Assembly (NCBI RefSeq): GCF_007748035.1
Contig: NZ_CP036278.1
Span: 62,001 to 126,000, forward strand
Length of the DNA: 64,000 nt
Source: Aeoliella mucimassa
GTDB lineage: Bacteria > Planctomycetota > Planctomycetia > Pirellulales > Lacipirellulaceae
Direction: 5' to 3'
Positions 1-64,000 of this stretch are shown piece by piece (within the stretch, counting starts at the first letter, position 1; the number at the start of each line of letters is the position of its first letter). Below the pieces are notes generated by a model. It was not told where the DNA came from. It ran no database searches and was given only the letters and a program-made list of their open reading frames with translations. Both the position numbers and the translations under genes were made by a program.

Positions 1-1
1 C

Positions 2-879
2 GAGCCGTTCCTCTTCGGGCGGGGGCTCGACTCGCGGGTTGGCATGATGGGGGGCGGAGCGATGGAAATCAACACGGTGCCGCAGCTCACTGCTACCGAC
101 GACAACGGAGTGCGATACTCGAAGATACCCAAGCTGCAGTTTCCCATCGACGAGTCGGGCCGCGCGGTGCTGGTGCAAGACGTGACCTATTACTCGCGCG
201 ACGCGCTCTACCAACCGCTGCTCGACTGGCGCAAGGGTGGCCCCGCGATCACTGGCGAGTTCGACTCGCAGGCCGCCTTCGTGGCGAAGCTAAGCACTCG
301 CACGCCGGGCTTCGATCAGCAGGGGCAACCGATGCGCGGGGTGGCCGACACGTTCGATACGCAGGTGTTCGACGACAACACGTGGGGGCTCGTGTGGAAG
401 CCTGAGGGCGACGCCCCCGCGGGGCATTTCCGCAGTACTATCGCCATACCGACGAGGCGAGCGTGGCCGTGGCCGTCGACGACGTTCCGGCCGAAACCGG
501 ATTGCACGCGGCCGAGTTCCAGCACGCCGAGCCCGGGGAGCCATTCACCTCGCGCGACACGCCGGCCTGGACCACGCCCGGCGCAGCGAGCGAACCACAG
601 CAGGTGAAGCTCGGCGACGGTTCGCTGGTGACCTACGCGTGGTACCGGTTTGTCGACCAACCAAGCTTCCAGCAGTACCAGTGGAGCGAAGCGAAAAAGG
701 CCGAGCTGCAAGAGTTCGTCGAGCAAATCCACCGCACTTGGCCGATCGACCGCAACTACATGGCACCCCCCACCAGCGGCGAACTAGTCGCTCTCGACCC
801 GGCGCTAATCGTCACTCCCCCCGCAGGCATGGAAGTCGGCTACGTGCCGATCGTGCTACGCCAGGAGCGTGCGGAGTGA
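2..879 (+). pseudogene. Conserved protein, truncated by window edge and frameshifted
   Basis: The frame is open from the first bases of the window to about 430, and the same protein seems to go on in the next frame to the TGA at 877-879. The join lies at about 430-437: one frame reads HFR, the other QYYRHTDEASVAVAV, and one extra base there would give a single chain of about 290 residues. The rest is a plausible soluble protein rich in D, Q and Y, with no motif I recognise and no membrane segment in the visible part. The true start lies upstream of the window. The break may be a real mutation or a one-base sequence error. The function is unknown. Confidence 0.5.
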
Positions 880-910
880 GTGACATCCAGCAAACGATTG
901 ATGCGGAGGG

Positions 911-1288
911 TTACTCGGTAACGGGTCGACCGGCGAAGTGCGTTGTGACCCATCGCCATGCTACTGAGTAGCCGAGGACGCCTACGATGAACACGATGTC
1001 TTGCACGGAGCTATGCGGCTCGAAGGAACGACTCAACAACGACAAGCCTAGCGAGAGTGGGAGCATGACGGCGTAGCACGCGACAGGATGCAGAGGCATT
1101 TGGTCGGCGAGTACTCTGCTGCAAATCCAGGCAAACGGTGCCAGACAAACCCACAACCAAACGGAGTACGCAAGCTCGATGTTGGGAGTGAGCGACTGCT
1201 GCAACCACCCGGCCACGGCCATTCCACCAACGATGGAGATAAATACAATCGCAAAACCAACGACACCGAGCAGCCCGTGAGATCGCAT
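911..1288 (-). CDS. Small four-helix membrane protein
   Basis: This 125-residue protein is mostly hydrophobic, with probable membrane helices at about 7-29, 39-58, 69-86 and 95-113. A short loop between helices 3 and 4 is polar. There is no signal peptidase site and no catalytic motif. It converges with the frameshifted gene on its left; the DUF262 gene on the same strand ends 92 bases upstream of its start. I do not recognise the family. It is called a gene because of the clean alternation of hydrophobic segments, which competing frames over the same bases lack. Confidence 0.6.
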   Translation of the reverse strand: MRSHGLLGVVGFAIVFISIVGGMAVAGWLQQSLTPNIELAYSVWLWVCLAPFAWICSRVLADQMPLHPVACYAVMLPLSLGLSLLSRSFEPHSSVQDIVFIVGVLGYSVAWRWVTTHFAGRPVTE

Positions 1289-1380
1289 GAGTCGCTTTCG
1301 GCAGGTTCCAAGTCAGAAGGAGCCTATTTTGATTGTGTGCAGGATTCGCTGAAACAATCTTCGCAAACAAGTAGTATTCC

Positions 1381-2964
1381 CTACTGCATTAACTGTTTGG
1401 CTTTCTTCACTAGTAAGTCCGATCGTTCGGCAATAAAACGTTTGAAGTCATCGTGGAATATATCAGTGGGACAGACGGCGTGTTCCAATATTTCCGAAAC
1501 CTGTTCTTGGTTGTCAGGCATTAGCAGCATGTATTCACTCGGAGGCTTAGCACTGATGGTATTGTTAGATGCTCGAGGCAAGAAACAGAAGTTTGCGAGA
1601 GAATTTCCAAGCTGCATGTCGGCACCTTGAGCTTCAAGCAAGGCCCGCGGATATACGTGGTGAAATTCTTTCTTGTTGCAGTCGCGGAGTACACTGCCCA
1701 ATGCAATAGAGCCCCCACCGATAAAGTCGAGCGGTGATGCCGATGCCAACATTAAGATATGAGTTCTTGTGTTCGTTGTGCGAAGGCTGAATGCACTTTT
1801 GGTGAAGAACGAAGCATCTAGTTCATGTTCGAACTCGCCGAGCTTATGTAGATCGCCGTCTCGCATTCTCTTGATTTCAACAACATCCTGATTTAATTGT
1901 TCGAGTCGTTTACTGTATCGCCGAGTAAAAAAGGTTCGCCATAACCATCGTACTAATGTGCTCTGTTGATCTGAATTTGGATGAGTGCTTTGGTCGCGTG
2001 TAGTCGCAAAAAAGACGGACAGTGGGATGATGACTGTTGGGAACGGCAATACCTTAGTTGAATAGGCATGAAAATTGGTGCGTAGAAAATCGATCGCACC
2101 TAGTATTCCAGAGCGAATCTCATTAAATCGCGAGCGAACTTCCCCGCCACTTAGGTTAATGATTGTTTTAGGAGAGGCATCACCAGAGATTATTGCTGCA
2201 CAGCACCTCAACAAAAGGTCAGTATCTTCCCCAACATCATGGAATCCGTAGGGAGCTAGGTCGGTTGCCAGATCGTTGAACTGCTCCTGCAAATCGAAAT
2301 CATCACTCCACGACCAAGCAGACAAGAGTTGGAGTGTGTCAAGTTCAACGCCAAGGCGGTTAATCCGCTCGAAAACAATTGCAACAGCTGCGCGGTCGTC
2401 AGTTGAAAAGGTCTGTACTGGAATTTTCGCAGTAGTGAACGTTCGATAGAGCTTGTCAACCTTATCTGCTATAGAGTCATCCATCGTCTTGAGGAATTGT
2501 CGGTAGGCAGGCGGATCGAACAAGATACCAAGTGGAAAGTGGCGAGCAGGTTCTACTTCTGAATCGGTTAAATATGCAAACTGAGAGTCTTGAGCATCGG
2601 AAGGAGCACCTAGGTCATAATAGATTCGGGTCCACGTGTCGTCTTCCCCTGCAGAAGGGGATAGCGCATTCTGAAAGACCCCGAATATAGAAGTCGCGCG
2701 TTGCTGTCCATCCAGAATATAGTCAATCGGATAATCAGGGTCGTTTTCAGGAAGTTCGAACGGACCGAGTTGACGCTCAGTTTGAAGGGCAGTTTTTGTA
2801 CGCCAGAATAACAATGAGCCGAATGGATACCCCTTGTAGATGCTGTCCATTAAGTGCGCTACGCGATCTGCGTCCCAAACAAATCCCCGTTGAAAGGACG
2901 GGATGCGTAAGTGGCCACTTACGATTTGAGTGATAAGGTCATTGATGAAAAGTGGATCTGCCAT
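1381..2964 (-). CDS. DUF262 protein with C-terminal HNH-like segment
   Basis: This 527-residue protein has the DUF262 (ParB/Srx-like) N-terminus. IPSFQRGFVW is at about 21-30, a GYPFGSLLFW stretch near 45-54, and the family signature DGQQR at 85-89. Towards the C-terminus (about residue 420) HHVYPRA followed by a conserved N-rich stretch resembles the HNH-like half of GmrS/GmrD-type proteins. In that family DUF262 uses a nucleotide to control DNA cleavage, often of modified phage DNA. Here it stands alone, with no partner gene beside it. The coding sequence is visibly A+T-richer than genes on either side, which suggests transfer. A defence role is inferred from the family, not shown by context. 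Confidence 0.75.
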   Translation of the reverse strand: MADPLFINDLITQIVSGHLRIPSFQRGFVWDADRVAHLMDSIYKGYPFGSLLFWRTKTALQTERQLGPFELPENDPDYPIDYILDGQQRATSIFGVFQNALSPSAGEDDTWTRIYYDLGAPSDAQDSQFAYLTDSEVEPARHFPLGILFDPPAYRQFLKTMDDSIADKVDKLYRTFTTAKIPVQTFSTDDRAAVAIVFERINRLGVELDTLQLLSAWSWSDDFDLQEQFNDLATDLAPYGFHDVGEDTDLLLRCCAAIISGDASPKTIINLSGGEVRSRFNEIRSGILGAIDFLRTNFHAYSTKVLPFPTVIIPLSVFFATTRDQSTHPNSDQQSTLVRWLWRTFFTRRYSKRLEQLNQDVVEIKRMRDGDLHKLGEFEHELDASFFTKSAFSLRTTNTRTHILMLASASPLDFIGGGSIALGSVLRDCNKKEFHHVYPRALLEAQGADMQLGNSLANFCFLPRASNNTISAKPPSEYMLLMPDNQEQVSEILEHAVCPTDIFHDDFKRFIAERSDLLVKKAKQLMQ

Positions 2965-3298
2965 AATGACGATTGATGATCAAGATTTGAGTTCTGCTTC
3001 GCTACACACTTAGTTATGCCATACAGCAATATGACGAAAGTACGTGTATAAGAAATTCGTGTTTGCTTAACTGCTTGTGCAAACCCTACGCTTGCAAGAG
3101 CTTATCATTGCCCGTCAACAGCAGCAAGCAGTGCTTAATAGCATCCAATACTCTAGAAGAAAGCAACTAGTGGGTGTGGCATAATCCCCAGTAGGAGTCT
3201 TTGTAAGCTACTTTTAGAAGGGATGTCTAGTTGCATTGCAGTGCATAGTTGCTTGCACCTTCCTGTCCGGAATCACAGCTCAATTGTCAACCACACAC
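2965..3298. other. Intergenic gap, A+T-rich
   Basis: These 334 bases lie between the start of the DUF262 gene and the end of the 1320-residue gene. The promoter of the DUF262 gene should lie in the left part. I see no convincing hairpin, repeat or short gene. Confidence 0.5.
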
Positions 3299-6200
3299 CT
3301 ACTTACTACGGAGCTGTGTTTGCAGGTCTTCCCAGGGGAGGGTTACCTGGTGGATCCGGCTGCGGAGGCTCACCTCGGGGGGGTGATGGTGCCGGGTGCG
3401 GCGCACTTTGGTCACTTCCTCTTCGATCGCGGCGACCCAGTCGGGGATGTCGAGCCCCGAGCCGGAGGGTTCGGTCACCAGGTTGGCGATTTCGGTTTCG
3501 AGGGCGGCAAACGCTCCGGTATCTTGCTCGTTGTCGATTGCTTTGATCGCCGGGGCGACGAGCACTCGCAGGCGATCGACCGTGAGCGAACGAATGAACC
3601 GCTCGCCCAGGCGTTCGGCCACGGTGGGGAGTCGCATGCCGTACTTGTCGCACAGCGCGGCGAACGCTTGCAGGTAGTGGTCCGCCCGATCGGCCGTTTG
3701 AGCGGCGATGTCGAGCCGCCACATTTCGGCCGCCGAGTCGCGGCCCTGGCGAATCAAAATCTCATGGGCCAGGAACACTGGCTTCATGTTCCACGCACTG
3801 CGGTCGTAGCTGGCTCGCAGTCGCAGGAAGTCGACAAACGAGTAGAACATCTCGCCATGGTCGCTCTGCGTGGTGGTTGCGTTGTAGTCGCGGTACTCGC
3901 GGAAGTTCTCGACCACCGTGTCGATGGCGATGGTCAGCAACTCGATCGCCTGATCGCGCTGAATGCGGGTGCCGAGTTCGTCGACCAGCAGCGAGTGGTC
4001 GTCGTCGGGCTCGAGCTGTTGATTCGACAGCCAGGTGTTCACCCCTTGGTGCAGGATGGATCGCAGGTTGCCCAGGCTGAGGAAGCGTTGGGTAAACAGG
4101 TCGCGACCATAACGATGCACGAAGTCGACAAACTGCGCCCAGTCTTCGCGACTGCCGAGTTTCTCGACCACGCTCAATCGCACGGTTTTGCTGTGTCGCA
4201 GCCAGCGACCAAGTTGCGACTCGGTGAGATCCTGCAGCGCTTCGACCAGCATCAAGTCGTTCGGCGACGAGTTGCCATCCCACTGTTCGGCCGAAGCCAC
4301 CACGCACTCCACCAGCGCCTGATACCCTTGCTCGAACAGGGTGTCGTACTCGGTAATCGCTCCGGGGCCGACGGGGTGCTCGGTTTCCATCCGCTGGGCG
4401 ATGTCGAGCAGTTCGCAGGTTTCACGCACCAGTCCGAGCCTTGGCAGCCAGCCCAAAAGGGCGCGGATCAACCCATGCAATGCGCGGGCTTTCACGATGC
4501 GCGAAGGGCTGCCCCCTTTGCTCAGCGGGACGTACAGCAGCTCTTGAGCAACCAGCGACTTGGCAAAGTGTTCCCAGTGTTGACGCACGCCGGCCGCGTC
4601 GCCCGAGAGTATGGATCGCAGGATTTCGATCGTGCGGGCGATGGCCGACGAGGGGGCCACCTCGCTGGCGTGCGACACTCCCGCTGCTGCGCGAAGCAAT
4701 CGCCCTGCGTCCGACATTTCGACGCACGTGGTAATGATTTGTTCGATCAGCGATTCGAGGATCATCCGCCGGCGGTCGTACTCGACCATCGACTCGTGCG
4801 ACATCGTCGGCGGCGGCACCCGGTGTTGATGCACTTCCTCCAGCAGGTCGACGAGCTGCCCGTACTTCACGACCGCTTCGCGTTGCCAGACATCGAACTG
4901 CTCACGACGTTCCGGTGCCGAGGCGTCCCAGCCGATCGCAGTATGTTTCCACAGCTTGGCAACCGTGGTGAGCAATGCCAAGCGTTCGCGCAGGCGGTTT
5001 GCTTCGTCCTCGAGTTCGTAGTCGCTTGCGTCGGCATCGGGATCGAAGATCGCCGAGTCGAGCCCGTCGTCGGTGCTGTCGCGGTAGGTCACCTCGTCGT
5101 ACGCGGCCTGGAACAGGTTGTCGACGTCGTCGTCTTCCAGCTCGCTCTCATCGCCGTACTCTTCGCCCTCTTCGTAGGCTTCTTCGTCATCATCGAAGAT
5201 CGAATCGTCGGGGCCAGCAAATCGATTGAACGACTTGCCGAGTTCGAACTCCGGCACGTGCCAGTACTCTTCGGCGCTCGCTTCGAGCTGCCCGAAGAAC
5301 CGTGCGAGGAACGGCCATTGGTCGTCGCCCGACTCCTGGCAGCGGGCCGACAGCATCTGCATCCACCGCAGCGCGAGCGGGTGCAGCGAGGCGTCGCCAT
5401 CCTCGAGCGGCGTGTAGTCCACCTGGCTGAGCCATTGCATCATCAGGGCCATCGACGCGACGAGGTCGCCTTTGTCGAGCAGGGCCTCGATCACCAGTTG
5501 GAATGCTTTGGAAGTATCGAAGGTTTCGACGAACATGCCCCAGAAGCCAACATCGCCCGCTGCGGCGCCAGCTTTGTGCCAGGTGTTGAGCGCCCCGGCC
5601 ACCAGGTTGGTGCTGACTTCGATTTCCTTAGCGTCGAGCGACTTCACGCCGCCGACTTGGGTGGAGCCAAACGTATCCCACCAGTCGGCCAGCTTGGTGA
5701 GTTGCTTGCTGAACTTCTCTTCGAGATCGGCCCGGTCGATCGCGGCCGCTTCGGCCCATGCCCGCGAGCAGAGGTCGAGCGTTTGTTCCACCAGTTGAAT
5801 CAGATCGTCGACGCGGTAGTCGCGCACGGTGTCTTCGATGGAGGGGAACAAGCTGAAGTTCGCGCCGAAGCCGAGAATGCTCCAGGGATCGACCAGCGCG
5901 CCGCATTCGATGCCGCGGTTCAGCAGGTCGGTGGTCTCATCCAGGTAAGTTACCACCTGCTCGAGTCGTCGTCGGTCGATCGCGTGATGACCAGCCGTGA
6001 GTCGGCAGTAAATCTGGCACAGCATGCGAGCGGAGGCCACTCGAACCGACTGGGCCTGCTCGAGCGCGGCATCGGGGTAGCCCATGCGAGCGTACACCTG
6101 CGCCAGGTGCACGCGTTGTTGCTGCACCGCCCGGCGGCGGGCCAGTTCGTGATTCAGGTGCTGGCGAGCCCCGCCAAACGGCTGCCGGGTGCGCTCGGCT

Positions 6201-7261
6201 TCGTTCCGCAGCCAGTCGCCATGCGGACCTTTGGTTTGGGCGAGCAGTTGTTCGTAGAACCGATCGCGATAATCGGCAATGTGCGGCAACAGCGTGCCGA
6301 GTGTCACGTCGGAGCCATGGCAGCCAGGCCCGTTGCCGCTGGTGCCCGAGGCCATCAGGATGGTGCCCGCCAGTACCGCGGCCGCTTCGAACATCAGCTG
6401 ATCGGGATCGCGATCGAGCGCTTCGGCTCCCCGGACGCGGGTGAGCAGCGAGCTAACCATCAACGGTTGCAGGATGAACCGACGATAGTAGCCCTTGTTG
6501 TCGATGCGATTGGGATCCCACTGGCCGAAGTGGTAGTTCGGGCGCTTGTTGACGGGATGGTCGAAGTCGTACGCCCGCGGATCGAGCGCGAGTTCCTCCA
6601 GGTGCTCCAGCTGGAACCAGGCGTCGCTCAGCAAGTCGGGCGGGGTGTTGCGGAGAATCTCGAGCGTCTGCTGCACCACTTCTTCGAACGGGCCGGCCGA
6701 GACACCGGCTCCTTCCACGTACAGCGGAATCGGGCAGATCCACTCATGGCGGTACGGTTCGATCTTCTGCGTCTCGAGCACCGGCACCGGGCGGTAGCCA
6801 ATGTAGTTGTCGAGGCTGTCGCGGGCGGCGGCTACCACGTCGTCGATTTCGGTCTCGACCTCCAGCGTGGTGAAGCGAAGCACGGTCTCGAACACGCGGG
6901 CCAGCAGCAGCGGCCGCCAGAGTTCCGCGTCGGTGCGGTGCCGTAGCAAGTCGCGATGGAACTGCCGGTAATCGTCGAGAAACTGGTGGGCGAGCACCTG
7001 TAGTACTTGCCGCACCTGGGAGATATCGCCGAACGCTCCCCCTTCGGCATGCAGGCCCTCGGCCCGGTTGGCGATGGCCGCCAGTAGCTCGGGCACGGTC
7101 TCGTTGCTCGCTCCGGTGTGTTGTTCGACCGCCCGGAACACCTCGTTCAGGTTGGCGAAGAACTTCGGATCGTGCGTTCCCGACGAAAAGTTCAGGTAGC
7201 CGACTACTTCTTGTAGTTTGGCCAGGCAGGCGTCGTCGGGCTGGAACGGGGCAGACGTCAT
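3299..7261 (-). CDS. Large conserved protein of unknown function (1320 aa)
   Basis: This is one of the two longest real genes in the window. The protein is largely alpha-helical in appearance, rich in L, A, E and R, without a signal peptide or membrane helix. A strongly acidic stretch lies at about residues 685-720, where runs of D and E alternate with G and Y. The N-terminus starts MTSAPFQPDD. It probably acts in the cytoplasm. I recognise no enzyme motif; the helical repeats suggest a scaffold or TPR-like protein. The opposite strand is also open for 1236 codons, but that translation is rich in H, G, V and Q in the way typical of antisense of high-GC genes. Confidence 0.8.
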   Translation of the reverse strand: MTSAPFQPDDACLAKLQEVVGYLNFSSGTHDPKFFANLNEVFRAVEQHTGASNETVPELLAAIANRAEGLHAEGGAFGDISQVRQVLQVLAHQFLDDYRQFHRDLLRHRTDAELWRPLLLARVFETVLRFTTLEVETEIDDVVAAARDSLDNYIGYRPVPVLETQKIEPYRHEWICPIPLYVEGAGVSAGPFEEVVQQTLEILRNTPPDLLSDAWFQLEHLEELALDPRAYDFDHPVNKRPNYHFGQWDPNRIDNKGYYRRFILQPLMVSSLLTRVRGAEALDRDPDQLMFEAAAVLAGTILMASGTSGNGPGCHGSDVTLGTLLPHIADYRDRFYEQLLAQTKGPHGDWLRNEAERTRQPFGGARQHLNHELARRRAVQQQRVHLAQVYARMGYPDAALEQAQSVRVASARMLCQIYCRLTAGHHAIDRRRLEQVVTYLDETTDLLNRGIECGALVDPWSILGFGANFSLFPSIEDTVRDYRVDDLIQLVEQTLDLCSRAWAEAAAIDRADLEEKFSKQLTKLADWWDTFGSTQVGGVKSLDAKEIEVSTNLVAGALNTWHKAGAAAGDVGFWGMFVETFDTSKAFQLVIEALLDKGDLVASMALMMQWLSQVDYTPLEDGDASLHPLALRWMQMLSARCQESGDDQWPFLARFFGQLEASAEEYWHVPEFELGKSFNRFAGPDDSIFDDDEEAYEEGEEYGDESELEDDDVDNLFQAAYDEVTYRDSTDDGLDSAIFDPDADASDYELEDEANRLRERLALLTTVAKLWKHTAIGWDASAPERREQFDVWQREAVVKYGQLVDLLEEVHQHRVPPPTMSHESMVEYDRRRMILESLIEQIITTCVEMSDAGRLLRAAAGVSHASEVAPSSAIARTIEILRSILSGDAAGVRQHWEHFAKSLVAQELLYVPLSKGGSPSRIVKARALHGLIRALLGWLPRLGLVRETCELLDIAQRMETEHPVGPGAITEYDTLFEQGYQALVECVVASAEQWDGNSSPNDLMLVEALQDLTESQLGRWLRHSKTVRLSVVEKLGSREDWAQFVDFVHRYGRDLFTQRFLSLGNLRSILHQGVNTWLSNQQLEPDDDHSLLVDELGTRIQRDQAIELLTIAIDTVVENFREYRDYNATTTQSDHGEMFYSFVDFLRLRASYDRSAWNMKPVFLAHEILIRQGRDSAAEMWRLDIAAQTADRADHYLQAFAALCDKYGMRLPTVAERLGERFIRSLTVDRLRVLVAPAIKAIDNEQDTGAFAALETEIANLVTEPSGSGLDIPDWVAAIEEEVTKVRRTRHHHPPEVSLRSRIHQVTLPWEDLQTQLRSK

Positions 7262-7605
7262 ACGGGCCAGGGCAGGGGGGATGCGGAACGTGGAAAGCTG
7301 GGGAAACCACGGGCGAATCGATCGGGCGAGCTGGGGTGGCCGTCAACGGATCGGGCCCCGCGGCTGTCAGCGATAAAATTCGCGACTCTCCGAAATATTA
7401 AGGGATCGGGGGGCTTGGAATCTAGCGCCAGACCCGGTCCGGAATGCCGAAATCCCGTGAACTACCGGTTTTCAGCCGCGAAAACGTGCAACCTCGCTTG
7501 CTGCTAGTTACAATGAAGGGACCCGGAACACTGCCGCAGCTCCATGCATTCGCGTGGAATGTCCGTCGCTGCGTAAGCCTCGTTTAGCTAAGCCTACCTG
7601 TCATC
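7262..7605. other. Divergent intergenic region
   Basis: This gap of 344 bases separates two divergent genes and should hold both promoters. The only site I can point to is the TACAAT-type -10 near 7509, listed separately. Confidence 0.5.
7501..7514 (+). promoter_or_regulatory. Candidate -10 region, CTGCTAGTTACAAT
   Basis: TACAAT at 7509-7514 is a good -10 match about 90 bases before the propeller gene. Nearly the same 14 bases, with G for A, precede the exported protein at the right edge (63786-63799). No good -35 hexamer is visible. Confidence 0.35.
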
Positions 7606-8937
7606 ATGCGCACCTTACCTCTCCGTACGCTCCCGTTGTTGCTAGTCGCCCTCACGTTCGGGGCACTACTTTTGCCGCAATTTGCCGTTGCTCAGTCGGG
7701 TTTGGTCTCCACGCTCAAGGCCGAACGGCTAGGGCTCGAGCGGGGGTGGTTCTCGCAGGCACAAATCGATCGCCAGCGGCATCACGTCGTGAATGCGGTG
7801 CTCGAAGGCGATTTGCTGCTCGTGCTATCGGACTCCGGTGTGCTGCATGCCATGAATGCCGAAACTGGCAAAACTGCCTGGATTGCCCAGTTCGGCAATC
7901 CTAATTATCCCAGCCTCGGTCCGGCCGCGAATAAAGACTCGGTCGCCATGATTAATGGTAGCACGCTTTACGTGCTCGATCGCTCGAATGGGCTACAGAA
8001 GATGATGAAGAAGCTCAGCGGCGGAGCCGGCGGCGGTCCTGCCCTGACCGATGATTACGTGATTGTTCCCATGTTCTCCGGGCGGGTCGAAGCCTACTCG
8101 CTGGGCGAGCCGCTCGATTTCCCGTGGTACTACTCGTCGACCGGCCGGGTGTTCGACTCGCCCGTCGCCACTCCCGATAGCGTGGTATGGCCCACCGATC
8201 GAGGATTCCTGTACGTAGCCAACCGGGGCGACGAGGCAGGTATTCGCTATCGCTTCGAATCGGCCGGCCGCATCATGGGGCATCCCGCCTCGGTCGATGG
8301 CACCCTCTACTTCACCTCGACCAACGGTTACCTGTACGCGATCAACGAACAGAATGGCCAACAAATCTGGCGCTACTCGGTTGGTAGCCCGATCTCCAAG
8401 CCACCGTTGGTCGTCGACGGCATGGCCTACGTGGCCACCGACGAGCCTTCGCTGCACGCGGTCGATATCCAAACCGGCACGCTTCGCTGGCTTACCCCCG
8501 GCGTGTCGCGCGTCGCTGGCGTCGGCAAGACCAACGTCTACGGCATGAATCGATTCGGCCAACTGCTGGTGGTCGACTCCCGTAGCGGAGTGCCGCTTGG
8601 GCAACTCGAAACTTGCCTGTCGACGATGACCGTTAGCAACAGCACGACCGATCGCATTTATCTGGTGAACTCCACCGGCCTGGTGCAGTGCATGCACGAA
8701 GTCGGCAGCGACGAGCCTTACCTGCACGACAACTCGCCAAAGCCGGAAGCGGACGCCGACGAAGCAGCCGATGCGAGCGCCGACGAAGAGCCGATGGACG
8801 AAGCGGCCGATGAGCCAGCCGACGACGCGAATCCGTTCGGTGCCGCCAACAGCAATCCCTTCGGCGACACCAGCAACCCGTTCGGCGATACCGACGACGA
8901 CAACGCCGACGATCCAGAGAACCCATTCCCGTTCTAG
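7606..8937 (+). CDS. Exported PQQ-type beta-propeller protein
   Basis: This 443-residue protein starts with a Sec signal peptide (about 1-29, ending FAVAQS). It continues as WD/PQQ-like blades: repeated patterns of a short strand, G-x-LYV or VYV, then D-x-x-x-G-x-x-x-W, as in LHAMNAETGKTAWIAQFG and LYAINEQNGQQIWRYSVG. This is the BamB/PQQ_2 fold. The last 60 residues are acidic and low-complexity, with NPFG three times. BamB helps outer-membrane protein assembly, but planctomycetes have many such propellers of other uses, so a scaffold or quinone-independent binding role is equally likely. It is a single gene, with the restriction cassette downstream on the other strand. Confidence 0.8.
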   Translation: MRTLPLRTLPLLLVALTFGALLLPQFAVAQSGLVSTLKAERLGLERGWFSQAQIDRQRHHVVNAVLEGDLLLVLSDSGVLHAMNAETGKTAWIAQFGNPNYPSLGPAANKDSVAMINGSTLYVLDRSNGLQKMMKKLSGGAGGGPALTDDYVIVPMFSGRVEAYSLGEPLDFPWYYSSTGRVFDSPVATPDSVVWPTDRGFLYVANRGDEAGIRYRFESAGRIMGHPASVDGTLYFTSTNGYLYAINEQNGQQIWRYSVGSPISKPPLVVDGMAYVATDEPSLHAVDIQTGTLRWLTPGVSRVAGVGKTNVYGMNRFGQLLVVDSRSGVPLGQLETCLSTMTVSNSTTDRIYLVNSTGLVQCMHEVGSDEPYLHDNSPKPEADADEAADASADEEPMDEAADEPADDANPFGAANSNPFGDTSNPFGDTDDDNADDPENPFPF

Positions 8938-9001
8938 TCTCTGCGGCAAGGGTAGGACCGATTGGATAGTATCAATAAAGAGTGTGGTATCAGAGATCAG
9001 C

Positions 9002-9742
9002 TCACACCAACACACTTACAAAATTACTGCCATTGAAAGATGCTTTGTCAGTAGTTGCTTTTGTACTTCTCTTGGAAATTCGGTAATCGCTTACCCTCAT
9101 AAAAGCAATCTTTATGTCGGTCACTTCTAAGAGGACTTTTTCTTCCTTAAATACCACAGCTAAGTGTAGTCCAGTGTGTGGGTAGTGGCAGTCTACGGCG
9201 AAACGGTTGCGGCAGGTTTTAATTTCGAGCCCATCTGGAACGCGAACGGGTCTTGCGCGATTGCCTTTTAGAGCAGCACCGTAGTTTTTGCTCCCTCTCG
9301 TGAATTTCGGTAGACCTTCATAGCTACGAGATCTTAAGAATAAGTCTGGGTAATCACTTTTGCCATTCGATTCTAAGCAGCCTTCCTCAAAATGCTCGAT
9401 CAAAAACTGTTCAACTACTTTGCTCACGATATCTCCGCCAACTTGATCGAGAAGTACTTTCTCGCGATCTAGTTCGCGATCTATGATATCAATCAAGCCA
9501 AGAGGAATGGAGTCATTTGCGGTAGAGCGTATCTTTGTCCAGGTGTCTCTCACCAACGTTGGCGAATTTAATACTTCTTCAACGTACTGTTTAAGAAGCG
9601 GGCCAACTCCAACTAACCAAGGTACGGTAGTGTTGACCGTTTTAATGCAGCGCGAATACCAATCAAAATCGACAGGTGGATAATTGTCTAATTCAGCCTT
9701 TGCATTTTCGACCTGCGCAAGCACTGTGGCTAGTGGAGTCAT
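9002..9742 (-). CDS. Type II restriction endonuclease, PD-(D/E)XK-like
   Basis: This is a 246-residue protein. D133 in YPDLFLRS followed by E173-I-K175 in GLEIKTC fits the PD-(D/E)XK nuclease core, which cuts DNA with Mg2+. The start at 9742 is preferred because its ATG overlaps the TGA of the controller gene in ATGA, so the two are probably translationally coupled; an in-frame ATG 15 bases upstream lies inside the controller gene. Together with the controller and the divergent cytosine methyltransferase it forms a classic R-C-M cassette. The recognition sequence cannot be told. The coding sequence is A+T-richer than the surrounding genes, which fits horizontal transfer. Confidence 0.75.
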   Translation of the reverse strand: MTPLATVLAQVENAKAELDNYPPVDFDWYSRCIKTVNTTVPWLVGVGPLLKQYVEEVLNSPTLVRDTWTKIRSTANDSIPLGLIDIIDRELDREKVLLDQVGGDIVSKVVEQFLIEHFEEGCLESNGKSDYPDLFLRSRSYEGLPKFTRGSKNYGAALKGNRARPVRVPDGLEIKTCRNRFAVDCHYPHTGLHLAVVFKEEKVLLEVTDIKIAFMRVSDYRISKRSTKATTDKASFNGSNFVSVLV

Positions 9743-9969
9743 CACGGTGCACTCCACCAGTCAAAAAAGGCGGCTGGAGAAACCCCTAGGGCATCGGCAA
9801 GCTTGCATATGTTTTCTATACTGACGTTTCGTTCACCACGTTCAATGCATCCGACATAACTCCGGTCCAAAGCGGCCTCGTCAGCCAAATACTCTTGAGA
9901 CCAACCGCGTTCGGACCGAATACGTCGCATTTGCTCGCCAAATAAAACCTTTACATCCTTGTCTACCAT
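9742..9969 (-). CDS. Controller (C) protein, XRE-type HTH
   Basis: This 75-residue protein is almost entirely a helix-turn-helix domain: WSQEYLADEAALDRSYVGCI is the recognition region and ERGERNVSIENICKLADALG the following helices. This is the size and form of restriction-modification controller proteins, which bind as dimers to C-boxes, first activate their own and the endonuclease gene and then repress. It lies directly before the endonuclease with an ATGA overlap and is divergent from the methyltransferase. A palindrome at 9991-10003 is the likely operator. The start ATG is preceded by only a weak Shine-Dalgarno (AGG next to the ATG), so the message may be nearly leaderless, as known for some C genes. 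Confidence 0.85.
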   Translation of the reverse strand: MVDKDVKVLFGEQMRRIRSERGWSQEYLADEAALDRSYVGCIERGERNVSIENICKLADALGVSPAAFFDWWSAP

Positions 9970-9990
9970 CCTGTAAATTTGAGTTCATGC

Positions 9991-10003
9991 GGACAATATG
10001 TCC
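9991..10003. promoter_or_regulatory. Candidate C-box operator
   Basis: GGACA-ATA-TGTCC is a perfect inverted repeat. It lies 21 bases from the controller start and 35 bases from the methyltransferase start, so a bound controller could act on both divergent promoters. A further GGAC at 10007 could be a half-site. Confidence 0.5.
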
Positions 10004-10038
10004 ACGGACTATGCGCACCAATCTGATAGAGACGTTAA

Positions 10039-11229
10039 ATGTCACTTACAGTCAAATCTAAATCGGATATCAAGCAACCAATTAGATTCGAAAAAGCATT
10101 TTGTGAGTTTTTCGCTGGGATTGGATTGGTACGAGAGGGACTGAAGAGATTGGGCTGGCATTGTGTCTATGCCAATGACAATGATCCAAAGAAACAGGAA
10201 CTATACCAAGCTAAGTTCACTGACTGCCACTTTCATTTGGAGGACGTGAGGGATACCGACAAAGTGTTAGGGAAACTCGGAAATCCTCCAGTGCTTGCGA
10301 CAGCATCTTTTCCTTGCATTGATCTCTCGTTGGCTGGGTGGGGTAGGGGGCTAAGTGGAGATCATTCTTCAACTTTCTTTGGATTCACAGCAGCGCTAGC
10401 TGCAATGAAGAGGCGATGCCCAAAAATACTTCTGATCGAAAACGTCAATGGTCTCTTGACTTCTCACGGAGGCAAAGATTTTCAGGCAGTAGCTACAACA
10501 CTTGCGAGTCTAGGTTATTATCTCGATTCGTTCGTTTTGGATGCAAAGCACTTCGTGCCGCAGAGTCGCCAGCGAGTGTTTGTGATTGGAGTACATAGAA
10601 GCGTAGTAAACAAAGCACCTGTCGTGCTCTCAAATGGTTCGGCTTTCGACCCGTGGAGGGAGGCTCTAGAGCAAACGGCTAGTATCAGACCTAAGCGGCT
10701 AATACAGCTTCTGGAGTCAACAGAATTGAATACCGGGTGGATTGCCAGTCCGATCTCGGCTCCCAGTGCCAATGTTACAAATCTAAAAGAGTTTATTGAC
10801 TTAGATGAGAATCAAGAGTGGTGGGACAAGCCACAGGTGCTTAAACATTACGAGTCGATGAGCGATTCTCATAAAGCCCAAGTGGATTTGTTGATGCTCG
10901 ACAAGAAGGCAGTCCATGTTGGCACTATCTACCGAAGGAAACGGAACGGAACTACTCGTGCAGAGGTTCGGTTTGACGGCATCGCAGGATGCCTTCGTGT
11001 GCCTCGTGGCGGAAGTGCAAGGCAAATAGTAATCGTAATTGATCGAGGGAAGCTTCGAATACGATGGATGTCACCTCGCGAGTATGCCCGATTGCAAGGA
11101 GTGCCTGATTTTCCACTGGTTGGCCGGCCTAATCAGCAAATGGCTGGATTTGGGGATGCTGTTTGTGTACCTGTCATCGAGTGGATCGATAAGTACGTTT
11201 TGTCACCTGTCTATGATGCTATTGCTTAG
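10039..11229 (+). CDS. DNA (cytosine-5-)-methyltransferase
   Basis: The 396-residue protein carries the C5-methyltransferase motifs in order. FAGIGLVREGL (about 25-35) is motif I for SAM; SFPC with the catalytic Cys is at about 90-93; ENV is at 134-136; QSRQR at 175-179 is motif VIII; and the C-terminal RWMSPREYARLQG and GFGDAVCVPV are motifs IX-X. It protects host DNA from the linked endonuclease. The target recognition region between motifs VIII and IX (about 180-310) is fairly short. It is transcribed away from the controller and endonuclease genes across a 69-base gap with the putative operator. Codon use is A+T-richer than in the flanking planctomycete genes. Confidence 0.92.
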   Translation: MSLTVKSKSDIKQPIRFEKAFCEFFAGIGLVREGLKRLGWHCVYANDNDPKKQELYQAKFTDCHFHLEDVRDTDKVLGKLGNPPVLATASFPCIDLSLAGWGRGLSGDHSSTFFGFTAALAAMKRRCPKILLIENVNGLLTSHGGKDFQAVATTLASLGYYLDSFVLDAKHFVPQSRQRVFVIGVHRSVVNKAPVVLSNGSAFDPWREALEQTASIRPKRLIQLLESTELNTGWIASPISAPSANVTNLKEFIDLDENQEWWDKPQVLKHYESMSDSHKAQVDLLMLDKKAVHVGTIYRRKRNGTTRAEVRFDGIAGCLRVPRGGSARQIVIVIDRGKLRIRWMSPREYARLQGVPDFPLVGRPNQQMAGFGDAVCVPVIEWIDKYVLSPVYDAIA

Positions 11230-12347
11230 AGTCTACTTCTGATTGCCTGCAGATCTCCTTGCGGTACCAGCTTTCTTTTCTAACTATGAATCTCAGGGAA
11301 AGGCTAGAGACTCTGTAAGCGGCTAGCAATTTCACTTATGTCTATAGGGCGTGGGGTACTGTCTGTTGCGCTCTCTCGGTATGCACAAATCTGTGTCGTT
11401 CCTTCATTCCATATCGCGGGCTAAACAATTTTTCTTCTCTGGATGCTCCACTTTTCGCTAGGAATTGGCCACCTGTGGTGTTCTAATGGACAGGTGGCTG
11501 AGGCTGTCGGCTTTCAGCTCTCGGCTGTTGGCTTTTTAGTGATTGGAGGTGATTGCGATGTGATGCTTGTCTTAATGTCTGACTTCTAGCGACGCGCAGG
11601 CGATTGGTTGCTTGCGTGGGCGTTCGCTGCTGCGCGGTTGGTAAATCGCTGGTGGGGCTGCGTCGCTGGAAGCTCATGGACCCACCCTACTACCTTCAAG
11701 ATGATATCCCGCGTCCCGCACTCAGAACCCCCAACTTCCAACCCCCAACTCCCAACCAAAATAGTTTCCCATGGGTGGGAATCTATTTTGGGCAACTATC
11801 GCGGAGGTGTCGATGCAACTTGCTACTGACAAACGACTTGCGATGGATTCCCAGTGCGAAAATAGATTCCCACTCGATGCGTTTTGGGAAATGGGAATCT
11901 ATTCAGGCGCGAAAACCGCTGGTTTTGTAGAGTACGCGCAGATTCAATTTTCCCATCGGTGGGTAAATTGGGAATCTATTCGTCAGCGTCCGACTAGGCA
12001 GGCTGCGAGGCGTGTGTCATGCAAGCGTTTGCGCACTTGGCAGGACGGTTTTCAGCCGTGTGGAAATCGGCTAGGCTTTCAACTTGGGGGTGGGCCGTGC
12101 GCACTCGTACGAGCAAGCGGTCTCTCCTCGCGTAGCACAGCAGCTTGGCGTGAAGTTCTGGTGGTCGTACGATTAGGCGGCGTCGAACTTACCGCTCGCG
12201 ACGTGGATCGTAAACACTCAAGTGCGGCTTAGGGGCGGTGCCCTAGGCCAGTAATCGACGTTCGTGAGGATTCTACTTTTCGCTGCGCATTGCTCCACGG
12301 TACGCGACACCGTCCATGTTTTACCTTCTGATGAAAGGAACGTTCGT
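11230..12347. other. Non-coding stretch with hairpin repeat
   Basis: No credible gene is seen in these 1118 bases. The middle part (11460-11982) is copy A of a dispersed hairpin repeat. Bases 11230-11459 are A+T-rich and featureless. Bases 11983-12347 are G+C-rich and should contain the glnA promoter, which I cannot place. Confidence 0.6.
11460..11982 (+). repeat. Dispersed hairpin repeat, copy A
   Basis: About 520 bases match, in inverted orientation, the stretch 23810-24307. The shared order is GGAATTGGCCACCT at the left end, a GTCGGCTTTCAG-like tract, GTGGGGCTGCGTCGCTGG, a C/A-rich run, then three hairpins. Hairpin 1 is 11758-11771 with 11776-11789 (14-base arms, one mismatch). Hairpin 2 is 11861-11872 with 11892-11903 (12-base arms, perfect). 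Hairpin 3 is 11945-11955 with 11960-11970 (11-base arms, one mismatch). Each hairpin carries a GGGAA/TTCCC or GGGTAA-type core, and TGGGAATCTATT recurs. No convincing open frame covers it. Confidence 0.8.
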
Positions 12348-13775
12348 ATGACGCCGCAAGAAGTCCTGGCCATGTGCCGGGAGAATGATGTGAAATCGAT
12401 CGATTTTCGCTTCATGGACTTTCCGGGGCTCTGGCAACACTTCAGCATTCCGGCCAGCAAGCTGGATGAGGATGTGTTTGAAGATGGCCTTGGTTTCGAT
12501 GGTTCGAGCATTCGTGGCTGGCAAGCCATTAACGAGTCGGACATGCTGCTGATGCCGCAGCCCGACACGGCGTTTATCGACCCGTTCTGCCAGTTGAAGA
12601 CCCTGGTGCTGATCTGCAACGTGCAGGATCCCATCACCCGCGAAGACTACACTCGCGATCCGCGAAACGTCGCTCGCAAAGCAGTGAACTACCTGAAGAG
12701 CACGGGTGTCGCCGATACGTGCTACATCGGCCCCGAAGCCGAGTTCTTCATTTTCGACGACGTTCGTTTCGACCAAACTCCGCAAGCGGGCTACTTCTAT
12801 CTCGATAGCGTGGAAGCGGCTTGGAACCGTGGTCGTGATTATCGCGCCGAAGGCATGGGCCCGAACTTGGGTTACAAGCTGCGTCATAAGGAAGGTTACT
12901 TCCCTTGCCCACCTGCGGATCAGTTGAACGACATTCGCGCTGAGATGATGCAGTTGATGATCGACTGCGGTCTCGATGTCGAGTGCCAGCATCACGAAGT
13001 CGCGACCGCTGGTCAGGCCGAAATCGACCTGAAGTACAACGACCTCGTCACGATGGGCGACCATCAGTGCTTGTACAAGTACATCATCAAAAACGTGGCC
13101 GCCAAACACGGCAAGACCGTGACCTTCATGCCGAAGCCGCTGTTTAGCGACAACGGTTCGGGCATGCACACCCACATTTCGTTCTGGAAGGGTGGCGAGC
13201 CATTGTTCGCAGGTAGCGGCTATGCTGGATTGTCGGACGCAGCAATGTATGCCATCGGTGGTATTCTGAAGCACGCTCCTGCACTGCTGGCTTTCACCAA
13301 CCCCACGACCAACAGCTACAAGCGTTTGGTACCGGGTTACGAAGCTCCGGTGAACTTGGCGTACTCGCAGCGTAACCGTAGTGCATCGTGCCGTATCCCG
13401 ATGTACAGCCCGAGCCCGAAGGCCAAGCGAATTGAGTTCCGCTGCCCCGACCCGAGTTCGAATCCTTACCTGGCGTTCAGCGCGCTGATGATGGCCGCGC
13501 TCGACGGTATCCAGAACAAGATCGATCCGGGCGAGCCTTTGGACAAGGACATCTACGATCTGTCGCCGGAAGAACTGGCCGAAGTGCCGAAGACTCCTGG
13601 TTCGCTGGAAGAAGCGCTGCAAGCGTTGTCGGGCGATCACGAGTTCCTGCTCCGCGGCGACGTGTTCACCGAAGACGTCATCAGCACGTGGATCAACTAC
13701 AAGATGGAGAACGAAGTTAAGGCCTTGGCCTTGCGTCCGCATCCATATGAGTTCTGCATGTACTACGACATCTAA
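12348..13775 (+). CDS. glnA: Glutamine synthetase type I
   Basis: The product joins ammonia to glutamate with ATP. The 475-residue length is normal for the bacterial GSI family. [10 protein letters not shown] carries metal-binding glutamates, [12 protein letters not shown] the glutamate/ammonia site, and IYDLSPEEL places the adenylylation tyrosine at about residue 403, so GlnE-type control is possible. The start at 12348 is chosen because AAAGGAA lies 8-14 bases before it and MTPQEVLAM is the usual N-terminus; upstream in-frame ATGs have no such site. It stands alone, followed by a strong hairpin. The minus strand is open over the gene but is a shadow. Confidence 0.97.
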
Positions 13776-13808
13776 GCCGGAGTCGACGCAGAAAACTTGA
13801 AGCAACTC

Positions 13809-13841
13809 GCAGCCCCGGTCAGTCTTGCTGACCGGGGCTGC
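13809..13841 (+). terminator. Hairpin terminator after glnA
   Basis: GCAGCCCCGGTCAG and its exact complement form a 14-base-pair stem around a 5-base loop, 33 bases after the glnA stop. No T run follows, so it may act with Rho or mainly stabilise the message. Confidence 0.65.
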
Positions 13842-13941
13842 TGATGTGTTGGCGGGCGAACTCATAATTCGCATCGCCAGGAGCCCGCTTGTACATTGGA
13901 GCACAGCAGTATTCGAATCACCTGTTTTGCGAGGGTTTCGC

Positions 13942-15096
13942 ATGAAAATCGATCGGTTTCGTAGCCATCCACTCCAGCGGATGTTCGGCATCGCGCTGGC
14001 TGTCTGGATCTGCGGGCAGCAAGGTGCCTGGTGCCAGGCGGGGATTCCCTCGCCGCGGGCGATGTACGGCAGCGACCTGCCCTGGCTCGAAGACGACGAT
14101 GGTTCTCAATTGCCGAAGCCTTACCCGGTGGAGCAAGTCGAGGCGATTGCCGACAACCTGCTGCTGTTTCAAAACCGCGACGGCGGCTGGCCGAAGAACC
14201 TGCACATGGGCGTCCCGCTGAGCGACGCGGATCGCGAGTGGATTGCCGACGCGCAGCATCGGTTGCCGAGCACCATCGACAACAACGCGACCCATTCGCA
14301 AATCGCGTATCTCGCGTCGGCTTATGCGATCACGCATCGCGACGAGTACCGCCGGGCGGCCGAGCGGGGGCTCGAGTACCTGCTGGAAGCCCAGTACTCC
14401 AATGGTGGTTGGCCTCAGTTTTATCCCAATCCCCGCGGCTACAAGGTTCACATCACCTACAACGACAACGCGATGGTCGGGGTGATGAACGTGCTGCAGG
14501 CGGTCGCCGAACAGCAACCGCAGTATGACTTCGTCGAGCCGGAGTTGCGCCAGCGAGCCGAGCGGGCCTACGCCCGAGGAATCGATTGCATCGTCCGCAC
14601 GCAGGTGGTGATCGATGGTCGCAAGACCGTGTGGTGTCAGCAGCACGACTACCAAACGCTCGAACCGGTCGACGCGCGATCGTTCGAAAAGGCAAGCCTC
14701 GTGAGCGGCGAGAGCGCCGAGATCGTGCTGCTACTGATGCGGGTGCGGGAGCCGAACGAGCAGGTGGTCGAAGCGGTGGAAGCAGCCATCACATGGTTTG
14801 CCGAGACGCAGCTTGATGGCATTCGCATCGATCGAGTGACGATTCGCTCGCCCGACAATGGTGCTAGCTTTCGCGATCAGGTGGTGGTCGCCGACCGAGA
14901 AGCTCCCCCGATCTGGGCACGATTCTACGAACTCGAAACGAATCGGCCCTTGTTTTGCGGGAGAGATGGCAAGGTGAAGTACTCGCTTGCCGAAATCGAG
15001 GTCGAACGACGCGCAGGCTACGCCTGGTACGTGTCGTCGCCCAGAAAGTTGAACAGAGCGTACGCGAATTGGAAAGCTCGGGTAACCGAGCAGTGA
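13942..15096 (+). CDS. Exported pectate lyase, family PL10
   Basis: This 384-residue protein has a signal peptide (about 1-32, ending near GAWCQA). It continues with the PL10 pattern: NLLLFQNRDGGWPKN, then STIDNNATHSQIAYL, then YSNGGWPQFYP and TYNDNAMVGVMNVL. This is an alpha/alpha-toroid lyase that cleaves polygalacturonate by beta-elimination. Three GGWP-type repeats mark the barrel. The ATG at 13942 follows GAGGG; the longer frame upstream runs through the glnA terminator and is not used. With the sulfatase and the surface-protein locus elsewhere in the window it points to growth on plant or algal polysaccharide. Confidence 0.85.
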   Translation: MKIDRFRSHPLQRMFGIALAVWICGQQGAWCQAGIPSPRAMYGSDLPWLEDDDGSQLPKPYPVEQVEAIADNLLLFQNRDGGWPKNLHMGVPLSDADREWIADAQHRLPSTIDNNATHSQIAYLASAYAITHRDEYRRAAERGLEYLLEAQYSNGGWPQFYPNPRGYKVHITYNDNAMVGVMNVLQAVAEQQPQYDFVEPELRQRAERAYARGIDCIVRTQVVIDGRKTVWCQQHDYQTLEPVDARSFEKASLVSGESAEIVLLLMRVREPNEQVVEAVEAAITWFAETQLDGIRIDRVTIRSPDNGASFRDQVVVADREAPPIWARFYELETNRPLFCGRDGKVKYSLAEIEVERRAGYAWYVSSPRKLNRAYANWKARVTEQ

Positions 15097-15113
15097 GTTC
15101 GTAATGACGACGC

Positions 15114-15139
15114 GCGCCATCACTTGATGGGCGCTTTTT
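15114..15139 (+). terminator. Rho-independent terminator after the pectate lyase
   Basis: GCGCCATC pairs with GATGGGCGC (one bulged G) around ACTT, followed by TTTTT at 15135-15139, 17 bases after the stop codon. Confidence 0.75.
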
Positions 15140-15352
15140 GAAAGGTTGGAATTGCGGTCGAAAAGAAAACAAAAACGCAAGTGGTTACCTAGCCAGTACT
15201 TGTGGATTACTGGCCCTGGTCGGCACGCGGTATGTAGGTAGGGTACTAATAGAAGTGCATGAGCGGGTTCCTCTCACTCGCTAGCGCACGATTTCGATTC
15301 CCCCCTACAGTGCGGACGCCTCGGAAATCAGGGCCGCGAAGGAGAGTGTGTT

Positions 15353-15649
15353 ATGGCGAAGCGTGTATTGATGATGTTGTTGTTTGTGGGTGCGTTGGGT
15401 GCTGCGAGCCTGATGATGCCCAACACAGCCGAAGCCCGTGGTCATCGTTATGGACCACCAGTACGGCATTACCACAATCATGGGCGCGTGCAGCACCGCG
15501 GTTATTATGCTCCGCGAGCCGCCTACTACGCGCCGCGTTACTACGCACCACGTTACTATGCCCCCCGCGTGTACGCACCCCGTTACAACTACGGCGGTGG
15601 CGGTGTCTATCTGAACGGCGCCCGCGGCGGTCTTTACATCGGTTGGTAA
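15353..15649 (+). CDS. Small exported YAPR-repeat protein
   Basis: This 98-residue protein has a clear signal peptide (about 1-27, ending AEA-RG). The mature part is short and rich in H, Y, R and G: an HNHGRVQHRG segment, then YYAPR or YAPR five times in tandem, then a GGGG turn and a YLNGARGGLYIGW tail. A good GGAG site precedes the ATG and a terminator follows, so it is a single-gene unit. Such tyrosine/arginine-rich secreted peptides are common in planctomycetes; their role is not known to me. It could bind to the cell wall or matrix. Confidence 0.8.
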   Translation: MAKRVLMMLLFVGALGAASLMMPNTAEARGHRYGPPVRHYHNHGRVQHRGYYAPRAAYYAPRYYAPRYYAPRVYAPRYNYGGGGVYLNGARGGLYIGW

Positions 15650-15689
15650 CCTAGGTGATGTAGACGCAGTAGAAAGTTTCAAAGCATTC

Positions 15690-15724
15690 GCCAGCCGTGT
15701 TGTTCGCAGCACGGTTGGCGTCTT
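15690..15724 (+). terminator. Rho-independent terminator after the YAPR gene
   Basis: GCCAGCCGTG pairs with CACGGTTGGC (one G-T pair) around a 10-base loop, followed by GTCTTTT, 41 bases after the stop. Confidence 0.75.
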
Positions 15725-15864
15725 TTCATGAACCAGCAAAGCTAGAAGTCGTATCGTTGATCTGACCAGAATCTTGTGGATTTTGGCCGGCGAAGACGCG
15801 AGAATCGAGGGAGTATTTCACTCGCCCGAACCCACTCGCCTGTTGCCGCGATTCCACGCACGAT

Positions 15865-16284
15865 ATGACGTTTCGAGTTACCACGCTGTTCTATCTTATC
15901 GCCCTCGTATCGCTGTCGATCGTTGCTTTCGGTACGTTCGGCATCGTCGTCGCAGGGGTTCTCATCTGGTCCGCCCTGGCGATGCAGGACGAATGGGTCG
16001 GCTATCTGATTTTTGGGTTGATCTTTGTAGGCTGTTCGGGCTACTCGATTGTGCTCGATCACCACAGCCAGTTCGTCGCGCAATGGCTTTCCAACGATCC
16101 ACTACTCGTAGGCAATACGTTCAAGCAAGCGTACGGGCTGGTGCTTCTCACGCTGCTCATCGTTGCGGTCGTTCTGCGACCGGTCCGGCGACGCATCTGG
16201 CCGCTGTTCGGCCCGCCCGCTCCCAAACACCAGTCGCCCGCTAGTAGAATAAAGGCCTCGTCTGAGAGCGAACCAGAACCGTAA
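15865..16284 (+). CDS. Mini-member of the TM-DUF1559-TM paralogue row
   Basis: This 139-residue protein begins with the N-terminal leader shared with the next three genes (MTFRVTTLFYLIALVSLS; compare MIFRLATLLYLFALVAAS). It ends with the same kind of C-terminal helix plus basic RPVRRR tail, but lacks the ~200-residue extracytoplasmic DUF1559-like domain between them. Membrane helices are seen at about 5-40, 45-65 and 92-112. It may be a deletion product or a partner that pairs in the membrane with the full-length members. It lies 64 bases before the interrupted paralogue, probably in one operon. Function unknown. Confidence 0.7.
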   Translation: MTFRVTTLFYLIALVSLSIVAFGTFGIVVAGVLIWSALAMQDEWVGYLIFGLIFVGCSGYSIVLDHHSQFVAQWLSNDPLLVGNTFKQAYGLVLLTLLIVAVVLRPVRRRIWPLFGPPAPKHQSPASRIKASSESEPEP

Positions 16285-16618
16285 GCCAAGCCGCTGAGGG
16301 GATTCGCTCGCTACCAACTGCTATCGCTCGTCTTCAAACCATCGACGCATGATTTTTCGACTCGCCACGCTACTGTACCTGTTCGCCCTGGTCGCTGCTT
16401 CGTGTGCGGTGATAGGAGCGTGGGGGATCGCGGTCGTTGCGGGGGTGCTGCTACTGTGGAGGGCCTATCTTTCCCATGAGTGGGATACTCGCTTCGGAGC
16501 CATCGTCTTGGCGGTCGGTCTGCTACTATTCGGTCTCGCTCAAATACCCATCGATACCCCCCGCGAAGCGGCCCGCACAATGGGGTGTCGCAACAGACTT
16601 CGTAATACCTCGTTTGCA

Positions 16619-16627
16619 ATTGAGAAT
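16619..16627. repeat. Target-site duplication of IS copy 1, left
   Basis: ATTGAGAAT occurs here and again at 17663-17671 directly outside the IS ends. A 9-base duplication is typical of the IS903 group. Confidence 0.95.
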
Positions 16628-17662
16628 GGCCTTGTTGACTAACTCCACTCGAACTGTGGAAGCCCGAGTTGGGTGAATTGATTGATGATTTTACAGCGCA
16701 AGCGGGCTTCCGTTTGTTGGTTTTCGAATACTCGGTTTTTGAGATGGCTCCCAAAGCTTTGTTTCACTCGGTACATGGTCGTTTCCGCCAAGCTTCTACG
16801 ATGATAGCCCACTTCCTCTTTCCAACTCCTACGCCCCTTGCGTCGAATCTGACGAATTGCCTCGTCCCGGGGCAAAGGCTCCTCCGCAGAGTTGCCATGT
16901 TGTTTGATCTTGGCGTTGTGCTGCGGCGGAATCACCGGCTCAATGCCTTCGGATTCCAGCCCTTCATAAACCTTCCACTTGTCGTAACTACCGTCGCCGT
17001 GAAACTTTTTTACGGGCTGCTCCACCTGCTCCAGCATTTCGGGAACCGCATCGGCATCGTGGCAACTGTTCTCGGTCAAAATCTCCGCCACAATCTCGCG
17101 GGTGTCAGGATTCACCGACAAATGCAGCTTCCGCCATGTCCGCCGCTTCGACTTGCCATGCGTCCGCATCTTCCATTCGCCCTCGCCAAACACTTTCATG
17201 CCGGTGCTATCCACCACGATATCGATGTCGCCCCTCTTGTTAGCGATATCGAGCGAAACATTCAGCTTGCTGGCTCGCTTGGCGAGCGAAGAATAATTGG
17301 GAATCGCTGCCTCGACGCCCAACATCGCCACCAGCGAGCGGCCGAATCCCTCAGTCTGCCGATAGGGAAGTTTCAGCAGTTCGCGAATCGTCAGCAAGCA
17401 CTCGATCGCCGTATCGCTGAAGACAAAAGGGCGACCGACTTTTGTCTGGTCGTTAGGATGTTCCCAGTTCTCCAACGCCTCGTCGCTAAACCAAATAGTG
17501 ATGTTTCCACGCTCGATGAGCGACTTGTTATACTCCTTCCAGTTCGTGACTTTGTAGGTTCGTTTTTCTTTCGTAGCCATGTTCGATCTCCGTAAAAAAG
17601 GTACGTGGTTCCATTCCACGTTAGTTTTTACGGAGGTTTGTGACTAATTGTTCAACAAGGCC
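16628..17662 (-). mobile_element. IS5-family (IS903-group) element, copy 1
   Basis: The element is 1035 bases and both ends start GGCCTTGTTGA, with weaker similarity inward. It holds one transposase gene reading leftwards. It appears identical to the copy at 32238-33272, as both strands give the same translations over the gene. It splits a DUF1559-like gene. Confidence 0.95.
16639..17580 (-). CDS. IS903-group transposase
   Basis: The 313-residue DDE transposase has the IS5/IS903 pattern: VGRPFVFSDTAIECLLTIREL near the N-terminus, IVVDSTGMKVFGEGEW with the first catalytic D, KLHLSVN, then FHGDGSYDK with the second D, and YHRRSLAETTMYRVK with the catalytic E. The ATG at 17580 follows GGAG; an in-frame ATG 39 bases upstream lies close to the IS end. 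The gene is intact and could be active. The last bases of the gene lie 11 bases from the IS end. Confidence 0.93.
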   Translation of the reverse strand: MATKEKRTYKVTNWKEYNKSLIERGNITIWFSDEALENWEHPNDQTKVGRPFVFSDTAIECLLTIRELLKLPYRQTEGFGRSLVAMLGVEAAIPNYSSLAKRASKLNVSLDIANKRGDIDIVVDSTGMKVFGEGEWKMRTHGKSKRRTWRKLHLSVNPDTREIVAEILTENSCHDADAVPEMLEQVEQPVKKFHGDGSYDKWKVYEGLESEGIEPVIPPQHNAKIKQHGNSAEEPLPRDEAIRQIRRKGRRSWKEEVGYHRRSLAETTMYRVKQSFGSHLKNRVFENQQTEARLRCKIINQFTQLGLPQFEWS

Positions 17663-18390
17663 ATTGAGAATTACGAAGATACCTACGGTCATCTTCCCCC
17701 TGCAGTGGCAACTCTTGGCACGTCGGGCGATACCCAAAGCTGGCGGTTGGTAATAATGCCGTTCATTGAGAGCAACAGCATTCCCAGCATCTACAACAGG
17801 AACGAACCCTGGAATGGTCCGACGAATCGTACGCTACCGAGCATTGAGTGGTACGAGTGTCCCTCGCACCGAGAGACCAGCGACACCAGCTACCTAGCGG
17901 TGGTTGCCCCTGAGTGCGTGTGGACCGATCCGCCTCGCAAGTTGGAAGAGATCACCGACGACCACTCGCAGACCATTCTGCTTATCGATGTCGGCCATAG
18001 CGACATCGACTGGAAAGAGCCTCGCGACCTGACGTTCGATGAAGCGGTGGAGTTACTCACTGCTCCGGTCGACCCCGACGAGTTTACCGGGCACGTCGAG
18101 CAGGCGAGCTTCCTGCATCAGGAACATTACTTCCGTCACGTCGCCATGCTGGATGGCAGCGTGCTACGACTTCGAGCGCCACTCGACCGCGAAACCGCCA
18201 TCGCCCTGCTCACCGCCAACGGCGGGGAGACAATCGACCCCGCCGCGCTCGAAAGTCTCGGCCAGCCCGAACTCCGCTACGATCGCCTCTATGGCCTGCT
18301 GCTGTTGATCGCGATCGCCGTGCTGCCGGTCGTGCCAGCAGTGCGCAAACGGGTGTTGCCGAGAGTGATTAGCGAGGAGACAAGCGACGC

Positions 18391-19467
18391 ATGAGCTTTA
18401 ATATCTCCTCCTTGATGTACCTGTTCGCCCTGGTCGCCGCTTCGCTCGCGGTGCTGGGGGTGTGGGGGCTGTTATTTGCAGGCTCGATCCTCTACTTGTA
18501 TCTCGGCAGTCTCAGTATTGGGTTAAATCGCACAGATATTCGCCTTGGTTGGTCACCAATTGTGGCCGCTCTCGGAATCATCGTACTCCTTTGTCGGTTG
18601 CTAGTTCCCACTGTTTCTGACCCCCGTGTATATACTCAGCAACGCCAAAGCCTCAATTCCATTAAGCAAATCGAACTTGCGCTACTGAACTATGAATCGG
18701 TTCATGGTCACTTCCCACCAGCTGTAGTGCGAAACGAGCAGGGAGAGCCGCTCTATAGCTGGCGTGTTGAGCTGCTTCCCTACCTCGATCAACAAACGCT
18801 CTACAGTCAACTTCATTTAGATGAGCCATGGAATAGCCCTCATAATGCCAAAGTGTTCAGCAACACAGATATGTCTCTGTTTCAAAGCGCAAGGGTTCAC
18901 AACAATAAGTTACAACCTCATGAAACAAACTATGTAGCCGTGGTGGGGGAAGGCACCGCCTGGCCGATGGAAGGCACGATCTCTTTGAGTGAGGTGGTAA
19001 CAAATAAAGAATGTTCTCCTGTTAATGTGATCGAAGTAGGTAACCTCGGCATCCATTGGGCGGAGCCCCGTGACGTGACCTTGGAGCAGGCCATTGATCT
19101 GCTAACGGGAAACGTGACGAACCAGGTAGAGTTCGAAAGGAAAGTACAAGGGTACTTCGTGACGACGAAGTATGCTATCAGTAATCGTGTGGTGAGTAAT
19201 GTGGATGGACGTACGAAAGTGCTCTATCCGATGGCAAACCGCGACGACGCTCGAGCTCTTCTCACGATCGCAGGGGGCGAAGACTCTAAAGCGGAATACG
19301 AGGTGCTTCAGAGCCAGAGTGCATTCCACACTCTTGGTAAAGTCATTCATTGGGATCACATCGTCGGCGTGGTGTTGCTAGTGGTCATCGTTCTACTGCC
19401 ACTCGTGCCATCGGTGCGCAAACGGGTGTTGCCAAGAGTGACCCGCGAGGAGAAAAGCAACGCATGA
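18391..19467 (+). CDS. TM-DUF1559-TM membrane protein, full length
   Basis: This 358-residue protein follows the split paralogue with an ATGA overlap. It has two N-terminal helices (MYLFALVAASLAVLGVWG, about 6-30, and 50-70), a DUF1559-type domain (NYESVHGHFPPAV, SWRVELLPYLDQQ, DEPWNSPHN, then NYVAVVGEGTAW), a late helix at about 320-340, and the basic tail SVRKRVLPRV. In normal DUF1559 proteins a prepilin-type N-terminus replaces the two helices. The domain probably faces outside the cytoplasm. The codons are somewhat A+T-richer than in the neighbours. The role is unknown; the coupled row suggests a complex of paralogues. Confidence 0.8.
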   Translation: MSFNISSLMYLFALVAASLAVLGVWGLLFAGSILYLYLGSLSIGLNRTDIRLGWSPIVAALGIIVLLCRLLVPTVSDPRVYTQQRQSLNSIKQIELALLNYESVHGHFPPAVVRNEQGEPLYSWRVELLPYLDQQTLYSQLHLDEPWNSPHNAKVFSNTDMSLFQSARVHNNKLQPHETNYVAVVGEGTAWPMEGTISLSEVVTNKECSPVNVIEVGNLGIHWAEPRDVTLEQAIDLLTGNVTNQVEFERKVQGYFVTTKYAISNRVVSNVDGRTKVLYPMANRDDARALLTIAGGEDSKAEYEVLQSQSAFHTLGKVIHWDHIVGVVLLVVIVLLPLVPSVRKRVLPRVTREEKSNA

Positions 19468-20522
19468 CCTTTCGACTCGCTACGCTACTGTACCTGTTCG
19501 CCCTGGTCGCGGCTGCGCTCGCGGTGATGGGGGTGTTTGGTTTGGTGGTCGCTGGGGTGTTCACTGCGGTGTGGCTTCGGCGTAATTGGGCGCTTGGGGG
19601 TGGGCTGCTGGTGATGATGGTCTTGGCGGTCGCCTTTGTGGAGTGGTATCTGCTGCCGACGATCGGTAGTGCGCGGAAGTCGTCGCGCAGGGGCGCCTGC
19701 TTTTACAATTGCAGTCAAATCACGCTGGCCATCGACACCTACGTTGCGAAGCACCAGCAGTATCCTCCGCCTTACTCGACCGATGACTCAGGGCGACCGC
19801 TCCATAGTTGGCGCGTGTTACTACTCCCTTACCTGGGCGGCGACGCAGCGACTCTGTACGCGAAGCTTCACCTCGACGAACCTTGGAACAGCCCGCACAA
19901 TTTGCAGTTCGCCGAGGAGATGCCACACGTGTATCGATGCCGCGGCTGTCAGGAGTGTTCGCAGCTAGCCTATAGCGAGCTTGCTGCGAGTGGTCCGAAC
20001 TGCAGCAACTACTACGCTGTGACAGGCCCTGGCACGCTCTGGCAAACCGACACTCCGGTGACCCTCGACGCGGTGACCGATGATCCCGCGACGACGATCC
20101 TGCTGATCGAAGCGAGCGACATCCAGTCGAATTGGATGGAGCCAGTCGACGTGCCCGTCGAACAACTCACCGCGCGACTGACTGGCACCCAGCGCTCGGG
20201 GCATCTGAGCACCATGACCAAGTTGTTTACGATTACCGAGTCGGCCTATGGACCGATCATTGCGTTCGCCGATGGATCAAAAGAAATGCGTGGATTCTAC
20301 AATTTGAACGATGCTCGGGCGCTGGCGACTTATGCGGGCGGGGAGCCGGCGAGCGAGCTCGATCGGGTGAGCTACTTTCCGTTCGTCGTTGCTTCGCATA
20401 CCAACTGGACCCGGCTATACGGGCTGGGCATATTTGTGCTCGTCGCGATCGTACCGCTGGTGCCATCGCTACGCAGGCAGTTGTTTCCTGGCAGTGCGGA
20501 ACCTCCTGGCAGCGACGTTTAA
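19464..20522 (+). CDS. TM-DUF1559-TM membrane protein, last of the row
   Basis: This 352-residue protein starts at the ATG that overlaps the previous stop (ATGA). The layout is the same: MTFRLATLLYLFALVAAALA leader, second helix near 45-65, a DUF1559-type domain with SWRVLLLPYLGG, DEPWNSPHN and NYYAVTGPGTLW, a helix near 310-335, and a basic tail. The region around residue 160 has CRGCQEC, a possible metal-binding or disulphide cluster missing from the sisters. Its stop codon overlaps the stop of the convergent ketosynthase gene by four bases (TTAA). Confidence 0.8.
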   Translation: MTFRLATLLYLFALVAAALAVMGVFGLVVAGVFTAVWLRRNWALGGGLLVMMVLAVAFVEWYLLPTIGSARKSSRRGACFYNCSQITLAIDTYVAKHQQYPPPYSTDDSGRPLHSWRVLLLPYLGGDAATLYAKLHLDEPWNSPHNLQFAEEMPHVYRCRGCQECSQLAYSELAASGPNCSNYYAVTGPGTLWQTDTPVTLDAVTDDPATTILLIEASDIQSNWMEPVDVPVEQLTARLTGTQRSGHLSTMTKLFTITESAYGPIIAFADGSKEMRGFYNLNDARALATYAGGEPASELDRVSYFPFVVASHTNWTRLYGLGIFVLVAIVPLVPSLRRQLFPGSAEPPGSDV

Positions 20523-21793
20523 ACCGCTGTGGCGATCAGCGTGATGTTCTGCCCGCCGAAGCCGAAGCTGTTCGACAGTGTCGTCTTGATCGGCAGTTCC
20601 CGCGGGGCGTTCGGCACGTAGTCGAGGTCGCAGTTGGGGTCGGGCGTTTGGTAGTTGATGGTCGGCGGTGCAATGCCGTGTCGCATGGCCATCAGGCAGA
20701 TGATCAGCTCTGTCGCCCCAGCGGCGGCAATCAGGTGACCGGTCATGCTCTTAGTGCTCGACACGGGAATCTTGTACGCCAGGTCGCCAAACGATTGCTT
20801 GATCGCCAGCGTTTCGACCTTGTCGTTCACCGTTGTGCTGGTGCCATGGGCATTGATGTAATGGATGGCGTCGGGGTTCAGCCCGGCGTCGGCCAATGCC
20901 ATGTTGATGCACGCAATTGCCCCGCGACCTTCGGGGTGGGTATCGGTGATGCGGAACGCGTCGGCGGTGGTTCCGTAGCCGGAGATCTCGCCGTAGATGT
21001 TTGCGCCGCGAGCCTTCGCGTGTTCGTACTCCTCGAGTACCACCATCGAGGCCCCTTCGCCGAGCACGAAACCATCGCGCTCGAGATCAAACGGACGGCT
21101 GGCCGCTTCGGGGTCGTCGTTCCGCTCGCTCAGCGCGGTAAGCAGGTTGAACCCGGTAACGCCGAACGGGTGGATCATGCTGTGAGCCCCGCCCGAAAGC
21201 ATCGCATCGGCATCGCCGCGACGAATCATCTCGGTGGCTTCGCCGATCGCTTGGCTGCTGGCAGCACAAGCAGTCAGGCAGTTGATGTTAGGACCTTGGG
21301 CATCGAACATCGCAGCCAGGTAACCAACCGGCATGTTCGGTTCCTGCTCGAGTTCGAGCTGCGGATCGAGCTGGTCGAGACCCTGGCGAACGAACGTGCC
21401 GAGGTTGAACTCGCCGCTCGAGAGCGACGCGACCATCATGCGACTAAAGGCTTCGAAGTCTTGTTGTCCTTCGCCGGCACCGAGGTACACGCCGAGACGC
21501 TGCGGATCGACCGTGCCGACCACGCCCGAATCGCCCATCGCTTGCTGGGCAGCACCGGCGGCAAACTGGGTGTGACGCCCGCGCCCCGCCCATTCGGCCG
21601 TGTCGAGTCCATCCTTGGCGACCGACCAATCACGCACTTCCGCAGCGATCTTCGTGGGGAAGTTCGCCGCGTCGAACAACGTGGTTCGACCAACGCCGCT
21701 CTTGCACTCCATGAGATTCGCCCACAGCTCGTTGGGCTTGGTGCCAAGCGGGGTAACACAACCGATGCCGGTAACGACAACACGACGTTTCAT
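20519..21793 (-). CDS. Beta-ketoacyl-ACP synthase, FabF type
   Basis: The 424-residue thiolase-fold enzyme condenses an acyl chain with malonyl-ACP. The catalytic Cys176 lies in NCLTACAASS, His317 in NAHGTSTTVND and His354 in STKSMTGHLIAAAG: the full Cys-His-His set of an elongating KAS II. The N-terminus MKRRVVVTGIGCVTPLG is standard, so the start at 21793 is firm. It is the last gene of a four-gene minus-strand operon with two hot-dog dehydratases and a carrier protein. As no malonyl transferase or reductase is present, it probably serves a special acyl product, with the missing steps supplied by housekeeping enzymes. Confidence 0.93.
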   Translation of the reverse strand: MKRRVVVTGIGCVTPLGTKPNELWANLMECKSGVGRTTLFDAANFPTKIAAEVRDWSVAKDGLDTAEWAGRGRHTQFAAGAAQQAMGDSGVVGTVDPQRLGVYLGAGEGQQDFEAFSRMMVASLSSGEFNLGTFVRQGLDQLDPQLELEQEPNMPVGYLAAMFDAQGPNINCLTACAASSQAIGEATEMIRRGDADAMLSGGAHSMIHPFGVTGFNLLTALSERNDDPEAASRPFDLERDGFVLGEGASMVVLEEYEHAKARGANIYGEISGYGTTADAFRITDTHPEGRGAIACINMALADAGLNPDAIHYINAHGTSTTVNDKVETLAIKQSFGDLAYKIPVSSTKSMTGHLIAAAGATELIICLMAMRHGIAPPTINYQTPDPNCDLDYVPNAPRELPIKTTLSNSFGFGGQNITLIATAV

Positions 21794-21809
21794 GGCAGAG
21801 AGTCCTCTA

Positions 21810-22355
21810 TTAGCAGGCCAAGTCGGAGGGTAGCCCGTAGTCGGCAGCCCGCATGCGGGTGCCATCCTTGCGGGTACCGACCTCGAAGATGCCGACGATG
21901 TGTAACCACTCGGCCAGATCGGACGGGTCGAACAACCGCTTGGGCAATTTGGGATCGACGTTTTCGACGTCGCGTGTCTGGAGCCGGGCGAAGAAGATCT
22001 CGCCTTCGGCGCGAAGCTCGTCGCCGCAGTGCCCGGTAACGGTAACCGATGCGCCGACATCGCGAATGTTGTCGATGTCGGCCCGGTAGGTAAGCGAGTC
22101 GCCGCCACGGGTGATTCCGTGGAACGCGAGCTTCGAGAACTTGGCGAGAACCACCAACTCCTTGAAGTAATACAACTCGCTAACCAGCAGTCCACCGGTT
22201 TGTGCCATGCCTTCGGCCATCAACGAGTGGGGCATCGTGGGATACGCGCCCCAGTGGTCGTGCATGAAGTCGTCGGAGAGCGCAACGCCCTTATGGCCGA
22301 CAGCATGCGACGAACCCACGAACTCGGTGAAGCGATCGACCCAGAACCAGCGCAA
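21810..22355 (-). CDS. Hot-dog fold dehydratase-like protein
   Basis: This 181-residue protein has a FabZ/FabA-like core: DFMHDHWGAYPTMPHSLMAE carries a histidine and, after it, the glutamate of the usual catalytic pair, as in FabZ HFPGxPxxPG...E. The loop differs (HWGAYPTMPHS), so the substrate may be longer or the role a chaperone-like acyl binding. It lies 16 bases before the ketosynthase and 50 bases after the carrier protein gene. The GHCGDELRAEGEIFFAR strand is typical of the second half of the fold. Confidence 0.8.
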   Translation of the reverse strand: MRWFWVDRFTEFVGSSHAVGHKGVALSDDFMHDHWGAYPTMPHSLMAEGMAQTGGLLVSELYYFKELVVLAKFSKLAFHGITRGGDSLTYRADIDNIRDVGASVTVTGHCGDELRAEGEIFFARLQTRDVENVDPKLPKRLFDPSDLAEWLHIVGIFEVGTRKDGTRMRAADYGLPSDLAC

Positions 22356-22405
22356 TGGACGGCCTCCCGTTAGTTAAGGCATGCGACTCACAAAACTCCG
22401 GCAAC

Positions 22406-22792
22406 TTAAGCCGAGAGCTTGTGCTCGACGAACGCACACATGTCGGCCACGGTGAGCTGCTTACCCAGGTTTTGGACCTGAGGATTGGTCTCGAACCGCG
22501 ACAGGTCGGCAAACGGCATCCGCTCTTTCAGCTTGGCCAAACCTTCGGCATTCACTTTTCCGTCTTCAACGTAGTCGGTGTTGCTCAGGATGTCTTCGGG
22601 GAACAGCTCGCCACGTTCGATCTTGATGTCGAAGCTCTTCTCAAGACGGAATACGATGTCGAGGAAGTCGATCGACTCGGCATCGAGATCGCCCGTTAGC
22701 GTCGCTTCAGGGGTCACTTCGTCGTCATCGACACCCAGTGCGTCTACCAGTGCTTCTTGGACCTTGGCGAAGATTTCTTCTTGCGAGGGCAT
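22406..22792 (-). CDS. Long acyl carrier protein
   Basis: This 128-residue protein carries the phosphopantetheine attachment serine (S40) in DLDAESIDFLD. The N-terminal ~80 residues are a normal ACP; the ~45 further residues (KERMPFADLSRFETNPQVQN...) are extra compared with the usual 75-85. The ATG at 22792 is preceded by AGGAG, so the longer upstream frame is not used. It probably presents the chain to the ketosynthase and the two hot-dog enzymes of this operon. The extension could be a docking segment. Confidence 0.88.
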   Translation of the reverse strand: MPSQEEIFAKVQEALVDALGVDDDEVTPEATLTGDLDAESIDFLDIVFRLEKSFDIKIERGELFPEDILSNTDYVEDGKVNAEGLAKLKERMPFADLSRFETNPQVQNLGKQLTVADMCAFVEHKLSA

Positions 22793-22888
22793 GGCCTCAA
22801 ACTCCTCTAGGGTGAACTCAATACTCGTGGCGAATTGCGAACTGCTGGCGACCATCTGTCGTCGGCCGAACGTTCCTCGCCCCTATAC

Positions 22889-23389
22889 TCAGACTACCCG
22901 CACGTTCGCGGGCAGCATCTCTGGTTTGGCAATCGCGCGGGCGACCTTCGACAGGTAGCCGCGGACTTTTTGGTCGGTGGATTCTTGCAAGGGATCGGTG
23001 TCGGCCAGGCTGTAACGCTCGAGTACAATCCGCCCGCTTAGGGTCGCTGCCTCGTCTACCAGTCCTTCGACTTTGAAGGTTGCAAACCGCTCGTCCTTCT
23101 TTAATTGTCGGACGGTAACACGGAGCTTCTGTCCCGGTTGGACAAAGTTGGCGTATTTAATGTTCTTGGCTTCGCGGAGCACGATGACCGTATCGGCCAG
23201 ATCGTCGGTTAAACGCATCAGCCACGCGGCAGCCTGGGTGGCGGCCTCGAGCATGAAAACGCCCGGCAATACAGGGAATTCGGGAAAGTGGTCCTGCAGG
23301 TATTCTTCGCTGTAGCTCACATTCTTCACCGCCACGAGCTCTTCGTCGGGCGTGAAAGATTCAATGGAGTCGAGCAACCAGAATCGCAT
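22889..23389 (-). CDS. FabZ-type 3-hydroxyacyl-ACP dehydratase
   Basis: This 166-residue hot-dog protein has HFPEFPVLPGVFMLEAATQ, matching the FabZ active-site pattern with His and Glu both present. FabZ removes water from 3-hydroxyacyl-ACP. It is the first gene of the operon; the ~230-base stretch upstream (23390-23620) holds palindromes that could be regulatory. The C-terminal tail (DPLQESTDQKVRGYLSKVAR) is longer than in housekeeping FabZ. Confidence 0.87.
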   Translation of the reverse strand: MRFWLLDSIESFTPDEELVAVKNVSYSEEYLQDHFPEFPVLPGVFMLEAATQAAAWLMRLTDDLADTVIVLREAKNIKYANFVQPGQKLRVTVRQLKKDERFATFKVEGLVDEAATLSGRIVLERYSLADTDPLQESTDQKVRGYLSKVARAIAKPEMLPANVRVV

Positions 23390-23480
23390 GTTTTCGAACC
23401 TGTGAAGGCAAAAGGGGCTTCGGCGCAGTTCCGATCAATCGACATCTACAAGCGTCTGACGCCAGCCTCGCAGCACGCCC

Positions 23481-23520
23481 TTCGCAAAAACTTGCGAAAG
23501 ACGATAGCCTTGGAAGGCTA
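23481..23520. promoter_or_regulatory. Two palindromes upstream of the acyl operon
   Basis: TTCGCAA-aaac-TTGCGAA (23481-23498) and TAGCCTT-gg-AAGGCTA (23505-23520) are both perfect and lie about 95-130 bases before the first gene. They could be operators or leader hairpins. Confidence 0.3.
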
Positions 23521-24624
23521 GGTAAACCAAACTACGGATTATACAGATGGGGCAATCTAGTAACAACGGCTCTCTGCCCGCCAGGTAGCCCATTTGGGCA
23601 AACCTTGCGGTTCACCCGATGTACAGGATTTAAGCGAAGTGGGCAACGGGAATTCTCCCCCGCCAGGCGGTCCTCGGCTGGGCCGACAGAACGAGGATCG
23701 AAGGAGGGCGGAAACCCGCTCGGCCGCTGGCCCCCACCCCAGCTTGCCAATCCGACGAGTTCCTCCAGCACCCCCGCACCTCGCAACGGGATAGTTTCCC
23801 AGTGCCGGGCGAATAGATTCCCAATTTACCCACCGATGGGAAAATTGAATCCGCACGCACTCTACAAAACCAGGTGTTTTCGCACCCGAATAGATTCCCA
23901 TTTCCCAAAACGCATCGAGTGGGAATCTATTTTCGCAGTGCCTGGCGGTCGCAAGTCGTTTGTTAGCAATGAGTTGCATCGACACCTCCGCGGAAAGTGT
24001 CCAAAATAGATTCCCATGGGTGGGAAAGTATTTTTGGTTGGACGTTGGGGGTTGGAAGTTGGGAGTTAGAAAGGGTAGTAGGGTGGGTCCAGGAGCTTCC
24101 AGCGACGCAGCCCCACCAGAGTTTTGAAGTTCGCGCAGCAGCACCCCGCACGCCGGCAACCATTCGCCAGCGGGTCGCTAGTCGTTCGTTCTCAATCGAA
24201 GTATCACATCGCAAGCACCTCCAATCACTGGGAAGCCAACAGCCGAAAGCTGATAGCCGACAGCCTAAAAGCACCTATCCATTAGAACACCATAGGTGGC
24301 CAATTCCCAGCAAAAACCCGAGAGAATCCAGTCTCTGTCGGCCGAAAGTAGTGCCGCTCCTCGCGTGCTTCGGCGCGTGGTTGCGGCTTGCCAATTCCGA
24401 TGGCCTGGCATGCGGTGCCGCGCTATCCGGCAAGTGCAAGAAGCCCTGAGCTTGCCGGCCTGCTGAAATTATCCAGCTTTCCACCCGTTTCGTCTGGCAA
24501 CCGCCGCTCGCCCCCGCTGCCGTGGTCGCTTACCATGGAGCATCCGCGGGCGGGGCCATCGGAGCCTCGCAGGGCACTTTCACGATTCGAGACCTTAGCC
24601 CCCCACACGAGGGGCCGTTACGTC
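23521..24624. other. Non-coding stretch with hairpin repeat
   Basis: No credible gene. Bases 23810-24307 are copy B of the hairpin repeat. Bases 23540-23809 are G+C-rich and non-coding in character. Bases 24308-24624 lead to coaX and contain its 5' region; frames open there have no start with a good ribosome site. Confidence 0.55.
23810..24307 (-). repeat. Dispersed hairpin repeat, copy B
   Basis: About 500 bases, inverted with respect to 11460-11982, with the same order of landmarks and three hairpins. Hairpin 1 at 24003-24034 has the same stem, but its 4-base loop reads as the reverse complement of the one in copy A. The two copies differ by many substitutions and small gaps, so they are old or under structural constraint. 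Confidence 0.8.
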
Positions 24625-25449
24625 ATGCTGCACCAGGGCACTGTTGTTGCCGTCGACATCGGTAACAGTCGCATCAAACTGGGCCTGTTCCACCTCCAGC
24701 CATCCGCTGACACGGGGCTGCCGCAGCCTGCTGCCACGGTGACGCTCGCGCCCGATTCGCCGGGCGAGGCCTGCAACGTCGAGCCGCTTGGCGAATGGCT
24801 GGCCGAGACGATCTCGCCTGGCACGCCGCTGGTGGTGGCGAGCGTGAGCCGGCCCGGCACCCAGGCGCTCAAAGACTACCTGGCGGCCCACCACGATGGG
24901 GCCTGGAATCAGCTCCGCGTGCTGACGAACGCCGATCTGCCGATCGAGAATCTCACCGACGAGCCCGACCGGGTAGGCATCGACCGCCTGGCCGCTGCGG
25001 TGGGGGCGAGCACCGTGCGACGAGCCGAGTCGCCGGCCATCGTCATCGACTTTGGCACCGCGATCACGGTCGACCTGGTGTCGGCCGAAGGAGCCTTCGC
25101 AGGGGGAGCCATCCTGCCTGGTATCGGAACCGCTGCGGTGGCTTTGCACGCCCGCACCGATGCGTTGCCGGCCGTGCGTCCGCCGATCGAGGGCAAGTCG
25201 CCCGCATCGGTTGGCAAGAACACGTCCGACGCGATCCGCTCGGGGCTCTACTGGGGCGCGGTCGGGGCGGTGCGGGAGCTGATCGCCCGCCATCGCGACG
25301 GACTAGTGAAACCACCCCAAGTGCTCGTGACCGGCAGCACCTCGCCCGACATGGCCCGCCTGCTCGGCGGCCCCGACTACACAGTGCGCTACATGCCGCA
25401 CCTGGTACTGGCCGGCGTCGCCAGTACGTGGTGGAAGCTGGAAGAGTAA
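24625..25449 (+). CDS. coaX: Type III pantothenate kinase
   Basis: The enzyme phosphorylates pantothenate, the first step to coenzyme A. The 274-residue protein has the ASKHA-fold motifs of CoaX: VDIGNSRIKLG near the N-terminus, DRVGIDRLAAAVGA (about 113-126), VIDFGTAITVDLV (about 137-149) and GGAILPGIGTAAVALHARTD. The start at 24625 (MLHQGTVVAVDIG) fits the usual N-terminus, with GAGGGG upstream; 79 further in-frame codons upstream look non-coding. Type III enzymes are not inhibited by CoA and use a monovalent cation. It probably feeds the carrier-protein cofactor needed by the neighbouring acyl operon, though no operon link exists. Confidence 0.92.
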   Translation: MLHQGTVVAVDIGNSRIKLGLFHLQPSADTGLPQPAATVTLAPDSPGEACNVEPLGEWLAETISPGTPLVVASVSRPGTQALKDYLAAHHDGAWNQLRVLTNADLPIENLTDEPDRVGIDRLAAAVGASTVRRAESPAIVIDFGTAITVDLVSAEGAFAGGAILPGIGTAAVALHARTDALPAVRPPIEGKSPASVGKNTSDAIRSGLYWGAVGAVRELIARHRDGLVKPPQVLVTGSTSPDMARLLGGPDYTVRYMPHLVLAGVASTWWKLEE

Positions 25450-25509
25450 GTCGCTCGTTCAGAAACCAGCGGACAGAAGGGGGGCGTTGGAATCGTACAA
25501 GGGACGAAC

Positions 25510-25791
25510 TCAACGCTTGCTGCTCCATCGCCATAACCGCCATGCTGTGATCGCAACCAATAGCAGCACGACTTGCAGTGGCAGCACGACAAACGCTTCG
25601 GGCCCCCAGTGCCAACCATAGCGAGGGTCGTAGATCGCAGTGCCGAGTGGCCAGCCGATGTTCCAGACGTGAACCTCGGGATCGCTGCCGGTGTAACGAA
25701 ACAGCGGTGGTCCATGGTGGGGGATGAAGTCGACCGCCAGGCAGATCGCCACGTAGCTGAATACGGCAAGTGTCGTTAACTTATGGCGCAT
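25510..25791 (-). CDS. Small two-helix membrane protein
   Basis: This 93-residue protein has an N-terminal helix at about 4-22 (KLTTLAVFSYVAICLAVDF), a periplasmic loop rich in H, P, W and Y (HHGPPLFRYTGSDPEVHVWN), and a second helix at about 65-85 ending in a basic WRWSSKR. The ATG at 25791 is preferred to the longer frame because the hydrophobic segment then sits at the N-terminus. I do not recognise the family. It converges with coaX. Confidence 0.55.
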   Translation of the reverse strand: MRHKLTTLAVFSYVAICLAVDFIPHHGPPLFRYTGSDPEVHVWNIGWPLGTAIYDPRYGWHWGPEAFVVLPLQVVLLLVAITAWRLWRWSSKR

Positions 25792-25849
25792 GGTTCGATG
25801 CGGAGAGAAGACGCGGGGAGAAGCGATAGTGCAGTCTAACGATGCCATG

Positions 25850-25963
25850 CTATCCGTCGAGTATTTCTAGAGTGCCGGTGCAAAAGCCAGGCTGATCATC
25901 ACAACGAGCGGGAAGAAAGGCGGCCACGATTGCCAGGACTCCTAGGTTTGCCCAAATGCTCAT
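25850..25963 (-). CDS. Possible 37-residue membrane peptide
   Basis: A short frame begins MSIWANLGVLAIVAAFLPAR and ends ILDG. It is hydrophobic in its first half with two cysteines in the second. No ribosome site is seen and upstream in-frame TAG excludes a longer form. It is listed only because it sits between two small membrane-protein genes on the same strand. Confidence 0.25.
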   Translation of the reverse strand: MSIWANLGVLAIVAAFLPARCDDQPGFCTGTLEILDG

Positions 25964-26003
25964 GGCCAGGAACGTTATCTTTCCCATCGCTACCTCGGAG
26001 CTT

Positions 26004-26333
26004 TTACTCAGAACGTGGTTCTTGCGAGTTTAGCGCCAAGCACCCCAAGGTGCCGCACACCATGAGTACCGCTCCCAGCACGTAATAAGGAACCAGTAGC
26101 CCCGCCGAACTAAGCTTATAGTTCTGAGCACGGTTTACGGCTTCGACGAGTTGAGGATCTTGCAACTCGCTGGGAGTGAGTATCGCGTCGACACTCACTG
26201 CGGCCAGCGCACGTGTCCAGAGCGGTCCCACCAACACAACGCACAGGCCGAGCAGGATGACTGCAATAAAGTAGCCCCGGGCGCGTTGAATCGAAGGAGA
26301 GGATGGCATCGAAGTCGCCAAGGCGAAAGGCAC
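26004..26333 (-). CDS. Small two-helix membrane protein
   Basis: This 109-residue protein has helices at about 20-42 (GYFIAVILLGLCVVLVGPLW) and 77-98 (AGLLVPYYVLGAVLMVCGTL), with an exported loop of about 35 residues between (TPSELQDPQLVEAVNRAQNY). Both ends are probably cytoplasmic. The family is not recognised. Other frames here look non-coding. Confidence 0.6.
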   Translation of the reverse strand: MPFALATSMPSSPSIQRARGYFIAVILLGLCVVLVGPLWTRALAAVSVDAILTPSELQDPQLVEAVNRAQNYKLSSAGLLVPYYVLGAVLMVCGTLGCLALNSQEPRSE

Positions 26334-26442
26334 TGGTCCAGCACTACGGTGCGGCTGGTGTACCTATAGCATAACACGGGCGCGTGTGCTTGGCACGCTG
26401 CGACTTGTCAATAGTGCGTTCTACTAGAAAACCGCGAAACTA

Positions 26443-27858
26443 CTACCACAGCAGGCGTGTGGGGAGCATCGCGGTCGCGGCCATCGCCAGGGCGATGGTG
26501 GCTGGTTCGGGCACCGAGTCGATGGTGGCCGGAGTGCGACGGCCAGTACGGGAGGGTTGGCGGCGAAAGCACGCTTTCCAGGCGAGGTAGTCGCCGGAGT
26601 CGATCACTCCGTTGCGATTGCCATCGGCGGCGGTACCAGGGGCCACGCTAGCGCCTAGCAAGTCGCGCCATACGGTGTAGTCGGCCAGATTCACCTGGCC
26701 ATCGCCATTGTAGTCGCCTGCGACGCGAACCATGGTTTCGACACTCGTGGTGTAAACCACGAGCCCCTCATGTTGCACGCCGTCGGGCGTTTGATAGGCG
26801 AAGCTCAGGTCGAGGGCCCCTGAGGGATTCCAGGCGGTTCCCAGGTCGATCGTCGCATCGCTTGCCAGACTTAGACTTTCGGTAGGATTCAACTCGCTCA
26901 GGAACTTGGTCGAAGGACTCGCTTCGTGCCAGCCTTCGCACTGTTGATCGGCCAGGCTCGTCCACGAGGTCGACAGCGCCGCCTCGGGAGAGGAGAGGGT
27001 GTAGCCGATGAACTCAAGCGGAGTCGCCGACTGATTATGCAGCACCGCCCGGCCCGATTGCACATCGACCAGCAGGGTGAGCGCGTTGTCGGCGCCGAGG
27101 CCATGCAGGATGGCTGGAGTGACGAAACGCTGGTAGCCGTTGGAGTCGGGGTGAGTGCCATCGGAGACGCGAGCGGCGAACTCCTCCGGCTGGTTTTTCT
27201 GCAGCGTCAACCACACCACATGGTTGTCGATCAGCAGCAGTTCTCGCTCGGCGGCCACTTCGCGGTACATCTGGTAGTAGTCGGGCAGCTGCGGGCGCTT
27301 GGTGCCCGATTGGTTTCCGTTAGCAGCGTCCCACGAGGGGTTCATGGTTTGCAGGATCACTTGGGCGTCGGGGTTCTGCTGCTCGATGCGGGTGATCATC
27401 TGCTCGAGATTGGCCCGCGCCTGATCGACGGTGATTCCCTGATCGATGTTGCCCTCCGGATAGACCGCGAAGGCGTCGTTCATGCCGAATTCGATGAACA
27501 CTGCATCGGGCTGCTTGCTGAGCACGCGGTCGTCGAGGTTTGCGACGCCCGAGGCCGAGGCTTTGCCACTCATCGCGGCGTTGACCCAGGTGATCTGGTC
27601 GGGATACCTCGCATTGAGTCGCGTCGAGAGTTGATGCACCCACGCCCCGCCGGCAGTGAGGCTGGTGCCATACACCACGATGGTTTGTGGCTGCTCGGCG
27701 TCGAGTTGCTGGATGAGGGCCGACTTCACCGGCAAGCCCGCCGGCGGCGAGCTCTGCGCGCCCGCCTGTGGGGGCACCAGGAAAATGCTCAGCGTCAGCA
27801 AGCCGATCGCACGGCCAGCGCAACTGGCCAGCCGTGCGACATCGCGAAGACTTAACAT
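26443..27858 (-). CDS. SGNH-hydrolase with dockerin-like and PEP-CTERM tail
   Basis: This 471-residue exported esterase-like protein has a signal peptide (about 1-35), then the SGNH fold: VVYGTSLTAGG with nucleophile Ser66, GMND with Asn127, and DGTHPDSNGYQ with the catalytic Asp and His near 225. A dockerin-type EF-hand pair follows (DYNGDGQVNLADYTVWRD and DGNRNGVIDSGDYLAWK). The C-terminus is PEP-CTERM-like (VPEPATIALAMAATAM), marking it for exosortase sorting. It probably removes acyl groups from polysaccharide at the cell surface. It starts one base after the stop of the next gene upstream, so the two are coupled. Confidence 0.87.
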   Translation of the reverse strand: MLSLRDVARLASCAGRAIGLLTLSIFLVPPQAGAQSSPPAGLPVKSALIQQLDAEQPQTIVVYGTSLTAGGAWVHQLSTRLNARYPDQITWVNAAMSGKASASGVANLDDRVLSKQPDAVFIEFGMNDAFAVYPEGNIDQGITVDQARANLEQMITRIEQQNPDAQVILQTMNPSWDAANGNQSGTKRPQLPDYYQMYREVAAERELLLIDNHVVWLTLQKNQPEEFAARVSDGTHPDSNGYQRFVTPAILHGLGADNALTLLVDVQSGRAVLHNQSATPLEFIGYTLSSPEAALSTSWTSLADQQCEGWHEASPSTKFLSELNPTESLSLASDATIDLGTAWNPSGALDLSFAYQTPDGVQHEGLVVYTTSVETMVRVAGDYNGDGQVNLADYTVWRDLLGASVAPGTAADGNRNGVIDSGDYLAWKACFRRQPSRTGRRTPATIDSVPEPATIALAMAATAMLPTRLLW

Positions 27859-27859
27859 G

Positions 27860-29662
27860 CTACATCACCTTCGTGCGGCGGACGATTCCCAGACCAACGA
27901 GCGTCGCGAGTGCAACCACCAGCGACGCGGGTTCGGGCACGGGTTGGTTGGCCGTCGAAGCGAAGGCCGCCGAGCCCGCTAGCGAGGCCCCGAAGTTGGC
28001 CTTCCACTGATCGTAGTCGCCGCTGTCGATTACCCCGTTGCTATTGCCATCGGCCCCGGTGCCCACGGCAACGCTCGCCCCCAGCGAGTCGCGCCACACG
28101 GTGTAGTCGCCCAGGTTCACATGGCCGTCGCCGTTGTAGTCGCCAACCAGTACGGTCGGCACGTCGGCCAGCGCGCCGAAGTCGACGGTGCCAGTCTGCA
28201 GCGACCCGCCTGGCAGTTGGTAGCGGAAGGTGAGGTTGTCGAGAATGCCAGCCGTGGTGTCCCACACATTGCCGAGACTCACCGTATCGCCAACACTCAC
28301 CAGCAGTGGATCGGCGGTGTTGAGTTCCGACAGGTCGGTGGTCGTCGGGTTCGAAACATACCAGTCGGACAGTCCCGAACCACTGAAACTCGGCAGCAGC
28401 GTGCCGTTGTCGGAGTGAATCGTGTAGCTGATGAGCTCCATCGACTGCGCCGACTGATTCTGAATGGTTGCGGCTCCTGTCTCCGGATCGATCACCAGCA
28501 CCAGGTCGTTGATCCGCCCTACTGAGTCGATCACTGCCGAAACGTACTCGCCGGTGGCAAGCTGGTAGTGGAACGAAACGTTCGCCGTGTTCACCCGATC
28601 GGTGCCGAGCGGAACCGCGGTGTCGGGCGTGAGCGGGGTGCCGAACAGGTGCTCGTCGCCCGAGGCGAGTTGCAACACTCCTTCGGGATTGAGTTCCGAG
28701 AGATACTGCGCGGTGGGGTTGGCTTCGTGCCAGCCGGTCTTGGTGTTGTCGTCGGTCAACGAATGCCAGCGAGCGTTTGAGCTGTCGAGCGGCGTACTGC
28801 TCGAGCTCAGCGTGTAGTTGATCAGCGAGATATCGGTGGAGTGTCCCGCGGGATTATAAAGCCGAGCGGCGCCTGAGAATCGATCGACCTCGAGCACCAG
28901 GCGTTGTTCGACCGAGAGCGTCACCGCGTCGTTGTCGGTTGCGACTCCGAAGGCCTGTCCCAGGTTGCTCAAGAGGGCGGGGTCGGCCACCACGTTTTGG
29001 AACGCCCCGGTTACCGCCGCGCCGGACATGAGGGTCCAGGTGTCGCCGGTGTTCGCGGTGAATCCGCTGGAGGGGGTGGCCTCGATGCGAAGGGTACCGC
29101 CCAACGCAATGGACTCGGAGACCTGCACCGGGTTGCTGAACGAGCCGGCGCTGCCGAGCTGCGCAACCAAGGTGGACGACGAGTTCTGCGAGTACTGCTG
29201 CAAGCTGATAGTGCCGATGTTGTCGCGAACCACCAGGGTGCCGCTGCCGGAGACACCGTTGGCCAAGCGTCCGTCGCCTTGACCGCCGAGGGCTTCTTGA
29301 ACCGTGAGGTTTGCGTTGTTGCGAAGGACGAGGGTGCCGGTCGATCCGCCATCCTCGCCCAACCGAATCGCGGCCGGCGAGATCGGCGTTCCGGCAGAGC
29401 CGTCGATCACGGAGATGCCGCCGTTGGAGATCGACGCGTACTCGCCCACTCCGCCGAAGGTGCGGTCGGGCTGATAGTTCTCGTCGCTGGACGACTGCCA
29501 GTTGTCTCCCTCGCCGGATCCGCTGTCGCCAGCGGTCCAGGAGGCTTCGGACCCGACCGGCCCAATCCAGTCGGTCCGGGTTTGACTCCACGCGACGTGA
29601 GGAATGGCAACCAGCGCGAGAATCGCTAGGCTCGCTGCTTGTTGCGTTGCCTTGCCAATCAT
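27860..29662 (-). CDS. PEP-CTERM surface protein with beta-solenoid-like repeats
   Basis: This is a 600-residue exported protein. The signal peptide is followed by repeat strands (GTLVLRNNANLTVQEALGG, GTLVVRDNIGTISLQQYS) as in passenger or beta-helix proteins. Two copies of an unnamed ~120-residue module follow, each with E/L-rich WHEAN or WYVSN and a T-x-x-LSELN motif; the same module occurs once in the SGNH protein. A dockerin-like pair (DYNGDGHVNLGDYTVWRD, DGNSNGVIDSGDYDQWK) and a PEP-CTERM tail (VPEPASLVVALATLVGLG) end it. The ATG at 29662 has GGAG at 6 bases; the GTG four codons earlier is less likely. Role: surface structure or carbohydrate binding. Confidence 0.82.
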   Translation of the reverse strand: MIGKATQQAASLAILALVAIPHVAWSQTRTDWIGPVGSEASWTAGDSGSGEGDNWQSSSDENYQPDRTFGGVGEYASISNGGISVIDGSAGTPISPAAIRLGEDGGSTGTLVLRNNANLTVQEALGGQGDGRLANGVSGSGTLVVRDNIGTISLQQYSQNSSSTLVAQLGSAGSFSNPVQVSESIALGGTLRIEATPSSGFTANTGDTWTLMSGAAVTGAFQNVVADPALLSNLGQAFGVATDNDAVTLSVEQRLVLEVDRFSGAARLYNPAGHSTDISLINYTLSSSSTPLDSSNARWHSLTDDNTKTGWHEANPTAQYLSELNPEGVLQLASGDEHLFGTPLTPDTAVPLGTDRVNTANVSFHYQLATGEYVSAVIDSVGRINDLVLVIDPETGAATIQNQSAQSMELISYTIHSDNGTLLPSFSGSGLSDWYVSNPTTTDLSELNTADPLLVSVGDTVSLGNVWDTTAGILDNLTFRYQLPGGSLQTGTVDFGALADVPTVLVGDYNGDGHVNLGDYTVWRDSLGASVAVGTGADGNSNGVIDSGDYDQWKANFGASLAGSAAFASTANQPVPEPASLVVALATLVGLGIVRRTKVM

Positions 29663-29723
29663 AAGAGGCTCCACATTGAATTCTTGAGTGTACTTCGTTC
29701 GACTACCGGGGAAGGGGACTGGC

Positions 29724-30728
29724 TTACTGGTTCGCGCGACGTTGCCGTGCGAATAGCAGAGCCCCCAAGGTGCCGAGGACCACTAGCGCCGAACTGGCGG
29801 GCTCGGGCACCGCGACCGGCGCCCAGTTGATGGCCGATACGCTTCCGCCGGCCGACAGGTAGTCGGTCCGCCACATGTAGAAGTCGAGGTGATTCACCAC
29901 CCCGTCGAGGTTGGCGTCGCCTTGCGCGAAGGTGGTGCCAGTCAGGTAGTTGTCGCGGAGGATGAAGAAATCTTCGATCGTGGTTCCATCCATCATGTTG
30001 AAGTCGGTCCCTTCCATCGGCACGTCGCCGTTGGTGAGCAGCGTCGGTGGTAGCGGGGTGCCCTCGGTGCCGGTGTCGGAGACGAACACGGCTGTCTTGA
30101 AAGGGTTCTGGGTCGCGGAAGAGGCCAGAATGAAGGTGGCGATGTCGTTGGTGTCGGACTGCAGGAACGAAGTCAGGCTGCCTCCGGTGAAGGTCACCAG
30201 ATCTCCCGCATCCGACTCGGCGGCAAACGTATACGTATCGAGCAAAGTGACGAGTTCGTCGTTCACTCCGTTGCCGGTCATGTCGGTAGCGGGGCGGGGA
30301 TCGGTCACGCTGCCAGCCCCGGTGAGGTAGGGGAAGTTGGCGAACGTCACCGCGGCTTCGTCGAAGTTCTCGTCGGTCGCCAGATCGGCCACCCCGTACA
30401 GGTACAGGATGTCGCCGGCGTCAAACGTGTTGGCGACCTGGTCGGTGCTGGCACCGCGAGGGAGTTCGAGTTGCACGCCGCCGGCGGTGATGGGTTGAGA
30501 GAGCGACGAGAGGTCGAACTTCAGCAGCCCGATGCGGTCGTTGCCGCTGGCTTCGCCATCGCCCCCTTGGTTCTTGATCCGCAGGAAGCCGTCGTTCTCG
30601 GTGTTGTTGTTACGTCGGACGACAACGTCGCCTCCGATGCCTGCGAGGTTGGTAATGGTCTCCGCCTGACCCATCGGCGCGAATGCCATGGCGACGAGAA
30701 ACGCGGTGAGTGGTGCCTTGTTGATCAC
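29724..30728 (-). CDS. DNRLRE-type exported protein with dockerin and PEP-CTERM
   Basis: This 334-residue protein is read from the GTG at 30728, which has AAGGAG 9 bases before it; the ATGs further upstream lack a site. A signal peptide is followed by a DNRLRE-like jelly-roll domain (DVVVRRNNNTENDGFLRIK, KFDLSSL, TFDAGDILYLYGV, EAAVTFANFPYLTG). Then come EF-hand-like repeats (GDANLDGVVNHLDFYMWRTDY) and PEP-CTERM (VAVPEPASSALVVLGTLG). Such domains usually bind carbohydrate or form structural parts of lyases. The next gene upstream is a close paralogue. Confidence 0.82.
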   Translation of the reverse strand: MINKAPLTAFLVAMAFAPMGQAETITNLAGIGGDVVVRRNNNTENDGFLRIKNQGGDGEASGNDRIGLLKFDLSSLSQPITAGGVQLELPRGASTDQVANTFDAGDILYLYGVADLATDENFDEAAVTFANFPYLTGAGSVTDPRPATDMTGNGVNDELVTLLDTYTFAAESDAGDLVTFTGGSLTSFLQSDTNDIATFILASSATQNPFKTAVFVSDTGTEGTPLPPTLLTNGDVPMEGTDFNMMDGTTIEDFFILRDNYLTGTTFAQGDANLDGVVNHLDFYMWRTDYLSAGGSVSAINWAPVAVPEPASSALVVLGTLGALLFARQRRANQ

Positions 30729-30797
30729 GGCCAAGTTCTCCTTAGCAAAAACAAAAAGGTGCATGGGCACGATGTTTCGAGGGGTTACAGTTCGGCG

Positions 30798-31586
30798 CTA
30801 CGAAATCCGACGACGGAGCACGCCAGCCGCGCACACGCCTGTGATCGAGAGCAGTACGAGCGTGGAGGGTTCGGGAACCGAGACGTCGTTGTTGGTCAGC
30901 AGCGTGGGGGGAAGCGGAGTGCCTTCGGTGCCGGTGTCGGAAACGAACACCGCGGTCTTCAGGGCGTTCTGCGTTTGCGAGGCGGCCAGTACGAAGGTGG
31001 CCACTCCGTTGGTGTCGGCTTGCAGGAAGCTCGTAAGCAGGTTGCCTGAGAAGATCACCAGATCCCCCGCATCCGATTGCTCGGCAAACGTGTAGGTGGC
31101 CAGCAGCGGTACCAGGTCGTCGTTTACCCCGTTGCCAGTCAGGTCGGTCGCTGGTCGAGGGTTGGTCACGCTGCCAGCGCCGGTCAGGTAGGGGAAGTTG
31201 GCGAAGGTCACCGCCGCTTCGTCGAAGTCTTCGTCGGTCGCCAGATCGGGCACGCCGTACAGGTACAGGGTGTCGCCGGCGTCGAATGTATTGGAGGCTT
31301 GCGAGGTGCTTTCGCCGCGGGGAAGTTCCAGCTGAACGTTGGCCGCCGAGACCGATTCGGTGAGGCCCGAGAGGTCGAACTTCAGCAGTCCGATGCGGTC
31401 GTTGCTGCTGGCTTCGCCGTCGCCTCCTTGTTTTTTGATCCGCAGGAATCCATCGTTTTCGGTGTTGTTATTGCGTCGCACGACGACGTCGCCGCCGGTG
31501 CCGTCGAGGTTAGTGATGATCTCCGCCGTCGACGTGGTAGCGAACAGGCCGAGGGAAAGTACCGACAAAACTAGCTGCTTCAACAT
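30798..31586 (-). CDS. DNRLRE-type exported protein, paralogue without dockerin
   Basis: This 262-residue protein follows its paralogue's pattern nearly residue for residue in the jelly-roll domain (DVVVRRNNNTENDGFLRIK, FANFPYLTGAGSVT). It lacks the EF-hand segment, going straight to SVPEPSTLVLLSITGVCAAG and RRRIS. The ATG at 31586 has CGGAG upstream. The pair is a tandem duplication in which one copy has gained or lost the dockerin-like part. It is probably displayed at the surface. Confidence 0.82.
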   Translation of the reverse strand: MLKQLVLSVLSLGLFATTSTAEIITNLDGTGGDVVVRRNNNTENDGFLRIKKQGGDGEASSNDRIGLLKFDLSGLTESVSAANVQLELPRGESTSQASNTFDAGDTLYLYGVPDLATDEDFDEAAVTFANFPYLTGAGSVTNPRPATDLTGNGVNDDLVPLLATYTFAEQSDAGDLVIFSGNLLTSFLQADTNGVATFVLAASQTQNALKTAVFVSDTGTEGTPLPPTLLTNNDVSVPEPSTLVLLSITGVCAAGVLRRRIS

Positions 31587-32228
31587 GGTGTCACTCCGAG
31601 GAAAGATAAGAAATAAGGTCACATTCACGAGCGGCGAACGAAGGAAAGGGATGAGTTGATGTGAGGCAATAAACGGTTAGTGGTTGGAAACCGCTGCAAC
31701 CTCACCGCAAGGTTGGGCGTTGGTTGCTGGCCGGCCGAGCAGCTGGTCGCGGTATCGCACCATGGCAACTAGCGGCGCCAGCACGAGCGGGTAAGCGAAT
31801 GCGGCCGGCTCGGCGACCGTCAGGTTGTCGAGCACCGACAAATCGCCCCCTTGGGCAACGAACGCGGTGCGCCACATGAAAAAGTCCTTATGATCCACCA
31901 GCCCATCGGAGTTGGCGTCGCCCTTGGTGCCTAGCGAGACCTCTTTCAGGTAGTTTGCGCGGATCAGTAGGAAGTCGTTGATATCGACCATGCCGTTGCT
32001 GTCGACATCGGCCGACACCACGCCGGAGAGCTTTACGATTTCAAGCGTATTGAGGAAGCCTCGCATCTCGCCGACGGTGATTCCCTCGACGACGAGCACC
32101 AGATCCTCTCCCTCGGCAACGTTGATGGTGTGGGCCAGAAAGTTGTCCGCATACAACCACTGCTCCGAGGTCTCGTTGGTGATAAGCTCGGGCGTAACAC
32201 TGCCATAGTTGGTGGTGGACGATTGATG

Positions 32229-32237
32229 GTCGACAGT
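32229..32237. repeat. Target-site duplication of IS copy 2, left
   Basis: GTCGACAGT is found here and at 33273-33281, just outside both IS ends. It differs from the duplication around copy 1. Confidence 0.95.
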
Positions 32238-33272
32238 GGCCTTGTTGAACAATTAGTCACAAACCTCCGTAAAAACTAACGTGGAATGGAACCACGTACC
32301 TTTTTTACGGAGATCGAACATGGCTACGAAAGAAAAACGAACCTACAAAGTCACGAACTGGAAGGAGTATAACAAGTCGCTCATCGAGCGTGGAAACATC
32401 ACTATTTGGTTTAGCGACGAGGCGTTGGAGAACTGGGAACATCCTAACGACCAGACAAAAGTCGGTCGCCCTTTTGTCTTCAGCGATACGGCGATCGAGT
32501 GCTTGCTGACGATTCGCGAACTGCTGAAACTTCCCTATCGGCAGACTGAGGGATTCGGCCGCTCGCTGGTGGCGATGTTGGGCGTCGAGGCAGCGATTCC
32601 CAATTATTCTTCGCTCGCCAAGCGAGCCAGCAAGCTGAATGTTTCGCTCGATATCGCTAACAAGAGGGGCGACATCGATATCGTGGTGGATAGCACCGGC
32701 ATGAAAGTGTTTGGCGAGGGCGAATGGAAGATGCGGACGCATGGCAAGTCGAAGCGGCGGACATGGCGGAAGCTGCATTTGTCGGTGAATCCTGACACCC
32801 GCGAGATTGTGGCGGAGATTTTGACCGAGAACAGTTGCCACGATGCCGATGCGGTTCCCGAAATGCTGGAGCAGGTGGAGCAGCCCGTAAAAAAGTTTCA
32901 CGGCGACGGTAGTTACGACAAGTGGAAGGTTTATGAAGGGCTGGAATCCGAAGGCATTGAGCCGGTGATTCCGCCGCAGCACAACGCCAAGATCAAACAA
33001 CATGGCAACTCTGCGGAGGAGCCTTTGCCCCGGGACGAGGCAATTCGTCAGATTCGACGCAAGGGGCGTAGGAGTTGGAAAGAGGAAGTGGGCTATCATC
33101 GTAGAAGCTTGGCGGAAACGACCATGTACCGAGTGAAACAAAGCTTTGGGAGCCATCTCAAAAACCGAGTATTCGAAAACCAACAAACGGAAGCCCGCTT
33201 GCGCTGTAAAATCATCAATCAATTCACCCAACTCGGGCTTCCACAGTTCGAGTGGAGTTAGTCAACAAGGCC
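32238..33272 (+). mobile_element. IS5-family (IS903-group) element, copy 2
   Basis: 1035 bases, ends GGCCTTGTTGA, same content as copy 1 but in the opposite orientation. No difference between the copies was seen in the translated parts, pointing to recent movement. Confidence 0.95.
32320..33261 (+). CDS. IS903-group transposase
   Basis: This 313-residue DDE transposase has the same sequence as that at 16639-17580, with the IVVDSTGMKVFGEGEW, FHGDGSYDK and YHRRSLAET blocks. The start at 32320 follows ACGGAG. The gene reads against the surrounding oxidoreductase gene. It is intact. Confidence 0.93.
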   Translation: MATKEKRTYKVTNWKEYNKSLIERGNITIWFSDEALENWEHPNDQTKVGRPFVFSDTAIECLLTIRELLKLPYRQTEGFGRSLVAMLGVEAAIPNYSSLAKRASKLNVSLDIANKRGDIDIVVDSTGMKVFGEGEWKMRTHGKSKRRTWRKLHLSVNPDTREIVAEILTENSCHDADAVPEMLEQVEQPVKKFHGDGSYDKWKVYEGLESEGIEPVIPPQHNAKIKQHGNSAEEPLPRDEAIRQIRRKGRRSWKEEVGYHRRSLAETTMYRVKQSFGSHLKNRVFENQQTEARLRCKIINQFTQLGLPQFEWS

Positions 33273-35433
33273 GTCGACAGTCGTGAAGTAAACGTGATAG
33301 CGTTCTTCGTTGCTGGTGTTGGTGTTCTTGGTCGACAGGAACACGTCGAAGGTGCCTTGGCCCAGGCCACCGATACGAACGCCGAGGTCGACTTGGCTAT
33401 CTTTGCCGTCGCTGACGAACAGTGCGCTGCCAGCGTTGCCGCTGTAGATGTCGGTGTTGTAGTCCGAACCGGACGAAAGCGTGCTATAGCCCGATGCGTT
33501 CCAGTCGATCGTTTGCACCGCGGGCGAGCTTTTGCCCAGGTCGATCGAGAGCGACGTTGTCTGGCCGGTGGAATCGACGATGCCATTCGGCGTGTCGCCA
33601 GTGATTACGTTCCACGCGACGCCCGGTGTGCCCCCTAGCAGGTGCCCGGGGCTGTTGTGGTCGTCGAGCACCGTGTCGCCAAAGTTCAGCAGGATGCCGG
33701 GATCGCTCGAGACGTAGCCTTCGCCGAGTACCTGCCGACCACGAACCAGGCGTGATCGCAGCAGCGAGTAGGGCAAATCCTGCGCGGCGATCGAACGCTC
33801 GGAGATCAGCGAAGCGGCCGCGCCGGCCGACTGTCCCAGCGTCATGAATACCGGCTCCATGCGAAGCGAACCATACGCGATATGGCTGGCACTCACCGCA
33901 ACCGGCACCAGCAGGTTGGTCGCCTCGTCGGCGCGAGGAACCATGGCATCGTAACTGATGGGGTAGGGGCCATTCGCAGGGGCGACTTGCAGGTCGCCCT
34001 CGTTGCGTACGTAGCCGTTTTCGTCGACGTAACGCTGGGCGTTGTGCGAGTCCATGTTGTAGCCCCCCATGCCGATGGAGTTGGTTTGCTCGAAACCCGC
34101 TTCTTGATTCACATGACGCTCGGTAATCACAAAATCGCTGACCATCCGCCGGGCTTCGCGAACGTAGATTTCGCGCGGCCAGTTTCCGTTGTCGGTAAAC
34201 TCGTCGAGCGCCAGGCCCCAGTCGTCCCAAGCGTCGCGGATCGCAGCAGGCACACGCGGGTGGTTCTGTAAGGTCCAGACATAACCGAGCTGGAAGTCGC
34301 GATGCGCGTTATCCATTTGCTCGCGCGTGGCGTAGTCGGCTTCGGCGTAGTTGACCCCGGTTTCGAGGTTGTAGTTGCCGCCGATGAAGTCGGTGGAGAT
34401 TCCGCTATCGTTGTTCGAATCGGTCTTGTTGTTCGGCATCGGCGAGAGCTTGAAGAACCGGCTCGTCTGTCCCACTTCGATCGCCCGGAACAGTAGCTCG
34501 TAGTCGGCTTCGTTGTAGTTGTCGGGCTGCGAGATGGGGGCGCGATTTGCGGGGTTGTTGGTGAGCACCATGCGATAGTTGTACGCTTGCAGTCGCTGGT
34601 CGCCGGTGCCATCGGGGCCGCCAGCGGTGGCATTCACGCCAGGCAGCAGGCCGCTGCTGGGATCGCCTTGGACCAAGTACGGATCGATGCCGGAGGGAAG
34701 CTGGTTCTTGACGGTTTTGACCGTCTGCACCCCGTTGAGCGATTCGCCATATTGCGAATTGGCCTCGCGACCGACCGTGTAGCTCACACCAGCGGCAGCC
34801 ATCAGGTCGCCTTCGTAGGTGGCGTCGATGAATGCCTTACCGACAAAAGTGCCACCTTGGACCGTGCGAATGGATGTGACATTCTGCCCATACATTGCCA
34901 CTCCATTGGCACGGTCAAGATGGCCTGTCACGACAGGAATATTGTGTTCCGCAATCAAGTCGTCGAAAATCTGTTCCGCAACTTTCGGCTCAAAGGTGAA
35001 CATCATTTCCCGGTTGGCATCGGGATCGAGCGAAGAGCGATTCGTGTAGTTATGGCGAGTCTCGAGCGTCCATGCTTCGTCTTGCAGGTAGTGCTCGTAC
35101 ACGCGATGGTAGAACTCGCGACTCAGGCCGCCGATCGAATCGCGACTGCCGATATCGGTCCAGCCAAGTCCGTTGGAGGTCAAACCGCCGAGATGCTCCT
35201 CGGGCGAGACGATCACGACCGACTTGCCCATGCGAGCCGCTTCGACTGCCGCTGTGACCGCAGCCGAGGTGCCGCCGTAGACGACGACGTCGTACTGCTC
35301 GGCCTCGACTGGCCCGCCGGTAGCAAAGGAGAGAAGCAGCGCGCCGCAGAACGCCGCGGCGGCGAAGGAGAATCGTGATTTAGCAAAGTGGTGTGGCATG
35401 AAGCTGGCTAACGTCGCAATGAGTCGTCGGAGG

Positions 35434-35850
35434 TCAATCGGTGAGGCGGAACACATACGGTTCGGTACGATCGGACTCGACTTCGATGACGAGTCCGCTG
35501 GTCTTGAAGTCGGTGTAACGTCGAGGGATCAGCAGTTTGCCGAGTCCCACTTCCGCGGCATTTGGATCCGCAGGGGGCTGTCGAGATGAGATGCGCACTT
35601 TGTTCTCACCGATGCGGGCTCCTTGAGCCTCGCCGATGGTTTCGAGTTCGAAGGTTCCATCGGGCTCGATCCGCCCGCGCGCCGGAGGGCCATCGCTCGG
35701 CTGGAACATCACGACGCCGGTCGTCACGGGTTGGTCGTTGTAGAACACTTGCCCCTTCACGGGTGCGTACTGATCGGTCTGACCACATCCAGCGGTCACG
35801 AGCAGCACGCCAAGCAGCGTCGTTAACAGTGATAATTGGGAGTGGTTCAA
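35434..35850 (-). CDS. Small lipoprotein, transthyretin-like
   Basis: This 138-residue protein is read from a TTG at 35850 that overlaps the stop of the DUF1559 gene (TTGA); the only ATG lies deep inside that gene. A lipoprotein signal ends LLVTAGC. The rest is a beta-sandwich of the kind common in planctomycetes (APVKGQVFYNDQPVTTGVVM, then GRIEPDGTFELETI, KVRISSR), similar to carboxypeptidase-regulatory domains. It probably faces the periplasm. The gene pair DUF1559/small lipoprotein is a frequent planctomycete arrangement of unknown role. Confidence 0.8.
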   Translation of the reverse strand: MNHSQLSLLTTLLGVLLVTAGCGQTDQYAPVKGQVFYNDQPVTTGVVMFQPSDGPPARGRIEPDGTFELETIGEAQGARIGENKVRISSRQPPADPNAAEVGLGKLLIPRRYTDFKTSGLVIEVESDRTEPYVFRLTD

Positions 35851-36764
35851 CGCTTCTCTCCCAGCGACAGAATCTCCTCGCCATCGATGGTGCACCCAGC
35901 GATAAAGGCATCGAGATCGATGTCGTCGATAACGAACTGCACGCTGCCATCAAGCAGTGCGAAGTTGGTGCCTCCCACGTGCAAACTGGTAAATGGCAAG
36001 TGATTAAACGGGGTTTCGTCCGCCTCGCGATCCACCGGCGTATTCGGTGCGTACGCGGCGACTTTGAACTGGTAACTCACTTTGTCGTCAGGGCTTGAGA
36101 GCGCGGGAATGGCCATCCACGGTCGCAAGTTGCCAGGGAGTTCGGAGTAGAGTCCCGGTAGCCGATCGACATGCACGAACTCGCCAAATAATAAGGTGTT
36201 GCTGGTACCATCGACCACTTCGCGGAGTTTGCGTTTGTGCTCACCCCAGCGGAACACACCGTTGAGCGGCAAATCGCCAAACCGCGGAGAAGCATCGCGC
36301 TCTTGCCGCGAAACGACAAAAGCCCCGCCGGTGCCTTGATAGGTGCTCAAAGCTCCCTCGGTGTTTGGGCTGCCTGGCCTGCGGAGGATCGGCTCTTCGG
36401 GATAGTTCGGGCAGATGAGCGCCGGCACGATCTCCATCCGCATCGGATCGCTATACGACCGGTAGGTGACCCGTTCGAGATCGATCTGATCGAAAATCGC
36501 CTGCTGTTCGAGGTAAGGAAGCAAGTAGGTAAACGTGCCATGCTTGCCCTGCCCAGGCGAACCTGGTGGCAACTCGCCCGAGTGGCTCGAGATGTAGCCT
36601 TGCACGGCGAGGCCAAGCTGTTTCAGCTTGTTGGTGCATTGGGCGCGGCGTGCCGACTCGCGCGCGGCTTGCACCGCTGGCAGAAGCAAAGCGACCAGGA
36701 TGCCGATGATGGCAATCACCACCAACAGCTCCACTAACGTGAATGCGCGTTGTCGTTTATCCAT
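35847..36764 (-). CDS. DUF1559 protein with prepilin-type N-terminus
   Basis: This 305-residue protein begins MDKRQRAFTLVELLVVIAII, a type IV prepilin-like cleavage/methylation segment, followed by a helix to about residue 30 and AARESARRAQCTNKLKQLGL. The DUF1559 domain follows (GTFTYLLPYLEQQAIFDQID), ending with the H-x9-DG-like segment HVGGTNFALLDGSVQFV. The ATG at 36764 is the family start; a longer frame exists upstream. The proteins are thought to be pseudopilins, abundant in this phylum, with unknown duty. Confidence 0.9.
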   Translation of the reverse strand: MDKRQRAFTLVELLVVIAIIGILVALLLPAVQAARESARRAQCTNKLKQLGLAVQGYISSHSGELPPGSPGQGKHGTFTYLLPYLEQQAIFDQIDLERVTYRSYSDPMRMEIVPALICPNYPEEPILRRPGSPNTEGALSTYQGTGGAFVVSRQERDASPRFGDLPLNGVFRWGEHKRKLREVVDGTSNTLLFGEFVHVDRLPGLYSELPGNLRPWMAIPALSSPDDKVSYQFKVAAYAPNTPVDREADETPFNHLPFTSLHVGGTNFALLDGSVQFVIDDIDLDAFIAGCTIDGEEILSLGEKR

Positions 36765-37134
36765 AGTGACAAGAAAGTTGTTCGTTTGGCTAGGCGTGGA
36801 AAAGAAAACCCACAGCAGCAGGCAGCGCAAGCTAAGCCGATTCGAAGAGAAACTAGAGACATCGGTAACAAGGCCGCCTGACCGTGCTATGAGAACTCTG
36901 CCAACACCTGGTGTGGGGTGGCGAAAAAAATCGGAATCTTGCAAACTTGACCTCGTCGGGCGGAGCGGCTTCGGTTTCTCGAGACGCGGCGATCGTTTTT
37001 TCGCGAATTTGCAATTTTCGTCGCCACCAACTGGCCGTTATCGGCAGAATGTTTCTTGAGTCCCCTATTGCTGGTACTTTTCTGTAAGGACTCTCAGGCG
37101 GTAATCACGACCCGGCGTCCCGGGCCTAGGGCAG
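36765..37134. other. Divergent intergenic region
   Basis: These 370 bases separate the DUF1559 gene from the sigma-factor gene and should hold both promoters. I cannot assign a -35/-10 pair or an ECF-type promoter with confidence and see no repeat. Confidence 0.45.
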
Positions 37135-37692
37135 ATGAATCACGAGCACTATTCAGCAGACTCTGATCCACGCGACGAACCGGTCGACGCGTTCATACGA
37201 TTGCTGACCGATCATCAGGTCGATTTGCAGGCGTTTATCATGTCGTCGCTGGGGAACCATCCCGATACACTCGACGTGCTCCAGGCGACCAACATCGCGC
37301 TGTGGAAGAAGGCCTCGGTGTTCGACCCGACCGCGCCGTTTTTGCCGTGGGCTATCGGAGTCGCCCGATTCGAGGTGCTTGCGTTCATGCGAAAGAAACG
37401 CCGCGACCGGCACACGTTCTCTCCCGAAGTGGTCGAGTTGCTGATGGACGTTGCCGCTCACCGCACGAGCGAGACGAGTTGCCGCAGCCGAGCCTTGATG
37501 GAATGCATCAAAGAACTGCCGGAGCGGAATCGCGAGTTCCTGCAGATTCGCTACGCCCAGCAGCAGTCGGTGCGTCAGGTCGCAAGCAAGACCGGTCGAA
37601 CCGTCGAAGCGGTCAAAAGCCTTTACTTGCGGATCCGTCGAGCCTTGGAACATTGCATCGATCGGCGACTGGCCCTGGAAGAACGTCTATAG
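37135..37692 (+). CDS. ECF-type RNA polymerase sigma factor
   Basis: This 185-residue protein has region 2 (FIRLLTDHQVDLQAFIMSSL, DVLQATNIALWKKASVFD, FLPWAIGVARFEVLAFMRKK) and region 4 (LPERNREFLQIRYAQQQSVR with a helix-turn-helix in QVASKTGRTVEAVKSLYLRI). It is of the planctomycete/verrucomicrobial group normally paired with FecR-like anti-sigma proteins. The FecR gene follows 56 bases later in the same direction. It probably controls nearby surface and polysaccharide genes. Confidence 0.9.
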   Translation: MNHEHYSADSDPRDEPVDAFIRLLTDHQVDLQAFIMSSLGNHPDTLDVLQATNIALWKKASVFDPTAPFLPWAIGVARFEVLAFMRKKRRDRHTFSPEVVELLMDVAAHRTSETSCRSRALMECIKELPERNREFLQIRYAQQQSVRQVASKTGRTVEAVKSLYLRIRRALEHCIDRRLALEERL

Positions 37693-37748
37693 AGTTCCGA
37701 CAACAAACACAGAATACACCTATCGTGGATCACCAACCCAACAACTCG

Positions 37749-39914
37749 ATGCCAGATCATCAAGAGCTCGAAATGCTGCTTGCCATGGTTGTGTTGGGAG
37801 AAGCAACCGAGGAGCAACTCGCGCAGCTCAATCAACTACTCCTTGCCGATGCTGCTGCCCGCGAGTTCACTTGCGACTACTTGGCAGGAGAAGCGGTGCT
37901 GCAGCGGCATTTTCAGTTGGTCGACCGCGTCGCCCTGTTACACGGTACCGCCCACGAAACGCATGTCGCGACCAAGCAAGAGTCAGGAACGACCGGACGG
38001 ACTGAGCTTCGCGCACCCCACGCGCGAAGCCAGTCCTTCGGTCACCATCGTCTTTGGTGGGTGGCTGGCCTCGCTGCTTGCTTGCTAATAGGAATCGCGA
38101 TTGCGAATCGCGATCAGCTAGCTTCGCTGTGGATCCAGCAGAACGCCGCTACGGCAAATGCCAACCTGCCGGAGCGCGTCGGTACGCTCTTAGCCGGCGC
38201 GACGCCGCGCGAGAGTCTCGTCGAGGCCTTGCAGCAGGGCAGACCGATTCGGGTGGGCGACACCATCGATACCAACCAGGAGATTACCTACCTGCATTTC
38301 GACTGTGGGGCCGAGGTGCTGCTCGTCGGACCGACGCAGCTCAGCGTGGTTTCTCCCATGCGTGCAAAGTTGCTGCAGGGAACGCTCACGGCTCGGGTGT
38401 CGGAGTCGGCCCACGGTTTTCGAGTCGATACGCCCAACTCCAAGGTCACCGATCTGGGGACCGAGTTCGGGGTGTCGGTCGCCGAGTCGGGAGTGACCGA
38501 CACGGTTGTCTTCTCCGGCAAGGTTGCGATGGAGTACCGTGAGATTCCAACCGAACACGAGGTAAAGAGCGAAATCGCCTTGCGCCGTCCTTCGCAGAGT
38601 CATCTGTTGACCGAAGGCATCGCGCTGCGTGTGACCGAGGATGGACTGGCCGAACGCATTGTGTCGGTCACGCGATCCGATTACCCACTGCCAGGTGCGG
38701 CGCTCGCGCTCAAGCCCGACGCGGCGCCGGTGATTCGCGACGTGTGGGACAATCTCTCCACACGCGATACTTCCAAGGCCTACCAGATTGTGCATGGTGG
38801 GTTCGTGGAAGACGCCCCCGCGTTCGTTGATCGCAAGTACCAATGGAATGGTATCTCGGAAACTTACGGCCTGCCGAAGATGCTCCGCGGTGGCGACTAC
38901 ATCATGCCGTTCTGTGACGATAAGTACCAGGATCGTATTGAAGTTACAGTCGACCTGGTTCAGCCCGCCCGCTTGTTTGTCTTGATGGACAATCGCCTGA
39001 GCGTGCCCGAATGGTTAAGTAGCCGCTTCACCGACACTGGGTACGATGTCGGCATCGACGAAGACGACTTTTCCGTCGAACGCTCCTGGCAGAAGCTCGA
39101 CAAAGGTCCTGGAGTGAGTCTCGAGCGTTCGTGCTCGGTCTGGTACATCGATGTTCCCGAGCCTCAGCCGGTGGTGCTGGGAGCGCTCGATCCCCCCATC
39201 CACTGGCGTGTGATGTACGGCATCGTGGCCGTGCCATTGGAAACAGCCATGGCCATCGCTCCCGAACCAGCCATGCACCATCAGCCAAAAATTGGATCGG
39301 GCCTGATTCATCCGGGAGTACTGCCGGAGCCGGTGGCCGATTGTGAAATTGAGCGGGCGCTGAAGGTCGAGCAGCTAACGCTCGGAAAACCCTCGGACGA
39401 CGACTTTGCTGCTGCCAAGCGGGGACTCGTTTTCCGTGCGGAGACCTTAGGGGGGCAATTCATGCCGCACCCCGATACCCTGATGTTGGAAAACAATGTG
39501 GCACCCGCACTCAACGACGGGTTAACCGCTCGCAACTACGACGATCTGGAACGCAACTTCTGGTACAACGGGCAAGGGCGGTTTTCGCTCGACCTGCAGC
39601 GTCCCACGAAGCTGCAATCGATTCATACATACTCAACGCACTGGCTCGATCGGAGTTTTCAGAACTTCACTGTCTGGGGAGCACGATCGGAAGCAATGCC
39701 AGCGGTCGATTTCGAAACCGCAACCGACGCCGAAGGGTGGGAACTCGTGGGAATTGTGAACACGGATGTGCTCGATCCTGGTGGTATTCATGCCAGCATA
39801 CTGACTGCTGGCGAGTCGGGTATGGGGCCCTATCGGCACTTGCTGTGGATTATCGAGTCCACCGATCGATCCACCTTCTTCAGTGAGATCGATGTCTACG
39901 AGCATCAAGAGTAG
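37749..39914 (+). CDS. FecR-domain anti-sigma/sensor protein
   Basis: This 721-residue protein starts at the ATG at 37749 (MPDHQELEMLLAMVVLGEAT). A cytoplasmic N-terminal part with an anti-sigma-like helix bundle (residues 1-75) is followed by a membrane helix at about 102-118 (WWVAGLAACLLIGIAIA) and a FecR domain (GDTIDTNQEITYLHFDCGAE, FRVDTPNSKVTDLGTEFGVS). The ~450-residue C-terminal part has beta-sandwich features ending in a discoidin-like HLLWIIESTDRSTFFSEIDV. The extracellular part probably senses a carbohydrate and signals through the helix to the sigma factor. A GTG start at 37725 is the alternative. Confidence 0.87.
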   Translation: MPDHQELEMLLAMVVLGEATEEQLAQLNQLLLADAAAREFTCDYLAGEAVLQRHFQLVDRVALLHGTAHETHVATKQESGTTGRTELRAPHARSQSFGHHRLWWVAGLAACLLIGIAIANRDQLASLWIQQNAATANANLPERVGTLLAGATPRESLVEALQQGRPIRVGDTIDTNQEITYLHFDCGAEVLLVGPTQLSVVSPMRAKLLQGTLTARVSESAHGFRVDTPNSKVTDLGTEFGVSVAESGVTDTVVFSGKVAMEYREIPTEHEVKSEIALRRPSQSHLLTEGIALRVTEDGLAERIVSVTRSDYPLPGAALALKPDAAPVIRDVWDNLSTRDTSKAYQIVHGGFVEDAPAFVDRKYQWNGISETYGLPKMLRGGDYIMPFCDDKYQDRIEVTVDLVQPARLFVLMDNRLSVPEWLSSRFTDTGYDVGIDEDDFSVERSWQKLDKGPGVSLERSCSVWYIDVPEPQPVVLGALDPPIHWRVMYGIVAVPLETAMAIAPEPAMHHQPKIGSGLIHPGVLPEPVADCEIERALKVEQLTLGKPSDDDFAAAKRGLVFRAETLGGQFMPHPDTLMLENNVAPALNDGLTARNYDDLERNFWYNGQGRFSLDLQRPTKLQSIHTYSTHWLDRSFQNFTVWGARSEAMPAVDFETATDAEGWELVGIVNTDVLDPGGIHASILTAGESGMGPYRHLLWIIESTDRSTFFSEIDVYEHQE

Positions 39915-39928
39915 CCGCTTGCACTACG

Positions 39929-42900
39929 TCAGAAAGTAGCGATCCACGCCTGGGGCGACTTGGCCGAGAAGGGTAGCTTCTGCAGCACTTTGCCATACTC
40001 GTTGATCTGCATCGCTGCAGTGGTAGTCGCGATCCAAATATCGCCGGAAGGGGTGATCGAGATGTTTTTGACGCTCAACGCGCTAACCGGTTGGAGGTCG
40101 CCATCGAGCGACACACGTCGCAGCCCTGTGTTGTAACCGCTGAAGTAAGCTTCGCCTGATGTTGGGTCGCACTCGACCACAAACAGGTCGTCGCTTTCCA
40201 GGTTGATCTCGCGCAGGATTGTTCCATCGGCCTTTCTGCACCAGAGGGAACTTTTGCCTTTGCCGTCGTAGGTGTGCTTGCGTTCGGCGATCCAGACGTT
40301 TCCGTTGTTAGGGTCGATCGAGACGGAAGCATAGCACCATCCGTTCATCGATTCACGGAACAACACCTCGCCATCCTTGGCGAGCTTGATCACTTCGGGG
40401 CCGACCAGCCAGAAGGCGTCGGTCGTTGGATCGTAGGCCATGTCGAGTGCGGCAAAGGGATATGCTGCTAGCTGCTTGCCATCGAGATCAATCACAACGG
40501 TCTCGATATTACCTGACGAGAAGGTCGAGCCACCACACCAGAGATGACCGGTCGCTTGGTCAATCGCCAGGCAACCCGCGTTCACTCCGTCGAGGTGCCA
40601 GAGCTTGGTCCCAGCGAGATCGAAAGCCGAAACGCGGCCCGCGACGTTCTCACGAATATAGATCCGCCCGCGCTGTCGATCCACGACAACACCATGCACC
40701 CCGCCGACTGTCTCTGCGTTGTTCAAATCCGTCTGCGACCAGAGCTCGTCGCCATGGCGGTTGAAGGTCCGCAGATAATCGTGGTGTGGTTGGTCCTTCA
40801 TAAACGTTGGATCGGTGTTGTCCAAAATAGCAATCTCGATGCCGCTGTTGGTCGCAGTTGTGCTTTCGACATTTGCTGACGTTTCCAGAGCACCAGTGGG
40901 GTGGTTGTCGAGTGACGAAGTGGCTTTCTCTTCCGGTGAGGGCTCTTGCGAGAAGGGAATCGACTCAAGCACTTTGCCTTGTTCGTCGATTCGCTGGATC
41001 GCGTCCGTCGTGGTCACCCACAGGTTGCCAACCGGGCTGAACTCGATGCTCTTGGCGTTCAGCTGGCTAATCTGTTGCGGATCGCCTTCGAGCGAGACGC
41101 GTCTCAAACCTGTGAGATAGCCACTGAAAAAAGCGTCGCCCGATTTTGGTTCGCACTCGACCACAAAGAGGTGATCGGCTCCAAGGCTGAGTTCGCGACG
41201 AACGGTTCCGTCGGGACCACGGCACCATAGATGGCTCCGGCTATCCGCTTCTTGCGAATGGCGACGTTCCGCGATCCAGGCGTTGCCAGTGTTCGGATCG
41301 ACCGACACCGAAGCACATATCCAACCATTCACCGGCTCGCGGAACAACACGGTGCCTTCGCGAGTGAGTTTGACCACTTCGAATCCAACCAGCCAGAATG
41401 CATCGGTATGCGGGTCGTAGGCCATGTCGATGGCTCGGTGGGGGAATCCTGGCAGTTCAAAACCATCCATGTTGAACACCACGGTTTCTCCGGAGCTAAG
41501 GGAGTTCCCTCCGCTGCACCAGATGTCGCCAGTTTTCCCGTCAACCGCCAGACATTCGGCATTAATGCCATCGATTTGCCAGATCTTGGTGCCTGCCAGA
41601 TTGAAAGCGGTAATACGTTTGCTCACCGGCTCACAAACGTAGACTCGCCCACGCTGACGGTCGATGGCGACTCCATGCACTCCGCCGACGCTAACGATGC
41701 TGTTCAAGCCTGTGTGCGACCACAGCAGATCGCCATCGGTGTCGAATACTCGGAGCGTGTCGTGATGCGGCTTGTCGGGATCGAACGTTGGATCGGCGTC
41801 GTCGAGTATCGCAATGTCGATGTCGTTCGGGTTCACATCGGACTCAGGTTCTTCCACCTCGAACCGCGTAACGGGGAATCGGAAAGGAGAAGGAACAAGC
41901 GAATCAACCGTTTCGTCAAGCGATTCCTGTTCGACGACGGGAGGCTCGGCGCGGGTGATTCCAACGGTGCCGAGTAACAGAACGACTAGCAACGCAGACA
42001 CCGAAATAGTGCCGGCTTGCCAGAAGCCGATCGCCCGACGCGCGAGATTGTGCTGCACCGCTTCGATGCGGATCCGTACCTGAGAACGCCGAGCCATAGC
42101 GAGCGCCGACGCCGCTTGGCGACTCGCCGCGCGAACCGCCACCGCGGCCAGCAATCTTCCATAAAGCGTCGCATTGCCGAGGCATCGAGCGGCGATCGTA
42201 TCGCACAGCTCGTCGCACGCATCGGTGTGGGCCAGCCGAATCTTCCAGGCGAGCGGGTGGAACCAAAGTACCGCCTGCAATAGCGCGAGCAGGTGATTCC
42301 ACCGTAGATCGTGCCGTTTGCAATGCCCCAGTTCGTGGGCCAAACTTGCTTGGCGTTCATCGCGTGCTGCCAAATTGCACTGGCTGCTCGGCAAGAGAAT
42401 GCAGGGAGTCCAAAGCCCAATCGTGCAGGGCATGTCGATGTTTGCCGAGTGTCGAATGTTCAGCGTAGCAGAGTAGTCGATTCGCGAGGCGATGGCCCGC
42501 GCTTCGCGTGCGATGTCGCGCGGCAAGGGAGACGCACCGCGGTACAAACTAGCAAGCCAGCTGAAGCTGATGGCTACGAATCCAAGTAGCCAGACGACCA
42601 GCAGTGATTGGGATAGGTTGATTGTCATGCGTGTCGCACCGACTGGTTCGGCGGTGGAAACGTAGTGCGGATGCTGTTCGATTCGTAGTTGGGAAGCAGC
42701 GGTCCCTACCGATTCCGGTACAGCGATAGCCGTGGGGGCTTCGGCAACTGCAGCGTCGGAACGCGATACCACTAAGGGACCGTGCATGTTGTCTACCGAG
42801 TGGTTCGGAGTCTCCGCGAGTCGACTTGTGCTGGTCGAAACCGCAGGTAGCAGCGGAAGATTCCAATGGTAGGATTGCAGGCTCGCCAACGCGACGAGAA

Positions 42901-43078
42901 ACAATCCGACCGTGGTGGTCCGCCATAGCAGTACCCGTAGTTGTGGGTTTGCCCGCTTTAGCGCGTGATGAAGCAGCCAGGCGATGGAGAGTACGATCGA
43001 GATTCGCACCAGCGGCTGGAGTAACTGCTGTAGTTCGCTTTCGCTGGATGCCAAAAGCGATGGGAGTGTCAGTAACAT
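39929..43078 (-). CDS. BlaR1-like M56 metalloprotease with duplicated beta-propeller sensor
   Basis: The 1049-residue protein has the M56 layout. Membrane helices lie near 20-38, 48-66 and 155-178; then comes the zinc protease site HELGH (248-252), with the third ligand probably in DACDELCD about 35 residues on; another helix is near 300-320. The usual penicillin-binding sensor is missing. Instead two copies of a ~300-residue NHL-like propeller follow. Both contain a DPTF...PHHD opening, then GGVHG-VAIDRQRGRVYV, GCLA-D-TG-LWC, DMAYDPTTDAFWLV and GLRRVSLDGD. It pairs with the BlaI gene 10 bases upstream and probably cleaves that repressor when a ligand binds outside. Confidence 0.87.
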   Translation of the reverse strand: MLLTLPSLLASSESELQQLLQPLVRISIVLSIAWLLHHALKRANPQLRVLLWRTTTVGLFLVALASLQSYHWNLPLLPAVSTSTSRLAETPNHSVDNMHGPLVVSRSDAAVAEAPTAIAVPESVGTAASQLRIEQHPHYVSTAEPVGATRMTINLSQSLLVVWLLGFVAISFSWLASLYRGASPLPRDIAREARAIASRIDYSATLNIRHSANIDMPCTIGLWTPCILLPSSQCNLAARDERQASLAHELGHCKRHDLRWNHLLALLQAVLWFHPLAWKIRLAHTDACDELCDTIAARCLGNATLYGRLLAAVAVRAASRQAASALAMARRSQVRIRIEAVQHNLARRAIGFWQAGTISVSALLVVLLLGTVGITRAEPPVVEQESLDETVDSLVPSPFRFPVTRFEVEEPESDVNPNDIDIAILDDADPTFDPDKPHHDTLRVFDTDGDLLWSHTGLNSIVSVGGVHGVAIDRQRGRVYVCEPVSKRITAFNLAGTKIWQIDGINAECLAVDGKTGDIWCSGGNSLSSGETVVFNMDGFELPGFPHRAIDMAYDPHTDAFWLVGFEVVKLTREGTVLFREPVNGWICASVSVDPNTGNAWIAERRHSQEADSRSHLWCRGPDGTVRRELSLGADHLFVVECEPKSGDAFFSGYLTGLRRVSLEGDPQQISQLNAKSIEFSPVGNLWVTTTDAIQRIDEQGKVLESIPFSQEPSPEEKATSSLDNHPTGALETSANVESTTATNSGIEIAILDNTDPTFMKDQPHHDYLRTFNRHGDELWSQTDLNNAETVGGVHGVVVDRQRGRIYIRENVAGRVSAFDLAGTKLWHLDGVNAGCLAIDQATGHLWCGGSTFSSGNIETVVIDLDGKQLAAYPFAALDMAYDPTTDAFWLVGPEVIKLAKDGEVLFRESMNGWCYASVSIDPNNGNVWIAERKHTYDGKGKSSLWCRKADGTILREINLESDDLFVVECDPTSGEAYFSGYNTGLRRVSLDGDLQPVSALSVKNISITPSGDIWIATTTAAMQINEYGKVLQKLPFSAKSPQAWIATF

Positions 43079-43088
43079 AGTTTGCCTC

Positions 43089-43454
43089 TTATCCGTCGTT
43101 GTTGGGCCCGTCGGCCAGGCGTTTGAGTTCGAGCAATTCCGCTTCGCTGAGCTTCTCGCTACGAATGAGATTGAGCAGCAGCTGTTTCGCGGAACCTTCG
43201 CAGTACACGTCGGCAATTTCGCGGATGGTCGAGCGAAACGCCTTTTTTCGGCCAGTCACGGCTTTGTAGAAGTACGCCTTGCCCACCTTGCGCCGGGTGA
43301 CATGCCCTTTTTCGAGCAAGATCGCCAGGTACGAGCGGAGGGCCGGGTTCTTAATCGGCTCGGGAAAGTGTTGTTGAACTTCGCCAGGCTTCAGTTCGCC
43401 ATGCTCCCAGAGTATTTGCATGACAGCGAGTTCGCCTGGAGTGAATCGCGACAT
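43089..43454 (-). CDS. BlaI/MecI-type repressor
   Basis: This 121-residue protein has the winged-helix domain of BlaI (FTPGELAVMQILWEHGELKP, ALRSYLAILLEKGHVTRRKV) and the C-terminal dimerisation helices (AKQLLLNLIRSEKLSEAELL). It represses its own operon until cleaved by the M56 protease. The ATG at 43454 is preferred over the one nine codons upstream because the perfect operator at 43469-43492 then sits 15 bases in front, leaving room for the ribosome site (AGGAGC). Confidence 0.92.
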   Translation of the reverse strand: MSRFTPGELAVMQILWEHGELKPGEVQQHFPEPIKNPALRSYLAILLEKGHVTRRKVGKAYFYKAVTGRKKAFRSTIREIADVYCEGSAKQLLLNLIRSEKLSEAELLELKRLADGPNNDG

Positions 43455-43468
43455 GGGATGCTCCTTTC

Positions 43469-43492
43469 GATGTGCAGACAATACTGCACATC
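43469..43492. promoter_or_regulatory. Operator of the BlaI-type repressor
   Basis: GATGTGCAG-acaata-CTGCACATC is a perfect inverted repeat with 9-base arms, just upstream of the repressor gene. Its place and symmetry fit autoregulation. Confidence 0.75.
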
Positions 43493-43591
43493 GCAGGGGG
43501 AGTCAATCCTTTTTCTCAAGATCGTTCGCGTTTTCTCTCGAGGTGTGGTGTGCATGGTTGCAACGAGCAACAAGAGCCAACGTCGCGGTCG

Positions 43592-44338
43592 CTAGTTGTC
43601 GTCGTCGTTCGATTGCTTGTTGCCATCGGCGATGAGAGCCACTCCTGCGACTGCTAGCGGAAGTGGGATGAGCACAAACGTGAAGCTCTGCTGGAGGACT
43701 TGTTGCGAGTCGACTGCACCTGAGGGAATCATGTGAAAGAAGTAGATCGTCCACACACTCAGTCCGAGCAGTAGTGCCCCAATCGTCCTTGGCCAGTATC
43801 GACAGAGAATTGCTGCCAGGATGAATGGGCCTGGCACTAGCAGCCCTTCGCCCAGCAACGCCTGAGGTTCACCACTGTGGCTGAGCACGACGAACGCCAG
43901 CCACAAGATGCCGAAGGCCAGCAGCACGCGCGACACCGCCTTGCGAGTGTCCCAGAAGCTAAGGCAGTAACTCGCGTAGTACACGACGAGCATCACCACT
44001 ACCACGGTCGATGCGGGAATGGCCTCGCTGCCGAGGCTCAAGCGATTCCAGTTGTCGGCAATCACCACGGCCATCAACAGAATGCCGCTCACCAGGTACG
44101 CCCTCAGGGCCGACTTGGCGACCGCTTGTTTTTGGAACTCGTCGAGATCATCGAGCAGCCCCAGCTGACGAAGTACCCCAGGCCCAAACGCCCCGGCGGC
44201 CATCAGAGCCATGAATCCCATGTGCACGGTCACTCCCAGCAACAGTCCGGCGACCACCAGCACGAGTGCGATGAATCCAGTGATCGAATGCTGCGATCCG
44301 ATGAACGGCCGCTTCAAGCCGACGCGATGAGCGTTCAT
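43592..44338 (-). CDS. Polytopic membrane protein coupled to an XRE regulator
   Basis: This 248-residue protein has about seven hydrophobic segments (20-50 as two, 78-95, 108-128, 135-153, 165-182, 184-202, 218-236). There is no transport motif that I recognise. The start overlaps the stop of the XRE gene by four bases (ATGA), so the two are co-translated. Small HTH regulators followed by polytopic proteins are common in stress or membrane-homeostasis modules, where the regulator's activity may depend on the membrane protein. Family unknown. Confidence 0.75.
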   Translation of the reverse strand: MNAHRVGLKRPFIGSQHSITGFIALVLVVAGLLLGVTVHMGFMALMAAGAFGPGVLRQLGLLDDLDEFQKQAVAKSALRAYLVSGILLMAVVIADNWNRLSLGSEAIPASTVVVVMLVVYYASYCLSFWDTRKAVSRVLLAFGILWLAFVVLSHSGEPQALLGEGLLVPGPFILAAILCRYWPRTIGALLLGLSVWTIYFFHMIPSGAVDSQQVLQQSFTFVLIPLPLAVAGVALIADGNKQSNDDDN

Positions 44339-44550
44339 GTTTGCTCTCCTTCTTCGGGGTCCAGCTCAAACAACGCCTCGACGGGCACGCCAAACACGCG
44401 GGCGAGCCGCAACGCCAACTCGATCGAGGGTTTATATCGGCCTCGTTCGACAGAGATGATCGTTTGCCGCGTGACTCCCACGCGATCCGCGAGTTCTTGC
44501 TGGGTCATGCCTTTACTTTCAAGGCGATGATGTTTTAAGTGAATCTTCAT
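44335..44550 (-). CDS. Short XRE-family regulator
   Basis: This 71-residue protein is one HTH_3 domain: GMTQQELADRVGVTRQTIIS is the HTH, then VERGRYKPSIELALRLARVF. The ATG at 44550 gives the standard N-terminus (MKIHLKHHRLESKG). It probably represses its own transcription by binding the two palindromes at 44592-44632. It is coupled by ATGA to the following membrane-protein gene. Confidence 0.87.
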   Translation of the reverse strand: MKIHLKHHRLESKGMTQQELADRVGVTRQTIISVERGRYKPSIELALRLARVFGVPVEALFELDPEEGEQT

Positions 44551-44591
44551 GGGGTCTGGCGTCTTAGGATCCTTGGCCTGCCACGATTGGA

Positions 44592-44632
44592 ATGTAAAGC
44601 GAGCTTTACATAATGTCAAGCACGCTTTACAT
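44592..44632. promoter_or_regulatory. Two tandem 20-base operators of the XRE regulator
   Basis: Site 1 is ATGTAAAGC-GA-GCTTTACAT (44592-44611), a perfect palindrome. Site 2 is ATGTCAAGC-AC-GCTTTACAT (44613-44632) with one mismatch. The centres are 21 bases apart, two helical turns, so dimers would bind on one face. They lie 42 bases upstream of the regulator's ATG. Confidence 0.8.
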
Positions 44633-44778
44633 GTGTTTCGATGGGGGAATGTCTTGCAAGCCAGTGGATTCACCTGATAGATGCTCGTCGCAAAACTGGC
44701 GACGTGACTGGACACCTGATAGTAGAACACAGGCGAGAAGAGTCGTTAGGCTAAGTAGGTGACAGTACCGCCAGATGG

Positions 44779-45375
44779 CTACGGTGATGTGACAGTCGAA
44801 TCGCTATGACATTCCGCGAAACTCAAAGGCTGCACCTTCGCATCGGGGAACTCCTTCAGCAGTTCCGCGTAGATCGGCACCTCGCGCAGGAGTTTATTGA
44901 GTTTCTTTTGTTGTCGAAGCGAGACGATCTTAGCACTCGCATTCCCAGAGACTCGCAGCGGGAGTTCGATGGAAGTCTCGCGCCCGTGTTCTTCCCGAGG
45001 CCGGGAGCGAAATGCTGAAAAGAGGAGCCCAATCCACCCGATAACAAGAATGAACAGAATGTCGGTAGCGGAGGTGTCGTTATCGCCGCCGCGTACCCAG
45101 GAGCGTTCGCACTGCACATGAAAATAGACCGTGCAATTCGCTGGGCGGTGGGAGTAGGGGCAAATTTCTCCGTTCGGTAGCTCGCCGCTTTGGATCATCG
45201 CTCGGATGCGCTCGACCGTGTTCAGCGGAATCGCACTCTGCCCGGCCGACTTCCTGAGCACCGAAAGCGTCGGCACGTCGACTGTATCGCCACGCCGGCA
45301 GGGGAGCGTCGAACCGGCTTGGGTAGCGGAAACCTCAAGCTGGGCTCCACACTCGCAAGTTACCGAGTATCTCAT
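44779..45375 (-). CDS. Membrane protein with N-terminal zinc-ribbon-like start
   Basis: This 198-residue protein begins MRYSVTCECGAQLEVSATQA with C-x-C and a further Cys, a pattern often seen at the start of planctomycete zinc-ribbon proteins, though the second knuckle is incomplete. Residues 60-90 contain CPYSHRPANC and a later C. A single membrane helix lies at about 103-125 (ATDILFILVIGWIGLLFSAF). A charged C-terminal part (RQQKKLNKLLREVPIYAELL) follows. Function unknown. Confidence 0.65.
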   Translation of the reverse strand: MRYSVTCECGAQLEVSATQAGSTLPCRRGDTVDVPTLSVLRKSAGQSAIPLNTVERIRAMIQSGELPNGEICPYSHRPANCTVYFHVQCERSWVRGGDNDTSATDILFILVIGWIGLLFSAFRSRPREEHGRETSIELPLRVSGNASAKIVSLRQQKKLNKLLREVPIYAELLKEFPDAKVQPLSFAECHSDSTVTSP

Positions 45376-45663
45376 GGCCGGCGACGACTCCAGTGGCTAC
45401 AAATGACCGCACGACGCGCGATCTGCGGGATTCTCGAGGGGCGGATATCTTGCAGCAATCGCTCAATATCGGGTGCTTGCACGCGGTAATCCAGTTTGTG
45501 CATGCAGTATCTCTATTTAGTGATGATTCATGGTTGGATCCCCGCTCGCAGTGCGATTCTGCGTAGTCAAGCATCGACGAAATTGGCGTTCAGCAGTGAA
45601 CGTGCTTTCATGTATTTGCGTGGAGGTTATCAATCGTCGTTAGGCGCATCGCGGCTTTGCTGC

Positions 45664-46827
45664 TAGTACGTCTTTCCTGAAATCCATTCCGCTGCTATAT
45701 GCTGCGGAATGAAAAAGCACATTGTTTGCCTGGACCACCAGGCCCGTGGAGGTTTGGAGCAGCTAGCACGCTCAGGCGCCCGCGCGGCGCAAGTGGTGCG
45801 TCGCTGCCAGATATTATTGAAATCGGACTCGGGATGCACCGACGAAGAGATCGCCGAGCATGTGGGCTGCACGACGCGCAACGTCCGAGCCGTCCGAAAG
45901 CGGTTCTGCGAAGAGGGCGTCCAGCGGGCGGTGTACGATGCGCCTCGCTCGGGCCGCCCCCCAGAGTTCACCAAGCGGCAGCAGCAACAGGTAATCGCCC
46001 TGGCGTGCAGCGAGCCGCCCGAGGGACGGGCTCGCTGGACGCTGGAATTGTTGTGCGAGCACGCGGTGAAGGAAGGCTTCGTCGATTCGCTCAGCGTGAC
46101 GGAGGTCTCGCTGTGGCTCAAGGAACACGACCTGAAGCCGTGGCGAAAAAAACTTGGTGCGTGCCCAAGCTGAACGACGAGTTCTGTGAGCGGATGGAGG
46201 ACGTCCTCGAGCAGTACGAGAAGCCGCTCGACCCGAACGAGCCGGTCGTCTGCCTCGACGAGCAGCCCTATCAGAGGGTCGACGACGCGCGGCCGCCCGA
46301 GCCCGCGGCACCCGGCAAGATCGCGAAGCAGGACTACGAGTACCGCCGCTGCGGAACCTGCAGCGTGTTCGTGGCGGTCGAGCCGAAGGCGGGCAAGCGA
46401 TTCGTTCAGGCCAAGCGTCACCGCAAGCGAGCCGACTTCGCCCGGTTCGTCCGCGACCTCTTGAAGCGCTATCCCGACGCAGAGCGGGTTCATCTGGTGA
46501 TGGACAACCTCAACACGCACAACGAGAAGTCGTTGATCGAAACCTTTGGCGAGGAGGCGGCTCGGCCAATGCTGGAGCGGATTGTGTGGCATTTTACCCC
46601 CAAGCATGCCAGTTGGCTCAACATGGCCGAGATCGAAATCTCGGCCATACAGCGACAATGCCTGGGACGTCGGTTGGCTTCGCTCGACAAGGTTCAAAGC
46701 GAACTCTCCCACTGTTCACGCGACCGCAATCGGAAGAAAATCAAAATCAATTGGACCTTCCATCGAAAAGACGCCAAACGCGTCTTCCCTGAACTCTATA
46801 GGAAATGACTTCCGGGACGACGTACTA
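45664..46827 (+). mobile_element. IS630-family element
   Basis: The element is flanked by TA on each side, and its ends GTACGTC and GACGTAC begin imperfect terminal repeats that match at about 20 of 27 positions. It carries one transposase split by a frameshift site. It lies just upstream of the betaine operon. Confidence 0.8.
45709..46808 (+). CDS. IS630-family transposase with -1 frameshift
   Basis: The first frame (45709-46173, 154 residues) holds the HTH part (CTDEEIAEHVGCTTRNVRAV). The second part, in the -1 frame to the TGA at 46806-46808, has the DDE domain: VVCLDEQPY, HLVMDNLNTHNEKS and SWLNMAEIEIS. A run of seven A (46146-46152, phase A-AAA-AAA) lies where the frames overlap; slipping back by one base gives WRKK-TWCVPKLN and a fused protein of about 366 residues. 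This is the known form of programmed frameshifting in such elements; a plain mutation is the alternative. Confidence 0.85.
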
Positions 46828-46873
46828 GAATCGTACCTGTTCACTGTCGAATGATTCGGTACGCCAGCAGATT

Positions 46874-47761
46874 GTGGTCTGGCGCCTAGATAAAAGGAGG
46901 CTCGTCATCCGCGAAAAACCATTAGCAGCACCACGTAAACAGGAATTCGGTGACAATCCAGTAGAAACTCGGTTGTCCGAAAATTACAAAAACGAGTACG
47001 TCAAGGGGTTCGTCGAAAAGTGGGACGAATTGATCGACTGGGAAAGTCGAGCCAAGACCGAAGGTGATTTCTTTATCGAGCAGCTTCGCGAACGCGGAGC
47101 CAAAAAAGTGCTTGATGTTGCGACCGGAACGGGGTTTCACTCCGTGCGTTTGCTCGAAGCAGGCTTCGAGGTCGTAAGTGCCGACGGTAGCCCTGAAATG
47201 CTTGCCAAAGCGTTTGACAACGGCAAGCAGTACGGTCACATTCTCCGCACCGTGCAAGCCGATTGGCGTTGGCTCAATCGCGACGTGCATGGCACGTACG
47301 ATGCCATCATCTGCCTTGGCAACTCGTTCACGCACCTTTTCAACGAGCGCGACCGCCGCAAAGCGTTGGCCGAATACTATGCCATGCTCGAGCACGATGG
47401 CGTGCTGATCATCGATCAACGCAATTACGATGGCATTCTCGACGATGGGTTTAATAGCAAGCACACCTATTACTACTGCGGCGATCAGGTGTCGGCCGAG
47501 CCAGAGCATGTAGACGATGGGCTCGCCCGCTTCCGCTACAGTTTCCCCGACGAGTCGGTGTACCACCTCAACATGTTCCCGCTCCGGCGGAAGTACCTGC
47601 GTCGACTGATGCATGAAGTTGGTTTCCAGAAGATCGACACCTACGGTGATTTTCAGGAGACGTACCGGGAAGACGATCCCGACTTCTTTATTCACGTTGC
47701 CGAGAAAATCTATCGCGTTGACGACAAAGTGGAAGAAGATGCCGAGGTGGTAAGCAAATGA
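46874..47761 (+). CDS. Glycine/sarcosine N-methyltransferase (GSMT)
   Basis: The enzyme methylates glycine to sarcosine and dimethylglycine with SAM, the first steps to glycine betaine. The SAM motif is VLDVATGTGFHSVRLLEAGF and the family blocks HILRTVQADWRWLNRD, LGNSFTHLFNERDRR and DQRNYDGILDDG are all present. The start is odd. The only standard start is the GTG at 46874, with no ribosome site and eleven extra codons. AAAAGGAGG at 46892-46900 is correctly spaced from an in-frame ATC at 46907, close to where the family usually begins. It overlaps the next gene by ATGA. Confidence 0.92.
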   Translation: MVWRLDKRRLVIREKPLAAPRKQEFGDNPVETRLSENYKNEYVKGFVEKWDELIDWESRAKTEGDFFIEQLRERGAKKVLDVATGTGFHSVRLLEAGFEVVSADGSPEMLAKAFDNGKQYGHILRTVQADWRWLNRDVHGTYDAIICLGNSFTHLFNERDRRKALAEYYAMLEHDGVLIIDQRNYDGILDDGFNSKHTYYYCGDQVSAEPEHVDDGLARFRYSFPDESVYHLNMFPLRRKYLRRLMHEVGFQKIDTYGDFQETYREDDPDFFIHVAEKIYRVDDKVEEDAEVVSK

Positions 47762-48591
47762 GTAGCTCACAAAATCAGGCCGTAACGGTCGCTCGCGACT
47801 ATTACAACAGTGACGATGCCGATGCGTTTTACGCGTTGGTCTGGGGCGGCGAAGACATTCACATCGGGCTCTATGAATCGGAAAACGATTCCATTTCCGA
47901 TGCAAGTCACCGCACGGTGCGGAGCATGGCCGAGCGACTCGGGCCGCTTACAGAGGAAACCTGTTTTCTCGATATCGGTTCTGGGTTCGGTGGTGCGGTG
48001 CGCCATATGGCCCGTGAATATGGCTGTCGCGCGACGGCCCTGAATCTCAGTGAAGTCGAGAACCAGCGGAATCGAAAGGTCAACGAAAAGCAAGGACTTG
48101 CGGATCGCATCGAGGTGGTCGATGGCAATTTTGAGGAACTGCCATTCGAGGATGCAGCGTTCGACGTGGTCTGGTCGCAAGATGCGTTCTTGCATAGCAA
48201 TCGCCGTGATCGTGTGATTGCCGAGGCCGCCCGCGTGCTTAAGCCAGGTGGACAGCTCGTGTTTACCGACCCGATGCAAGCCGACGATTGCCCCGCAGGG
48301 TCGCTGCAACCGATTCTTGATCGATTGCATCTGACCTCGCTGGCATCTCCGTCGTTCTATCGTAGCGCGGCCAAAGAAGCAGGGCTTACGGAAGTTGGTT
48401 TCGAAGATCTTACGCACCAACTGGTAAATCATTACGCGAGCGTGCTGGCGACAACCGAAGCGAACGAGTCGCAACTCACCGAGCAAATCAGTGCCGATTA
48501 TCTCGAGCGCATGAAGGCTGGCCTAAGACACTGGGTCGAAGGTGGCCGCGCGGGATTGCTTGCCTGGGGGGTGTTCCATTTCCGCCGTTGA
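47758..48591 (+). CDS. Sarcosine/dimethylglycine N-methyltransferase (SDMT)
   Basis: This 277-residue SAM-dependent methyltransferase has CFLDIGSGFGGAVRHMAREY (motif I) and NFEELPFEDAAFDVVWSQDA (post-I and motif II). The N-terminus VARDYYNSDDADAFYALVWG and GEDIHIGLYE are typical of SDMT. It makes betaine from sarcosine and dimethylglycine after GSMT. The ATG overlaps the GSMT stop (ATGA), so the two enzymes should be made in fixed ratio. The transporter gene begins 20 bases downstream. Confidence 0.93.
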   Translation: MSSSQNQAVTVARDYYNSDDADAFYALVWGGEDIHIGLYESENDSISDASHRTVRSMAERLGPLTEETCFLDIGSGFGGAVRHMAREYGCRATALNLSEVENQRNRKVNEKQGLADRIEVVDGNFEELPFEDAAFDVVWSQDAFLHSNRRDRVIAEAARVLKPGGQLVFTDPMQADDCPAGSLQPILDRLHLTSLASPSFYRSAAKEAGLTEVGFEDLTHQLVNHYASVLATTEANESQLTEQISADYLERMKAGLRHWVEGGRAGLLAWGVFHFRR

Positions 48592-48610
48592 CACTCAGCC
48601 CGACGAGCCC

Positions 48611-50500
48611 GTGAATCAATCCGACGCCCGTGTGGCAACTGTCAGTTACCGCTTAGGGCGGGTTGATTTCGATGCTCACCCGGTGGTGTTCCCAACCGCT
48701 GCTGCGTTGCTGCTGATTTTCGTTGCAGCAGTGGCCGCTTGGCCAGGGCGCGCGCTATTGTTGTTCGACCGCTTGCAGAGCGGAATCGCGAGCAATTTTG
48801 CCTGGCTCTACATTGCCTCGATGACCGGTTTTCTGGTGTTTGCGGTCTACCTCTGTTTCAGTCGACATGGAAATATCAGACTAGGGCCCGACGATTCGCG
48901 TCCTGAGTTTCCCCGCGCAACCTGGTTCGCCATGTTGTTTAGCGCTGGGATGGGAATCGGCATGCTCTTCTTCGGCGTCGCCGAGCCGATGTGGCACTAC
49001 CTGGCTCCGCCCGCGGGCGAAGCTGGTACGTTGGATGCCGCTCGCGAGGCGATGGGGATCACGCTGTTCCATTGGTGCTTGCACCCGTGGGCGCTCTACG
49101 CATTGGTGGCTTTGGCGCTAGCCTACTTTGGCTATCGCAAGAACTTGCCGCTCAGCTTTCGTTCGGCTTTCTACCCATTGATCGGAGATCGCATACACGG
49201 CCCCATCGGCAATTTCATCGACGTGCTCGCGGTGCTTGCCACTTTGTTCGGACTGGCGACTTCGCTGGGGTTGGGAGCCAAGCAAGTGAATGCAGGGCTG
49301 AACTACGTGTTCGGCTTGCCTCAAGGCGTGGGAGTTCAGATTGTGCTGATTGCCGTGATCACTACCATGGCGGTCGCGTCGCTGGTGTCGGGATTGGATG
49401 TCGGAATTCGTCGTTTGAGCGAGTTCAACATGGTGATCGCCGGCGGGCTGCTGATATTCTTGTTCGTCGCGGGCCCCACGATCTTTCTGCTCGATAGTCT
49501 CGTTGCCAACGTAGGTACCTATTTTCAACAGTTGCCGCGCAATTCGTTTCGCACCGGGGGGTACGACAACCAGTCGAACACCGCCTGGCTCAGCGCGTGG
49601 ACGGTATTCTATTGGGGATGGTGGATCTCCTGGTCGCCATTCGTCGGCATGTTTATCGCCCGTATCTCCAAAGGCCGTACCATACGCGAGTTCATCCTCG
49701 GTGTATTGCTGGTTCCCTCGGCGGTTGCGGCCATCTGGATGACAGGTTTCGGCGGTGCAGCGCTGCATCAGGAGATTTACGATCGCGTCAGCAATACTCC
49801 CACCGTAGCTGAGAAGTACGAGCCGAACGAATACGTCGTGCAAACACTTGATGATGCAACGGGCCTTCCCCTCACTGCCGACGAGCAATGGCTGGTTGGT
49901 CCGAACGCCCGAAATATTGCCACGCCGATCGGGGTGCTTTTGCATGCGACCGACGAAGGGTTCGAGACCAAAAGTGGCATCCCCGTCGAGTACGACCGCG
50001 GCGTGTTGGTGCAAGCGGACGATGGGGTTCCGATTCGACCGACCGACGAGGATCGGCTGGTCGGTGCGTATGCGTCGGAGACCAAAGAGCTAACGCTTGG
50101 CGGCTACCTGACGGAGCCAGTACTCTCGGACGATGCTACGAAGCGCCGCGATACCACTGCGACTGCCTTGTTTGTGATGTTGGACGCCTATCCTTTCTCG
50201 GCAGTTACTGCGCTGTTGGGGACGTTGAGCGTGATCTTGTTCTTCGTTACCTCGTCCGACTCCGCGTCGATGGTTGCCGACATCATCGCCTCGGGCGGCA
50301 AGGAAGACCCTGCCTTGGGAACGCGTTTGTTCTGGGGGATTCTCGAAGGAGTGCTGGCCGCGGTGTTGCTCGTGGCCGGCGGGCTTAAGGCCTTGCAGAC
50401 CGGTTCGATCGTGATTGGCCTACCATTCTGCGTACTGATCATCATCATGTGTTTCGGGCTACTCAAGTCGTTGCAAGCGGAGCCTTCGGCTGCTCGTTGA
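48611..50500 (+). CDS. BCCT-family betaine/choline transporter with an inserted loop
   Basis: This 629-residue transporter has the BCCT blocks GIGMLFFGVAEPMWHY, FHWCLHPWALYALVALALAY, WWISWSPFVGMFIARISKGR and VTSSDSASMVAD. It takes up betaine with a coupling ion for osmoprotection. It is in line with the two betaine synthesis genes, so the cell makes and imports the solute under one control. The start is uncertain: GTG at 48611 gives MNQSD; a GTG further up is inside SDMT. Between the blocks near residues 385 and 512 lies an extra ~100 residues (HQEIYDRVSNTPTVAEKYE...KRRDTTATAL) in the outer loop before the last-but-few helices. Confidence 0.9.
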   Translation: MNQSDARVATVSYRLGRVDFDAHPVVFPTAAALLLIFVAAVAAWPGRALLLFDRLQSGIASNFAWLYIASMTGFLVFAVYLCFSRHGNIRLGPDDSRPEFPRATWFAMLFSAGMGIGMLFFGVAEPMWHYLAPPAGEAGTLDAAREAMGITLFHWCLHPWALYALVALALAYFGYRKNLPLSFRSAFYPLIGDRIHGPIGNFIDVLAVLATLFGLATSLGLGAKQVNAGLNYVFGLPQGVGVQIVLIAVITTMAVASLVSGLDVGIRRLSEFNMVIAGGLLIFLFVAGPTIFLLDSLVANVGTYFQQLPRNSFRTGGYDNQSNTAWLSAWTVFYWGWWISWSPFVGMFIARISKGRTIREFILGVLLVPSAVAAIWMTGFGGAALHQEIYDRVSNTPTVAEKYEPNEYVVQTLDDATGLPLTADEQWLVGPNARNIATPIGVLLHATDEGFETKSGIPVEYDRGVLVQADDGVPIRPTDEDRLVGAYASETKELTLGGYLTEPVLSDDATKRRDTTATALFVMLDAYPFSAVTALLGTLSVILFFVTSSDSASMVADIIASGGKEDPALGTRLFWGILEGVLAAVLLVAGGLKALQTGSIVIGLPFCVLIIIMCFGLLKSLQAEPSAAR

Positions 50501-50528
50501 TGAATCGCGGTTGCTATTCCTTTCCGCT

Positions 50529-51083
50529 TCACACCAAAAACATCGCCAACAGCGGTACGATCAGTCCCGCGGCGACGAGCCATTTGCCGCGGCCGGCCAG
50601 GCCGTTGCGGCCGCGGACGACGATCATCCCCGTCACTGCGATCAGCACCAGGCAGATCGCGAAGACATCGGAAAACACCTTCCACCATTTCGCCGGGTTC
50701 AGGTGTAACCGGTTCAGGTAGTACAACACCGGGCGGCGGCCGATCGTTTCGTGGTGGGTCGATCCATTCGCGAGATTCACCACCATGTCGCCATTAGTCA
50801 GGTAGATTTTCATCCGCTGCGACGAGATGAAATCGTGGCTGCGATAGTTCCCCTCTTCGCCAACCTCGGCCAGGCAACGACGCACTTGCTGTGTGGTCAC
50901 TTGCGTCGCTTCGTTCGGCAGTTCGAGCGTAAGGTCGCGACTCGCAACGACGAAGTTCGGGTTCCAGTCGCCCGCGTGATTCATTGCTAAGCCCGACACC
51001 GCGTACAGCACGACGACGCCGGTAAAGAAGTAGCCCAGGTCGCGATGCAGGAACAACGCCCACGCACGCCATTTGACTTTCAT
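50529..51083 (-). CDS. PepSY-associated membrane protein
   Basis: This 184-residue protein has an N-terminal helix (LHRDLGYFFTGVVVLYAVSG, about 12-34), an outer domain of about 95 residues, and two C-terminal helices (about 137-156 and 163-183), the layout of PepSY_TM proteins. HRDLGY followed by a glycine-rich helix and the LHLNPAKWWKV segment are typical. Family members are linked with iron or siderophore reduction. It follows a CbiX-like lipoprotein by 12 bases in one operon, with a Fur-like site ahead. Confidence 0.85.
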   Translation of the reverse strand: MKVKWRAWALFLHRDLGYFFTGVVVLYAVSGLAMNHAGDWNPNFVVASRDLTLELPNEATQVTTQQVRRCLAEVGEEGNYRSHDFISSQRMKIYLTNGDMVVNLANGSTHHETIGRRPVLYYLNRLHLNPAKWWKVFSDVFAICLVLIAVTGMIVVRGRNGLAGRGKWLVAAGLIVPLLAMFLV

Positions 51084-51095
51084 CGGAGGGTTCCT

Positions 51096-52067
51096 TTACT
51101 CGCTGGCAGGGGATTCGGTCGACTCGGATTGCAACTTGCGGGCGATGGTCACGATCCACTCATTCAGGTTTTTATCGGGCAGGATGGCATCGCCGGCGTA
51201 GGCCACGCGCTCGGGCGCGGACGACTCGGCCACCGCGCCGCCGATGATGCGTCCTTGGAACCCTTCGTCGCGGGCGACCAGCACCGGGATCACAATCACT
51301 CGTTCGCGGCGTGTGAGCAGGTCGTCGATCGCTTGCTTCGTGGGATCGCCCGAGTAGTGAGCGATGTGCCCACACCAGGTGTGGACCACTTCGGCCGCGC
51401 CGGTGGTCTGCTGCACCACTTCGTCGGTGTGGGCGAAGAAGGCTTCCCACTCTTCGTTAAACGGTTCGCTACCGTAGGCGACGAGCACCACACCTTCTTC
51501 GGCCGGCGACTTGCTGAGCTCAGCGAACCGCCGTGGCAGGTTCTTTTCGAGCAACTGCGAGAAGTCGAGCAGCGGGGCGAGGGTGACGGTTGCTTGTGGG
51601 GTGTAGCGTTCGATCCCTTCGGACTCGAGCGTGAGCAGCGACTTCGCGTCTTCCTTCAAGCCGACGATGGTGGGGATGTCGTCGAACGAATGCGAGCTGA
51701 CCGTCAGCAGGATGGGGATGAGGATCACGCGGGTGTAACCTTCGGCGTCGAACTCTTTCAGTCGGGTGGCGATCGAGGGCTCGGTGTACTCCATGAAGGC
51801 CGACTTCACTCCGTCGATGCCCTCGGTCGCCACGAGTTCGGTTTGTACTTCGTCGCCCAGCTGCGTGAGCATCGTTCTCCATTGCTCCGAGTGCGATCCA
51901 TGACTCACGAGCAGAATACCGGTTTTCGCCGGCCCGGCCGGGTGGGGGTCGGCTACCGGGAGCGAGGACTCGGAGGGGGTCGTCTGTTGGCATCCAGCCG
52001 CCAGAAACAGGGCGATCAGGCCAAGGGTGCTCAGGAGTGAGAGCCTTGGCCGACGATAGCGGTTCAT
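51096..52067 (-). CDS. CbiX/CbiK-like chelatase domain lipoprotein
   Basis: This 323-residue protein starts with a lipoprotein signal ending LFLAAGC. Two halves resemble the chelatase fold: ILLVSHGSHSEQW and VVLVAYGSEPFNEEWEAFF each carry the H/Y-G-S phosphate or metal-side loop, and YTRVILIPILLTVSSHSFDD has a histidine suited to metal binding, as does HTWCGHIAHYSGDPTKQ in the second half. Cytoplasmic CbiX inserts cobalt or iron into sirohydrochlorin. An exported, lipid-anchored form probably binds or loads metal or heme outside the cytoplasm. It is paired with the PepSY protein. Confidence 0.8.
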   Translation of the reverse strand: MNRYRRPRLSLLSTLGLIALFLAAGCQQTTPSESSLPVADPHPAGPAKTGILLVSHGSHSEQWRTMLTQLGDEVQTELVATEGIDGVKSAFMEYTEPSIATRLKEFDAEGYTRVILIPILLTVSSHSFDDIPTIVGLKEDAKSLLTLESEGIERYTPQATVTLAPLLDFSQLLEKNLPRRFAELSKSPAEEGVVLVAYGSEPFNEEWEAFFAHTDEVVQQTTGAAEVVHTWCGHIAHYSGDPTKQAIDDLLTRRERVIVIPVLVARDEGFQGRIIGGAVAESSAPERVAYAGDAILPDKNLNEWIVTIARKLQSESTESPASE

Positions 52068-52161
52068 CTTAAGTGCCTACTGCATAAGGAGTTACCCGTC
52101 GCAGTGAAGTTCCGCACTGCGGCGGTCGCGAAAAAAGAAAGTTTGAGCAGCGTTTATTCTA

Positions 52162-52184
52162 TTGATACTGAGACTAAGTCGCAA
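52162..52184. promoter_or_regulatory. Fur-box-like site
   Basis: The minus strand reads TTGCGACTTAGTCTCA and then GTATCAA, with GACT-T-AGTC as the core of an imperfect palindrome (TGAGACT / AGTCGCA), as seen in many iron-repressed promoters. It lies about 95 bases upstream of the CbiX-like gene. Confidence 0.5.
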
Positions 52185-52261
52185 GACAGGGTTGGCACCT
52201 GCAGTAGGCGGGCAGGTGCGGGGGAGTGGGGTACGCGGGGAATTCGGCAGCTCGAGAGTGA

Positions 52262-53929
52262 CTAGTCGCCAGGCACCACCAGCGGCACCTGGTCGCCGGC
52301 GGAGAGTTCCAGCGGCTTGTCGAGCGTTACCACGTTCCCGTCGAGGTACGCCTGACCGGTGACCGATACGGTCATCGTTCCGCTGGCGAGGGTCGGCAAC
52401 GGGGCGTTGGTTTCGGCGAGCCAGTTGAGCAGCATGTCGCCGAGGCGTTGCACCTGTTCGGGGCGCGACTTGGCCAGGTTGTGTTGCTCGCCGATATCGC
52501 TCTTTAGGTTGTAAAGTTCGTACGTTTGATCTTCGTAGCTGTAGATCAGCTTCCAATCGCCAGCCCGCACGACCGACTGCGGGTGTTGGTCGCGGCCGCC
52601 GCCGATCAGGTAGGCGGGCAGGTGCCAGTAGAGGGCCTCACGAGCGAGTTCATGGGATGGATCGGCCAGCATCGCCGACAGGTCGGCTCCATCGAGTTGC
52701 GTGTTGTTCGGCAGGTCGACGCCGGCCAGTTTCGAGAACGTGGGGTAGAAGTCGATGCCGTAAACGGGAGTCGAGTTCACGATGCCCGGCGCTACGAGTT
52801 TGGGGTTCGCACTCCAAGCAACCAGCGGTACGCGAATGCCACCTTCGTCGAGTTCGCCCTTCTCTCCTTTCAACGGACCATTGTTCGATTGCTGAAGCTT
52901 GCCGCCATTGTCGGAGTAGAACAGTAGCAGCGTGTTGTCGGCTAGCTTTTGGCCTGGATTCCGCGGGTCGTCGGTTGTCTTCAAGTAGGCGACAAGGCGG
53001 GCGACGTTTTGATCGAGCCCTTCGATGAGCGCGGCAAACGAAGCGTTGCTGTCGTGCTCGCCGGGAGTCTTGCTCAGATACTTCTTCAGCAGGTCGGGGC
53101 GGGCTTGTTTGTTGCCGATTGGCGTGTGCACCGCGTAGGGATGGAACTGCACGACAAACGGCTTCGCGGTTTGTTGCTTCATGAAGTCGATGGCCGCGTC
53201 GGTCATGGCATCCGATACGTGCTTGTTGCTACCCACGAGCGCATCGACCAGCGCGGTGTCGATTGCGGTGGAGTAAGGCTTAATGTTTTGGTCGACATAC
53301 GCCTGCGTGTAAGGTGTCGCGTACTTGTCGAGTTCGGGTTCGATATGCGGGCCAAACTGCCCGGCGCTGGATTGATACGTGGTCGGCGCGCCGAACGGTC
53401 CGCCGCCGAAGTTCTTCTCGAAGCCATGATCGCGCGTGATCGCAGCGGGCTCGGTCGCAACATGGAACTTGCCGAAGTGAGCGGTCGCGTAGCCCGCGTT
53501 GTCGCGCAGGTGCTCCGCGTAGGTATACGTGCTGGCGGGGATGGCGTCGTCGCCATCGACCCCTTGAGGTGGGCCGACGAGCAGGGCCGACTTGCCGCCG
53601 CGGTTGGTGCTACCGACCTGATACACCCGGTTGGTCGGTCGCTGGGCCCACTGCCCGCTGAGGATCGCCGCTCGGGTGGGGGCGCAGTTGGTGCCGTTGG
53701 TGTAGGCGTTGGTGAAGGCCATGCCTTCGTGGGCCAGGCGGTCGAGCGCTGGCGTTTCGTAGAAGTCGCTCGGCTGCCCCATGGTGGTGAGCGGGTTGCT
53801 AGTGTCGGCCCAGCCGAGGTCGTCGGCCATGATCAGCACGATGTTCGGTTGAGCAGCAGAGCAGGGGGCCGCCATCCAATTGCTGAGGGTAGCTAGTAGA
53901 GATAGCCAAAATAGGTAGGTCGATCGCAT
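52262..53929 (-). CDS. Exported sulfatase
   Basis: This 555-residue sulfatase has a signal peptide (about 1-26), the metal pair in PNIVLIMADDLGWADT and the formylglycine motif C82-A-P-T-R86 in NGTNCAPTRAAILSGQW; later FVQFHPYAVHTPIG and FYSDNGGKLQQSNNGPLKGE are the second metal side and substrate region. It is expected to be activated by a formylglycine-generating enzyme. It likely desulfates algal or animal glycans. The ATG at 53929 places the signal peptide at the N-terminus; a 35-codon upstream extension is not convincing. It is not in an operon. Confidence 0.92.
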   Translation of the reverse strand: MRSTYLFWLSLLATLSNWMAAPCSAAQPNIVLIMADDLGWADTSNPLTTMGQPSDFYETPALDRLAHEGMAFTNAYTNGTNCAPTRAAILSGQWAQRPTNRVYQVGSTNRGGKSALLVGPPQGVDGDDAIPASTYTYAEHLRDNAGYATAHFGKFHVATEPAAITRDHGFEKNFGGGPFGAPTTYQSSAGQFGPHIEPELDKYATPYTQAYVDQNIKPYSTAIDTALVDALVGSNKHVSDAMTDAAIDFMKQQTAKPFVVQFHPYAVHTPIGNKQARPDLLKKYLSKTPGEHDSNASFAALIEGLDQNVARLVAYLKTTDDPRNPGQKLADNTLLLFYSDNGGKLQQSNNGPLKGEKGELDEGGIRVPLVAWSANPKLVAPGIVNSTPVYGIDFYPTFSKLAGVDLPNNTQLDGADLSAMLADPSHELAREALYWHLPAYLIGGGRDQHPQSVVRAGDWKLIYSYEDQTYELYNLKSDIGEQHNLAKSRPEQVQRLGDMLLNWLAETNAPLPTLASGTMTVSVTGQAYLDGNVVTLDKPLELSAGDQVPLVVPGD

Positions 53930-54479
53930 GGTGGGTTGACCTCGACGAGGGGAGATTTTTGGGCGAGTACCGCCTTGGCGGGACAAAATCATGGTGGATT
54001 TGCGTTGTGCTTCTGTTCTAATAACAGGCCTCACGGCCGATTTGTTACCGCGAGCTTACCCTGGTTTGTTGCCTGGCCGCAAAGTTTTCGTGGTCGGCCC
54101 AGCTCGACTCGTGCAAACCTGCCAGAGGTGCGAATGATTTACTTGCCGTAAGTCCTTTTGTGATAATAGGTTGCGGCGATGGTTGAGGGGGTTGGGTGGT
54201 TAGCCAGCGGATTCGGTCAGCCGTAGTGTCGATTTTGCCTATCTTTTGCCGGCCCCGCGGGCTGGTTCGAGGCGTGTCGGCAATTGACCCCAAGGCCCCC
54301 CTGCGATAGTTTACAAGGCTCGCCTGCACGATCGGCCCGTGGAGGGGAGTCCTATACCATGACTGGCCGAATTTCGACCTAACGCCGGACGCCCAGCTTG
54401 GCAATCGATGGCCCCCGCCGTGGAGGGGTATCTTTCGCCCGAAGGGACTTAGCCGGTGTGCCCTTTGGAGAATCACTAC
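53930..54479. other. Divergent intergenic region with rpsB leader
   Basis: The left half precedes the sulfatase; the right half (from 54284) holds the likely promoter and a ~170-base leader of rpsB. I see no riboswitch; a control site for S2 binding may lie here but no structure is clear. Confidence 0.45.
54284..54312 (+). promoter_or_regulatory. rpsB: Candidate promoter of rpsB
   Basis: TTGACC at 54284-54289 and TAGTTT at 54307-54312, with a 17-base spacer, give a fair housekeeping promoter about 170 bases before the rpsB start. Confidence 0.4.
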
Positions 54480-55247
54480 GTGGCAACTCTTGTTACCGAA
54501 TTGGTGGAAGCTGGCGTTCATTACGGTCACCGTGCGAGCCGTTGGAACCCCAAGATGCGGCCGTACATCTACGCCCGCAAGAATCTGATCCACATCATCG
54601 ATGTTCGCGAAACGATTCGCGGCCTGCTGCGAGCCAAGAAGTACCTGGGCCAGGTGGCCTCGCGTAACGGCTTGATCTTGTTCGTCGGCACCAAGCGTCA
54701 GGCGGCTGAGTCGGTAGAGCGCGAAGCCCTGCGTTGTGGCATGCCATTCGTGAACGACCGTTGGTTGGGTGGCACGCTCACCAACTTCCGCACCATTCGC
54801 AATCGCATGACCCGCTTGGAAGAGCTGGAAACGCTGCGTGAAAGCGAAGTGTACAACAGCTACTCGAAGAAGATGCAATCGTCGCTCAACCGCGAGTACC
54901 GCAAGATGTACCGCAACCTGAACGGCATGCGTAAGATGAGCCGCCTGCCGGAGTGCATGGTGGTGATCGACCCCAAGAAAGAAAAGAACGCAGTCCGCGA
55001 AGCTCAAGCACTCGGCATCGCAACCGTGGCTTTGATCGATACCGACTGCGACCCCGATAAGGTCGACTTGCCGATCCCCGGCAACGACGACAGCATGCGT
55101 TCGATCGAGCTGATCACCCGCATCCTGGGCGACGCCATCATGGCGGGCAAGGCCCAAGCGGCGATCGACTCGCAGCAACAGCGCGAAGGTAGCGACGCCC
55201 CCTCGGCCGAGCAAGAAGCCGAAGCCAAGGCCGCAGCCGACGCTTAA
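54480..55247 (+). CDS. rpsB: 30S ribosomal protein S2
   Basis: The 255-residue protein is typical S2: [20 protein letters not shown] near the start, [14 protein letters not shown], then [20 protein letters not shown] and [12 protein letters not shown]. The GTG at 54480 is chosen because GGAG lies 9 bases before it and the usual chain begins there; the GTG eight codons upstream is unneeded. A C-terminal acidic/alanine tail of ~25 residues is extra. It opens the conserved rpsB-tsf-pyrH-frr block. Confidence 0.97.
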
Positions 55248-55319
55248 ACCCTGTTGCTTATTCCCACACAATACGATTTCGCAACTGGCGAACAAACAGA
55301 TAGTTTTTAGGAGGCAAAG

Positions 55320-56183
55320 ATGGCTGATATTACTGCCGCCATGGTGAAGGAGCTGCGGGATCAAACCCAGCTTCCGATGATGAAATGCAAGAAGGCTTTG
55401 CAGGATTCGGGCGGCGATATCGAAGCTGCGAAAGAAGCCCTGCGTAAGGAAGGCGAAGCCTTCATCGACGGTCGTGGTGATCGCTCGACCGAAGAAGGCC
55501 GCCTGGCGATTTACGTCGACACCGAGAAAGGTCCTGGAGCCATCATTGAGCTGCAGGTCGAATCGGCTCCCGTTGCTGGCAACGAGGAAGTCGTGGCCTT
55601 GGCCAACGACCTGGCAAAGCAATTGGCAACTGGTCCTGGTGCCGCGACTCCCGACGAACTGTGGGAGCAGGAATGCCCGAGCCAACCTGGCAAGAAGCTC
55701 AAGGAAGTTCGCGACGAGATCGTCAACAAGATTCGCGAAGTGTTCCGCATGCCTCGCATCGCGCGGATCGATGCTCCTTGTGGTGGCTACGTGCATCACG
55801 ATGGCAAGAGCGCGGTGCTGCTCGAAGTCGAAGGTGGCGACGCTGCCTTGGCCAAGGATATCAGCATGCACGTCGCGGCGATGAAGCCTCAAGCGGCGAC
55901 CAAGGAAGAGCTGGATCCCACAGTCGTGGAAGCAGAGCGTAAGATCCAAATCGATCGTGCCCGCAGCGAAGGCAAGCCCGAGAACATCATCGAAAAGATG
56001 ATTGAGGGTCGGATGCGTAACTTCTACGCGGAGATCGTGTTGGAAGAGCAGCCGTTTGTGAAGGACGACAAGCAATCGGTGGGAGCCGTTGCGAAAGCGG
56101 CCGGCATGAAGATCAAGGGCTTTACGCTCTGGAAACTTGGTGAAACAACCGCCAACGAGGCGGAGCCGGCAGCCGCCAGCTAA
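55320..56183 (+). CDS. tsf: Elongation factor Ts
   Basis: The 287-residue protein is the nucleotide exchange factor of EF-Tu. The UBA-like N-terminus (AAMVKELRDQTQLPMMKCKK) and the core elements (EAKEALRKEGEA, YVHHDGKSAVLLEVEGGD, HVAAMKPQAATKEELDP) are all present. The ATG has AGGAGG just upstream. It follows rpsB after a 72-base gap, and a strong terminator follows it. Confidence 0.97.
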   Translation: MADITAAMVKELRDQTQLPMMKCKKALQDSGGDIEAAKEALRKEGEAFIDGRGDRSTEEGRLAIYVDTEKGPGAIIELQVESAPVAGNEEVVALANDLAKQLATGPGAATPDELWEQECPSQPGKKLKEVRDEIVNKIREVFRMPRIARIDAPCGGYVHHDGKSAVLLEVEGGDAALAKDISMHVAAMKPQAATKEELDPTVVEAERKIQIDRARSEGKPENIIEKMIEGRMRNFYAEIVLEEQPFVKDDKQSVGAVAKAAGMKIKGFTLWKLGETTANEAEPAAAS

Positions 56184-56196
56184 CACCGCAACTAAC

Positions 56197-56227
56197 AAGC
56201 CCCGGTCGGATAACGGCCGGGGCTTTT
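56197..56227 (+). terminator. Rho-independent terminator after tsf
   Basis: AAGCCCCGGTC pairs with GGCCGGGGCTT around a short loop and runs into TTTTT, 14 bases after the tsf stop. pyrH thus may have its own promoter or be reached by read-through. Confidence 0.8.
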
Positions 56228-56264
56228 TCATAGGATTACTACTACGTAGCGAGCTGAACCGAGA

Positions 56265-56987
56265 ATGTCGGACCCCAAATACCACCGCATCATCCTGAAA
56301 CTCTCCGGCGAGAGCTTCACCCGCCCCGGCGATCGTGGCATCGATATGAACGAGGTGGTGCACATCGCCCGCCAGACGATCAAGGCCAAAGAGCAAGGCG
56401 TACAAATCGCCATCGTCATCGGCGGCGGCAACATCCTGCGTGGTGCCCAGTTCATTGCCGGCAACCATAACATTCAGGAAGCCACCGCTCACTACATGGG
56501 CATGCTGGCCACGGTGATCAACGGTCTGGCGTTGCAGGACGCGGTCGAGTCGCTGGGCTGCGAAACCCGGTTGATGTCGGCCATCAAGATGGACGGCGTG
56601 GCCGAGCCGTTTATCCGCCGCCGTGCGAAGCGACACCTCGAGAAGGGACGCATCGTGATTCTGGCCGCTGGCACCGGAGCCCCCTTCGTGACCACCGACA
56701 CGGCCGCGGCTCAGAAGGCATTGGAGCTGGATGCCGATATCCTGATGAAGGCGACCCGCGTCGATGGCGTGTACACGGCCGATCCCGAGAAGGACCCCAC
56801 CGCCGAGTTGTACGAGCACCTTTCGTACTCCGAGGTAATGGAGAAGAACCTGCGGGTGATGGATCCCACGGCCATTGCTCACTGCATGGAGCACAAGCTG
56901 CCGATCCTGGTTTTCAACTATCGCACCGATGGCAACATCGAGCGAGCCGTTCGCGGCGAAGTGATCGGCACCCGCGTCGAGGTATAA
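56265..56987 (+). CDS. pyrH: UMP kinase
   Basis: This 240-residue amino-acid-kinase-family protein makes UDP from UMP. Characteristic parts are ILKLSGESF near the N-terminus, [51 protein letters not shown] and [19 protein letters not shown]. The length and order are normal. It is the third gene of the rpsB-tsf-pyrH-frr block; the start ATG at 56265 gives [12 protein letters not shown], as usual. Confidence 0.96.
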
Positions 56988-57114
56988 ACACCAAGCTTCC
57001 CGGAAGCGACTATTCACACTCCCGCCACAAAGGACCGCACCGCACAGATGGTTTGGTAGAATTCGTTCTCCCACTGCAATGGCCGGCCTTTCCAAGTTCA
57101 AAGGAGCACTAGAC

Positions 57115-57675
57115 ATGAACGTTGACGAAATCACGATGGATGCCGAAGAGCGGATGGAAAAAGCCGTGACCAAGATGCGGAGCGACCTGAACGGCATTCG
57201 CACCGGTCGGGCGACCCCAGGTCTGGTCGACTCGTTGCGCATCGAAGCGTATGGCTCGCCGACCCCGCTCAAGCAGATCGCCAGCGTGAGTGCTCCCGAA
57301 CCACAGCAGTTGGTCATCCGCCCGTTCGATCCTTCGGTGATCAAGGACATCGAGAAGGGCATCATCGCCAGCGACCTGGGCCTTGCTCCGCAGAGCGACG
57401 GCAAAGTGGTGCGGCTGAACATTCCTCCGCTGTCGGGCGACGTGCGCAAGAAGATGGTCGCTCGCACCAAGGAGCTGGCCGAAGAGGCGAAGATCTCGAT
57501 CCGCAACGTTCGCCGCGACGCGAACAAGGCCCTCGACCAGGCGGCCAAGGATAAAGAGATTGGCGAAGACATTCGCGACTCGGTAAAGGACGAAGTGCAG
57601 GAACTTACCAAGAAGTACGAAGGCGAAGTCGACGCCGCGGCCAAGGCCAAAGAAGCCGAGGTGATGGAAGAGTAG
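57115..57675 (+). CDS. frr: Ribosome recycling factor
   Basis: The 186-residue protein splits post-termination ribosomes with EF-G. The family blocks ERMEKAVTKMRSDLNGIRTG, LRIEAYGSPTPLKQIASVS, PFDPSVIKDIEKGIIASDLG and IRNVRRDANKAL are all there. The start at 57115 has AAAGGAG upstream; the ATG twelve codons earlier is rejected. The C-terminus is a charged helical tail. It closes the translation block. Confidence 0.96.
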   Translation: MNVDEITMDAEERMEKAVTKMRSDLNGIRTGRATPGLVDSLRIEAYGSPTPLKQIASVSAPEPQQLVIRPFDPSVIKDIEKGIIASDLGLAPQSDGKVVRLNIPPLSGDVRKKMVARTKELAEEAKISIRNVRRDANKALDQAAKDKEIGEDIRDSVKDEVQELTKKYEGEVDAAAKAKEAEVMEE

Positions 57676-57923
57676 CGGAAACGCGGCTCGCCGGAGGGCT
57701 TCCCCTGGCAAGGCGACACTTCCCAGCAACCTGCTTCCCCATTGCGTTGCTGGCGATGGCTCGAGGTTTTTCTATTATTGCACCACTGGTCTTTTAAGAC
57801 TGGTCGGGTTCGCGCAAGCGCAGTAGAGTGAACGACTGGTGAAGCAGCGCTTCGCTTCGTCGTCCACTCATCTGCGCTTGCTTCGTAAGCGAGCCACTCG
57901 ACTCTGGTAGGGGGAGACCAGCC

Positions 57924-58700
57924 ATGCGGTTTTTTGCTGTGTTGGGGATTGTGTTCGTGGTTTTGTTGGTCGCGGGCGGGATTGGCTTCGCCATCTGGTG
58001 GTACTGGAACGCGGAGGAGCCCACCTCCACAGCAGTATGCAGTTTTATCGTGCAAGGGCATCCGCCGAAGACCGTATTCGATCTCAACTACGCGGGCATT
58101 TCCGGCGATCGTCAAGTCGATGACTATCGCGCGACGATGGGAGCAAGTCTCGACAGTTTCAAAGTTGTTCAGGCAGCGCTCAGCAATCCTGAGCTGAAGG
58201 ATTGCTCGCTGCTGCTTAGCGCGGAATCTCCCAGCGACTGGTTGCAGGAGCATCTCGAAGTGGAGTTTGCTGAGAATAGTGAGTTGATGACCGTCAAGTT
58301 GCATGGCCCGGTTGGTCAAGAAGACCAACTGGTGGTGATTCTGAATGCCATAGCTGACGCGTTTGCAAATGAAGTGATCCACAAGAATCGTTACGAACGA
58401 TCTGAATATCAGCAGTCTTTGGTGGGGGCCGCCAATGAGCTGCGCGAGGATCTTGAGCAGAAGCTCGTCCGACTGGAGGAGCTCAAGGCGAAAGGGGCCG
58501 ACGACATCGACACCAAAATATCGGTTCGGATGCGGCAGCGAGAGATCGAGTTGGACATGGAGTTTCTTGATGAGCTGGAGAGAGAAACGAAAGCTCTGGA
58601 GATTTACGACCTTGGTGGGGCGGTCGTAGAACTCTACGAATCCGCGTATATCGATTCGGACGACGAGGAACTGAGCTTCACGGAGCGCTCGGAGGATTAG
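57924..58700 (+). CDS. Wzz/GumC-like membrane protein
   Basis: This 258-residue protein has one N-terminal helix (about 4-28). The outer domain resembles chain-length determinants of planctomycete polysaccharide systems: DDYRATMGASLDSFKVVQAA, SNPELKD, WLQEHLEVEFAENSELMTVK, then VILNAIADAFANEVIHKNRY. A coiled-coil stretch (about 165-230, ELREDLEQKLVRLEELKAKG) follows. The second membrane helix and the kinase domain of full Wzz/BY-kinases are missing. It may be a reduced member that helps exopolysaccharide assembly; no partner gene is next to it. Confidence 0.7.
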   Translation: MRFFAVLGIVFVVLLVAGGIGFAIWWYWNAEEPTSTAVCSFIVQGHPPKTVFDLNYAGISGDRQVDDYRATMGASLDSFKVVQAALSNPELKDCSLLLSAESPSDWLQEHLEVEFAENSELMTVKLHGPVGQEDQLVVILNAIADAFANEVIHKNRYERSEYQQSLVGAANELREDLEQKLVRLEELKAKGADDIDTKISVRMRQREIELDMEFLDELERETKALEIYDLGGAVVELYESAYIDSDDEELSFTERSED

Positions 58701-58855
58701 CATGCTAGCACTCCTGGGAATCTGTCTTGCTGTACTCTGGCGGTCTTGGTAATTTCCGCCACCCACAAACACTGTGCGCGCGATCCGCGAGGGCGAAGGA
58801 AAGCTCTCGCCGCGACGCATCCGCCCGCCATCCCACTGGTTTACGGAGAACCATC

Positions 58856-60790
58856 ATGGCCCGCCCGACCCGTAACGATTCCGTTGATCCCTCTGCCAGC
58901 CGCACGCGCCGCTGGCCTTGGATGCTTGCCAGCACGGTGCTCGTGCTCGGCGTTGCCCTGGCGACTCGGTACTTTGGTACCACCGCCGAGGCCGAAGCCG
59001 CCGCGCCGGCTCGCACGAGCTCGCAAGTGAAGCAAGCCAGCGCCCAGGAGCCTGCGTACCAGCCACCCGAGCACGACGTGATGGCCATCGTCAACGGCGA
59101 GGACATCAATCGCCGTGACCTGGAACGGGCGTGTGCCGAGCGATATGGCGAAGACGTTCTGGAGAGCATGGTCAACAAGAAGCTCATCCAGCACCATTGC
59201 AAGAAGCGTGGCATCACCATTACCCAGCAGGAAGTGGAAGACGAAGTGGAGCGCATGGCCAAGCGATTCAAGCTGAGCCGCGAGCACTGGTTGGAACTGC
59301 TGGCGAACGAGCGTGGTATCACCGAGCAGGAATACAAACGCGACATTCTCTGGCCGACCATTGCGTTGCGTAAGCTGGTGGCTACCGAACTGACCGTGAG
59401 CGACACCGAGCTTCGTCAAGAATATGAAAAGCAGTACGGAGCGAGCGTTCGTGCCCGCATTATCGTGGTTGGCAATCAGGCTCGCGCTCAGCAGTTGCAT
59501 CAGCAGCTTACCGCGAACCCCGACGACTTCGCCCGCTTGGCGATGAGCGACTCGATCGACGTGAACAGCGCCAGCATCGGCGGCTTGATCCAACCGATTC
59601 GCCAGCACATCGGCGACCCCGGCATCGAGCGGGCCGCGTTCTCGCTGCAGCCTGGTCAGATCTCGAACATCATTCCTGTTGGTAATCAATTTGCCATCCT
59701 TAAGTGCGAAGGCATCAATCCTCCGCGTGGTGTTGATTTCGCAGCCGTTCGTCCCGAGCTGGAAGAACTGATCCGCGATGGTAAGCTTCGTGAAGAAGCG
59801 GCTAATCGGTTTGCTGAGTACCAGAAGGTGGCTACTGTGCAAAACGTGCTCAACGATCCGCAGCTCAGCAAGCAAATGCCCGACGTCGTGGCCTTGGTCA
59901 ACGGCGACAAGATCACCGTTAGCGAACTTGGCAAAGAAGCCATGACTCGTCACGGGCAGGACGTGCTGTCGGTGGAAATCGGCCACAAGTTGCTCGAGCA
60001 AGCTTTGAAGGCTGCCGGCAAGACTGTCACGCAGCAAGACCTCAACGCCGAGATCGCTCACGCAGCCAAACTGGCCGGCGTGGTCGACGATCAAGGCAAT
60101 GCCGACGTGCAGGAGTGGGTGAAAACTACCACTGAGGAACAAGGGGTTACTTACAAGAATTACCTCCGCGATTCGGTTTGGCCCTCGGCAGCTCTCAAGA
60201 AGCTGACTTCTGGGCAGGTTCAGGTGACCGAGGATGATCTTCGCAAGGGCTACGAAGCCAACTACGGCGAGCGGGTTCGCTGCCGGGCCGTGGTGCTGGC
60301 CGACATGCGTCGGGCTCAGGAAGTCTGGGAGAAAGCCCGGGCGAATCCCACGCTCGATTACTTTGGTGAGCTTGCCGAGCAGTACTCCATCGAGCCTACC
60401 AGCAAAGCACTGCGTGGCGAGGTACCGCCGATTCGTTTGCACGGCGGTCAGCCTCAGTTGGAGCAGGTCGCGTTCGACATGAAGCCGGGCGATCCTCCTC
60501 GCATCCTTCAGCTCGGCGACAAGTACGTCGTGCTCAAGTTCGAAGAACGTACCAAGCCGCAGAATATCGAGTTCGCTGCTGTTCGCGACATCCTGATGCA
60601 GGATATCTTCGAAAAGAAGCTTCGCCTGGCGATGGCCAAGCGATACGACGAAATCTACTCGTCGGCTCGTATCGATAACTACCTGGCTGGCACCACGCAG
60701 GCGCCGAATCCAACCAAGCAGCAAGCGGCTGCGGCCAGTGCTGCACTTCGCCGCGATACCGCGGTTCGGCCCACGGCTGGTCAGCGATAG
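58856..60790 (+). CDS. Duplicated parvulin-type peptidyl-prolyl isomerase
   Basis: This 644-residue protein has a signal anchor (about 20-40, WPWMLASTVLVLGVALATRY), then two copies of a SurA-like unit. Each begins with a chaperone helix bundle (VMAIVNGEDINRRDLERACA; VVALVNGDKITVSELGKEAM) and ends with a rotamase-like domain (AFSLQPGQISNIIPVGNQFA; AFDMKPGDPPRILQLGDKYV). SurA has one chaperone core and two rotamases; here the whole unit is duplicated. It should help fold exported proteins. The ATG at 58856 has GGAG upstream. The antisense frame over it is a shadow. Confidence 0.87.
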   Translation: MARPTRNDSVDPSASRTRRWPWMLASTVLVLGVALATRYFGTTAEAEAAAPARTSSQVKQASAQEPAYQPPEHDVMAIVNGEDINRRDLERACAERYGEDVLESMVNKKLIQHHCKKRGITITQQEVEDEVERMAKRFKLSREHWLELLANERGITEQEYKRDILWPTIALRKLVATELTVSDTELRQEYEKQYGASVRARIIVVGNQARAQQLHQQLTANPDDFARLAMSDSIDVNSASIGGLIQPIRQHIGDPGIERAAFSLQPGQISNIIPVGNQFAILKCEGINPPRGVDFAAVRPELEELIRDGKLREEAANRFAEYQKVATVQNVLNDPQLSKQMPDVVALVNGDKITVSELGKEAMTRHGQDVLSVEIGHKLLEQALKAAGKTVTQQDLNAEIAHAAKLAGVVDDQGNADVQEWVKTTTEEQGVTYKNYLRDSVWPSAALKKLTSGQVQVTEDDLRKGYEANYGERVRCRAVVLADMRRAQEVWEKARANPTLDYFGELAEQYSIEPTSKALRGEVPPIRLHGGQPQLEQVAFDMKPGDPPRILQLGDKYVVLKFEERTKPQNIEFAAVRDILMQDIFEKKLRLAMAKRYDEIYSSARIDNYLAGTTQAPNPTKQQAAAASAALRRDTAVRPTAGQR

Positions 60791-60796
60791 TGAGTT

Positions 60797-60858
60797 TTCA
60801 GTATTCAGCGATCAGCGGTCGGCCAGTCTGGTGCGACCGCTGAGAGCTGACTGCTGAA
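60797..60858. terminator. Long imperfect hairpin between convergent units
   Basis: The arms 60797-60821 and 60834-60858 pair at 21 of 25 positions around a 12-base loop, with a perfect CAGCGGTCG / CGACCGCTG end. It lies between the parvulin gene and the minus-strand RNase P RNA and could stop transcripts from both sides. Confidence 0.5.
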
Positions 60859-60893
60859 GTCTTCGGTTGCAGAGCTAGTTTGAGTTGTAAATA

Positions 60894-61270
60894 CCAGAGA
60901 CGGCCTGTAAGCCGGGTTTTGTCGTCGCACGTGGCGACCGATGGTCATTCCTCTAGGATGCGAGTTGCCTCGCACCTCAAGCAGCCTACCCGAGAGTCGT
61001 AACGAGTCGAGCCGACTCTGCTCTCTGCTTGGCCTTGCGCCGGGTGGGGTTTACCCTGCCAGACGAGTCACCTCGTCCGCGGTGCGCTCTTACCGCACCA
61101 TTTCACCCTTACCGAAAAGCCATCGTAAGACGGCATTCTCGGCGGTATCTTTTCTGTGGCACTTTCCCTAGCCTCACGGCCGGTGGACGTTATCCACCAC
61201 CCTGCTCTACGTCGCCCGGACTTTCCTCTCGCCCACCGAAGTGAGCCAGCGACCATCCAGCCGTCTCTGG
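60894..61270 (-). ncRNA. rnpB: RNase P RNA, bacterial class A
   Basis: The minus strand carries the hallmarks of RNase P RNA, the catalytic part of the tRNA 5'-processing enzyme. GAGGAAAGTCCGGGC (P4 and the conserved core) lies near the 5' end, GGTGCGGTAAGAGCGCACC follows, and AACCCGGCTTACAGGCC is near the 3' end. CCAGAGACGGC at the 5' end pairs perfectly with GCCGTCTCTGG at the 3' end (helix P1), fixing the limits to about 377 bases. The plus-strand frames here are not genes. Confidence 0.95.
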
Positions 61271-61632
61271 TGATGTCTATTCTACTTTTCAGTCGCCAGG
61301 GCGATAGTTGGTTGAGGGAAACCACGCGGGGACTCGCCGGTTTTATGCCCCCAAAACCGGGAAATCGATTCGTGGGGGCTTTATTCTCGGCCAGCGAGGG
61401 CCCTAGGTTGGCGTTTTTCGCTTGTTTTTCAGGGTCATCGATCAAACTCCAGTCGTTGGTCGGCATTCGTTTTGCCCCCGGGGGTGGGGGCACAATCCTA
61501 AGTCCCCGCGACCGAGCCAAGCTTCGCTGCCTGTAGGTGGCGACCACGGGGGTATCTGTTTATGTGTATACTACCCGAGTTGGTGGCCAATTTCTACAAG
61601 AATCGTTGCTGGTTTGTTAGGAAAACGAAGAT
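61271..61632. other. Intergenic gap, promoter side of rnpB
   Basis: A minus-strand TAGAAT (plus 61279-61284) about 8 bases before the RNA start is the likely -10 of rnpB. A structured element lies at 61337-61379. No gene is seen. Confidence 0.5.
61337..61379. other. Possible H-type pseudoknot
   Basis: CCGGTTTT (61337-61344) pairs with AAAACCGG (61353-61360). The 8-base loop, which contains GCCCCC, can pair with GGGGGC at 61374-61379. The two pairings can coexist only as a pseudoknot; otherwise they are alternatives. Confidence 0.35.
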
Positions 61633-62196
61633 TCAGTCGTATTCGGTATAGTCGATCTCCGGTTCCTTCAGCCAATCTTCGTCATCGTCTTCTTCAGCAC
61701 TGAGCCGAATGTTGGCCACTTTGGGGTCGAGGTAGTAGATGCCATACTTCGACTGGAGGATATGGAGAATCGCGTTTACTTCTGTCCAGCGACTTCCAAA
61801 TTCGGTGCGCCACTCGGCTTGAAATCGTCGCTGGTCTTGAGGGTCCACCAGGTAGGGTGGCGGAGCGTCGAGCGTGGCCTTGCCAAAGTCGAGAAGATAC
61901 GGTGCCTGCACAAAAGTAATCTCTATCACCCATAACTGGTCGTCGAAGTCTTCGAGCACAGGGACATTCAGTCCGCAGATTTCGTTCACTCCGTGAGACT
62001 GTAGTCGTTGGTAGCACCGCAATTCGTTGAAGAAGTTCTCCTCGCGGTAGAAGGCTTTAATGGCCGATGGAATGGATGTTTTCCACACATGACCGTCTGT
62101 TCCATGGCCCGGACTGTCTTGACGTAAAACCTGTCGCCCCTTACGTTTAGCGTAGTCGTAGCCATTCTTAAATAGCCTCTGATTGTCGGGAAGCAT
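61633..62196 (-). CDS. Compact protein-kinase-like protein
   Basis: This 187-residue protein shows the kinase landmarks in order. There is a glycine loop GHGTDGHV (30-37), Lys47 in AIKAF, Glu58 in NELRCYQRL, a hinge region near 90-100, and a catalytic loop YGIYYLDPKVANIRL with Asp157, Lys159 and Asn162. IDY with Asp182 stands where DFG is expected, five residues from the end. Thus the activation segment and most of the C-lobe are missing; a normal kinase is ~260 residues. It could phosphorylate a small target or be a binding pseudokinase. The ATG (62194-62196) overlaps the ATG of the divergent gene. Confidence 0.65.
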   Translation of the reverse strand: MLPDNQRLFKNGYDYAKRKGRQVLRQDSPGHGTDGHVWKTSIPSAIKAFYREENFFNELRCYQRLQSHGVNEICGLNVPVLEDFDDQLWVIEITFVQAPYLLDFGKATLDAPPPYLVDPQDQRRFQAEWRTEFGSRWTEVNAILHILQSKYGIYYLDPKVANIRLSAEEDDDEDWLKEPEIDYTEYD

Positions 62197-62431
62197 GGCA
62201 GCTCAAGCCAAGGGACATTCTGCGAAAGTCGGCATCACCCTGATTCAGGGCGGTCGGCGCATTCCTGTTGCCCAAGTGGGGAATAGTGGTTTGTTGGTGC
62301 GTGAGCTCGATGCCCCAGTGCCAGCAGGCGAGGCGGTTCTGCTCGTCAAAATCGATCAGCAACAAAAGCGACATCGCATTCTGTTGCCCGAGGGAATTAC
62401 CGAGGCTAATCGCTTCGTCAAATTCTTCTAG
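62195..62431 (+). CDS. Small basic protein divergent from the kinase-like gene
   Basis: This 78-residue protein begins MAAQAKGHSAKVGITLIQGG and continues RRIPVAQVGNSGLLVRELDA, then a strand-rich middle (AVLLVKIDQQQKRHRILLPE) and ends RFVKFF. It looks like a small beta-rich domain, with no signal or membrane part. The start codons of this gene and the minus-strand kinase-like gene share bases (CATG). No good ribosome site is seen on either side, so one start may be misplaced, but both frames have natural protein character. Family not recognised. Confidence 0.6.
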   Translation: MAAQAKGHSAKVGITLIQGGRRIPVAQVGNSGLLVRELDAPVPAGEAVLLVKIDQQQKRHRILLPEGITEANRFVKFF

Positions 62432-62531
62432 CGTCAGCTCCCAAGCAAAGTTGACGATACTCGGTATCGACCATCATAACCGAAGCAGTCGTGGTTCGGG
62501 GTATGTAGGGAGTTTCACCGACACGCACCCC

Positions 62532-63227
62532 TTACCAGGCGACGTCGATCGCTTCGCAGAGAAACTTCATGTAGCCCTTGGCCGCTCGGTAGTGGTCGGT
62601 CGCGATGCGAGCCAGGTTCTTGTCGAACAACAGGTCGTAGTCGAGGTTCGCGACGGCGATGTGGTCCTTTCGCTTCAGGTCGTCCACGTACTTGTGGTCG
62701 GTGCCGAAGCCCCGCGGGGGACGCTTCAGGCTGTCGCCCGACAGTTCGAACCGCTGGCGGAAGGCTTTGCCATCGCGGGCACGCTTCCAGTCGCTGGGGT
62801 ACTCGTCGATCGTCTCGCGAATCGCCCGCAGGGTCGTGTTATCGGGATGCCAGATACCGGCGGCCAGGAAGACCTGGTCGGTGTCGATGTGGAAGTAGTA
62901 GCCAGGGCAGTGGACGTCCTTGCCGGTCTCGTGACGGAACTGGATGCCGACGTTGGTCTTGTAGGGCGACTTGTCGTTGGAGAAGCGGGTGTCGCGATGG
63001 ATTCGCATGAGCGAGCCTCCCACCTTCTTGGGCACCGCGGTCAGATGGGGCGAGATCTTCTTGAGCGGCTGCTCCATGGCCTCGATGAATTGCAGGGCGG
63101 GCTGACGCAATTCGGTTTCGTAGCGTTCGCGATTGGCATCGAACCACTGCTTGGTGTTGTGCCGCGACAGCTCTTCGAGAAAGTGCAGCAGGCCAAGCGG
63201 GAAGCCGGTAAACGGGGCGTGAGACAT
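62532..63227 (-). CDS. DUF2461 (TIGR02453) family protein
   Basis: This 231-residue protein has the family blocks FPLGLLHFLEELSRHNTKQW, RIHRDTRFSNDKSPYKTNVG and GYYFHIDTDQVFLAAGIWHP. Its biochemical role is unknown; proteins of this family are widespread in bacteria and fungi. The ATG at 63227 (MSHAPFTGF) fits the family start; a longer TTG/ATG-started frame upstream is less likely. Single gene. Confidence 0.88.
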   Translation of the reverse strand: MSHAPFTGFPLGLLHFLEELSRHNTKQWFDANRERYETELRQPALQFIEAMEQPLKKISPHLTAVPKKVGGSLMRIHRDTRFSNDKSPYKTNVGIQFRHETGKDVHCPGYYFHIDTDQVFLAAGIWHPDNTTLRAIRETIDEYPSDWKRARDGKAFRQRFELSGDSLKRPPRGFGTDHKYVDDLKRKDHIAVANLDYDLLFDKNLARIATDHYRAAKGYMKFLCEAIDVAW

Positions 63228-63532
63228 GGAGTCGCTCAGTTGTGGTGGGTTGTGGTAACCCGAGAATAGAAATATTGTTCCGACTGGTGGTTGTAACTGA
63301 GTTTCGAGCATCAAGCAATTGGCACACTTGTTGCATATTAGTAAATCATCTTCGACACCCCATCAGTCGAGCGACCAGGCGGTCGCGGGGCTGGAACAGA
63401 GAAGAGCTGGGGTCGGATTCGAAGAGGCAAACGCAGCGAATTGTTGGAAAACTTCGGTATCTCTAGCACTTAGCGAACTCGCTCCCTCCCCCACTAGAGC
63501 GTTCGCGACCATCGAAGTGACCAACATTTTTG

Positions 63533-63572
63533 GGCGGGTCGAAGCGACCGGAACACTCCGCTTCGGCCCGCC
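63533..63572. terminator. Strong GC hairpin
   Basis: GGCGGGTCGAAGCG and CGCTTCGGCCCGCC pair over 14 positions with one G-T pair around a 12-base loop. It is followed on the plus strand by a T-rich tract. No gene end lies close, so an unannotated short transcript may end here. Confidence 0.45.
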
Positions 63573-63750
63573 TGTTGCGTTTTGAGTGTATCGAAATTGC
63601 ACACCTGTTTAATTGTGATACATTCAGCGACACGATTTCCCGCACCACGCAATAGACTCGTCCCCTGGTAGCGAACTGTTTTTCTGGGTTTGTCCCACCG
63701 GTTTTCTGCAGGCGTCCCGCTGTGGGGCGCGATGGTTCCCCTCGCTTTTT

Positions 63751-63767
63751 TGACAAATCATTTGTCA
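63751..63767. promoter_or_regulatory. Perfect 17-base palindrome, candidate operator
   Basis: TGACAAAT-C-ATTTGTCA lies 90 bases before the last gene and just upstream of its likely promoter. Confidence 0.45.
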
Positions 63768-63785
63768 CCAAACTTTGGCAGCTTC

Positions 63786-63799
63786 CTGCTAGTTACGAT
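63786..63799 (+). promoter_or_regulatory. Candidate -10 region, CTGCTAGTTACGAT
   Basis: Matches the site in front of the propeller gene (7501-7514) at 13 of 14 positions. The -10 would be TACGAT, about 57 bases before the ATG. Confidence 0.35.
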
Positions 63800-63856
63800 A
63801 GAGTATCTACAGGTCCTTAATACTCGCGTCGCTTCGGCAACTCTTCAGGTCCTCGC

Positions 63857-64000
63857 ATGCATAGCTATTCCACTTCGCTTGTCGCTCGCCGCTCGTGCTA
63901 CGGGTTCCTCGTTGCGGTGCTGCTGGCTTCGCCAACGTTGGCTGCCGCGCCGTCGAGTGACTTTGGCGTATCGCAGGTGGCCGAGATCAATCGAGCGATC
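63857..64000 (+). CDS. Start of exported protein, probably DUF1549 type (cut by window edge)
   Basis: Only 48 codons are visible. A signal peptide (MHSYSTSLVARRSCYGFLVA to about residue 30, ending near LAAAP) is followed by VSQVAEINRAI. In planctomycetes this start, with an I-N-x-x-I segment after the leader, is typical of DUF1549/DUF1553 (PSD1) proteins, which carry cytochrome-c-like parts, but the diagnostic region lies outside the window. The ATG at 63857 follows an AGGT. Confidence 0.5.
   Translation, partial: MHSYSTSLVARRSCYGFLVAVLLASPTLAAAPSSDFGVSQVAEINRAI

Follow-up and report, generated by a model that had tools for sequence, protein, structure and literature searches.

A conserved pair of genes for an exported CbiX-type chelatase and a PepSY membrane protein, a candidate module for the release of iron from heme

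How bacteria might release iron from heme while sparing the porphyrin ring was an open question until the action of HmuS was shown in 2025 (PMC12583661). In B. theta, HmuS takes the iron out of heme, and the heme bound to it must be reduced, by means that the same study gives as not yet known (PMC12583661). Periplasmic ferrisiderophore reductases that hold heme through histidines are described among the PepSY_TM proteins (PMC13038864), and PepSY genes are reported among those most strongly induced by iron starvation in B. theta (PMC10434189). In B. fragilis, according to unpublished data mentioned in PMC6460266, the use of heme iron is unaffected when a CbiK-type chelatase gene is lost, and for this reason class II chelatases have to be regarded with caution as de-chelatases. 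Here we describe a pair of genes found in a window of 64,000 nt, i.e., the whole stretch of DNA analysed, that covers forward-strand positions 62,001 to 126,000 of contig NZ_CP036278.1 of Aeoliella mucimassa (GCF_007748035.1). The reading that we favour, with moderate confidence, is that the pair is a heme-iron release module in which an extracytoplasmic class II chelatase would remove iron from imported heme, with the PepSY protein as its reductase partner. The features of the locus are listed in Table 1; a scan of positions 50000-52600 against Rfam gave no match at the gathering score.

Table 1. Features of the chelatase-PepSY locus (positions in the window).
Feature	Position	Strand	Basis or remark
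Two-domain class II chelatase of CbiX type (323 aa) with N-terminal signal and lipobox	51096..52067	-	PF01903
Signal peptide with lipobox	51990..52067	-	pattern match GLIALFLAAGC; codon of putatively lipidated Cys26 at 51990-51992
His56 codon (HGS motif)	51900..51902	-	aligns with first catalytic His of CbiX/CfbA/SirB
His126 codon (SSHSFDDIP)	51690..51692	-	aligns with second catalytic His of CbiX (HxxxDIP)
PepSY_TM_like_2 protein, 184 aa	50529..51083	-	PF16357
Fur-like inverted repeat TTGCGACTTAGTCTCA	52169..52184	-	lies within TGATACTGAGACTAAGTCGCA as given on the + strand
Sigma-70-like promoter TTGCGA-17-TAGAAT	52156..52184	-	overlaps the Fur-like box

A reading of this DNA made from its letters only had proposed a CbiX-type protein with a lipobox, and both elements were confirmed. 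The protein scored 53.2 bits against the CbiX family (PF01903, E 4e-14, cut-off 22), while PF02514, the class I chelatase family of HmuS and CobN, gave no match in its 323 aa at E up to 1. A hydrophobic signal precedes the lipobox with Cys26, in agreement with the lipoprotein pattern. Over the family, the strict pattern was found in 18 of the 36 chelatases counted (L069 and L070 left aside), i.e., the lipid anchor that the same reading proposed holds for the window protein but is not universal. Since the two Chloroflexota members, read from the nearest ATG, have no signal peptide, the family is not always extracytoplasmic. The AlphaFold2 model (pLDDT 86.3) had SirB as its nearest solved fold (5zt8, Z 18.6). 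In a profile alignment to 6m25 and 5zt7, His56 and His126 fall on the catalytic histidines of CbiX, CfbA and SirB. Both were invariant, the former in the 36 sequences that have the column and the latter in all 38, and the DDIP motif of the N-terminal domain was kept throughout. The family alignment (A3) was built without L075 and L076 and with L062 entered to 8780, its frame extending to 8840; the tree was built without L069, L070 and L072. The search for relatives in viral contigs gave two stretches that fit a pattern, neither of which encodes a relative.

The partner lies directly downstream on the same strand, at 12 nt, and is the PepSY membrane protein that the sequence-only reading had recognised. 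It matched PF16357, PepSY_TM_like_2 (E 3.9e-14, 53.6 bits, cut-off 27), and fell under the cut-off of PF03929 (26.1 against 28.8 bits); PF16357 was also matched by all 36 members of the PepSY set A4 (E up to 0.001). The model (pLDDT 84.2) shows a single PepSY domain together with three long hydrophobic helices. Three histidines were invariant in the alignment (made with L069 left out): His13 (35/35), His36 (36/36) and His127 (36/36). When the model was compared with the PDB by Foldseek, no match had E <= 0.001, and no FoxB structure was among the best 50 matches listed, something that has no bearing on kinship.

The pairing itself is conserved. By tblastn, 36 of 39 homologous loci (Planctomycetota, Bacteroidota, Myxococcota) have a PepSY gene immediately downstream of the chelatase. 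Of the three where it was not found, two lie on contigs that break off within the chelatase gene; among the Chloroflexota loci, L066 has no PepSY gene and L068 is cut. The count was taken from tblastn, and clustering of open reading frames misses the PepSY gene in L038, L039 and L057, where other frames hide it. By comparison, none of 26 other CbiX loci had a PepSY gene within 1.5 kb flanks, this control being made of the loci that received an identifier and including only part of the weak matches. The pairing is therefore far beyond chance. Furthermore, the distances among the chelatases and among their partners co-vary (Mantel r 0.86, 33 pairs, without L066, L068, L069, L070, L072, L075 and L076), a value that none of 2000 within-phylum permutations reached (mean 0.65, maximum 0.72). 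As for the co-occurrence across planctomycetes that had been proposed as a check, the partner was beside the chelatase in six of seven matches from this phylum (counting the window and several genomes already among the homologous loci), but the chelatase is rare, with seven of 392 sampled planctomycete genomes, that of the window included.

An indication of function came from the neighbours in other phyla. Among 18 Bacteroidota loci, tblastn located the hemophore HmuY near the pair in 12 and a TonB receptor in 10. Pfam confirmed HmuY in all seven loci scored (L044, L048, L050, L051, L052, L053 and L058) and the receptor in all five (L044, L052, L053, L058 and L071). No HmuY was found nearby in the other six Bacteroidota loci or in the Myxococcota locus L072. 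The remaining two of the three Myxococcota loci (L061 and L062) have the order TonB receptor-HmuY-HmuY-CbiX-PepSY, with every HmuY above the Pfam cut-off. In a Chitinophagaceae locus (L144), the pair lies beside CobN/HmuS, ExbB and DUF2149, with receptor and HmuY divergent. Ferritin-like genes were found in the flanks of L049, L060 and L073, and a gene for a DtxR/IdeR-type repressor directly upstream of the pair in L065. Since heme-uptake genes surround the pair in most Bacteroidota loci and in two from Myxococcota, the metal acquisition proposed from the sequence can be sharpened to iron from heme. HmuS/CobN was not detected in 34 of 37 genomes checked that carry the chelatase family. In the other three it coexists with the pair, which consequently is not a strict substitute for HmuS; as an invariable replacement it is ruled out.

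In the Planctomycetota the surroundings are different. No TonB receptor adjoins the window pair, HmuY and HmuR are absent beside it, and the search for HmuY was negative throughout the genome of A. mucimassa and for all 15 pair-carrying Planctomycetota genomes covered, while it was positive in eight of 10 other genomes. Among 16 other Planctomycetota loci a flanking receptor was seen in L073 only, using as queries receptors of other phyla and scoring part of the neighbours. Thus, for A. mucimassa it is homology that points to heme as the probable substrate. Two strong FeoB matches were found in its genome.

The inner 15-mer of the Fur-like box is a 7-1-7 palindrome with six of seven pairs matched, and its TTGCGA supplies the -35 element of the sole sigma-70-like site in 50300-52500 (one site against a shuffle mean of 0.4, i.e., weak evidence). 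By a rough estimate, about 0.4 palindromes of this quality are expected per 350 bases, so alone it is within chance for a few hundred bases. Over the whole genome the box pattern, with up to two mismatches and on both strands, had 43 matches against 12 for the reversed pattern. No such site was found upstream of the genome's three TonB receptors, two FeoB and two FUR-family genes. The Fur-like box noted from the sequence stands, then, as a palindrome over a possible promoter, but lacks a close match at these genes. A looser pattern did match ~510 nt upstream of a TonB receptor in L114 and ~240 nt upstream of a FUR-family gene in L116. By eye, GGGAATCTATTC-like repeats surround the latter, and we infer the same for the former from its similar match; both lie in an apparent dispersed repeat and were left out of the count. 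The Planctomycetota homologue L047 has a 13-base core of the window box in its promoter region; this length was attained or exceeded in 18 of 4000 random pairs (coding matches included); a 9-base piece common to L060 was not significant (random-pair mean 8.2). L038 has a similar site, and most other planctomycete promoters had none in a scan whose patterns derive from the window and L045, and hence is biased towards both. In Bacteroidota, 6 of 16 promoter regions have a palindrome of eight or more of nine pairs, against 2.3% of shuffles, and five of these six have TCTAAAT or ATTTAGA arms. Taken from sequence patterns, Fur control of the window pair is plausible.

Class II chelatases normally insert metal, and one alternative, which we consider unlikely, is a surface enzyme that inserts or exchanges metal (Co, Mn or other into free porphyrin, or swapped for the iron of heme) and feeds no iron to the cell. 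Its fold matches include FetB (9b86, Z 13.7) and the periplasmic CbiK of Desulfovibrio (2xvz, Z 13.9), FetB-dependent Mn-PPIX in P. gingivalis is mentioned in a review (PMC13402209), and the CbiK-type gene of B. fragilis is, as said, reportedly dispensable for heme-iron use (PMC6460266). Iron is favoured instead by the neighbours (genes for heme uptake and for ferritin-like proteins, an iron-dependent repressor, Fur-type boxes) and by the constancy of a partner from a family known for metal reduction. Similarly doubtful is a non-catalytic carrier, whose CbiX domain would bind heme and pass it on, iron still inside, with the PepSY protein or an importer as recipient. The C-terminal half, where an invariant Y198-G199 takes the place of the HG motif and W231-C232-G233-H234 is invariant, shows a departure of the family from classic SirB, and three genomes also have a true HmuS; however, a mere carrier would not need the two presumed catalytic histidines and the DDIP motif, which the family conserves throughout.

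Less probable than these two is a pair for the acquisition of siderophores, copper, cobalt or nickel, in which the PepSY protein would reduce the metal complex and the CbiX lipoprotein take the metal. PepSY_TM proteins are described as reductases of ferrisiderophores and perhaps of copper (PMC13038864). Co and Ni are substrates of CbiX/CfbA proteins, and the 15 planctomycete genomes with the pair gave no HmuY, but HmuY as neighbour in Bacteroidota and Myxococcota, and HmuS in L144, indicate a porphyrin. Finally, an ordinary siroheme or B12 sirohydrochlorin chelatase with a chance signal peptide is very improbable: the top sequence models are indeed sirohydrochlorin chelatases, but the protein is far under their curated cut-offs (65.6 and 61.9 against 120 bits for NF002090 and NF033198, sirohydrochlorin nickelochelatase), the precursors of siroheme and B12 are cytoplasmic, the genome has a second CbiX with no PepSY gene beside it, and the pairing with PepSY and HmuY would be left unexplained.

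In the heme-iron release module that we favour, a TonB-dependent receptor would carry heme (or a related iron porphyrin) across the outer membrane, and the anchored chelatase would bind it outside the cytoplasm and run its putative reaction in reverse; the metal and the pyrrole nitrogens would be the targets of His56 and His126. Its PepSY partner would move electrons outward via heme on the conserved histidines at the membrane edges. Supplied with these electrons, iron would exit in the Fe(II) form, a substrate for import by FeoB, and low iron would lift a Fur-type repressor from the promoter and derepress the pair. The broader proposal, which we advance more tentatively, is that CbiX-PepSY may be a second, non-homologous heme de-chelatase system, made of a small class II enzyme and its own membrane reductase, across Bacteroidota, Myxococcota and Planctomycetota, mostly in genomes where no HmuS is detected and in a few that have HmuS too, adjacent to the pair or elsewhere in the genome. 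If so, free-living bacteria would harvest heme iron with the porphyrin ring unopened by a route unlike any demonstrated enzyme, there would be a compact enzyme for the study of reverse chelation with its likely electron donor identified, and heme-iron recycling would extend to groups such as planctomycetes. The annotation "sirohydrochlorin cobaltochelatase" on a protein with a signal peptide may then not mean B12 or siroheme synthesis.

Among known systems, SirB, CbiX and CfbA are cytoplasmic, biosynthetic chelatases. They give the best fold and sequence match and share both histidines, but the window protein differs in its export signal, its degenerate second domain with the invariant WCGH and its PepSY partner. 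The periplasmic CbiK of Desulfovibrio vulgaris (CbiKP) is also an exported class II chelatase of similar fold and binds heme; unlike our protein it belongs to the CbiK family, and we know of no lipobox or PepSY partner in it. FoxB/CrpH-type PepSY_TM proteins share with the partner a PepSY fold between membrane helices and invariant histidines near the membrane edges, but FoxB is described with two PepSY domains and four heme-ligating histidines, i.e., two pairs for two hemes (PMC13038864). With one domain and three invariant histidines, the window protein may for that reason act as a dimer. The hmuYRSTUV system of Bacteroidota resembles our proposal in the reaction (iron out of heme, PPIX remaining), the extracytoplasmic location and the HmuY and TonB receptor neighbours, L144 having the pair inside such a cluster; HmuS, however, is a class I (CobN) protein of ~1460 aa, whereas this family is class II (CbiX), of ~320 aa, with a dedicated PepSY protein. 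FetB and IhtB of P. gingivalis we take to be one protein. IhtB is a lipoprotein with a class II chelatase fold for which removal of heme iron has been suggested, but it is of CbiK type (PMC10913741), whereas the window chelatase is below the CbiK cut-off (PF06180, 15.5 against 26.2 bits). The Iht components described along with it are IhtA and IhtC-E, with no PepSY protein among them, and IhtB is reportedly not under PgFur (PMC10913741). An outer chelatase-like heme lipoprotein is thus not wholly new, IhtB/FetB being a precedent in concept, and the outer metal-acquisition step put forward from the sequence as not yet described keeps its link to iron and heme, through the neighbours, but only part of its novelty; what is new here is that, outside Planctomycetota, the CbiX-PepSY pair resides in heme-uptake clusters.

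The chelatase gene of the pair is followed on the same strand, after a gap of 12 nt, by the gene of the PepSY membrane protein (Table). Open reading frames, Pfam scores, the lipobox (a pattern match, with the signal ending at Cys26) and the position of the box confirmed the coordinates and motifs that the sequence-only reading had given for chelatase, PepSY protein and Fur-like box. The box overlaps the single sigma-70-like promoter found in 50300-52500 (1 vs. a mean of 0.4 in shuffles). The pair is flanked by a sulfatase gene upstream on the same strand and a convergent BCCT transporter gene downstream, neither of them part of a metal system. The transporter, of the betaine type, lies in a row with two methyltransferase genes, probably a cluster for glycine betaine synthesis and uptake. 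The overlapping frames at 45699-46854 look like a broken transposase, presumably of the IS630 type.

Table. Coordinates of the gene pair, its surroundings and related loci in other genomes (HmuY rows with Pfam E values).
Locus	Feature	Position	Strand	Remarks
Window	CbiX-type protein, 323 residues	51096-52067	-	PF01903, 53.2 bits (cut-off 22)
Window	PepSY membrane protein, 184 residues	50529-51083	-	PF16357, 53.6 bits (cut-off 27)
Window	Fur-like box	52169-52184		overlaps sigma-70-like promoter
Window	Glycine/sarcosine N-methyltransferase; sarcosine/dimethylglycine methyltransferase-like gene; BCCT transporter	46874-50500	+	NF051855, 509 bits; 395 bits (under 550 cut-off)
Window	Overlapping frames	45699-46854	+	look like broken transposase
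Window genome, G000:C1	Box copy, one mismatch	3047521-3047537		between lspA-like and Rrf2-type gene (genes by eye)
L116 (G000:C1 ~5048900-5049200)	Several repeats, both orientations	upstream of 4874		5' of FUR-family gene (by eye)
L061	Receptor	4025-6028		
L061	HmuY	6028-7113		4.5e-8
L061	HmuY	7117-7920		1.4e-11
L061	CbiX; PepSY	from 7920; from ~8840		
L062	Receptor	4055-6034		
L062	HmuY	6031-7128		3.5e-8
L062	HmuY	7132-7869		3.3e-11
L062	CbiX; PepSY	from 7869; from 8858		
L041, L049, L057	Related secreted protein directly 5' of pair	4554-7844; 4869-7778; 37-300		1096, 969 and 87 residues as read (L057 cut by contig end)
L064, L073, L075	Clustered proteins 5' of pair	99-1514; 6228-7907; 6298-7854		repeated DxDxDGD-like motifs (by eye in L064, L073)
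L066, L068	Chloroflexota chelatases	7989-8816; 4733-5500		no signal peptide
L147 (G060:C36)	TonB receptor-CobN-ExbB-DUF2149	4632-11972		genome of L041

The window genome is a single contig of 6.6 Mb, rated 96% complete. A search of this genome and 58 relatives with the window chelatase found strong homologues (E at most 1e-100) in five of the 59, the window's own among them. Scanning contigs with an alignment of five sequences turned up 39 loci, which by record title comprise 16 Planctomycetota, 18 Bacteroidota, 3 Myxococcota/Deltaproteobacteria and 2 Chloroflexota (L043 and L069, from the same MAG, are both counted). The proposed pairing was conserved: by tblastn, a PepSY gene lay directly 3' of the chelatase in 36/39 loci and in the window, whereas the 1.5 kb flanks of 26 further CbiX loci, 25 of them from relatives among the 59 and one from the window genome, contained none. 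In two of the exceptions, L068 and L072, the contig ends inside the chelatase gene; the third is L066, where signal peptide and PepSY are both missing. The two Chloroflexota members, L066 and L068, are possibly a cytoplasmic offshoot. Over 33 pairs, CbiX and PepSY distances co-varied (Mantel r 0.86), a value reached by 0/2000 within-phylum shuffles of the PepSY labels (mean 0.65, maximum 0.72). The chelatase tree (35 rows) was split largely by phylum, the label changes being one Planctomycetota and two Bacteroidota. The expected co-occurrence across planctomycetes held as far as the pairing is concerned, but the chelatase itself is rare there: it was present in 7/392 sampled genomes, including the window's own and several already among the 39 loci, and six of these seven have the PepSY gene. 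The seventh is a MAG with a distant homologue (L143, G228:C379, E 3e-35) on a 3.7 kb contig, on which no PepSY was found. The pair is real and widespread, and more interesting than was first stated.

AlphaFold2, given 38 rows, modelled the protein as a two-domain class II chelatase (pLDDT 86.3). Its nearest fold was SirB (Z 18.6 over 244 residues), followed by ferrochelatases (Z ~16 down to 13), CbiK (1qgo, 14.7), CbiX (4ccs, 14.0), periplasmic CbiK (13.9) and FetB of Porphyromonas gingivalis (13.7). His56 and His126, kept in 36/36 and 38/38 sequences, align with the two catalytic histidines of CbiX, CfbA and SirB. In the second domain an invariant YG replaces HG, and WCGH is invariant (38/38). 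A strict lipobox was found in 18/36 proteins (5/15 Planctomycetota, 10/16 Bacteroidota, 3/3 Myxococcota, 0/2 Chloroflexota); of the 18 that lack one, 15 begin with a hydrophobic stretch of another kind, which in several includes a near-lipobox Cys. The remaining three are the two Chloroflexota proteins, which have no hydrophobic N-terminus, and L049, whose start is uncertain. These counts indicate that the conserved feature of the supposed lipid-anchored extracytoplasmic chelatase is its extracytoplasmic location, lipid anchoring being common but not universal. In the model of the PepSY protein (pLDDT 84.2), a single PepSY domain is preceded by one long helix and followed by two more; His13, His36 and His127 are invariant.

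Outside Planctomycetota the neighbours point to heme uptake. Neighbor clustering and tblastn placed a lipoprotein family next to 12/18 Bacteroidota loci and a TonB-dependent receptor next to 10/18. Pfam identified the lipoprotein as the hemophore HmuY in 7/7 Bacteroidota loci scored (L044, 1.6e-23; L048, 8.1e-22; L050, 1e-23; L051, 4.2e-8; L052, 1.1e-18; L053, 1.7e-24; L058, 6.6e-21) and bore out the receptor in 5/5 (L044, L052, L053, L058, L071). In 2/3 Myxococcota loci (L061, L062) the order is receptor-HmuY-HmuY-CbiX-PepSY, with genes overlapping or closely spaced. In L144, a wider stretch of the L052 genome, receptor and HmuY are on one strand and CbiX-PepSY-CobN/HmuS are divergent; after the CobN/HmuS (1460 residues, 1.2e-296) come a protein of 226 residues that has no Pfam match, one of ExbB type and DUF2149, presumably HmuT, HmuU and HmuV. 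We read this row as hmuYRSTUV, in the operon order given in PMC12583661, with CbiX-PepSY inserted. Among Planctomycetota, ferritin-like genes flank the pair in L049, L060 and L073, a further sign of iron. From the neighborhood we infer heme-chelatase activity, and the pair is most likely a heme-iron release module.

The proposed metal-acquisition role is thus favored by Bacteroidota and Myxococcota, but HmuY was not detected in the window genome, nor in 15 Planctomycetota genomes carrying the pair, by a search positive in 8/10 other genomes. The related secreted proteins of L041, L049 and L057, all Planctomycetota, could be a surface partner in the place of HmuY. The protein cluster of L064, L073 and L075, also Planctomycetota, takes in one ORF of L057 as well. 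Elsewhere the window genome has three TonB plug proteins, two strong FeoB matches and its own ferrochelatase, suggesting that heme would be an iron source rather than an essential porphyrin.

The known heme de-chelatase HmuS (CobN, PF02514) was sought in the window genome and in the 36 genomes of the 39-locus set that are not Chloroflexota, 37 in all. It was present in three, those of L052 (beside the pair), L041 and L060, and not found in 34, an absence that is provisional because most of those genomes are MAGs; the pair is therefore mostly without HmuS, yet not strictly exclusive with it. In the L041 and L060 genomes (Planctomycetota) the CobN gene is on a contig other than that of the pair. 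The L041 one, L147, is an hmu-like HmuS locus outside Bacteroidota, with no HmuY nearby; in the L060 genome CobN is split and preceded by a TonB receptor on the same contig.

Regulation by iron is less clear. The box lies within TGATACTGAGACTAAGTCGCA, and the L047 promoter region repeats 13 of these bases; at least 13 were shared in 18/4000 random pairs, some of these being coding matches. Palindromes related to ATTTAGAATTATTCTAAAT, which resemble Fur boxes, were found in five Bacteroidota promoter regions (L045, L053, L054, L071 and, weakest, L074). Palindromes with at least 8/9 pairs occurred in 6/16 such regions vs. 2.3% of shuffles; the sixth (L048) looks like a terminator hairpin. In the window genome the motif was commoner than its reversed control (43 vs. 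12 matches, both strands counted), but 0/43 lay upstream of the iron genes examined. The Fur-like box is present as claimed, and Fur control is a fair guess. The GGGAATCTATTC-like repeats at L116 are perhaps a dispersed repeat of the window genome. Regulator genes near the pair, counted as further signs of iron, are a DtxR/IdeR-type repressor directly 5' of it in L065 and an AraC regulator in L045.

Among known systems, HmuS of B. theta was shown to take the iron out of heme (PMC12583661), and the CbiK-like lipoprotein IhtB of P. gingivalis was proposed to do so extracellularly (PMC10913741, PMC6460266, PMC13227078). FetB is described as a porphyrin chelatase making Mn-protoporphyrin, with a question mark on iron removal (review PMC13402209), and B. 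fragilis that had lost a CbiK-type gene reportedly used heme iron as before (cited as unpublished in PMC6460266). PepSY_TM proteins include ferrisiderophore reductases (PMC13038864), and iron depletion strongly induces PepSY genes in B. theta (PMC10434189). The PepSY protein of the pair is smaller than the reductase FoxB, so that it may need to dimerise if electrons pass through heme. The figure legend to the hmu-type locus maps of PMC12106395 lists a PepSY gene and names no chelatase of this kind, and searches of open-access papers brought up no description of the pair. Compared with these systems, the CbiX-PepSY pair would most likely represent a novel variant within the known extracytoplasmic heme chelatases.

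Follow-up and report, generated by a model that had tools for sequence, protein, structure and literature searches.

A predicted minimal kinase-fold protein and a small, putatively PilZ-like barrel protein form a conserved divergent gene pair with overlapping start codons in Planctomycetota

The stretch of Aeoliella mucimassa DNA analysed here (64,000 nucleotides, referred to as the window) carries two small genes that, judged from comparative sequence, are a real, conserved, and self-contained divergent two-gene module. One gene, K, encodes a minimal kinase-fold protein, and the other, S, encodes a small predicted barrel and begins on the opposite strand of the same CATG tetranucleotide. The kinase family to which K belongs has already been flagged as CRISPR-linked, while the partner, the shared start, the pattern of decay, and a probable relocation of the DFG block within the kinase are new. 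The best explanation as a whole, given about an even chance of being correct, is that K is a permuted minimal kinase and S a barrel that restrains it, coupled by the shared start and serving a toxin-antitoxin-like or defence-accessory role.

Distribution and conservation of the gene pair

A conserved divergent pair in other planctomycete genomes, which the initial annotation had proposed looking for, was found in 12 of 392 genomes. Profile searches run separately for the two genes over these genomes of the phylum gave 13 genomes with K and 14 with S, the same 12 carrying both genes side by side, and the exceptions comprise a genome with only a broken K (G376), one with S but no K (G198), and one with a second copy of S (G409). 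A further S match within a 652-residue frame of genome G001 (E 9e-4) looks spurious. In G376, a nearly complete single-contig genome, K lies in three frame-shifted pieces without S (L114, L119, and L120). The module is thus patchy, being present in ∼3% of phylum genomes, and K occurs in 18 of the 43 genomes of the host's own family. The host genome itself encodes a second pair, formed by a K paralogue with 39% identity and an S paralogue beside it on the other strand; the two pairs lie at 0.12 and 4.12 Mb.

A single-sequence scan of the genome contigs found nothing, and a profile search based on an alignment recovered 80 loci in named records, mostly from Planctomycetota and some from Verrucomicrobiota, with further loci in whole genomes. 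Where the available sequence is sufficient, S is almost always directly divergent from K. Among the closest pairs, the majority have dN/dS values of ∼0.1-0.25 for K and for S, indicating purifying selection, and hence that both genes are translated and maintained. An origin from mobile elements was considered and set aside, as searches at the sensitivity used turned up no relative among IMG/VR viral contigs or in plasmids and phages.

Table 1. Positions of K, S, and neighbouring features in the window (residue numbers refer to K; neighbours are listed last)
Feature	Position	Strand	Basis
K, 187-residue minimal kinase-fold protein	61633..62196	-	translation; 73-member family; AF2 pLDDT 92; kinase fold matches
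Acidic C-terminal tail of K, residues 167-187, including D182; not a family feature	61636..61698	-	low AF2 confidence from ∼171
Catalytic loop of K, D157-N162	61711..61728	-	D157 72/73, N162 73/73; aligned on kinase catalytic loops
Proposed relocated DFG block of K, residues 98-113 (D103, F104, G105)	61858..61905	-	invariance; permutation/deletion tests; covariation
Alpha-C Glu of K, Glu58	62023..62025	-	73/73
Beta-3 Lys of K, Lys47	62056..62058	-	72/73
Gly-rich loop of K, residues 30-37	62086..62109	-	G30, G32, G35, V37 in 71-73/73
GGGAAG, possible weak ribosome-binding site of S, within K coding region	62188..62193	+	sequence; inferred for this copy
Shared CATG with both start codons	62194..62197	.	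sequence; ATG/ATG kept in 74/90 distinct homologous pairs
S, 78-residue PilZ-like beta-barrel protein	62195..62431	+	translation; 83-member family; AF2 pLDDT 88; PilZ-like matches
687-residue ORF	58727..60787	+	two PPIC-type rotamase domains, SurA-like N-terminal matches
Bacterial RNase P class A RNA, full length, just downstream of K	60892..61268	-	Rfam 314 bits
DUF2461 gene, beyond S	62535..63227	-	PF09365, 1.2e-64

Two start codons in one CATG

Sequence and translation bear out the reading frame first annotated for K, with its ATG start and 187 residues, and also the claim that this ATG overlaps that of the divergent 78-residue frame. Both start codons lie in a single CATG, and the two coding sequences therefore overlap by 2 bases. 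Divergent overlaps are the rarest class, accounting for ∼1% of well-characterised gene overlaps, and they often reflect misannotation; long ones are usually annotation errors, for which Rhodopirellula baltica has been singled out (PMC2478687). They are also strongly under-represented overall (PMC2174442). Within 771 kb, comprising the window and flanking sequence, a CATG joining two open ORFs of similar size, each closed upstream, was counted in ∼16 non-module cases, or one per 48 kb, most of which are presumably spurious. Taken alone, a single K/S start overlap is within chance; its conservation is beyond chance.

That conservation was assessed in 90 distinct homologous pairs, 74 of which permit ATG starts for both K and S in one CATG, and the starts of homologues, which might have proved to lie elsewhere, coincide in most of them with those in the window. 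The shared CATG is also the start chosen without reference to the partner gene in ∼65 of the 90, and inspection added a further pair with both ATGs in one CATG (L112). The spacing between the K core and the S core is variable, nearly always by multiples of three, which implies insertions and deletions on either side that left the overlap unbroken.

An ancestral accident without function, locked in because any change would break both starts, has only slightly less than an even chance of accounting for the shared CATG. Either start would be costly to lose, and across the 90 pairs no other nucleotide position around the CATG is comparably conserved. Leaderless transcription from the site was rejected, with TANNNT not enriched at the right distance and no leaderless -10 signal, which also suits a frozen accident. 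On the other side, the exact overlap persists in most pairs despite those insertions and deletions and despite the alternative start codons that many K/S loci offer, a persistence with which lock-in is still compatible. Shine-Dalgarno-like words are enriched upstream of S across the family (0.45 versus 0.19 in shuffled sequences) but not upstream of K (0.32 versus 0.27), and the signal upstream of S may in part be made up of K codons. No sigma-70-like promoter or terminator was found near the window pair.

K as a minimal kinase-fold protein

Structure prediction, proposed at the outset as a check on the kinase assignment, returned a kinase fold: the AlphaFold2 model of K, built with 73 sequences, has a mean pLDDT of 92. 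Its top Foldseek match is PRPK/Bud32 (E 2.7e-4), and VIA-align superposes it on APH(2'')-IVa (Z 9.6, 126 residues, rmsd 3.4) and on Rio2 (Z 9.2), while Foldseek against viral models returned generic kinases only. In the PDB, the K profile finds chiefly protein kinases, with weak matches, and in native order only 3 of 73 members match Pfam Pkinase (best 0.0084) and 3 of 73 match APH. Neither window protein had a significant match in Pfam, NCBIfam, or PHROGs.

The Gly-rich loop (G30, G32, G35, and V37), K47, E58, D157, and N162 are all placed as the initial annotation had them and are 97-100% conserved in the 73 homologues, and the catalytic-loop Asp and Asn form a D-x4-N motif. The same cannot be said of D182, which had been taken for the metal-binding Asp of a DFG motif. 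This residue is present in 1 of 73 aligned rows and falls within an acidic tail with EPxIDYxEY[DE] at its end, which is shared by the window protein and its two nearest relatives (L126 and L130) and lacking from the rest of the family; it was rejected as the DFG Asp for want of conservation. No Asp position C-terminal to N162 is conserved in the 73 rows, leaving that region without a DFG Asp. Chains end a median of 7 residues past N162, with a minimum of 3, among 62 full-length members. The earlier observation that the activation loop and C-lobe are absent therefore stands, in that K ends after beta-7 and lacks the C-lobe with activation loop of a Ser/Thr protein kinase (Pfam Pkinase), but K does not end after a metal-binding Asp.

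A probable relocation of the DFG block

A candidate for the missing motif lies elsewhere in the chain. The sequence L-D103-F104-[G/A] is invariant in the family (D103 and F104 in 73/73) and is located between the hinge and alpha-E, ahead of the catalytic loop. The small kinase-fold enzymes that match the K model best, namely PRPK/Bud32, the Ark1/ArkI RNA kinase, Rio2, and APH(2''), carry the DFG Asp after the catalytic loop, whereas K stops ∼7 residues past N162 and has its DF[G/A] in front.

The effect of this placement was examined by permutation, using 20 diverse members of the family and three versions of their alignment searched against PDB sequences. In native order the best E-value was 0.0056, with 61 matches below 1 and split alignments; with residues 98-113 deleted it was 0.0012, with 90 matches below 1; and with the block moved behind N162 it was 3.9e-5, with 168 matches below 1, the DFG aligned on DFG, and the alignment unbroken. 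Pfam behaved similarly, with Pkinase matched by 6/20 and APH by 4/20 after the move compared with 3/20 and 0/20 after deletion. The gain is not fully independent evidence, since LDFG resembles any DFG motif. The top covarying pair in the K alignment is K106-Y155 (0.52 versus 0.30 for the next), which joins a residue just past the DFG to the position of the HRD His, a signal that may be partly due to clade structure. Short strands in the AlphaFold2 model at residues 100-101, 108-109, 153-154, and 163-164 fit beta-8, beta-9, beta-6, and beta-7, respectively.

These results suggest that the DFG hairpin of K has probably been relocated and that the protein is a segment-permuted kinase with a complete active site, as opposed to a truncated one. 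The placement of the hairpin between hinge and alpha-E would make the active site complete despite the short chain, with K47, E58, D103, D157, and N162 contained in ∼165 residues that include neither activation loop nor C-lobe, and K would be a minimal phosphotransferase. It is unlikely that K is instead a pseudokinase, acting as a binding protein without a DFG Asp and with D103 purely structural or ribose-binding. D103 follows the hinge, a position from which an Asp can also contact the ribose of ATP, and no DFG Asp is found past the catalytic loop, both of which would fit a pseudokinase, yet K47, E58, D157, and N162 are nearly invariant, as in active enzymes, and the results of permutation, deletion, and covariation analysis favour a D103 that sits beside the catalytic loop. 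No papers on permuted kinases were found in the open literature, and none on how the PADLOC model described below originated, which is not proof of their absence.

Asymmetric decay and likeness to toxin-antitoxin modules

Among loci away from contig ends, both genes are intact in 67, a broken K accompanies an intact S in 21, and S stands alone in 4. No intact K without S was found; the two candidates were inspected, and one has a divergent S (L112) and the other an N-terminally truncated K (L074). If breaks fell according to gene length (∼2.2 to 1), the probability that 25 of 25 would fall in K is near 1e-4 by our own calculation, an argument weakened by assembly errors and shared ancestry. 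Some of the broken K genes may themselves be assembly errors. This is how a gene would behave that is tolerated only when its partner is present, as would be expected if K were a toxin and S its antitoxin, and it lends some indirect support to the toxin/antitoxin-like module first suggested for the window pair.

Several traits of type II toxin-antitoxin systems are seen here, including two small neighbouring genes that are rarely found apart and a partner that is kept when the kinase is lost, and not the reverse. Classical type II pairs are co-directional, whereas K and S are divergent in the pairs examined. HipBA and HipBST are likewise small two-gene modules with a kinase-fold member, and the survival of the partner after loss of the kinase is counted as a further likeness to them. 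The differences are that K and S do not form an operon and that the toxicity of K is putative.

Genomic context and the CRISPR link

The PADLOC model PDLC01137, "ST_Kinase," matches 73/73 K proteins and none of the S proteins. The window K aligns to it at 3e-23 over residues 10-164 (profile positions 7-161 of 162), and the two are the same protein family. PADLOC describes ST_Kinase from Rhodopirellula, with a putative adaptation module operon adjacent to I-C systems, and this description covers the kinase only, without the divergent partner, the shared start codon, or the relocated DFG block.

This history raises the prospect that the module is a defence accessory, in which K would phosphorylate a CRISPR-Cas or other defence component, S would be the sensor or regulator, and stand-alone copies would be leftovers or act in trans. 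In addition to the origin of the PADLOC model, the 136 nearest neighbours of K/S loci include matches to type I-G Cas3 (Cas3g) models (7), WYL (3), and MADS-like (2) models, relatives of cas3 and cas7 recur in the flanks, and cas-adjacent K proteins are spread over several branches of the K tree. Against this, a CRISPR-Cas neighbourhood is found for a minority of K relatives, there is no constant third gene beside K/S among the varied flanking genes, and no cas genes lie near either host pair. The host Cas1 genes (3584878-3585594 and 3976351-3977223 of G000:C1; 3.58 and 3.98 Mb) are far from both pairs. As a separate account of the module, defence accessory is accordingly rather improbable, and it overlaps with the toxin-antitoxin-like reading. 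Other arrangements include two tandem K/S modules in L076 (4643-7458), of which the first lies near a Cas3-like gene, and pairs adjoining a long protein that is UvrA-like by eye (L081, L087, and L098).

S as a small, putatively PilZ-like barrel

The AlphaFold2 model of S is a six-strand barrel (pLDDT 88). Structural comparison aligns it best with PilZ or PilZ-like domains, led by Alg44, PA4608, and Legionella Lpg0364, at moderate Z-scores of ∼5-6 with rmsd ∼2-2.7 over 59-66 residues and with no sequence support. Unlike PilZ domains, none of 83 S members matches Pfam PilZ, and the c-di-GMP motifs, with RxxxR in 9/83 and [DN]xSxxG in 3/83, are taken as absent. Perhaps S works like a PilZ-type adaptor, as the predicted fold hints, and it is not filed here as a PilZ protein. 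A non-toxic signalling pair, in which S would be a ligand-binding barrel controlling K and would owe its retention after K decay to a second role, draws on the PilZ-like fold, the purifying selection on both genes, and the retention of S alone, but is quite unlikely given that S lacks the c-di-GMP motifs and that so patchy a presence is unlike core signalling.

Proposed mode of action

In the preferred reading, the action of K is directed at a cellular target and is held in check by S. This is the most likely function, and it is put forward tentatively. K would be the phosphotransferase, S most likely restrains it, and in its behaviour the module would resemble a toxin-antitoxin pair or an accessory to defence. 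The shared CATG places the leader of each gene, and probably its promoter, inside the coding region of the other. If both genes are transcribed with leaders, complementary mRNA 5′ ends covering both initiation sites would follow from the geometry and should couple or oppose expression. Transcriptional interference between the genes, as first suggested for the window pair, is plausible on the same grounds. The furthest-reaching version, with a competent kinase whose DFG hairpin precedes the catalytic loop, a PilZ-like antitoxin, and mRNAs that mask each other's starts in a defence or addiction switch, is rather improbable.

Significance

As 74 of 90 pairs from Planctomycetota and Verrucomicrobiota retain the divergent overlap, it becomes directly testable how one start codon can serve two genes. 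S is a candidate regulator for a CRISPR-linked orphan kinase. If the relocation of the DFG block is true, the kinase fold tolerates reordered catalytic elements, and a whole family that can now be read as truncated would be complete.
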